From: a virus
IMG/VR virus record: IMGVR_UViG_3300042900_000834
Span: 1 to 25,883 of that record
Strand: one strand, 5' to 3'
Length of the DNA stretch: 25,883 nucleotides
Both the position numbers and the translations under genes were made by a program. Below are positions 1 through 25,883 of this stretch, in pieces. Every line of letters begins with the position of its first letter. Position 1 is the stretch's first letter. The notes under the pieces are model-generated. The model had not been told where the DNA came from and made no database searches. It was given only the letters and a program-made list of their open reading frames with translations.

Positions 1-743
1 ACCCCACCGGTTCTGTCGCAGTCATTGTAGGTAAAAATAACTACGCCACCTGGTCTTAGTTTTTGATAAATTTCTTCTAGGTAACTGTGTATTATGTTGA
101 CTGGCTTGAAATTAAAAAAGTTGTAAACAAAACAGAATCCAATCTGATTGTCAGGAATTGATTCCAGCAACGGATCACTGGTGTATTCTGGAGCAATGTA
201 CTTTCGCAATCTGCGCTGGTAGAAGCCGTTAAATTTTGACACAGCCGGTGTCAACAGTTCGGGCTGTTGATCTACTAGATATAACGGATCCAATCCTACT
301 AGGTGGTCAATCCAATTCTCTTGCCCTGGCCTAATTATCAGTCCTGGCCAGCGCCAATCTGTGCATCGTAGCAGTCGGTCTACAATAAATTTTTCTGATT
401 CTGGAGTCAGTGATAGTTTTCTAGAAAGTATCCACTCCACAGTGTCGCCACGCATGTCTTGGTACAACGAGGCACTATTGGCAAAATACGCTGGCTCCAA
501 TTGCTGAATGGCAGCTTTCACTGCCTGTTTGACCGAGTCCACGGTGTTGGCAAAATGATTGACACGGTCAGTTAAATCAAAAAATTGTTGATTGACACTT
601 TCGGCCAGACTGTCAAACTGCATTGTACTTGACAATATCTGATGAATTACCGGAGTCATGGTTTGTCGCAAGGCTAGTTGACTTTGGTCAACATCAAACT
701 TGTCTAGTTCTTCAAGATAATTTACTAGTTCGCTGATTTTCAT
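1..743 (-). CDS. Putative SAM-dependent methyltransferase, 3' end outside window
   Basis: The frame opens with ATG at 743 (MKISELVNYLEELDKF) and stays open for 247 codons to the window edge, so the C-terminus is missing. The start overlaps the polymerase stop as ATGA, which suggests translational coupling in a dsbA-polymerase-methyltransferase operon. The first ~120 residues are helical and otherwise unrecognised. Near the truncated end, 'YQKLRPGGVVIFTYNDCDR' resembles the strand-turn region of class I methyltransferases that follows the acidic motif ('LkPGG'). The earlier glycine-rich SAM loop is not convincing in the visible part, so the family call rests mainly on this later motif. The substrate is unknown. 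If it does use SAM, its by-product would be the substrate of the adenosylhomocysteinase at 8012-9298. Confidence 0.6.
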   Translation of the reverse strand, partial: MKISELVNYLEELDKFDVDQSQLALRQTMTPVIHQILSSTMQFDSLAESVNQQFFDLTDRVNHFANTVDSVKQAVKAAIQQLEPAYFANSASLYQDMRGDTVEWILSRKLSLTPESEKFIVDRLLRCTDWRWPGLIIRPGQENWIDHLVGLDPLYLVDQQPELLTPAVSKFNGFYQRRLRKYIAPEYTSDPLLESIPDNQIGFCFVYNFFNFKPVNIIHSYLEEIYQKLRPGGVVIFTYNDCDRTGG

Positions 744-3400
744 GTGAATTCAAATAACGTTTGAAATGTGTTTTCTGTGTTGGTGGCTGCTGCCAAGTCC
801 CACTCTAGCACACCCAGCAAGTTGTCAACCTTTTGGTCCACAACAGTTGCTTCCATGAGTCCATCATCAAACGGCAGTTCAGTAAACCAAGCAGGCAGAC
901 GTTGCTCATCTGTGGGATAGCCAATGCTGGTCCAGCCCAGGGCATTGCCTTTGAGCTTGCATACAATGGTCTTCATGCCATCTACGATCTGCATACTATA
1001 GTTGTCACCGTTCATCTTGCGCATTTGATTCCAGTTTAGTGCGGCCCTGACATGCCCGGGCATGTTGGCTTTTCCAAGTCTGGCTTCTTCGGCTGCATAC
1101 TTGGTCAAGTTGTTGACACGTTTGGGACTACCTTTCTCCCATCCTGGACGTTCTGCAAATTCATATTTGAATTCACGAATGCGTTCAATAATGGCATCTC
1201 GTTGAACCCCGGCCAACACAGTATTTAGAATTTCCAACAAAAAGTCTTGAATAACCTTGGGAGTATCACTGCGCTTCAAATCCAAGCCCATGGCCTTGGT
1301 CTTGCCTTGCTTGCCTTCGACATCTAGCCGCTTGCCCTCAAGGTCAATGATGTTTACAGCATAGCGTTTTTTTGTAATAAACAATCCGCGATCAGCAACC
1401 AGTTCTCGACCTGCCGCAATCAACGCACCCATTTCTCTTGGGCAGTGGAATGCTTGTTCCATAAAGCCCGGAAAACTATCATTAACTTGTTCGGCAATTG
1501 AGTCATACAGCGCAATTGCAGTTTCTTTTGACCACTCCATGCGACCTTCCGCCACTTCCTTTTTCAGTGCCGGCCAGGCAGTAAAGTAGCAGGAGTCTGT
1601 GTCACCATAGATGATAGCTTCGCCTGTGTGATCGTACTTGCCTGTGATGCATTCGTTAATGTGTGCATCCATGTGACGAGCAATAGCACGACCAGTTAAA
1701 GTAGTTGACTGACCGATTCTGTGATCAAAGAACCTGCAACCTGAATTCAAAATAGCACCATACAACGAATTCAAGTTAATCTTCTTGACCAGTTGTCGCT
1801 TGTCCCAGAAAGCTTCTTCTTTTTTGTCCTTGGCTGTTTTTTTCTTGGCCTGCAGTTCTTTACGCTCGCTGTACCAACGTTCTAACAAGCCGGGAATGAT
1901 ACCCTTCTTCTCATAAGTCATTATGGTACCGTTGGCACTGAGAATCCAAGGATGATTACTGTCAAAAATTAGTTGCCAAATTTCAGCGGCACTGTGCACA
2001 CTTTCTTCACCATTTTGCCAGTCAATGGTGATCTCAGTGCCACGTTGCTGATCCATCACAGCAGTGTATTCCAAACTGCCAAACAGGCCCTCCCAGGCAG
2101 CCGCAAAACTTGCTCCGTCAGCAATTTTAGTTTTAATATATCGATCAGTCATTATGGGACGCAGTTGTCCCACCACAGTTTCTGGTCCCATGTTCATGGC
2201 ACGAATCGCAGACGGATACAAGGAGTTAATGTCAACTGATCCAATCCAATCATGCAAGCCCTTCTTGGGATAGGCAACATAAGCACCTGCGGCCTGTGTG
2301 TCGTCATCTGTGAGACGTTGCTTGCGATTGGGAACAACCATGCCACGTTCGTGTGCTTCATTGATAATAGCCTGCTCGGTCACTGCCACAGCACCCATTG
2401 TGGTCTGTAGTAGCACAGTGTTGGCATGGGCTAGTTCACAAGCTAGACTCAAGAACTGTAGTTTACGATCCAGTTTGTGCAATAACAATGTATCTTGTCG
2501 GTTGTATTCAATAAACTTTTTAAAGTGTTGATTATACAACTGATCCAGTGTGCCTTCAAACTGTGTCTTGCGCTCATTGAGTTCATATTCACCAATGGCA
2601 TCCAAACTATAACTGTGGCGTTCTTCGTAAGTGTATTTGCGATACAGTTGCATATAGTCCATGTGCACACGACCCACCAAGTCATAAGTTTCCTTCTCGG
2701 CACCAAATCGTTCAAACAATCTCTTTTTGGGCAGTTGTCCCCAGAGGCAAAACTTGCGAGTATCATCTTTGCTCAATACTCTAATACACCGATTGATGGT
2801 GTAGGGAATATCATAGCCTTCTGAGTTCCAGCCACTCAGCACATCAGCGTCGTCAATCAAGTCAAGAAATGTTTTGATCATGTCCTCTTCTCGATCAAAC
2901 AAGATGGTGTTGTCAAAGTCCTTGACAAGTTCTTGTGCCGTTTCCCAGGTCAATCCACGCGGAGGTACAGCCAGGGTAACTAGTTGGTCCAGCCAATCTA
3001 GGTAAACTGAGATGGCTGTGATGGGATTGAATGGATCTTCAACTGGCGAGAATCCTCGCTCTTTATCAAAGTCCACTTCAATGTCAAAAAACGCAGTGTG
3101 TAATTCTGGCGCATCCTGATCTTTGTAGTTTTCTTCTAGACAACGAAAGATGGGATTGATGTCGCTTTCATAAAGCTGTTTGCCCGACTGAATTCGAATT
3201 TCCTTGCGAAACTCTTTGTTGTTGCGTGTGCTAAATCTTGACACTGGTGTGCCATAAATGCTTTGAAATTTACCACGTGGATCGTCGTAGTAAAAAATAT
3301 AATTGGCCGGGTACTCTTGGTACGTACGAACGCCATTGCGGCGCTCTACAATATGTATACGATCGTGTTCACGATCAAAAAGTGCGTCAACATAACTCAA
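740..3400 (-). CDS. 43: Family B DNA polymerase (T4 gp43 type)
   Basis: Replicative DNA polymerase with 3'-5' proofreading, 886 aa against 898 in T4. Motifs in order: Exo I D106-I-E108; Exo II around N192 and D197; Exo III Y299-x3-D303; polymerase motif A, D390 followed by SLYPS at 393-397; motif B, K539/K540 with NSLYG at 544-548; motif C, YGDTDS at 598-603. All catalytic acidic residues are present, so both activities should be intact. The C-terminus (FQTLFEFT) resembles the short hydrophobic clamp-binding tail of T4 gp43. The start is TTG at 3400, not ATG, but a strong GGAGGA ribosome site sits six bases upstream. It is preceded by the DsbA-like gene and its stop overlaps the following methyltransferase start. 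Confidence 0.96.
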   Translation of the reverse strand: MSYVDALFDREHDRIHIVERRNGVRTYQEYPANYIFYYDDPRGKFQSIYGTPVSRFSTRNNKEFRKEIRIQSGKQLYESDINPIFRCLEENYKDQDAPELHTAFFDIEVDFDKERGFSPVEDPFNPITAISVYLDWLDQLVTLAVPPRGLTWETAQELVKDFDNTILFDREEDMIKTFLDLIDDADVLSGWNSEGYDIPYTINRCIRVLSKDDTRKFCLWGQLPKKRLFERFGAEKETYDLVGRVHMDYMQLYRKYTYEERHSYSLDAIGEYELNERKTQFEGTLDQLYNQHFKKFIEYNRQDTLLLHKLDRKLQFLSLACELAHANTVLLQTTMGAVAVTEQAIINEAHERGMVVPNRKQRLTDDDTQAAGAYVAYPKKGLHDWIGSVDINSLYPSAIRAMNMGPETVVGQLRPIMTDRYIKTKIADGASFAAAWEGLFGSLEYTAVMDQQRGTEITIDWQNGEESVHSAAEIWQLIFDSNHPWILSANGTIMTYEKKGIIPGLLERWYSERKELQAKKKTAKDKKEEAFWDKRQLVKKINLNSLYGAILNSGCRFFDHRIGQSTTLTGRAIARHMDAHINECITGKYDHTGEAIIYGDTDSCYFTAWPALKKEVAEGRMEWSKETAIALYDSIAEQVNDSFPGFMEQAFHCPREMGALIAAGRELVADRGLFITKKRYAVNIIDLEGKRLDVEGKQGKTKAMGLDLKRSDTPKVIQDFLLEILNTVLAGVQRDAIIERIREFKYEFAERPGWEKGSPKRVNNLTKYAAEEARLGKANMPGHVRAALNWNQMRKMNGDNYSMQIVDGMKTIVCKLKGNALGWTSIGYPTDEQRLPAWFTELPFDDGLMEATVVDQKVDNLLGVLEWDLAAATNTENTFQTLFEFT

Positions 3401-3406
3401 ATTTAT

Positions 3407-3412
3407 TCCTCC
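3407..3412 (-). promoter_or_regulatory. Strong ribosome binding site for the TTG-started polymerase
   Basis: On the minus strand GGAGGA stands six bases before the TTG at 3400. No in-frame ATG lies close to the site, so it decides the polymerase start. The rest of the 67-base gap (3401-3467) holds a weak TATAAGTA that could be a T4-late-like box, and small GC-rich inverted repeats, none convincing. Confidence 0.75.
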
Positions 3413-3467
3413 GCTTGTGGCCGGTTAGCCGTTGTACATGCTCTTAACGTGAGCGACTCGTGTATAC

Positions 3468-3728
3468 TTATAGAGTTTTGCCAACAGTTTCTAGAATTGT
3501 TTCTAACAATTCATGGTCTTGCTTGGCCTTGCCAAACTCGGCCTTGTGTGCAATTCGAATTGCCTTTTTAAGCACAGCAGGTTTGATTTCCATTTCCTCG
3601 GCAATGGCCTTGATGGTGTCATTGAGACCAGCGTTGAGTGTTTCAACTTCGTGCATGACTTGCATGCCTTCGTTGATGATTTGTGTGAGTTTGAGCTTTT
3701 GCTCACCGTTAAATGACTTGGTGTCCAT
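3468..3728 (-). CDS. Small DsbA-like phage DNA-binding protein
   Basis: An 86-residue, highly charged, helical protein. T4 DsbA is an 89-residue double-stranded DNA binding protein that assists late transcription; length, charge pattern and the 'EIKPAVLKKAIRIAHKAEFGK' region resemble that family. This is recognition by pattern, and I can point to no invariant residues. It has the clearest expression signals of this block: a sigma70-type promoter at 3750-3778 and an AGGAGA ribosome site just before the ATG at 3728. It is first in a likely operon with the DNA polymerase. It could instead be another small phage regulator. Confidence 0.55.
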   Translation of the reverse strand: MDTKSFNGEQKLKLTQIINEGMQVMHEVETLNAGLNDTIKAIAEEMEIKPAVLKKAIRIAHKAEFGKAKQDHELLETILETVGKTL

Positions 3729-3744
3729 GTAGTTCTCCTGTAGT

Positions 3745-3759
3745 GTGCTAGTATAGCAC
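3745..3759. promoter_or_regulatory. 6-3-6 palindrome over the -10 box (possible operator)
   Basis: GTGCTA-GTA-TAGCAC is a perfect inverted repeat with 6-base arms. It covers the -10 box of the promoter that drives dsbA-like and DNA polymerase, the usual place for a repressor site. As RNA it could form a hairpin, but no U-run follows, so a terminator is less likely. Confidence 0.5.
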
Positions 3760-3778
3760 AGTTATGTTGTTGGGTCAA
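3750..3778 (-). promoter_or_regulatory. Sigma70-type promoter for dsbA-like and DNA polymerase
   Basis: Minus strand: -35 TTGACC (3773-3778), a 17-base spacer, and -10 TATACT (3750-3755). The predicted transcript starts about 15 bases before the AGGAGA ribosome site of the DsbA-like gene. Host-type consensus suggests early expression by host RNA polymerase. A palindrome overlaps the -10 box. Confidence 0.8.
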
Positions 3779-3785
3779 TGGCTGT

Positions 3786-4859
3786 CTACACAGACTTTAC
3801 CAGACCGCCGTGTAAAAATACATCTGGAAAATCTGCCACTTGGTCCAGTTGTTGCCAGGCTTTTTGGTATTCGGGATGCCCAAGCTCAAATACATCAACA
3901 GCTTTGAATTCCTGGTTGGCAAATGTATTCCAGTTTAGGATCCTTGTGTACTCTACCAAGTCGGCACCGGCTGATTTACACATGCTATAGAAGGGTGTAA
4001 TTTCACAATAATTGTCACGTTGCAACACCATGCGTAAATTAATTTCCATGTTATTTTCTGTTTTTTTATTAGCAATCCATGTCAAGGCCTGTTGTAGGTC
4101 TGACCAGCGGCCCCCACGACGCAATTTTTCATAGGTGTCGGCTGTGGCAGCATCAACTGTGACTGTTATCTTCTTGACTCGATCTTGCAGTGCACCCAGT
4201 CTATGCCAGTTCTTTTCAGCCATGAGTCCATTTGTTTGTACATGCAGGGATATATTTGGAAAATCAACAACATCAATGTCATTAAGGAATGCCATTAACA
4301 TGGGGCTGGCAAATACTTCACCTGTAGTGCTGATATTCAATGTTATTTTTTCGTCGCTGGGTTGAGCAAACAAATTGTTTTTTAGTATTAGCCCCAGCTC
4401 TTCTAATTTTTTTGTATCTTTGGGGGAATTTTTAATCACCTTGGTTCTACAACTGGGGCAACTGAGATTGCAGGTTCTATCCCCGGCAATCCAAATCTCT
4501 CTGGGCATGATCCATTGACTGGAATCGTTTATTAAATTTAATAAAACAGGGTTGTCAAGCCCGGCACTATCAACTAGTTGTCCGTCATTTATTACACCGC
4601 ATCTAGATTCGTTGCAGTATTCATAGCTGCCATCAGCAATGCTTTGTCTTATTGCTTGACTGAGATTGTTTGATAAAATCTCAGGAAGAGTTTGTTCAAA
4701 CAAATTCCCCACTGAACTTGGCAGCCAGGCCTTGCAGTCACAAAGTCCCACCTCCCCGTCAACTCCAACTTCTATAACAACATAGGGGCTGAAACAAATT
4801 TTTCCCTGCAAGTTTTTCTTTGCAAATTTTGTAAGGGAAGAGATGGGAATAATTTTCAT
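3786..4859 (-). CDS. Twitch-domain radical SAM protein
   Basis: Radical SAM enzymes cleave S-adenosylmethionine at a 4Fe-4S cluster to start radical chemistry. The cluster motif CNLSCPSC (C130, C134, C137 from the chosen start) is clear. Unusually, the auxiliary-cluster-like region precedes it: cysteines 22, 40, 42, 82 and 87 lie in a stretch with 'VGNLFEQTLPEI', which resembles the SPASM/twitch pattern. This matches the N-terminal-twitch radical SAM group often seen in phages. I chose ATG at 4859 (MKIIPISS); the frame also extends to a GTG at 4928, but that adds a low-complexity Ala/Cys stretch. Neither start has a strong ribosome site. The substrate is unknown; peptide or nucleotide modification are possibilities only. 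Confidence 0.82.
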   Translation of the reverse strand: MKIIPISSLTKFAKKNLQGKICFSPYVVIEVGVDGEVGLCDCKAWLPSSVGNLFEQTLPEILSNNLSQAIRQSIADGSYEYCNESRCGVINDGQLVDSAGLDNPVLLNLINDSSQWIMPREIWIAGDRTCNLSCPSCRTKVIKNSPKDTKKLEELGLILKNNLFAQPSDEKITLNISTTGEVFASPMLMAFLNDIDVVDFPNISLHVQTNGLMAEKNWHRLGALQDRVKKITVTVDAATADTYEKLRRGGRWSDLQQALTWIANKKTENNMEINLRMVLQRDNYCEITPFYSMCKSAGADLVEYTRILNWNTFANQEFKAVDVFELGHPEYQKAWQQLDQVADFPDVFLHGGLVKSV

Positions 4860-4927
4860 TGTGTTAGTGCTCACTTTGTGTTGCAAGGTAGCGAATCCAT
4901 TCACACAGGCAGCAGCCGCCCACACCA

Positions 4928-4942
4928 CGCAACTATGTTGCG
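4928..4942. repeat. 6-3-6 inverted repeat between the 83-aa gene and the radical SAM gene
   Basis: CGCAAC-TAT-GTTGCG is a perfect palindrome with a three-base centre. It lies just after the stop of the 83-aa gene and ~70 bases before the radical SAM ATG. The layout matches the palindrome at 3745-3759, but the arm sequence differs. It may be an RNA hairpin; there is no T-run, so I do not call it a terminator. Confidence 0.4.
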
Positions 4943-4945
4943 GTC

Positions 4946-5197
4946 CTAAGGTGATCTTTTTAATTGATAATATATTTTGGCTTGATCCAAGAGATTGGCC
5001 ATGCCAGGATCTGTAGTGGCCATGCGTCGAATCTCTCCCCAGAGCTTGTCTTCTTGTATTTTTTCTATGAGACTCTTGGCTTGGGTGTTCTGCCCAATCA
5101 TCACACGCTCAGTCTTGCCGGATTCTCTAGCGTACACTGTGTTGCCACTGTCGGGGCTTTCATATATGTATGTTACATCTGGAGTTAGTGTACCCAT
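4946..5197 (-). CDS. Conserved-looking 83-aa hypothetical protein
   Basis: Starts MGTLTPDVTYIYESPDSGNT at ATG 5197, directly after the TAA of the upstream gene, so the two are probably co-translated. The N-terminal half looks like short beta strands ('YIYESP...TVYAR'); the C-terminal half is helical, ending 'DQAKIYYQLKRSP'. It has no tag of the M-R-A-x-E-F type and no V-A-E site, so it is probably not part of the packaged set upstream. I recognise the overall style from T4-like environmental phages but can give no function. Confidence 0.75.
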   Translation of the reverse strand: MGTLTPDVTYIYESPDSGNTVYARESGKTERVMIGQNTQAKSLIEKIQEDKLWGEIRRMATTDPGMANLLDQAKIYYQLKRSP

Positions 5198-6373
5198 TTA
5201 CCACCTTTTGTGTTTGGGTATATATTGATTTTCAGAAATCTGTTTTGTTTTTGATGCCAGGCCTTCCGCTACACCTTGCTGACCATACATATCCATCAGT
5301 TGGCGAACATAGAAATTGTAATGACCACGACGATCATTATATTCTCTGTTGCCCAGCACAGTCTTTAGTGCGGCCACAGCGTCATTCATTGTTGCACCCT
5401 GCATTATTTTTAGTGCATCTGTGACCAATGAGTCAACTCTTTGTGAAGCTTCCGCCACACCTTGAGGGTTATCGTTGGGATTGGTAGTCAACATAAACTC
5501 TTTGCCCTGATTGAACAGTTTAGCCTGCATGGTTAGTGCGGCTTTGTTTGCGGCAGCCTTGCCACGGAATGAGTAAGGATTGCCTTGTTTGTCTTTGATT
5601 AGTTTTCCGTTAAGGCGAATATACCATGTGCCAGACTTCTCTTGTTGGTCGCGGCGTTGATCTAGTTCGTGATTCTCATCATTGGCTCCGCCATCTGCAC
5701 GATATGCCTGTGAATTTTTGTAACTGTCTTCCGCCACACCTTCGTCCATGTCTTCTTCAGGTTTACCATACAAGTATGTAACAACTCCCATTGGGCTTAT
5801 AACGTGAGTGACATCATAACCTTCATCGTCAAACCGGGCCAATAACTTTTTAGCACCAACAATCTCATAACGTTCAGGTTTGTATTCGTGGACCAGCTCA
5901 TCACCGTCCATGACTCTCCAGATGTCATTACGTAGGTAGTAGTGTTTATCTCTGCCATCATCGCCTTCCGCCACACCTTGTTCTTTTTCTTTTTGTCGTT
6001 GTTCTAATTCGTCACCATACTGTCTAACTTTGTCACGGAATTTTTTTTCTTGTTCTGGGGTAGTTTCGCCCTTGTGGGTTGGTCTACGAGCATCGTATTC
6101 ACCGGTATCTACTTCTTCCGCCATACTCGGCCTTTGCTTTTGCAAATAGTAATATGCACTTACAAAGTCACTGGGAAAATCTTGATCCCTTGAAAACAAA
6201 GACACAGCACGAGTCTGGCTGGCTAAATCTTGAACAGCAACTTTATACCCTATGTTTAATACATCATCTTCACTGCGAAGATTGGGTCTAACATTGAACA
6301 CTTTTTGTGCTAGGTTCTCTGCGTAATTGTCCGAGCCACCAGGGCCAGCTTCAAATAATTCTTGTAGTATCAT
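5198..6373 (-). CDS. Five-segment GVAE-linked modular protein (predicted internal head protein)
   Basis: 391 residues from ATG at 6373; this start overlaps the upstream stop as ATGA and gives an N-terminus MILQELFEAG. A longer frame to 6448 exists but lies inside the neighbour. Four GVAE sites (VAE at 134-136, 213-215, 306-308, 368-370) divide it into segments of about 136, 79, 93, 62 and 21 residues. Segment 1 is helical and charged; segment 2 has a beta-rich 'YYLRNDIWRVMDGDELVHEY' region; segment 3 a small 'GTWYIRLNGKLIKDKQGNPY' domain; segment 4 is helical. None matches a family I know. The N-terminal L-F-E before Ala and the V-A-E before G/D/A fit a relaxed T4 prohead-protease pattern. 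I infer a polyprotein cut during head maturation. Confidence 0.8.
   Translation of the reverse strand: MILQELFEAGPGGSDNYAENLAQKVFNVRPNLRSEDDVLNIGYKVAVQDLASQTRAVSLFSRDQDFPSDFVSAYYYLQKQRPSMAEEVDTGEYDARRPTHKGETTPEQEKKFRDKVRQYGDELEQRQKEKEQGVAEGDDGRDKHYYLRNDIWRVMDGDELVHEYKPERYEIVGAKKLLARFDDEGYDVTHVISPMGVVTYLYGKPEEDMDEGVAEDSYKNSQAYRADGGANDENHELDQRRDQQEKSGTWYIRLNGKLIKDKQGNPYSFRGKAAANKAALTMQAKLFNQGKEFMLTTNPNDNPQGVAEASQRVDSLVTDALKIMQGATMNDAVAALKTVLGNREYNDRRGHYNFYVRQLMDMYGQQGVAEGLASKTKQISENQYIPKHKRW
5264..5278 (-). repeat. GVAE linker repeat (variant)
   Basis: Minus strand CAAGGTGTAGCGGAA encodes QGVAE, the last linker of the five-segment protein. It differs from the common form by one base (GTAGCG for GTGGCG). 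Confidence 0.8.
5450..5464 (-). repeat. GVAE linker repeat
   Basis: Minus strand CAAGGTGTGGCGGAA (QGVAE), the common form, between segments 3 and 4 of the five-segment protein. Confidence 0.85.
5729..5742 (-). repeat. GVAE linker repeat
   Basis: Minus strand AAGGTGTGGCGGAA preceded by G (EGVAE), between segments 2 and 3 of the five-segment protein. Confidence 0.8.
5966..5980 (-). repeat. GVAE linker repeat
   Basis: Minus strand CAAGGTGTGGCGGAA (QGVAE), the common form, between segments 1 and 2 of the five-segment protein. Confidence 0.85.
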
Positions 6374-6888
6374 GATCGTTCTTCTATATAATCTTGGCTT
6401 TGGTCCTGCGTTCGGCGACGATTGCAGAACATTTCCACAGCCATACAAGCTTCGTCTAAATTGCCAAACCGGGCTGAGTGGGGCTTGTTCTTAATAGTGA
6501 TACGGAATCCATCATCTTCGTTGCCATGAATTTTGATTTCATGTCCGTCATCTGTGGTAATTGTTTTAACAGCTGGTCCAATATGGTCCACGTCCAGGGG
6601 TAGTCGATCAACTAGGTCTGGATCTTTTTTAATAGCCGAGGCTACATCTTGCAAGTAATCGCCTAACTTCTTTTTAACACTACTAATAACATCTTCGGTG
6701 GTTCGACTTTCGCCACCAACAAAATAATCTTTGGTGGGGTGCTGGGGATCCGTTTTGCTACCAAGTACCGGACTAATTCCCTTGGGTTTGAACAGGGCCG
6801 GCAATTGCGGCACACTGCGTTGGGCCGCATCTTGACCTTCATTGAGTTGATCAAATTTTGCTAAAATGTCACGTAAATCGTTGCTCAT
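6370..6888 (-). CDS. Hypothetical protein with LNE/G site near the N-terminus
   Basis: 172 residues from ATG 6888, which overlaps the Dps stop as ATGA; a longer frame to 6924 would lie inside the Dps gene. The N-terminus is one amphipathic helix ending 'FDQLNEG', where L15-N16-E17 followed by Gly fits the same protease pattern as the GVAE proteins, so this may be tag plus cleavage site. The middle is proline-rich ('QLPALFKPKGISPVLG'); then comes a helical region and a small beta domain ('GHEIKIHGNEDDGFRITIKN') with a single Cys. I do not recognise a family. It lies between Dps and the five-segment protein in a tightly coupled series. Confidence 0.75.
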   Translation of the reverse strand: MSNDLRDILAKFDQLNEGQDAAQRSVPQLPALFKPKGISPVLGSKTDPQHPTKDYFVGGESRTTEDVISSVKKKLGDYLQDVASAIKKDPDLVDRLPLDVDHIGPAVKTITTDDGHEIKIHGNEDDGFRITIKNKPHSARFGNLDEACMAVEMFCNRRRTQDQSQDYIEERS

Positions 6889-7325
6889 GCTCGCTCGTCT
6901 TTCAAGAAACTTCTCAACATCCAACCGTGCTTGCCGTGCGCATCAAGACGCTCGGCTATGAAGTTGGCAATACCTTGATTGTTCTCTTGTTCAGCAGATG
7001 CAAAACATTGATTCAATAAATCAATCATGGTGGTGTTGTTTTCAAGTAATTCTTCAATCATGAGTCGAGCACGTGGAATCTTTGTTTGACCAGGGATAAC
7101 TGACAGTTCTAGAAAACGTTCAAAACTGCCTGGCGTGTATTCTTGTAAGGTACGAATGTATTCGGCAATTGGATCAACTGCGCTGTAGACTTCTTCATAG
7201 AAATTGGCAAAAAAGTCATGATATTGAGCAAAGTCGGGACCCTCGACATTCCAGTGAAAGTTCTGTGCTTTGATACTCAAAGCATATTGGGTGGCGAGCA
7301 ACGTTTTTAAATCATCAGCGAGCAT
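6885..7325 (-). CDS. dps: Dps-like ferritin (DNA protection protein)
   Basis: Dps proteins form 12-subunit shells that oxidise and store iron and, in many species, coat DNA. The ferroxidase region aligns without gaps to E. coli Dps: NFHWN with H24 (= H51), H36 (= H63), D51 (= D78) and E55 (= E82). The residue equal to Asp67 is Ala40, so one iron ligand is changed. The protein is 146 aa against 167 and lacks the lysine-rich N-terminal tail, so direct DNA binding by a tail is unlikely. AAGGA stands before ATG 7325. The start overlaps by 11 bases a 60-aa frame that carries an MRAHEFLKE tag. Dps in a phage is unusual; protection of packaged or injected DNA is inference. Confidence 0.9.
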   Translation of the reverse strand: MLADDLKTLLATQYALSIKAQNFHWNVEGPDFAQYHDFFANFYEEVYSAVDPIAEYIRTLQEYTPGSFERFLELSVIPGQTKIPRARLMIEELLENNTTMIDLLNQCFASAEQENNQGIANFIAERLDAHGKHGWMLRSFLKDERA

Positions 7326-7497
7326 TTTTTGTAGTCCTTAGGGGTATCGAGTTGTTGTAACTATTAGCATATTTAGTTTCGACTCGGCGTACTTTGCGAG
7401 TAACAACTTGCCCCAATGGCATGGCCACAGTGGCCATACTGCCAGCTGATGTAGTCCCTGCGTTAGCGTTTTCTTTTAAAAATTCGTGTGCTCTCAT
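7315..7497 (-). CDS. 60-aa protein with MRAHEFLKE head-targeting-like tag
   Basis: Starts MRAHEFLKENANAG, closely like the tags of the genes at 9348-12194 at both protein and DNA level (ATGAGAGCACACGAATTTTT). After the tag come a Gly/Ser/Ala-rich linker, 'MATVAMPLGQVVTRKVRRV' and a basic tail. There is no Shine-Dalgarno site. Its end overlaps the Dps start, and the overlap contains a run of six A (ACAAAAAATGCTCGCTGA). Loss of one A in the transcript, or a +1 ribosomal shift, would fuse the tag to Dps. Otherwise it is a small basic protein of unknown role, possibly an internal head protein in its own right. Confidence 0.7.
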   Translation of the reverse strand: MRAHEFLKENANAGTTSAGSMATVAMPLGQVVTRKVRRVETKYANSYNNSIPLRTTKNAR

Positions 7498-7502
7498 AAT
7501 AG

Positions 7503-7793
7503 TTAATTACCTTTGATGATTAAACGGTGTTGATTTGCCCACTCAGCAGGTCCTTGCTCAATTTCATGATTGGTTGCCCAAAATTTAGCATCACAGGGTT
7601 GCACTGGTTCTATTCGAACTTTGTATTCTCCACTGGGGCCTTGAATTTGCAGGGTGTTCTTGAGATAAGCATTGCGCCATTCCCAGGTACGTTCAGTGAA
7701 TAATTCATTGTTTAAGTAGATTCGATAAGCTGGCGGAGTATCGTTCCACTCGCAATGCAGATCAAAACTGGCAAGAATAAAAGAAGTGTCCAT
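7503..7793 (-). CDS. Small beta-rich hypothetical protein, 96 aa
   Basis: Starts MDTSFILASFDLHCEWNDTP. The pattern 'AYRIYLNNELFTERTWEW ... LQIQG ... EYKVRIEPV' suggests alternating strands of a compact beta-sandwich. The first strands resemble in style those of the two paralogs at 18628-19098 and 20269-20700 (a short ligand-binding-like sandwich with 'v.i..dg..i...'), but it lacks their C-terminal 'NG.v...F..P.Y.WL' signature. It starts four bases after the preceding stop. No tag and no V-A-E site. Function unknown; a minor virion or carbohydrate-contact protein would be a guess. Confidence 0.7.
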   Translation of the reverse strand: MDTSFILASFDLHCEWNDTPPAYRIYLNNELFTERTWEWRNAYLKNTLQIQGPSGEYKVRIEPVQPCDAKFWATNHEIEQGPAEWANQHRLIIKGN

Positions 7794-7797
7794 GATT

Positions 7798-8004
7798 TTA
7801 CGTTGCTCGCAATTCTCGAGGTTGGCCCACTACAACATTTTTATTGTTGTATTGGGTGCGTAAAATTCTTCTTGCCATTTCTGGGGTACGAGCCTGTACC
7901 TGTGTGTCAATGATGTTGGTGTACCCGTGCTGTTTAAGTTTTATTTTAACAGCATAGGTGTTTAATGGTCTCTCAGATAAACGTATAAAATCATTGGCTC
8001 TCAT
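7798..8004 (-). CDS. 68-aa hypothetical protein with MRANDFI tag
   Basis: I chose ATG 8004 because it gives MRANDFIRLSERPL, like the tags of neighbouring genes, and begins seven bases after the adenosylhomocysteinase stop; the longer frame to 8058 would lie inside that gene. The body 'YAVKIKLKQHGYTNIIDTQ', then 'EMARRILRTQYNNKNVVVGQ', looks like a small alpha/beta fold. There is no Shine-Dalgarno site; a TAAATA box ends four bases before the ATG. Function unknown; the tag suggests packaging in the head. Confidence 0.72.
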   Translation of the reverse strand: MRANDFIRLSERPLNTYAVKIKLKQHGYTNIIDTQVQARTPEMARRILRTQYNNKNVVVGQPRELRAT

Positions 8005-8008
8005 CCAG

Positions 8009-8014
8009 TATTTA
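8009..8014 (-). promoter_or_regulatory. TAAATA box just before the 68-aa gene
   Basis: CTAAATAC, like the core of T4 late promoters (TATAAATA), ends four bases before ATG 8004 and includes the stop codon of the adenosylhomocysteinase gene. If it is a late promoter, the transcript would be nearly leaderless. Confidence 0.3.
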
Positions 8015-9298
8015 GTACCGATACGTGTCGGACTTAAATGGGCCTGTGACAGTGACACCTATATACTGTGCTTGTGCATCGGATAAAGTGGTAAGTTGTG
8101 CACCAAGTTGTCCAAGATGTAATTGTGCAACTTTTTCATCCAGTTGTTTTGGCAACAAATACAACTGTCCTGCTTGATACTTGTCTGTATTGTTGAACAT
8201 TTCAATTTGAGCCAATACTTGATTGGTAAAGCTGTTTGACATAACAAAACTAGGATGCCCGGTACCGCAACCTAGATTCACCAAGCGGCCTTTGGCCAAC
8301 ACAATGATCTTGCGACCGTTGACAAGTGTAACGTGATCAACTAAGGGTTTGATTTCGTCCCATTTAGCATCCTGAATGCCTGCAATGTCAATTTCACTGT
8401 CAAAGTGTCCAATGTTACACACAATAGCATTTTCTTTCATGCACAACATGTGCTCACGTGTGATAACACCAATGTTGCCTGTGGCAGTTACAAAAATGTC
8501 AGCCTTGTCCCTAGCATAGTCCATGGTGACAACACGGAATCCTTCCATGGCAGCCTGTAGTGCGCAAATAGGGTCAACTTCGGTAACCCAAACTTGTGCG
8601 CTGAGTGCTCGCAGAGCCTGTGCACTTCCTTTACCCACATCACCATAACCACACACCACAGCAACCTTGCCAGCAATCATTACGTCGGTGGCTCGTTTAA
8701 TAGCATCCACTAGACTTTCTCTGCAACCATACAAGTTGTCAAACTTGGTCTTGGTCACACTATCGTTCACGTTGATGGCCGGGATTCGTAATGTGCCAGC
8801 CGCAATGCGTTCCAACAGTTTGTGAATACCTGTTGTGGTTTCTTCTGTGACACCTCGGATGCCAGGCAGCAGATCTGGGTGTTTATCATGGATATACCCA
8901 GTTAAGTCATGTCCGTCATCAAGAATCATATTGGGAGTCCAACCATCAGGACCACGAACTGTTTGTTCAATACACCACCAGTACTCCTCTTCAGTCTCAC
9001 CTTTCCAAGCAAACACAGGAATGCCCAGGTCAGCAATGGCAGCCGCAGCCTGATCCTGTGTGGAGAAGATATTGCAACTGCTCCAGCGCACACTGGCACC
9101 TAATGCAACCAGTACTTTGATCAGCACAGCAGTTTGAATTGTCATGTGCAAACTGCCCACAATTCTTGCACCACTTAGTGGCTGGGTGTTTTTGTATTCT
9201 TCTAACACAGCTCGCAATCCGGGCATTTCGTGTTCGGCAATCTCAATCTCTTTGTGCCCCCAAGCGGCCAAGGCAATGTCTGCAATTTTATAATCCAT
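8012..9298 (-). CDS. ahcY: Adenosylhomocysteinase (SAH hydrolase)
   Basis: NAD-dependent enzyme that splits S-adenosylhomocysteine, the inhibitory by-product of methyl transfer, into adenosine and homocysteine. 428 aa, full length. Visible signatures: substrate-region '[11 protein letters not shown]' (H51), 'DDGHD' 127-131, '[10 protein letters not shown]', '[15 protein letters not shown]' with K185, D187 and C192, the NAD-binding loop GYGDVGKG (217-224), '[11 protein letters not shown]', and the family C-terminus ending in K-S-D-T-Y-R-Y. All look intact. It has AAGGAT before the ATG and its own likely TATAAT promoter, so it can be expressed apart from the block upstream. In this window it could serve the methyltransferases at 1-743 and 17934-18641. 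It is a likely auxiliary metabolic gene acquired from a bacterium. Confidence 0.97.
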
Positions 9299-9331
9299 GG
9301 TTATCCTTAAAAAGTAATGTAGTAGTTAGTG

Positions 9332-9360
9332 ATTATACTGGCCGCAGTTATTTTTTGCGA
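9332..9360 (-). promoter_or_regulatory. Likely promoter for the adenosylhomocysteinase gene
   Basis: A perfect -10 box TATAAT (9332-9337) stands ~35 bases before the ATG. The -35 at 17-base spacing (TCGCAA, 9355-9360) is weak and overlaps the end of the upstream gene. A good ribosome site (AAGGAT) follows. Confidence 0.55.
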
Positions 9361-10070
9361 CCAGCTTTCATGTTGGCACACCAGTGTGCCATGCGTTGTC
9401 TTTCGCCAGAACTGTTGGCAGCGATGCTACGCAACTTTGAAACTGATTGTTTGCAGTTGACCCCTGAGCGTTTGGCCAGCCCTTTACGTCCGGGCTTTTT
9501 GCCATCTGCAAAGTTTTCATTTGTGGTTGACCAAAGTAGTTGGCCTTCTTCTTGTGCTATACGGTGTATGTTGGTTCCAGATTTGGTGGGCTGTATGTCG
9601 TAGTTGTCAAAATGTGCTGATAGCTTTTGCAGTATTCTTACTACTGCAAGATACTGATCTCCTACTAGATCATCAGGCACAGTCACCAAGATATCAGTGT
9701 CGCTGTTTTTGCGATGTTTTCCTGTAGCACGACTGCCGTGGAACCATATTTCTTGTGCCACGGGTAAGACTTTCTGTATAGCATCAACTACTGGCTTTCC
9801 AGGTTTCTTGCCATCAGCAAAGTTTTCTTTCATGATCCATGTATCTGGGATTTGATCATACTTGTCTACCCACATGTCATGCAATTTCTGACCACTGATA
9901 CTGTGAGTTTTTGCAATACGTGTCATTATCTTGTCAATCGTGTCGTACACTTGATCATCGCTGCCAGACTGTAACTGTTGTTTGCGAGCTATCAATGCTG
10001 CCTTGAGTTCTTCCACAGCTTGTCCATCTTTGCTGTGGTTCATGTTTTCTATAAATTCTTGAGCTCTCAT
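9348..10070 (-). CDS. Tagged nucleotidyltransferase with C-terminal Cys cassette
   Basis: Begins MRAQEFIEN, a head-targeting-like tag; ATG 10070 overlaps the upstream stop as ATGA. Residues 111-130 carry the minimal nucleotidyltransferase motif HGS...G...NSDTDILV, with D124/D126 as likely metal ligands; such folds transfer nucleotides to proteins, drugs or RNA. A linker ENFADGKKPG occurs twice (82-91 and 185-194) and brackets this domain. After the second copy is a basic cassette with 'SGVNCKQSVSKLRSIAANSS' and C231, ending in RKK. The whole reads as tag, helical region, linker, enzyme, linker, cassette. The target is unknown; modification of a host molecule after injection is inference. Confidence 0.82.
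   Translation of the reverse strand: MRAQEFIENMNHSKDGQAVEELKAALIARKQQLQSGSDDQVYDTIDKIMTRIAKTHSISGQKLHDMWVDKYDQIPDTWIMKENFADGKKPGKPVVDAIQKVLPVAQEIWFHGSRATGKHRKNSDTDILVTVPDDLVGDQYLAVVRILQKLSAHFDNYDIQPTKSGTNIHRIAQEEGQLLWSTTNENFADGKKPGRKGLAKRSGVNCKQSVSKLRSIAANSSGERQRMAHWCANMKAGRKK
9489..9518 (-). repeat. ENFADGKKPG linker, second copy
   Basis: Encodes residues 185-194 of the tagged nucleotidyltransferase. The core GAAAACTTTGCAGATGGCAA is nearly the same as in the first copy, so DNA and protein are both conserved. Confidence 0.7.
9798..9827 (-). repeat. ENFADGKKPG linker, first copy
   Basis: Encodes residues 82-91 of the tagged nucleotidyltransferase; core GAAAACTTTGCTGATGGCAA. It precedes the catalytic domain, and the second copy follows it. 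Confidence 0.7.
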
Positions 10071-10945
10071 GCTAGTCCAATCTTTCCCGGTGCCATTGGA
10101 CCTGTTGCTATTCGCTCACCGCCATCAAAATAGCGTATTTCAATGGGCATGTCCTGCCAGTTTAATCTATATGCGGCCATGATGCGATGATTGCCTTCGT
10201 TGACCCAGGCTTCGCCATTGTAGGCCACCATGATGTAGGGCAGGTATTCTTCGTTGGGGTTACTACCCATGGGCGGCAACTTACCGGTCTTTTCCATGTA
10301 GTCCATCAACCACTTTAGATCAGCTTTACGCACATTCATTTGTTCGTTACGCATGCCCGGTAACGACGCTAGTCGCATTACACGTACTCGCGGTGGTGCT
10401 CCAACGACACCAGCAGTAGTGCTACCCATATAAGGAACACCGTAGCTGTTGCGCCCTTTGCTCTTGGCATAGTCAATCTTGTCTTGCAACCATTCTTCAT
10501 TGGGTACGTCGATGCTTAACTTGCCTTCTGCTACTGTTTGCTCGTTGATTCGTGGATTTAAATTCTTTAGATGTTTAGCATCACCTTGTCGGCTCCATTT
10601 GGCCCACATGGCCTTGCCCATGTTAGTTCTATTAGACGATGGAGATATGTTTACTCCCAGCATGCGCATAACTGCATACATGTTTGCGGCAATACCCTTG
10701 CCTTGCCAAGCCTGGTCCACATGAGTACTCAGGCTTTCTAATCCGTCTTGAGTAGGGTGTTTCCAAAATGTTGCGGCACCAATTACTTGACCCTGTTTGT
10801 CTAGTGCCAGCATTTCAGGCATGCCTATTTTATTAATTACTTTATAAACAACACTGTTGATTTCTTGGCTGAATTTAAACCCCGGTTGCATCACAGCCTG
10901 GTTGAATTTTTCCTTGTATTCATGTAAAAATTCTTGTGCTCTCAT
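10067..10945 (-). CDS. Tagged GNAT acetyltransferase joined by VAE site to a ParB-like domain
   Basis: Begins MRAQEFLHEY; ATG 10945 follows a good AAGGA site. Residues ~30-125 are a GNAT fold, with the acetyl-CoA loop 'HVDQAWQGKGIAANMYAVM' (QGKGIA at 81-86). A single site QTVAEG (VAE 138-140) separates it from residues ~145-292, where 'WVNEGNHRIMAAYRLNW' (248-264) matches the ParB/sulfiredoxin-like nucleotide-binding motif. The linker thus lies exactly between two unrelated enzyme-like domains, as expected if it is a cut site. The stop overlaps the next tagged gene. Substrates are unknown. Confidence 0.83.
   Translation of the reverse strand: MRAQEFLHEYKEKFNQAVMQPGFKFSQEINSVVYKVINKIGMPEMLALDKQGQVIGAATFWKHPTQDGLESLSTHVDQAWQGKGIAANMYAVMRMLGVNISPSSNRTNMGKAMWAKWSRQGDAKHLKNLNPRINEQTVAEGKLSIDVPNEEWLQDKIDYAKSKGRNSYGVPYMGSTTAGVVGAPPRVRVMRLASLPGMRNEQMNVRKADLKWLMDYMEKTGKLPPMGSNPNEEYLPYIMVAYNGEAWVNEGNHRIMAAYRLNWQDMPIEIRYFDGGERIATGPMAPGKIGLA
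10526..10540 (-). repeat. Divergent VAE linker (QTVAE)
   Basis: Minus strand CAAACAGTAGCAGAA encodes QTVAE between the GNAT and ParB-like domains. Its codons differ from the common GVAE form, so here the peptide and not the DNA is conserved. Confidence 0.7.
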
Positions 10946-10961
10946 TCATTGTTCCTTTTTA

Positions 10962-12194
10962 TCAGCAGTTCCAGCGTCGACGTGCTTTACATATGGCCTT
11001 GTCTGGAGTTTTAGCACAACTGATACTGTGCATCTTCATCTGACCACGACTGCGTGAGCAATAGCTTTTGCGACGTTTGCTGGCTTTGCCGCCCTTCTTT
11101 AACTTTGATGGTTTGGTAGTCACAGCAGTCTTTAACTTGCTACCTGGATTTTCTCTGCGATAAGCATTCACAGCCTTTTGACTCATGCCGTCTGTTTTGT
11201 CACGCTTGTTGGCCTTTTGCCAATCTTCGTTCAGTTGCGAAGTTACAGCAAACGCATACAACTCATCTTCTGTGAGTGATTCCAGGTCCGCCCATACTGC
11301 TTCGGCATCTACACCATTATGGGCGGCAATGTCTTCGATAATTGATTCAATAAGATCAAACTCTTCTGACAGGTCCTCCGCCACACCTTGCTGGACGCTA
11401 TCTTCTGCTAATCCATTTTGAAACTGTTGAACCATAGAATCTATGTATTTTACAGCCGATAGTTCAAAGCCTGCTTTTTGTTTTAAGAATTTAACTCTGT
11501 CTGATGCTTCAGGATGGTCATCCCCAGGCCTATTTTTTAGCATATCTGCTTTTACTCCAAATAAAAATTGGAACACATTTGCTTTACTATATCCTATTTT
11601 TTTTGCTAAGAAAGCACCTATCAGGTCTGCTTCTGTTTCAGCATCTTTGCCTCTTTTAGAAGCAGGATTTGCAAAATGTTGCATAATAATATGCCCACAT
11701 TCATGTCCTAAAACAAATGCCAGTGTACTGTCAGGTGCATCCCAAAAAACTGTTGCTTCTAAAAATATTTCACTGGAAGTTAACCTAACAAACTGCCCTT
11801 TCTTTGTTTGAGAAGTCATCTGAGCTTCAACTGGCCTACCGTTACGGAATCGACTATCACCTAATGTGACTTGTATTTGAATGCTTTGTAAAGTTTTTAC
11901 GTAGTCTGGTGCCGATTGTGCTGACACATCAATAAAGGATTTTAAAATCTTGTAGCATCTATTTCTAAGTTCATCCACTCTTGGTTTCCACACTTGCTGT
12001 AATTGTGCCGGATTCTTATTTAAATCTGCCATTGACTTATATTGTCCAGCACCTGCAGTACCAGCCGCACCTGCCACAGCCGCCGCACCCATACCTTTTA
12101 AGAATCCTCTACGGTCTACTTCTTCTAAGGAGCCTTCCGCCACACCTTGCTGATTCTGTGCAACAGCTTCTGTTAAAAATTCAATTGCTCTCAT
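10962..12194 (-). CDS. Tagged metallopeptidase with buried twin-arginine signal
   Basis: 410 aa from ATG 12194 (AAGGAT six bases upstream). Order: tag MRAIEFLTEA; QGVAEG (VAE 18-20); a twin-arginine stretch DRRGFLKGMGAAAVAGAAG (27-45); then an M48-like zinc peptidase with HECGH (164-168) and a likely third ligand in 'ETEADLIGAF' (E188). Two sites follow, GLAED (262-264) and QGVAED (271-273). A short acidic segment comes next, then a strongly basic cassette with Cys 379, 393, 402 and 410 ending RRRWNC. Cutting at VAE 18-20 would expose the Tat-like signal near a new N-terminus, allowing export in the host; this is inference. The peptidase active site looks complete. Confidence 0.82.
   Translation of the reverse strand: MRAIEFLTEAVAQNQQGVAEGSLEEVDRRGFLKGMGAAAVAGAAGTAGAGQYKSMADLNKNPAQLQQVWKPRVDELRNRCYKILKSFIDVSAQSAPDYVKTLQSIQIQVTLGDSRFRNGRPVEAQMTSQTKKGQFVRLTSSEIFLEATVFWDAPDSTLAFVLGHECGHIIMQHFANPASKRGKDAETEADLIGAFLAKKIGYSKANVFQFLFGVKADMLKNRPGDDHPEASDRVKFLKQKAGFELSAVKYIDSMVQQFQNGLAEDSVQQGVAEDLSEEFDLIESIIEDIAAHNGVDAEAVWADLESLTEDELYAFAVTSQLNEDWQKANKRDKTDGMSQKAVNAYRRENPGSKLKTAVTTKPSKLKKGGKASKRRKSYCSRSRGQMKMHSISCAKTPDKAICKARRRWNC
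11377..11390 (-). repeat. GVAE linker repeat
   Basis: Minus strand CAAGGTGTGGCGGA (QGVAE), following the peptidase domain of the tagged metallopeptidase. Confidence 0.85.
12135..12149 (-). repeat. GVAE linker repeat
   Basis: Minus strand CAAGGTGTGGCGGAA (QGVAE), between the N-terminal tag and the twin-arginine stretch of the metallopeptidase. Confidence 0.85.
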
Positions 12195-12204
12195 ACATAT
12201 ATCC

Positions 12205-13572
12205 TTAGTGAAACATCAAGTAACTGTCAATCACATCTTTGCGATTGGCTGCACGATCCCCGGCACCAGGTTGTACAATAACATTCCACTTGGGTGTAGG
12301 ACCTACTGGTGTTGCCAGCATTTGATCGTAGGTGATAATTGAATCAAGGGCAACTTTGTACTGTTGTGCAAGACGTTGCTTGAATGTGTTGAGTGCTTCG
12401 GGGCTAGAAAATTGTGTGCGTCCCTTGGCGTCTTTGATCAAACTAGTGCCTTTACGTGCAATTAGGTCAAAGAACATGTCCTTGGGCACAGTAACACCCT
12501 GCTTGACTGTGGCACCGGGATTTTGTTGTTTGTAGAATTCAACTTTCTTTTCCTCGCCACGTTTGCTACCTGATGAGAAGTTCATTGTAAAGTTGGCAGG
12601 AGCGGCACCTGTGGCAACATCACCCATCTTGGTGTAGGCATAGAACTGTACATCAGGATTTGATTTGGCAACATCATATGCTAGATCCAAGTACTCTTTA
12701 GAGAAGAAGTCACCAGCATCGTGCCAACGTACAACTAGCTGAATACCAGCTTTGTCAGACTTGGCTTTGACTGCTTTGATCTCTTGATTGACTCTGGCAC
12801 TGTAACCTTCAGGATCATTCACCAGAAAGTTTAGTGCTTGTGCCGCACTCATTGAACTTGCGGGGAACATAACATAGCCACCTTTTCTAGCATAGCAGAA
12901 TAACTGACAAGCACCTGCACCGGGGCAAGTTGTAATTTCTACAAAGTCTCCAGTGTCTTCGTCTACAACAATACCCGATAATGCCGGCAATGTCAAGTCA
13001 TAAATGATTTCGCCTTCGGTCTTTGACTTTTCCATCTTGGCGTTGGTGCCAAGTATGGCCCGGGGGCGTGTGGTAATTTGGCGGGACAAGTCATCTAAGT
13101 CCCACTCTGTATTGTCATCATCTTTGGTGATGGCTCGGATGTTGCTGCCGTGAATAATAGGAGCAAACTTGTCACGCTTGGTCTTAGTGCCAGTCTTGAT
13201 ACGGTCAGCATAGCCCTGCAATTCGTCACGTGGAATTGTACGCTGTGGTGCGTTGAGCTTGATTGCTTCGCCCACGCCTTTAACAGCTTGAGATAATCTC
13301 CATCTTTGTTGTGGTCCCAACAAACGATCATCTTCGGGCTCGGCTTTGTAGCCACCATAACGACTTGGATCGGCATGATGTCTTATGCCCCCAGCAGTTT
13401 TTTCCACTCGTCCAGGTGTGACTGGAGAATTATCAGGAGGAGAATTTGGTCCACGGCGACCACTGTTGGCATTACCAGCTTCTTCAACACCTTGGTCTTG
13501 AATGTTTAAAACTTTGACTGGGAACCCACCAAGTGTGGCAGCTTCTTTTAATGTTACTTCAAATATTCTCAT
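12205..13572 (-). CDS. Gp88-like protein with tag-like N-terminus
   Basis: 455 aa; ATG 13572 overlaps the upstream stop as ATGA. The N-terminus MRIFEVTLKEA is a divergent tag ending L-K-E before Ala, and QGVEEA (VEE 29-31) is a likely second site. After a disordered Pro/Gly-rich stretch, residues ~190-455 resemble the Gp88 family known from mycobacteriophages: 'TTCPGAGACQLFCYARKGGY' (C216, C222, C226) and 'RWHDAGDFFSKEYLDLAYD'. The three cysteines may bind metal or an Fe-S cluster. Biochemical function of the family is not known to me. It lies among the tagged genes and is probably packaged or injected with them. Confidence 0.75.
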   Translation of the reverse strand: MRIFEVTLKEAATLGGFPVKVLNIQDQGVEEAGNANSGRRGPNSPPDNSPVTPGRVEKTAGGIRHHADPSRYGGYKAEPEDDRLLGPQQRWRLSQAVKGVGEAIKLNAPQRTIPRDELQGYADRIKTGTKTKRDKFAPIIHGSNIRAITKDDDNTEWDLDDLSRQITTRPRAILGTNAKMEKSKTEGEIIYDLTLPALSGIVVDEDTGDFVEITTCPGAGACQLFCYARKGGYVMFPASSMSAAQALNFLVNDPEGYSARVNQEIKAVKAKSDKAGIQLVVRWHDAGDFFSKEYLDLAYDVAKSNPDVQFYAYTKMGDVATGAAPANFTMNFSSGSKRGEEKKVEFYKQQNPGATVKQGVTVPKDMFFDLIARKGTSLIKDAKGRTQFSSPEALNTFKQRLAQQYKVALDSIITYDQMLATPVGPTPKWNVIVQPGAGDRAANRKDVIDSYLMFH

Positions 13573-14582
13573 CTTGCGGTACCTGCTTTTATTTCTTGTA
13601 ATTGATTCTGCAACTTCATCAGCAGGGGAGGAACACCGGCTGCATCAGTCTTAAATCCCATCTTGGCTGCCTGACGTTGCACTTCACCAGGCCGGATATC
13701 TTGTGTGATGGCCATGCTGTATCTTGGGTCTTGTGCTTCTTTGCTGTTGACGGGAATGTAGCCAGTGGCCTCGGTTACACTTTCATTTTTTTTCTTGCCG
13801 GCGCAATGTGCTCGTTGACTAAAGCCTTTGGGGTTGGCGCAGTTGATTGAACTCTTGTACTTTTGGCTCCACTTTTCATCAAGTTGTTCCTCCGCCACAC
13901 CTTGTGATTCAAACTGTCCCGCATCTTTAGCGACTTTACGCTCACTGCCTTGACTAGGAAATCCAGAACTTTGTGTTTGTGGTGAAGATTTTTGCATCTT
14001 TTGTGCGGCAGCATCCTGTGCTTTTGCTTTCAATACATTCAGTGTTCTTGTATCTAATTCTCTACCATCTTCTTTTGCTCGTTGAACTAATACATTATAG
14101 TATTTGTTAGCCAACTCTACTTGTTGAGCATTTATATTCGGCATCGTCTGAGCACCTGCACCTAGAGAACCTAATGCCATTGCTCCACCTATTGCCAGAT
14201 CCTTCCAGCCTTCCGCCACATCTTCATTTGACTTTTTCTTAGTGTTGACATTAATAGCTTTGCCACTACGCTCTGGATTAGGATCTTCTCTGCGCTTACG
14301 AGCTGCCGCACTTGCACGACCCTTCTTACCTAAACTATGTGCTTTACTTTGTGGCAAACACTTTGGCTTACCTTCACTATCATCACCTCTAGCACAATCA
14401 CCACGAATCTTTCCATCAGGACCAAAACGAACCCACTTTTCTTTGAACCACTTGCGCAGATCTTCTTCTAGTTCTTCGTTGGTATTTTTCACGCAGTTGG
14501 GATAGCGTTTGCCAAACATGGTCTTCATGCCTTCTTTGTGATAGCCTTTCCAACAGGCTTCTAGTATTTCTCGATATTTCAT
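13569..14582 (-). CDS. Modular protein of Cys cassettes joined by VAE sites
   Basis: 337 aa from ATG 14582 (ATGA overlap with the upstream gene; the longer frame to 14633 lies inside it). Begins MKYREILEAC. Cassettes in order: 'GMKTMFGKRYPNC' (C30); 'RFGPDGKIRGDC' with C63 and C75 and a basic 'KKGRASAAARKRRED' tail; DVAEG (VAE 122-124); a signal-like stretch 'WKDLAIGGAMALGSLGAGAQ' (126-145) and a helical segment; QGVAEE (VAE 229-231); 'SINCANPKGFSQRAHC' (C248 and C260, the same C-x11-C spacing as C63/C75); SVTEA (VTE 269-271, like a known T4 gp22 cut site); and a C-terminal helical segment. It reads as a string of small, basic, cysteine-paired units. No enzyme is recognised; DNA or metal binding is possible. 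Confidence 0.8.
   Translation of the reverse strand: MKYREILEACWKGYHKEGMKTMFGKRYPNCVKNTNEELEEDLRKWFKEKWVRFGPDGKIRGDCARGDDSEGKPKCLPQSKAHSLGKKGRASAAARKRREDPNPERSGKAINVNTKKKSNEDVAEGWKDLAIGGAMALGSLGAGAQTMPNINAQQVELANKYYNVLVQRAKEDGRELDTRTLNVLKAKAQDAAAQKMQKSSPQTQSSGFPSQGSERKVAKDAGQFESQGVAEEQLDEKWSQKYKSSINCANPKGFSQRAHCAGKKKNESVTEATGYIPVNSKEAQDPRYSMAITQDIRPGEVQRQAAKMGFKTDAAGVPPLLMKLQNQLQEIKAGTAR
13891..13904 (-). repeat. GVAE linker repeat
   Basis: Minus strand CAAGGTGTGGCGGA (QGVAE), before the second C-x11-C cassette of the modular Cys protein. Confidence 0.85.
14211..14224 (-). repeat. GVAE linker repeat (variant)
   Basis: Minus strand AAGATGTGGCGGAA (DVAE), just before the signal-like stretch of the modular Cys protein; one base from the common form. 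Confidence 0.75.
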
Positions 14583-14983
14583 TGTATCGGCCCACCTTCG
14601 ACCCAGGCACTGCATGTTCGTTTGGCGGCACATTTAAATTTAAGAAATTTGCAATAGCCCAATGTACCAGCATCTATTGTTGACTCAGGATCTGAACCTG
14701 GCTCTGACCCAATGCCCTTGGCAATACAATCCTGCATCTCTTCAGTGATATCAAATGCCGCACAGTTTCCGCATCGTGCAGACCGGGCCTGATCAACATC
14801 GTCCATGTTCCATTCTTGTGCTATCTTGGCCCAATACTCCTCATTGGGTTGATTGGGATCTAGTGGTCCGTACATGTACTCGTCAATGGCCTTTTTTCTA
14901 TTTTTTAAGTTTAGATCAATGCTTTGAGTAGCAGGAGGGCAGCCACGTTCTATGGCTTCAAGCATGTTTATAAAATTTCTCAT
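14579..14983 (-). CDS. Cysteine-rich protein with tag-like start
   Basis: 134 aa from ATG 14983, which overlaps the upstream stop as ATGA and gives MRNFINMLEA, a divergent tag ending M-L-E before Ala. Seven cysteines at 15, 71, 74, 86, 111, 118 and 124; the last six form CGNC-x11-C ... YC-x6-C-x5-C, followed by W127 and the end GGPIQ. This resembles a small Fe-S (high-potential-like) or zinc domain; which one cannot be decided by reading. It lies between two modular tagged proteins and is coupled to both by ATGA overlaps. Confidence 0.75.
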   Translation of the reverse strand: MRNFINMLEAIERGCPPATQSIDLNLKNRKKAIDEYMYGPLDPNQPNEEYWAKIAQEWNMDDVDQARSARCGNCAAFDITEEMQDCIAKGIGSEPGSDPESTIDAGTLGYCKFLKFKCAAKRTCSAWVEGGPIQ

Positions 14984-17052
14984 TTTTTGTTTCCCCAATT
15001 GTCGGCACCTTTTTTGCGACACTGAACCAGTGCACCACTAGCATAAGCACTGGGCCATACTTTGTAACGGCTCTTGACTTTGTAGTAACAGGCATCTTGT
15101 TTTTCATTGATCAGTAATTCACTAAACATTGCCCCGCCGCACTCAGGACATTGTTCTTGCGACTCCGCCACTGGTTTTATTCTATTTAATTCGTACATTA
15201 CCTTGTTGCCGGTGTCTGAACGTGAGGATGTAAAGCCCAATGCTCTAGCATAACGCTGTATCAAACTATCATACAATCCTGCACGACTTTGTTCTTTTTG
15301 TCCTGTCTCAACTTGTTTGCTGGCTGAAAAATATACTTTATTAGGTTTGTATTTTCCAATAGCACCCGGCACTCTGTCAGAAATAAATGTTTGAATAGCA
15401 TTTAACACCGTGGCAAATACACGGAATTCGTCACCTTCTCCTGTGACTTCTTGGCTGTTGTTTCTATAAAACTCAACACTCCATGCTTCTTCTTTTGTCT
15501 CTTGGCTAAATCCCTTGTTGAACATAATACTTAGAAAGGTGTTGTCATCTAATCGTGCTATGGCGTCTACATCACCGTAGTCACCCTTTTCCCATCGAAG
15601 TATTTTATAGGGTTGATCCAAGGCTTCGTTGACATCTTCGGGCACTACTTGCCCTTGGCGACGACGCAGTTCATTTCGAAGTCGTTGCATCACCTCTTCT
15701 TCGGCACCAGCTCGACCCATGCGCTTGATGGTCTGTGCCGCTGTGCCTGCCGCCTGTACACCACGAACAGCATCACCTGTTGTAGCACAACCTGGTGCGC
15801 CGGCTATGCATGCAGCCGCTGCCACAGCCGCAAGGCGGTCTTTGACAGACTCTTCCAATGGAATATCTTTAAAAAATTCTGGGTACTGATCCACCCAATG
15901 CCGCATGATGCGGCCTGCCATGGCATTGGCCTCATCTTCGTAGGGTGATCCTGTCTCGCCTGCATCCACGGGCATGGTAGCCAGTTCGTCTTGGCGAGCG
16001 TGTGTGAGTTCGTGTGCCAGAGTTCGTAAAATATCCAACACATGTCGTCCACTCACTGCCAGTGTAATTGAGCCAGTTTTGGTGTCAAACTGACCAAATG
16101 TACCGTTTCTGCGTGTCCACTCAGGATCGCGTTTTAATATAATTTTTGGAGGTTTCTCGATGTCAAGGTATTCAACGCAACTGTCTATAAATGGTTGTAG
16201 TGTTTCTTTGATGTCTTTGTTTTCCATTACACTTTCGCCACCACCGCCATCACCACCTTCTGCAGAGTCACTGCTAAATGAGTAACCTGGATAAAAATAA
16301 CCTCCGTAGCCATAGCGCACACGCTTTTTCTTTTTCCGACGTTCATTTAAGCTGAGTTCTTGATCCCGTGCTTGATTCACCGCTGTCTTTAACTTTTCCA
16401 ACAATCCATGTCTGCGCAATAATTTAAATGTTAAATTTTCTGGCCCAAACTCACCAGTGTCAGCAAGCCCGGTCTTGCGCATGGTTTTAACTTTTTCCCA
16501 GAGATTTTTGATAACTTCAACATTGCCACTTTTTAGTGCTTGTTCTATTCTATTGCCTAGGTCTTCGTATTTGCTTTTTACTGAAATGTCATCCACTGTG
16601 TGGTGCCGACGATTTGGCACACGAATCCATTTGTTGCTGATCAAACTATAAATGCCTTGACTATGATGTGGCTGTGTAGCATCTTGAACATAGAGTTCAA
16701 CATCATAGCCGGCAATTTTGTAATTGTGTTCATCGTTGTATTGATACTTTTTGGCATCAAACAACTCGCGGTAAACATCACTGTCACAAACTTCGTCAAG
16801 GTTGACTACTAGGTGCAGGTCAATATCGCTGTGTGGGGTGTACGTATAGGCAGCGTTGCTGCCGCTAATTGTGACATCTTGAATATCTAGGTCACGTATG
16901 CCCAAGAATTGACGAAAATCGTCAGCAATGGCCCGAAGTTGTTGTTCAACTTCAGGGCGCAGTTGTTCGTTTTGCCACAGACGCGGGTTTAATTCACTGT
17001 GAAATTTTACCGCGTCTGCAAGATTATAGGTTTCTAGTTCGTTGATGTTCAT
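14980..17052 (-). CDS. Nucleotidyltransferase-metallopeptidase modular protein
   Basis: 690 aa, the largest of the modular set. Order: nucleotidyltransferase with GSNAAYTYTPHSDIDLHLVV (64-83; D76, D78); helical region; basic and Gly/Tyr-rich linker (238-273, includes SAEGG); zinc peptidase with HELTH (347-351) and a likely third ligand in 'YEDEANAMAGR' (E372/E374); 'IPLEES' site (~398-402); hydrophobic signal-like stretch LAAVAAAACIAGAPGC (407-422); 'DVNEA' site (V474-E476); a beta-rich domain starting 'YKILRWEKGDYGDVDAIARL'; 'PVAES' (VAE 628-630); CPECGG zinc-knuckle-like segment; and a final cassette with C655 and C678. Start ATG 17052 has no Shine-Dalgarno but a TAAATA box. Both enzyme motifs appear intact; substrates are unknown. 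Confidence 0.83.
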   Translation of the reverse strand: MNINELETYNLADAVKFHSELNPRLWQNEQLRPEVEQQLRAIADDFRQFLGIRDLDIQDVTISGSNAAYTYTPHSDIDLHLVVNLDEVCDSDVYRELFDAKKYQYNDEHNYKIAGYDVELYVQDATQPHHSQGIYSLISNKWIRVPNRRHHTVDDISVKSKYEDLGNRIEQALKSGNVEVIKNLWEKVKTMRKTGLADTGEFGPENLTFKLLRRHGLLEKLKTAVNQARDQELSLNERRKKKKRVRYGYGGYFYPGYSFSSDSAEGGDGGGGESVMENKDIKETLQPFIDSCVEYLDIEKPPKIILKRDPEWTRRNGTFGQFDTKTGSITLAVSGRHVLDILRTLAHELTHARQDELATMPVDAGETGSPYEDEANAMAGRIMRHWVDQYPEFFKDIPLEESVKDRLAAVAAAACIAGAPGCATTGDAVRGVQAAGTAAQTIKRMGRAGAEEEVMQRLRNELRRRQGQVVPEDVNEALDQPYKILRWEKGDYGDVDAIARLDDNTFLSIMFNKGFSQETKEEAWSVEFYRNNSQEVTGEGDEFRVFATVLNAIQTFISDRVPGAIGKYKPNKVYFSASKQVETGQKEQSRAGLYDSLIQRYARALGFTSSRSDTGNKVMYELNRIKPVAESQEQCPECGGAMFSELLINEKQDACYYKVKSRYKVWPSAYASGALVQCRKKGADNWGNKK
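15164..15177 (-). repeat. Divergent VAE linker (PVAE)
   Basis: Minus strand AAACCAGTGGCGGA encodes KPVAE before the CPECGG segment of the 690-aa protein. It keeps the GTGGCGGA core only. Confidence 0.65.
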
Positions 17053-17060
17053 ACGAACTG

Positions 17061-17066
17061 TATTTA
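17061..17066 (-). promoter_or_regulatory. TAAATA box before the 690-aa gene
   Basis: GGTAAATACA ends eight bases before ATG 17052, in the 20-base gap that separates it from the glycosyltransferase gene. It resembles a T4-late-type box; no Shine-Dalgarno site is present. Confidence 0.4.
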
Positions 17067-17072
17067 CCGCAG

Positions 17073-17918
17073 TTACTTTTTCTTGGCTTTGGTCTTGGGC
17101 GCATCTGTGACCTTGGCGTCCGGTGCGCTAGCGGCTATAATTTGCGGTGGCGTGGTATCAACTACAACTTTGGCTGTGGGTTTGTACGTGGGATCCATGG
17201 CCTGTAAGGCACGATACAAGGGCTCTTGAGCCTGGAAGTCAAACACATAGCTGCCGGTGTGCTTGAGTAACACACGTTTGTCAACCCAAACTTTGCCGCC
17301 AATGTCACGCCAGTTTTCACAGAATGTCCAGTCTTCACTGTAGTAACGATTTTCACGCACTGCTGTATCATAGTAGGTGCGCAGGTGTTGATCTAGTTCC
17401 TTGGGCAAGCCAATGTCGTTGTTGAATGGGCGCACAGCTGGATGTGCGTTGAGTTTCTCAAATACATCACGCTTGACCAACATAAATCCAGTGCCGGTTT
17501 TTGATACTTCTTGTAGGCCATCTTCACCTTCTTCGGCTCCGTCAAAGCCGTTGACCACCCATTTCACTGGCAAGGTCTTCATGGGATACAATCCGCCAAT
17601 AACATCAACTTGACGATTTAACATCACCAACAGGTGCCAAGGTTCCCATCCAATGTCTGCGTCAATGAACATCAAGTGTGTTGAGTCAGGGTTGGCCAAG
17701 AACTTGGCCACCAACGTATTACGAGCTCTGCTGATTAAGCTTTCATTGGTCATGGTTTCCATGGTCCAGTCAATGCCCAGTTGTCGACAGGTGTTGGCCC
17801 ATTTAATGTAGCTCATAAATGTTGATTCTGTCAACATGCCGCCATAACAGGGCATGCAAATGTGTACGCGAGTTGTGCGCAAATAGTCAATGTTGACTTG
17901 GATTTGTTGTTCAGCCAT
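17073..17918 (-). CDS. GT-A type glycosyltransferase
   Basis: 281 aa. Starts MAEQQIQVNIDYLRTTRVHI; 'ICMPCYGGML' is the first nucleotide-binding strand and loop, and 'HLMFIDADIGWEP' carries the D-A-D metal/sugar-nucleotide motif (86-88). 'SKTGTGFMLVKRDVF' and 'YYSEDWTFCENWRDIGG' fit the acceptor-side and catalytic regions of the same fold. The last ~40 residues are Pro/Ala/Lys-rich and end KAKKK, probably disordered. AAGGA stands before ATG 17918. Possible roles are decorating phage DNA bases, virion proteins or host surface; none is shown by the sequence. Confidence 0.85.
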   Translation of the reverse strand: MAEQQIQVNIDYLRTTRVHICMPCYGGMLTESTFMSYIKWANTCRQLGIDWTMETMTNESLISRARNTLVAKFLANPDSTHLMFIDADIGWEPWHLLVMLNRQVDVIGGLYPMKTLPVKWVVNGFDGAEEGEDGLQEVSKTGTGFMLVKRDVFEKLNAHPAVRPFNNDIGLPKELDQHLRTYYDTAVRENRYYSEDWTFCENWRDIGGKVWVDKRVLLKHTGSYVFDFQAQEPLYRALQAMDPTYKPTAKVVVDTTPPQIIAASAPDAKVTDAPKTKAKKK

Positions 17919-17933
17919 TTTTTCCTTCTTTGG

Positions 17934-18641
17934 TTACTGATTAAATTCTAAACATATATGAGACTTATTTCTCATAGTACATTTGGTTGCAAAACTTGTT
18001 AGATAGTTGTAGAGATTGTCATCTATCAGTGCTATGTGTTCATGCCAATCGCCTTCAAACCCCAGGGGCCAGTAATTTATATAATTAGTTATTGTCAACG
18101 AACCTTGGTTGTTTTTTAATACTGGCACCAGTTTTTTAAAAAATCTATGCCATTCATCAGAATTGATATGTTCGAGACTGGCCACCATCACCACAGCATC
18201 CAGTTCACTGAGATCCAGTGACTCCCAATTGGTGTCAAGGTCTCCAAGATACAGCTGAATATTATCGCCACAAGGTGCGTTAAAATACTGTCTTGATACT
18301 GCACGTATCCAATGCTCGGCACTGTGATTGCACTCCACTGTTTGTATTTTACACTCATCATTGGTGTTGGACAAGAACACGCTCATCAATCCATCACCTC
18401 CGCCAATTTCCAGCATTGATTTTGGATGTTTTTTTCGGTTTGTTTTGATCCAAGCAAGTTGTTCAGTAAGATCTGTTATATTGGGCACATCATAAATGCC
18501 GTGCATGTAGCAGGCTGCTGGCCACATGTCTTCTTTGCGCAGGCCCAGTGGCCAATCTTTGAAATCTCTCAATATTCTATTGTAGTTGTAAAACTGTCCA
18601 TAGATGGGGTTGATGTCTGTCAAGTTGTTAACTATTTTCAT
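17934..18641 (-). CDS. SAM-dependent methyltransferase
   Basis: 235 aa. The SAM loop 'SMLEIGGGDGLMSVFLS' is a clear class I motif I, followed by 'IQTVECNHSAEHWI' (strand 2 acidic residue), 'YLGDLDTNWESL', and 'LDAVVMVASLEHIN' (motif IV-like). The C-terminal part 'INYWPLGFEGDWHEHIALI' is aromatic and probably forms the substrate pocket. It resembles small-molecule or sugar methyltransferases more than DNA methylases, as there is no DPPY/NPPY motif. It overlaps the upstream gene by 14 bases and precedes the glycosyltransferase, so the two may act on one glycan; that is inference. Confidence 0.8.
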   Translation of the reverse strand: MKIVNNLTDINPIYGQFYNYNRILRDFKDWPLGLRKEDMWPAACYMHGIYDVPNITDLTEQLAWIKTNRKKHPKSMLEIGGGDGLMSVFLSNTNDECKIQTVECNHSAEHWIRAVSRQYFNAPCGDNIQLYLGDLDTNWESLDLSELDAVVMVASLEHINSDEWHRFFKKLVPVLKNNQGSLTITNYINYWPLGFEGDWHEHIALIDDNLYNYLTSFATKCTMRNKSHICLEFNQ

Positions 18642-19098
18642 TCATGGTCCAGTGTTGGTAATTTTTCATCAACCAAGCGTACACAGGTGAGGAAAAAGCA
18701 AAGTTGACTGTGCCGTTGCGGCCCAATACTCCCCAGAACTTGTCAGCATCGGTAGAATCATCATAGAGGTAATTGCAACTGCCTAGGTTAAAAAATTCAG
18801 TGATATTGACATGATCCAAGATGAATTTATCAACATTAATTACTGTGTCAGCCAGTATATTTCCTTGTTCATCAACTTGTGTGTGCAACGCTGTTTTGTT
18901 TTTTAATTGAATAGTCAGCAAGTGCTCACCGCCGGCGTCATCAAATGTGTGAGTTATTACTTCGGGCAATTGATCAGATCTTGCAGTGAAAATAACATCG
19001 CCGTCAAATCCAATTACCACAGTCACAGGCAATCGAGTGTTGATTGCTGAGAGTACAATGTCAATTTGAGATGTAAATGCTGAGTTTGCTGATGGCAT
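18628..19098 (-). CDS. Beta-sandwich protein, paralog of 20269-20700
   Basis: 156 aa from ATG 19098. It shares with the 143-aa protein at 20269-20700 a repeated layout: N-terminal strands with 'V.I..DG..I..A', then 'DE.GNI..D..I.' and a C-terminal 'G..G.NG.V...FS.P.Y.WL' signature. The alternating polar-hydrophobic pattern suggests a carbohydrate-binding-like sandwich, and the location next to the methyltransferase and glycosyltransferase is compatible with that. No catalytic residues are visible. The start codon lies inside a 7-base inverted repeat (19096-19119). Confidence 0.72.
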   Translation of the reverse strand: MPSANSAFTSQIDIVLSAINTRLPVTVVIGFDGDVIFTARSDQLPEVITHTFDDAGGEHLLTIQLKNKTALHTQVDEQGNILADTVINVDKFILDHVNITEFFNLGSCNYLYDDSTDADKFWGVLGRNGTVNFAFSSPVYAWLMKNYQHWTMNENS

Positions 19099-19119
19099 AT
19101 CAATATTTAATATGATATG
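19096..19119. repeat. Inverted repeat spanning the start of the beta-sandwich gene
   Basis: Arms CATATCA and TGATATG (7 bases) enclose an AT-rich centre. The gene's ATG lies in one arm and a TAAATA box in the centre, so it may affect transcription or translation start. Confidence 0.4.
19104..19109 (-). promoter_or_regulatory. TAAATA box before the beta-sandwich gene
   Basis: TTAAATATT ends five bases before ATG 19098; no Shine-Dalgarno site is present. It is one of five such boxes in this window. Confidence 0.3.
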
Positions 19120-19136
19120 CTGTGGTGGTGATAGTT

Positions 19137-19277
19137 TTATGACGCCAGACGCACGCCCATGCCAATTAGCACAGTTTTTGTTCGTTGTTGTGTGGGAGTC
19201 ATCTGTGCCAGCGGACTTCCGTGTTGTCTAGGTTTTGACACCAGCGGTGATTTAAGTTGCTGAGGCTTCGTCAACAT
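19137..19277 (-). CDS. Possible 46-aa gene in the gap after the HxGH protein
   Basis: The gap between the genes on either side is 153 bases, large for this compact window. An open frame from ATG 19277 starts MLTKPQQLKSPLVSKPRQ, is basic, and ends 'KTVLIGMGVRLAS'. It overlaps the last 26 bases of the HxGH gene. No ribosome site is visible, and I recognise no family. It is plausible because of spacing and a protein-like composition, but unproven. Confidence 0.4.
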   Translation of the reverse strand: MLTKPQQLKSPLVSKPRQHGSPLAQMTPTQQRTKTVLIGMGVRLAS

Positions 19278-20253
19278 AATCAGTATTTTCGCCAATGTCA
19301 ATTTCGCGCCCTTGGGCAACGGGACGACGGCCTTGTTTGGTACTAAAATCTTCCAGGCGTGCCAACGCTTGTACTTTGGCCTGCATGGCACCGGCCTTGT
19401 ACAGCAAATGCTCAACACCGCGATAATTACCAACCTTGAGCATTTCCACTATTTCAACCAGTTGTTTAGCCAAGCTGTTTTTGAGACTACCTTCGTTCCA
19501 AGTGCCTAGGCCACCGTTGGGACGAATTTGAATCCCTTCTTCGGGATCATTGACCAGCGTGGCTTCGTCAACTGTTTTTTCATCTGGGCCATTGGGCATG
19601 GGCACACTGCTGGGGTTTAACGTACCAACACCGCCACCAATTGGCGCACCTTGTAACTGTTCTTTTACTTCGTTGCCCATGCCAGCGTCTAGTAACTTAA
19701 TGGTGACATCGGTGAGTTTGTCGTTGCCATCAGTGGTTGGATACAAAGCATGTACCAAGTTGACTTTTTGTTTTGGTGACATCTTTGGCCACTTGCTACG
19801 AATCTCAGTGGCACTGGTCATGCCATTGCCAAATTGCACCACTGGCAAGTAAGCCATGTAGCCATGTTTACTCATAGGTGCAAGTCCATTGCGTTTGTAG
19901 GGTTGCAGGTAGGCAGGTTCACCTTTCTTTTTAACGCCGCCGGGTTGTGGTTGTTCATTGCGATCTTTTTCACTGCGAACAAAAATTAGTTGGGTTTCGT
20001 TGGGATCAAAGTGCTGTGTGATTTCCTCGGCACGAAACGGGTTTTTGACTTGTGTAAATCTATGTGCGGGAATGCCAGCCAATCGAGCTAGTTTTTCTTT
20101 GATGGGAAAGGGAAATGGTCGTGTGCTGGTATCGTCTGTGGCTGCAATATAAATGTCAGCACTGGGAAATGCGGCACGGGCTGAATCATAAAGGGCTTTG
20201 TGACCTGCATGAAATGGATGGAAACCACCGGGAATAATCACTAATTTTTTCAT
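19252..20253 (-). CDS. HxGH nucleotidylyltransferase-like protein
   Basis: 333 aa. Residues 1-160 are a nucleotidylyltransferase fold: 'IIPGGFHPFHAGH' with HAGH at 15-18 and 'TSATEIR' at 146-152 (ISSTxIR-like), as in NMN or pantetheine-phosphate adenylyltransferases and cytidylyltransferases. Such enzymes join a nucleotide to a phosphorylated small molecule; the substrate cannot be read here. Residues ~200-333 are an extra helical and Gly-rich region not found in the basic enzyme, with 'TVDEA' (VDE 228-230) and 'YVDEAS' (327-329), which fit the hydrophobic-x-E, Ala pattern of the packaged proteins. No head tag is present at the N-terminus. A TAAATA box precedes ATG 20253. Confidence 0.85.
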   Translation of the reverse strand: MKKLVIIPGGFHPFHAGHKALYDSARAAFPSADIYIAATDDTSTRPFPFPIKEKLARLAGIPAHRFTQVKNPFRAEEITQHFDPNETQLIFVRSEKDRNEQPQPGGVKKKGEPAYLQPYKRNGLAPMSKHGYMAYLPVVQFGNGMTSATEIRSKWPKMSPKQKVNLVHALYPTTDGNDKLTDVTIKLLDAGMGNEVKEQLQGAPIGGGVGTLNPSSVPMPNGPDEKTVDEATLVNDPEEGIQIRPNGGLGTWNEGSLKNSLAKQLVEIVEMLKVGNYRGVEHLLYKAGAMQAKVQALARLEDFSTKQGRRPVAQGREIDIGENTDYVDEASAT

Positions 20254-20258
20254 ACTGG

Positions 20259-20264
20259 TATTTA
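20259..20264 (-). promoter_or_regulatory. TAAATA box before the HxGH gene
   Basis: GATAAATACC, the best match here to a T4 late promoter core, ends five bases before ATG 20253 in a 15-base gap. There is no Shine-Dalgarno site. Confidence 0.4.
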
Positions 20265-20268
20265 TCGG

Positions 20269-20700
20269 TTACATGTTTTCTAATAGCCACAAGTAAATTG
20301 GGCCAGAAAACTTTAGGGTAACTTGACCATTGCAACCCATTTTGCCATAAAATTTTTCTATTACTTTGTTACCGGTACCATTAAAATCATGTGTATAATC
20401 GGCTAATTCGTAAAATGTGTGTTCCAAAGGAATTTTATCTAAACATACATCCGAAATTTCAATGATGCGATCATCTATGATATTGCCAGCTTCATCTAAC
20501 ACAGTGTGGTCGGGCTGTTTACCCTGCATGATTATTTCCAACGCATATTCAGCATCATCAACATCTTCGCAAGCATGACTTATGTCTGTAAACTCAGTGC
20601 CAAGTTCGGCATTATAGATCACCACACCATCTAGTTTGACCAACAATGTTAAATCTGCACCAGTGGCACGGGCTTTAAAATCAATTGAAAAGTCACTCAT
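20269..20700 (-). CDS. Beta-sandwich protein, paralog of 18628-19098
   Basis: 143 aa from ATG 20700, one base after the preceding stop. Begins MSDFSIDFKARATGADLTLL. It shares the 'LDEAGNIIDDRIIEI', 'YGKMGCNGQVTLKFSGPIY' and 'WLLENM' regions with the 156-aa protein ~1.6 kb further along, so one probably arose by duplication. The fold looks like a small sandwich of strands; virion or glycan-binding role is possible. No enzymatic motif. Confidence 0.75.
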   Translation of the reverse strand: MSDFSIDFKARATGADLTLLVKLDGVVIYNAELGTEFTDISHACEDVDDAEYALEIIMQGKQPDHTVLDEAGNIIDDRIIEISDVCLDKIPLEHTFYELADYTHDFNGTGNKVIEKFYGKMGCNGQVTLKFSGPIYLWLLENM

Positions 20701-20701
20701 G

Positions 20702-21070
20702 TCAATATGACAGCATTAATTTGGTGATAGTACCATCATCAAAGTCTTCGACTCTGGCTCGGATCCAAGTAAAATTACCGGTGATATTGTGACTAAAATT
20801 GTCAGTCACAGCATCAGTGAGTGCATCTACTGAGTCAATTCGGAACCAATCTGCGGCAGTGGCCGGGGTTCCTTCAAGACTGCCTTCAATTGTTATTAGG
20901 CCTTGAAATCCTGACAGGAAATACGCCACGGTCTGCAATCCGCCAAATCCACCATAATAGTTGGCAGCTTGTTGAGCAGGGCCTGCCCAGTCAAGACTTG
21001 AACCATCGTAGTTACCAGACGGAGTTCCGTAGGAGGTGGTGGGCAGTAATTGTAGCGTGGTAGTTTTCAT
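20702..21070 (-). CDS. Probable phage structural protein, 122 aa
   Basis: Starts MKTTTLQLLPTTSYGTPSGN; composition is Gly/Ser/aromatic-rich and beta-like, with 'GLITIEGSLEGTPATAADWF' and 'NITGNFTWIRARVEDFDDGT'. This style is common in small virion-associated proteins of T4-like environmental phages, but no named family can be given. The ATG overlaps the preceding TAA by one base (TAATG), so translation is probably coupled. Confidence 0.7.
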   Translation of the reverse strand: MKTTTLQLLPTTSYGTPSGNYDGSSLDWAGPAQQAANYYGGFGGLQTVAYFLSGFQGLITIEGSLEGTPATAADWFRIDSVDALTDAVTDNFSHNITGNFTWIRARVEDFDDGTITKLMLSY

Positions 21071-21234
21071 TATGCTCGATCCGCTTCCACAACAACACTG
21101 GGTCCCGCCAGCTCTTCGGCCACACTTTGCAATGCGGCAACAATGTCATCGGTGGCAATGTCGCCACCAGCATCGGTATCTTTGATCAATTTTGAGAGTT
21201 TGATCACAACTACTTCTTCGTGTATTTTAGCCAT
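21070..21234 (-). CDS. 54-aa hypothetical protein
   Basis: A short gene that fills the space between its neighbours. It starts MAKIHEEVVVIKLSKLIKDT and ends 'GPSVVVEADRA'. The pattern is strand, helix ('DDIVAALQSVAEELAG'), strand, so a small alpha/beta fold. Its stop overlaps the next start as TAATG. It contains SVAEEL, but within a predicted helix, so I do not count it as a linker site. Its even codon-like pattern and fit in the operon support it; function unknown. Confidence 0.65.
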   Translation of the reverse strand: MAKIHEEVVVIKLSKLIKDTDAGGDIATDDIVAALQSVAEELAGPSVVVEADRA

Positions 21235-21240
21235 AGTCAA

Positions 21241-21960
21241 TTATTTAGTTAATATCCTTGCAGTTTTTCTAATTAATCCGGGACTCATTAGTTCCAGCAT
21301 GAATGGTATAGCATCATCATTGTGATCAAAAAAATGATGTCGTTGCAGTCTTAGTTCAGACGATCTGTAGGCACCGCTGGCACGACGATTGATTATTTTA
21401 TCCAGACTTGGACATAGTCTCAACTCCATTTGACTACTTAGAAAATTACTAACTGTGATTTTTTCTTTCTCACTCAGCCAGCATTCTTTAAAATAGCTTC
21501 GAGAATTGTACTTGCTTTCGGCTAGCGCGATTGAGTCTCTTGGCCTGCTAATCACTGCTTCTCTCACTTTGAAATTGGTGATATAAGGTAGTTGTTGTAG
21601 CTGATTAATAATGTCCAGCTCACTGGCGTACACATATCCCCAACTGCCACTTACCATCAGATGCACCTGGTCATGATGTACTCTTAATTTATCAGCAAAA
21701 TCCAATAAATCTTCAAGGTTGCCAACTCGTGCAGGGTCTTTCATTCTCCAGCTACCGCCTTGGTTTATGTAGCGTTGCTGATTGCTAAACGACTGAGTAA
21801 TGAGTTTGCTGGCCTCCAGCTCGTCGTGTATTCGTAAAGTATTTCGAAGACAGCAAACGCTGGCCAGCCTGAAACTCAACACATATTGATACCTATCAAA
21901 AAATAGTCGATCAGTGGGTGCTTTTTTAATTGCCGAGTCCGTCAACGACGATGAAACCAT
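21241..21960 (-). CDS. Hypothetical protein after clpA, 239 aa
   Basis: ATG 21960 lies inside the end of clpA (35-base overlap) with an AGGT site eight bases before it. The body is mixed alpha/beta with 'VHLMVSGSWGYVYASELDII' and 'REAVISRPRDSIALAESKYNSRSY', and a C-terminal 'RHHFFDHNDDAIPFMLELM'. The paired histidines and aspartates could bind metal, but no family is recognised. Coupling with clpA suggests shared early expression. Confidence 0.7.
   Translation of the reverse strand: MVSSSLTDSAIKKAPTDRLFFDRYQYVLSFRLASVCCLRNTLRIHDELEASKLITQSFSNQQRYINQGGSWRMKDPARVGNLEDLLDFADKLRVHHDQVHLMVSGSWGYVYASELDIINQLQQLPYITNFKVREAVISRPRDSIALAESKYNSRSYFKECWLSEKEKITVSNFLSSQMELRLCPSLDKIINRRASGAYRSSELRLQRHHFFDHNDDAIPFMLELMSPGLIRKTARILTK
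21242..21247 (-). promoter_or_regulatory. TAAATA box before the 54-aa gene
   Basis: CTAAATAAT ends seven bases before ATG 21234. It includes the TAA stop of the upstream gene, so chance is more likely here than at the other boxes. Confidence 0.22.
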
Positions 21961-24202
21961 TGTTATCTACCTGTGCTTGAGTATCGTTGTTTGATTGAGT
22001 ATTGAATACCAATGCACCATCAACAAGATCTATGTTGATATCACAGTTGTTCCAACGATCAAACAATATATGTTTACTTAATGGCACACGAATGAGCTCA
22101 TCAATTTTTCTTGACAAGGGTCTAGCCCCCATTTTGGGATCATACCCTTGTTCAGCAATGTAGTTAACAGACCGTTCGGTCAACGAAAGCTTGATATTTT
22201 TATCTGTCAAGCTTTGCTTGATCTCGTCCACAAACTTAATGACAATTTTCTTGATGGCCAATTGATCCAGCTTGCCAAATTTACAAATCTTGTCAATTCG
22301 ATTGCGTAGCTCGGGTTTGAAGAAGTCCTTGAGAGCACGATCTTCTTCACCTGCCTTGTCAAGGCTTGTGCTAAATCCAATGTTGTTGTTTTCGTTGTCT
22401 CGGGCACCTAGATTTGATGTCATAATGATGATGGTGTTCTTGCAGTCCACAGTCTTGCCGTTGCTTCCTGTGATCTTGCCTTCGTCCAGCATCTGCAACA
22501 AAATATTACTGACATCAGGGTGAGCCTTTTCAATTTCATCAAAAAGTATAATTGCAAACGGATTCTTGCTGATGTCGCTGATGAGTCTACCTCCAGCGAG
22601 ATTGCCATCTTCAAATCCCACATAGCCCGGAGGTGCACCAATGAGTCCGCTCACCGAGTGTCGTTCTTGATACTCGCTCATGTCATATTTCAACAACTTC
22701 ATCTCAAGGTGTTCGCTGAGTAGTCGAGCTAATTCAGTTTTACCTGTGCCAGTTGGTCCTAGGAACAAGAAACTGGCCATGGGTTTTTTACCGTTGCCAA
22801 CTCCAGCAAAATTCACATACACTCGCTCCAGCACAGCATCCACTGCGGCATCTTGTCCGTGCAAAAATTGTTTAATATTGCTTTCCAAATCAACAATTTT
22901 ACGACTCTGCGCATTTTCCAATCGATCAATGGGCACACCGGCCACACGACTCAATTGAGCCAGAATCAATTCTCGAGTAATGGTAATTGTGCCAGCATCC
23001 TTGACTCGTTCACGACTGCAGGCAGCATCGATTAGGTCAATACTCTTGTCAGGATTTTTACGATCATGTATGTATCTCCCACTGAGTTCCACGGCTGCGG
23101 TAATGGCCGCAGTGTCAATCATGACATTGTGAAACTTTTCTAGTCTTGGACTAAGTCCAATAAGAATTTGCTCGGTGACAGGATTTGTTGGTTCGTCCAC
23201 GCCCAGCCTATGAAATCTACGCATCAAGGCACGATCTTTTTCAAAGCTTTCGTAGTACTCTTCCCAGGTTGTGCTGGCAATGACTTTGAGTGTGCCTTTG
23301 GTAATAGCTGGTTTGATCATGTTGGCAAAGTCAAGACTGCTTTGTCCTGATGTCCCGGCACCCTTCATGGTGTGTGCTTCATCAATAAACAGCACACAAT
23401 TCTTTTTGCTTTCCAGGGCTTGAATAATTTGTTTGAGTTTTTCTTCAAACTCACCGCGGTACTTGCTACCTGCTAGCAAGTTTCCAATCTCAAGACTCCA
23501 TACTTCGTTTTCCTTGAGAAATTCTGGCACATCATTATGAGCAATGCGCTGGGCCAGGCCTTCAATCAAGGCAGTTTTGCCCACACCAGGATCTCCTACT
23601 AGTAACACATTGGCTTTGAACCGGCGTGCCAGCACAGTGATCATTTCTTTGATGTCAGTGTCTCTGCCAATTACAGGTTCCAGTCTGTCTTCTTTGGCCT
23701 GCTGTGTTAAATTAGCACAGTGCTCTTCGAGTATTTCTGTAGCTTGCTGGGCAGTTAAGCTACCGCCACTGTGACTGTAGTGTTGTTCCCAGTGCTTGAC
23801 AAACTCATGTTTGTTGACACCATATTTGAGCAAAAAGTAATGTGCATGGCTGTTGGTTTCGCTCATGATGCTCAGATACAAATCCACGGTGGTCACTGTT
23901 CTACGTCCAGTGAACAAAACTTGAGTTAGTGCACGGTTAAACACCCGCTCAAGTGCATTTGTTTTACGTGGTTGAAGATTGGGATCAGGTTTTTCGAGAC
24001 TGCTGAGTCCCGAAAGATAAACATCTAACTCTTGTGTGAAGTTATCAACATTGCAGCCAAACTTTACCAACACCGTTTTAAACGGCTCATGTGCCAGTAG
24101 ACTGGCCAGCAGGTGCTCGGTGAGTACGTACTCATGATGTTTGTTTCGTGCAATGCGCACGGCATTTTCTACAATTTGTTCAATTTCTGGGTTGTTTTGC
24201 AT
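21926..24202 (-). CDS. clpA: ClpA-type AAA+ unfoldase
   Basis: 758 aa from ATG 24202 (an in-frame TTG at 24220 is less likely). ClpA-family machines unfold proteins and feed them to ClpP. N-terminal Clp repeat domain ~1-140; D1 Walker A GDPGVGKT (203-210), Walker B LFIDEAH (271-277), pore loop 'GSKYRGEFEE'; D2 Walker A GPTGTGKT (482-489), pore GYVG (526-529), Walker B ILFDEIE (552-558). There is no long ClpB middle coiled coil. The loop 'NNIGFSTS' has IGF at 608-610, the tripeptide that docks on ClpP, so it could use host ClpP. No clpP gene is in the window. A strong promoter precedes it; dnaJ lies just upstream. Confidence 0.93.
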   Translation of the reverse strand: MQNNPEIEQIVENAVRIARNKHHEYVLTEHLLASLLAHEPFKTVLVKFGCNVDNFTQELDVYLSGLSSLEKPDPNLQPRKTNALERVFNRALTQVLFTGRRTVTTVDLYLSIMSETNSHAHYFLLKYGVNKHEFVKHWEQHYSHSGGSLTAQQATEILEEHCANLTQQAKEDRLEPVIGRDTDIKEMITVLARRFKANVLLVGDPGVGKTALIEGLAQRIAHNDVPEFLKENEVWSLEIGNLLAGSKYRGEFEEKLKQIIQALESKKNCVLFIDEAHTMKGAGTSGQSSLDFANMIKPAITKGTLKVIASTTWEEYYESFEKDRALMRRFHRLGVDEPTNPVTEQILIGLSPRLEKFHNVMIDTAAITAAVELSGRYIHDRKNPDKSIDLIDAACSRERVKDAGTITITRELILAQLSRVAGVPIDRLENAQSRKIVDLESNIKQFLHGQDAAVDAVLERVYVNFAGVGNGKKPMASFLFLGPTGTGKTELARLLSEHLEMKLLKYDMSEYQERHSVSGLIGAPPGYVGFEDGNLAGGRLISDISKNPFAIILFDEIEKAHPDVSNILLQMLDEGKITGSNGKTVDCKNTIIIMTSNLGARDNENNNIGFSTSLDKAGEEDRALKDFFKPELRNRIDKICKFGKLDQLAIKKIVIKFVDEIKQSLTDKNIKLSLTERSVNYIAEQGYDPKMGARPLSRKIDELIRVPLSKHILFDRWNNCDINIDLVDGALVFNTQSNNDTQAQVDNNGFIVVDGLGN

Positions 24203-24231
24203 ATTTTTTAAAAGTGTCAATGACAGTAGTT

Positions 24232-24260
24232 AGTATACATGAAGTTTCAACAATTGTCAA
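24232..24260 (-). promoter_or_regulatory. Sigma70-type promoter for clpA
   Basis: Minus strand: perfect -35 TTGACA (24255-24260), 17-base spacer, -10 TATACT (24232-24237). The predicted leader is ~23 bases, AT-rich, with no clear ribosome site. Host-like consensus suggests early expression. Confidence 0.85.
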
Positions 24261-24266
24261 CAATAT

Positions 24267-25073
24267 TTATTGACCACGTGTTTGCCGAATTAACTCTAGT
24301 AAATTGTCAGGTATGTGATCGGGTAGTCGAGCATCTAGTTTTAACATTAGGTCACCACGTGACTGTGGTTGTCCTTTGACGGGTAATCCGTGGCCACGAA
24401 CACGCAGGGTTGTACCAGGCTGAGTTTTTGGCGGAATCGTAACACTCAATTCGTCCCCAAATATGTTTTTGACAGCAACGTCGCCGCCAAGAATCAAATC
24501 CCACATTGACACATGAATCAGGGTGCTTAGATGACTGCCTGTTCGTTGCCAGTCGGTGTCAGGTTTGACTCTAAAAGTAACAATTAGGTCTAGTCCAGCT
24601 GGCCCAGCTCCGGCATAGCGCACAGTATCGCCATCATCAATTCCAGCAGGTATGTGTATTTCGCTATTGGTATTTCCGTGTTGCGTTCCTATTGATATAA
24701 CACGTGGTCCACCAGTGGCTACATCATGCAAACTTACCCACAAACTAAGTTTGACATTGCGTTGCATGAATTCTTGATGCGGGTTTCCAGAACCTGGCCT
24801 TGCGCCAAACATCTCAAAGATGGCATTGAAGTCAAAGGGATTTGCACCACCTTGATGAAACTGAGATGGGCCACCTCTGTGAACAGGGTTATCGTGTTGT
24901 TGTCGTTTTACAGGATCGCCAAGAGTTTCGTACGCTGTTTGTATTTCTTGAAACCGTGCAGTTTCACCGCCCTTGTCCGGATGATGTTGGCTGGCCAACT
25001 TCCTATAGGCACGTTTAATTTCGTCAGCAGTGGCAGTACGTTGCACACCCAACGTGGCGTAGTGATCAGTCAT
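24267..25073 (-). CDS. dnaJ: Class B DnaJ co-chaperone (CbpA-like)
   Basis: 268 aa. J domain residues 1-60 with HPD at 31-33 ('SQHHPDKGG'), which stimulates the DnaK ATPase. Gly/Phe-rich region ~64-102 ('GGANPFDFNAIFEMFG'). The C-terminal two beta domains ~105-260 carry 'IHIPAGIDDGDTVRYAGAG' and 'TIPPKTQPGTTLRVRGHGLP', typical of client binding. The cysteine zinc fingers of class A DnaJ are absent, as in CbpA. It has its own promoter. With clpA it forms a host-directed protein folding/unfolding pair; the partner DnaK would be the host's. Confidence 0.95.
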   Translation of the reverse strand: MTDHYATLGVQRTATADEIKRAYRKLASQHHPDKGGETARFQEIQTAYETLGDPVKRQQHDNPVHRGGPSQFHQGGANPFDFNAIFEMFGARPGSGNPHQEFMQRNVKLSLWVSLHDVATGGPRVISIGTQHGNTNSEIHIPAGIDDGDTVRYAGAGPAGLDLIVTFRVKPDTDWQRTGSHLSTLIHVSMWDLILGGDVAVKNIFGDELSVTIPPKTQPGTTLRVRGHGLPVKGQPQSRGDLMLKLDARLPDHIPDNLLELIRQTRGQ

Positions 25074-25094
25074 AGAAAAGGGTCCAATACAGTA

Positions 25095-25123
25095 ATTATA
25101 CTAGACCCTAGGCTAGGTGTAAA
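25095..25123 (-). promoter_or_regulatory. Sigma70-type promoter for dnaJ
   Basis: Minus strand: -35 TTTACA (25118-25123), 17-base spacer, perfect -10 TATAAT (25095-25100). The spacer contains CCTAGG and CTAG motifs that could form an operator. A GGGTCTA/TGGACCC stem with a TTTT run overlaps it, possibly a terminator for the gene upstream. Confidence 0.82.
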
Positions 25124-25124
25124 G

Positions 25125-25343
25125 TTATTTCTTTTCAGGAATAGCTGTGCCTTCGTGTTTCTTGTGCTTTTTCATTACTTTGCAGTCCTGTTTGGGCTTG
25201 CCAGTTTTTGGATCCAAGACAGGCTTGCCGTCCTTGCCTTGCACATCGATGCAGACTTGTACAGTTTCCTTCTTGGCTTCTTCGGCCAACACTGGCTGTG
25301 CCAATATCAAACATAAGCCTGCTACAAATATAACGTTTTTCAT
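25125..25343 (-). CDS. Small secreted basic protein, 72 aa
   Basis: Starts MKNVIFVAGLCLILAQPVLA, a clear signal peptide with likely cleavage after A20. The mature ~52 residues are lysine-rich with two cysteines (in 'VQVCIDVQG' and 'KQDCKVMKK'), a possible periplasmic disulfide, and end 'HEGTAIPEKK'. AAGGAAA stands before the ATG. It follows the membrane protein at 25355-25876. It may act in the host envelope; function is unknown. Confidence 0.75.
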   Translation of the reverse strand: MKNVIFVAGLCLILAQPVLAEEAKKETVQVCIDVQGKDGKPVLDPKTGKPKQDCKVMKKHKKHEGTAIPEKK

Positions 25344-25354
25344 TTTATTTTCCT

Positions 25355-25876
25355 TTAAATTTCAGGTTGATCAAACTGTGGAACAGCTTTTTTACCACCC
25401 CATCCAGTTGTCACCGGTGCCGGTCCAAAGCCATTAGACGCTGACGTTCCAAATCCTGTATTGCCACCAAAGCCTGTTGAAGCTGGCGGCACTGCGCCGT
25501 AGCCTGGTGCTGAGGTTCCAAATCCGCCACCCAAGGGTGCTGATCCCCAGGACTGTGTGACTGTGGTTGCTGTTGGTGCACCAAAGCCACCTGGTCCGGG
25601 CTGTTGCATTGCTCCTGGCGCTTGATATGTTGTTCCGACATTTGCTGGAAGTTGGATTCCGCCATTGTTTGCTCCTTGTAGTTTTTCTTGTGTTCTGCCA
25701 TAAGCGGCAAGACCTAAAACAGCACCCATGGAGATGTGAAATAATCCAGCACCTTGCAGAGTCAATGGTTGCCATTGTACGTTAACACCGCCCTTGTACA
25801 GAGCCTGTACTAGACTCCAGAGTATGGGTGCAAGTACAAAGTCAAAGAAACACACAAACATGTACAACCATCCCAT
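25355..25876 (-). CDS. Two-helix membrane protein with Gly/Pro-rich tail
   Basis: 173 aa from ATG 25876, seven bases from the window edge, so a longer start outside is possible. Residues ~1-27 ('MFVCFFDFVLAPILWSLVQAL') and ~42-60 ('GLFHISMGAVLGLAAYG') are membrane helices. The rest is low-complexity Gly/Ala/Pro/Thr/Phe, with repeated 'GFG' units, and a short charged end. Two helices and small size allow a holin-like role, but holins rarely have such a tail, so I leave it as a phage membrane protein. Confidence 0.65.
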   Translation of the reverse strand: MGWLYMFVCFFDFVLAPILWSLVQALYKGGVNVQWQPLTLQGAGLFHISMGAVLGLAAYGRTQEKLQGANNGGIQLPANVGTTYQAPGAMQQPGPGGFGAPTATTVTQSWGSAPLGGGFGTSAPGYGAVPPASTGFGGNTGFGTSASNGFGPAPVTTGWGGKKAVPQFDQPEI

Positions 25877-25883
25877 GGCCGGA

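Follow-up and report, generated by a model that had tools for sequence, protein, structure and literature searches.

A phage ClpA-family unfoldase and a DnaJ without a zinc finger in a jumbo phage genome fragment: a probable part of a phage-encoded Clp set

The window, the whole stretch of DNA analysed here, comprises 25,883 nt (IMG/VR record IMGVR_UViG_3300042900_000834) and is a 25.9-kb fragment of a jumbo phage genome. On the minus strand, positions 21926–25123 encode a phage ClpA-family unfoldase and a DnaJ protein lacking the zinc finger. The sequence-only reading had described this module with its docking loop and promoters, and the observation is confirmed. The features, all on the minus strand, are as follows.

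21241..21960, minus strand: orphan ORF, sharing 35 bases with the 3' end of clpA
21926..24202, minus strand: clpA, 758 aa from the ATG at 24202; N-domain and two AAA+ modules, without a ClpB-type middle domain
22373..22381, minus strand: codons of the ClpP-docking tripeptide Ile-Gly-Phe, residues 608–610 of the 758-aa ClpA (coordinates counted by hand on the window sequence)
24232..24260, minus strand: promoter-like site before clpA, TTGACA-17-TATACT, 11/12 match to sigma70
24267..25073, minus strand: dnaJ, 268 aa; J-domain with HPD and C-terminal domain, without a zinc finger
25079..25109, minus strand: terminator-like hairpin, 13 pairs followed by TTTTC; a consensus match only
25095..25123, minus strand: promoter-like site before dnaJ, TTTACA-17-TATAAT, 11/12 match to sigma70

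The clpA reading frame stops at 21926 and extends back to an in-frame TTG at 24220. The ATG at 24202 is the likelier start, because the alignments of most relatives begin at its residue 1 and because a start at the TTG would lie almost directly behind the promoter, with hardly any leader. Pfam matches comprise AAA, AAA_2, AAA lid, ClpB_D2-small and Clp_N, and the phrog_4871 profile is matched over its full length (E 6e-237; residues 8–744 of 764, profile positions 7–759 of 764). The nearest solved structure is Escherichia coli ClpA (E 2e-168), which aligns full-length and shares the N-domain, the two AAA+ modules and the position of the docking loop. Walker A and B motifs of both modules are present, with small variants, in all 86 phage ClpA rows. 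ClpB identity was ruled out, as the protein aligns with ClpA without any inserted middle domain and has the ClpP loop; at the aligned place E. coli ClpB has nothing resembling the docking tripeptide. The NCBIfam ClpA equivalog TIGR02639 is the top-scoring family, yet at 783 bits the window protein falls below the bacterial-orthologue cut-off of 993, and it is therefore named a phage ClpA-family protein rather than a ClpA orthologue. It also differs from E. coli ClpA in having IGF, which aligns with the E. coli IGL, and in having dnaJ rather than clpS as its neighbour.

The claim that the unfoldase retains IGF is true, and the tripeptide is strongly conserved: 84 of 86 phage ClpAs carry IGF and the other two IGV. 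Among 59 dereplicated phage ClpAs, the mean entropy of the three loop columns is 0.07 bits, whereas that of the 24 columns flanking them is 1.06 bits.

The DnaJ protein matches PF00226 (J-domain) and PF01556 (C-terminal substrate domain) and no other Pfam family. The HPD motif is present in 79 of 80 DnaJ homologues, the sole exception being a truncated piece, and the zinc motif C..C.G is absent from all 80. DnaK is encoded in only 2 of 43 ClpA-bearing phage records. This suggests that the phage DnaJ probably works with host DnaK, in support of the proposal that it can recruit the host chaperone. Rki of phage RB43 is a precedent: in the available part of its description, this phage-encoded J-domain protein, likewise expected to meet host DnaK, is expressed early, binds DnaK and stabilises sigma32 (PMC3486835).

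Near-consensus sigma70 promoters had been proposed for both genes. This is upheld, as the two promoter-like sites, immediately upstream of dnaJ and clpA, are the only sites in the window scoring at least 11/12. A chance origin was rejected on shuffling and on conservation among relatives: 60 shuffles of the window gave a mean of 0.38 such sites, two being reached in 4 of 60, while the dnaJ promoter scores at least 11/12 in 36 of 62 distinct relatives (0.2% in shuffles). The clpA promoter is less conserved. Weaker sites (at least 9/12) are at chance level in positions 1–13000 (23 against 22.7 expected) and mildly raised in positions 13001–25883 (31 against 22.7, SD 4.6), so the case rests on the quality, position and conservation of the two strong sites. 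The hairpin overlaps the −10 element of the dnaJ promoter and may end transcripts arriving from upstream.

The T4-type late promoter TATAAATA has no match in the window. A phage sigma factor as the reader of these promoters was rejected, Sigma70_r2 being found in 2 of 10 large genomes, namely RaK2 and Vibrio 2.275 among five isolates, and in none of five IMG/VR records over 300 kb. As a control, major-capsid genes were sought in 20 records, of which nine matched; of the nine loci examined, the right ORF was picked in six (L160, L165 and L167 were dropped), and the best upstream score among these six genes was 8/12. A tail-sheath control with PF04984 gave no match in any of 20 records and was uninformative. 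For genes behind perfect promoters, 19 sites were taken and 10 of their ORFs scanned; neither Atu_ph07 nor Phosso has a perfect sigma70 promoter, which counts against the interpretation preferred below. The promoter type favours early or middle transcription by unmodified host polymerase.

No clpP lies within the window fragment, and none adjoins clpA in the five isolate loci; both observations weigh against the interpretation preferred below. Among 43 ClpA-bearing records, 27 encode a ClpP of their own, and these include every one of the five isolate genomes and of the five IMG/VR records longer than 300 kb; the 16 records lacking a match, which also weigh against it, are fragments, one of them 200 kb long. 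ClpS is encoded in 24 of the 43, including all ten large genomes, and a ClpX-sized ATPase in eight of these ten. In all eight relatives inspected, ClpX carries an IGF loop and its gene lies a few genes ahead of clpS. All 17 distinct sequences of the main ClpP have a complete catalytic triad. Tyr62 (17/17), Phe82 (16/17) and Leu114 (16/17), which we take to be docking-cleft residues, are also retained; the main phage ClpP preserves the triad and much of the cleft. Two ClpPs of this type were scanned, scoring 316.9 and 255.9 bits with the NCBIfam ClpP subfamily NF001368 (cut-off 249), and 99.7 and 79.7 bits, below the cut-off of 120, with Clp_rel_HeadMat. The PHROGs label for the phage ClpPs is head maturation protease, which counts against a proteostasis role.

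The Clp gene set as such is already known, from Agrobacterium phage Atu_ph07, for which the available part of the genome description lists gp292 ClpA, gp293 DnaJ, gp676 ClpP, gp708 ClpS and gp2 ClpX (PMC6102473), and from the available text of PMC7824862. As in the window, dnaJ of Atu_ph07 directly precedes clpA, which belongs to the same family and encodes an IGF loop, and the DNA polymerases are related (47%). The ClpA proteins are only 38.5% identical and the DnaJ proteins 34%, and a further difference is the lack of perfect sigma70 sites in the Atu_ph07 genome. The Atu_ph07 genome includes ClpP and ClpS, neither of which is seen in the window fragment; the ClpP and ClpS partners of the E. 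coli ClpAPS system are likewise matched in the relatives of the window. In a scan of a genome collection the single match was a 3.5-kb contig within a Chitinophagaceae MAG, probably stray phage DNA.

These comparisons point to a RaK2/Atu_ph07-type jumbo phage in which clpA and dnaJ would supply the unfoldase and co-chaperone of a Clp proteostasis set that the phage encodes and host RNA polymerase transcribes (probability about 0.6). As related viruses carry ClpP, ClpA probably feeds the virus's own protease and not that of the host. Each of dnaJ and clpA would be transcribed from its own promoter by the host polymerase carrying the main host sigma factor. The IGF loops of the ClpA hexamer would dock on a phage ClpP encoded elsewhere in the genome, with a phage ClpS as adaptor, and selected proteins would be unfolded and degraded, while phage DnaJ would recruit host DnaK. 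We infer the clpP gene in this phage's own genome, the mutual binding of the Clp subunits, and the timing of expression and the substrates of the dnaJ and clpA products.

A more elaborate, and tentative, version is an asymmetric, self-sufficient phage machine. Here the IGF loops of ClpA and ClpX would dock only on the cleft-keeping phage ClpP, and a second ClpP paralogue, with the triad intact and the cleft lost, would form either the opposite ring or a chamber of its own. Bacterial ClpP1P2 systems are a precedent for a two-paralogue arrangement. Both unfoldase operons would be under host-type promoters, so degradation would pass to the virus soon after infection, bypassing the control that the host exerts on ClpP.

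The sequence-only reading had instead proposed that the phage ClpA may redirect host ClpP to chosen proteins. Its starting points, the retained loop, the host-like promoters and a DnaJ needing host DnaK, stand. ClpP clefts are conserved among bacteria, so that phage–host cross-docking is chemically plausible. A related proposal, that phage ClpS feeds host ClpAP, appears in the available text of PMC7824862. That reading had also called for a search for clpP and adaptor genes and named a phage ClpP as contrary evidence; the ClpP of relatives, with its triad and much of its cleft intact, and the accompanying ClpS and ClpX now disfavour redirection, although the window itself spans only 25.9 kb. 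In addition, the phage ClpP cleft is most altered in the two IGV phages, which fits pairing of ClpA with phage ClpP, although n=2 only; PA5oct, which keeps IGF despite a partly altered cleft, counts against such pairing. Docking on host ClpP is considered unlikely.

It is similarly improbable that DnaJ acts on its own in host takeover, as Rki does, and lies beside clpA by chance. The dnaJ promoter is the stronger and more conserved of the two, and in RaK2 and Vibrio 2.275 clpA has no dnaJ beside it. However, the window DnaJ has a complete C-terminal substrate-binding domain and clpA as its neighbour, unlike Rki, which the available text describes as no generic co-chaperone (PMC3486835). Moreover, 79 of 80 relatives have dnaJ upstream of clpA, and in three of five isolates the two are adjacent or one gene apart.

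Least likely is a role in virion assembly, in which ClpA and DnaJ would unfold and fold tail or head proteins without ClpP. PA5oct genes flanking the pair are labelled virion structural or were found by mass spectrometry, so an assembly role is conceivable. Tail sheath or sheath-stabiliser genes lie near clpA in RaK2 and Vibrio 2.275, the gene that follows clpA in PA5oct has families in common with ORF 20702–21070, including one labelled virion structural protein, and the available part of PMC7824862 names assembly among possible roles. Against this, a near-invariant ClpP loop is unexpected in an unfoldase that never meets ClpP, PA5oct ClpA and DnaJ lack the mass-spectrometry note of their neighbours, the G005 major capsid gene is about 150 kb from clpA, and the host-type promoter before dnaJ contrasts with the low scores of the capsid genes. 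The orphan ORF at 21241–21960 has a homologue after clpA in most relatives and a confident predicted model (pLDDT 92); no solved structure matched it at E ≤0.001, and Pfam offered no convincing family.

A search of the open-licence literature found no published test of phage ClpA binding to phage or host ClpP. The 84/86 conservation of the loop, together with the co-occurring phage ClpP, makes the question of the partner directly testable. If jumbo phages carry an entire Clp protease together with an adaptor of their own, they may control the survival of host and viral proteins without relying on host ClpP.

The region at 21926–25123 (minus strand) comprises two genes, clpA and dnaJ, together with their promoters. 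The window features relevant here are as follows.

21926–24202, minus strand: clpA, ORF from ATG at 24202 to the stop at 21926, with an in-frame TTG also at 24220
24267–25073, minus strand: dnaJ, encoding a J-domain and a DnaJ C-terminal domain
21241–21960, minus strand: orphan ORF overlapping the end of clpA, with a homologue in 72 of 80 relatives as well as in the window
8012–9298, minus strand: complete-looking S-adenosylhomocysteine hydrolase (PF05221 and PF00670)
6885–7325, minus strand: ferritin-like/Dps-type protein (PF00210 and a phage DNA-binding family)
10962–12194 and 14980–17052, minus strand: two otherwise dissimilar proteins with a common C-terminal match (phrog_727, phrog_3477)
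3786–4928, minus strand: radical SAM/SPASM protein

The clpA product matches the Pfam families AAA, AAA_2, AAA lid, ClpB_D2-small and Clp_N, and its match to the phage family phrog_4871 spans nearly the full length; its best match among solved structures is Escherichia coli ClpA. A domain and motif check found no zinc finger in the DnaJ. The window is a fragment, a virus record of 25,883 bases, and its DNA polymerase is nearest to those of Sinorhizobium phage Phosso (52 %), Agrobacterium phage Atu_ph07 (47 %) and Vibrio phage 2.275 (46 %). The gene pair, the family and the gene set have already been described in Atu_ph07 and further RaK2-like phages; PMC6102473 lists seven Clp-family genes and DnaJ in Atu_ph07, and PMC12619734 describes ClpA as common in the moraphage lineage too. 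In the literature searched, no earlier report was found of the loop statistics for 86 sequences, the conserved dnaJ promoter or the two-ClpP cleft pattern. A 3.5-kb contig in a Chitinophagaceae MAG (L169) encodes a ClpA with 62 % identity; this contig is probably stray phage DNA, and a weak hint of host at most.

A loop in ClpA and ClpX serves as the contact with ClpP. The I-G-F of the window ClpA aligns onto the I-G-L of E. coli ClpA, a position at which the sequence of E. coli ClpB differs. Comparison of 86 phage ClpAs (80 IMG/VR relatives, the window and five isolates) reveals IGF in 84 and IGV in two, RaK2 and Vibrio phage 2.275. Among the 59 sequences left after dereplication, the entropy of the three tripeptide columns is 0.07 bits, compared with 1.06 bits for 24 flanking columns. 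The retention of this loop, claimed in the sequence-only reading, is thus borne out, and at the level of sequence the loop is strongly constrained, as a ClpP contact would be.

The same reading claimed host-like promoters, and this also held: the only two window sites matching at least 11 of the 12 sigma70 consensus positions lie upstream of dnaJ and clpA, and the dnaJ site is conserved in relatives. Sixty shuffles of the window gave a mean of 0.38 such sites, with two reached in 4/60. After removal of identical ends, 62 upstream regions per gene were surveyed in relatives. Upstream of dnaJ, 36/62 contain a site of at least 11/12, 16 of them perfect (shuffles, 0.2 % at 11/12); upstream of clpA, 11/12 is found in 4/62 and 10/12 in 16/62 (shuffles, 0.2 and 4.8 %). 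Among 55 regions upstream of nine further window genes, just one, for 17073–17918, reached 11/12; in this control two of the nine queries often matched the same ORF. Ten IMG/VR genomes contain 76 copies of the perfect pattern, always on one strand per genome, against two of the reversed control; PA5oct has eight, and a genome-wide scan found none in Atu_ph07 or Phosso. In five of the ten IMG/VR genomes the dnaJ promoter is one of these sites. Because the pattern recurs around genomes, the dnaJ promoter belongs to a genome-wide class and is not unique to the dnaJ–clpA module. Of 19 other sites in two genomes, ten were followed to the family of the gene concerned. Five gave a UvsX-like recombinase, a QueE-like enzyme, a cysteine dioxygenase, a ferredoxin-labelled family and an endolysin-like protein; three more gave families whose function is unknown, and two genes matched nothing. 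Capsid and tail proteins are absent from these ten genes, and the best site upstream of six major-capsid genes reaches 8/12. Judged by its distribution, the class looks like early/middle or accessory promoters.

Clp partners were sought in 43 ClpA-bearing records (38 IMG/VR records, the longer ones among 80 loci, and the five isolates). ClpP was matched in 27/43, ClpS in 24/43 and DnaK in 2/43, counts that include near-duplicate-looking records (e.g. G003/G004 and G020/G021) and so are not independent; many records are fragments, in which absences mean little. All five IMG/VR records above 300 kb and all five isolates carry both ClpP and ClpS; DnaK was found in none of these ten large genomes, and a ClpX-sized ATPase in eight. 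Among IMG/VR records of 200–300 kb, ClpP is present in 5/6, the one without it being 200 kb. In 8/8 relatives read, a gene for ClpX, again with an IGF loop, sits a few genes before clpS, and a perfect promoter is found upstream in four; in one relative, the intervening genes include ribosomal protein S21 and Hsp20 (Pfam). L152:969–5103 holds an operon-like run with a perfect sigma70 site ahead of it; its products are a 511-aa unknown protein, ClpX, ribosomal protein S21, Hsp20 and ClpS.

Two ClpPs are encoded in the IMG/VR genomes above 300 kb, a main form and a divergent paralogue, their genes about 2–4 kb apart in several. In 17 distinct main ClpPs (RaK2 and Vibrio phage 2.275, with lower scores, excluded), Ser-His-Asp and Tyr62 are kept in 17/17 and Phe82 and Leu114 in 16/17 (E. 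coli mature numbering); we take the last three to be docking-cleft residues. The paralogue keeps the triad in 16/16, one Vibrio sequence whose triad is altered being excluded; in it Tyr62 is replaced by Met, Ile or Ser, Phe82 by Ser, Gly or Ala, and Leu114 by Thr. The profile alignment, at 99 % probability, gives the same assignments. PHROGs labels the main family head maturation protease; the two main-type ClpPs scanned score above the NCBIfam cut-off for the ClpP subfamily and below that for head maturation. The most altered ClpP clefts are those of RaK2 and Vibrio phage 2.275, the two IGV phages, a pairing consistent with phage ClpA and phage ClpP having changed together (n=2); PA5oct, with IGF yet an altered cleft, is not a clean fit. 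The paralogue (L103:6115–6687, L102:9350–9919 and relatives) is itself highly conserved, near main clpP, with its triad present and its docking cleft gone. At four loci an opposite-strand ORF of about 420–530 aa lies between or beside the two clpP genes.

The orphan ORF at 21241–21960 has viral matches, including an Atu_ph07 protein, and only about 20–34 % identity among homologues, compared with about 70 % for ClpA. Its predicted model is confident (pLDDT 92) and has no match among solved structures; it is possibly a fast-evolving adaptor or substrate. Elsewhere in the window, the S-adenosylhomocysteine hydrolase is metabolic cargo unusual for a phage, one of the proteins at 10962–12194 and 14980–17052 has M48 peptidase and DUF6321 matches, and a promoter-like site with an extended −10 (3778–3750, minus strand) lies after, not before, the radical SAM/SPASM gene. 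In the major capsid region of one relative (L160, genome G004), a single in-frame TAA within the Gp23 match is possibly an insertion, error or frameshift.

ClpA and DnaJ may alternatively serve in virion assembly. The genes on either side of the pair in PA5oct are labelled virion structural or were detected by mass spectrometry, in RaK2 and Vibrio phage 2.275 clpA is near tail sheath or sheath-stabiliser genes, and window ORF 20702–21070 has two families in common with the PA5oct gene after clpA, one of which carries the label virion structural protein. PMC7824862 suggests a possible part for ClpA or ClpX in assembling virions or translocating unfolded proteins, and proposes that phage ClpS delivers to host ClpAP. 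Redirection of host ClpP by phage ClpA, as the sequence-only reading proposed, is possible and no longer the simplest reading, since the search for clpP and adaptors, run in relatives as the window itself is a fragment, recovered both, and a phage ClpP, which that reading itself held to count against it, occurs in 27/43 records, including all ten large genomes.

A phage-encoded Clp proteostasis set is therefore preferred here. Host polymerase would transcribe dnaJ and clpA from the promoters seen, and ClpA would dock on the phage's main ClpP, the genes and contact residues being present in relatives; by analogy with E. coli, ClpS may select substrates. Rki, the J-protein of phage RB43, is described in PMC3486835 as binding host DnaK, being expressed early and stabilizing sigma32. 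Given this precedent, and since 41/43 records show no phage DnaK, the phage DnaJ would work with host DnaK.
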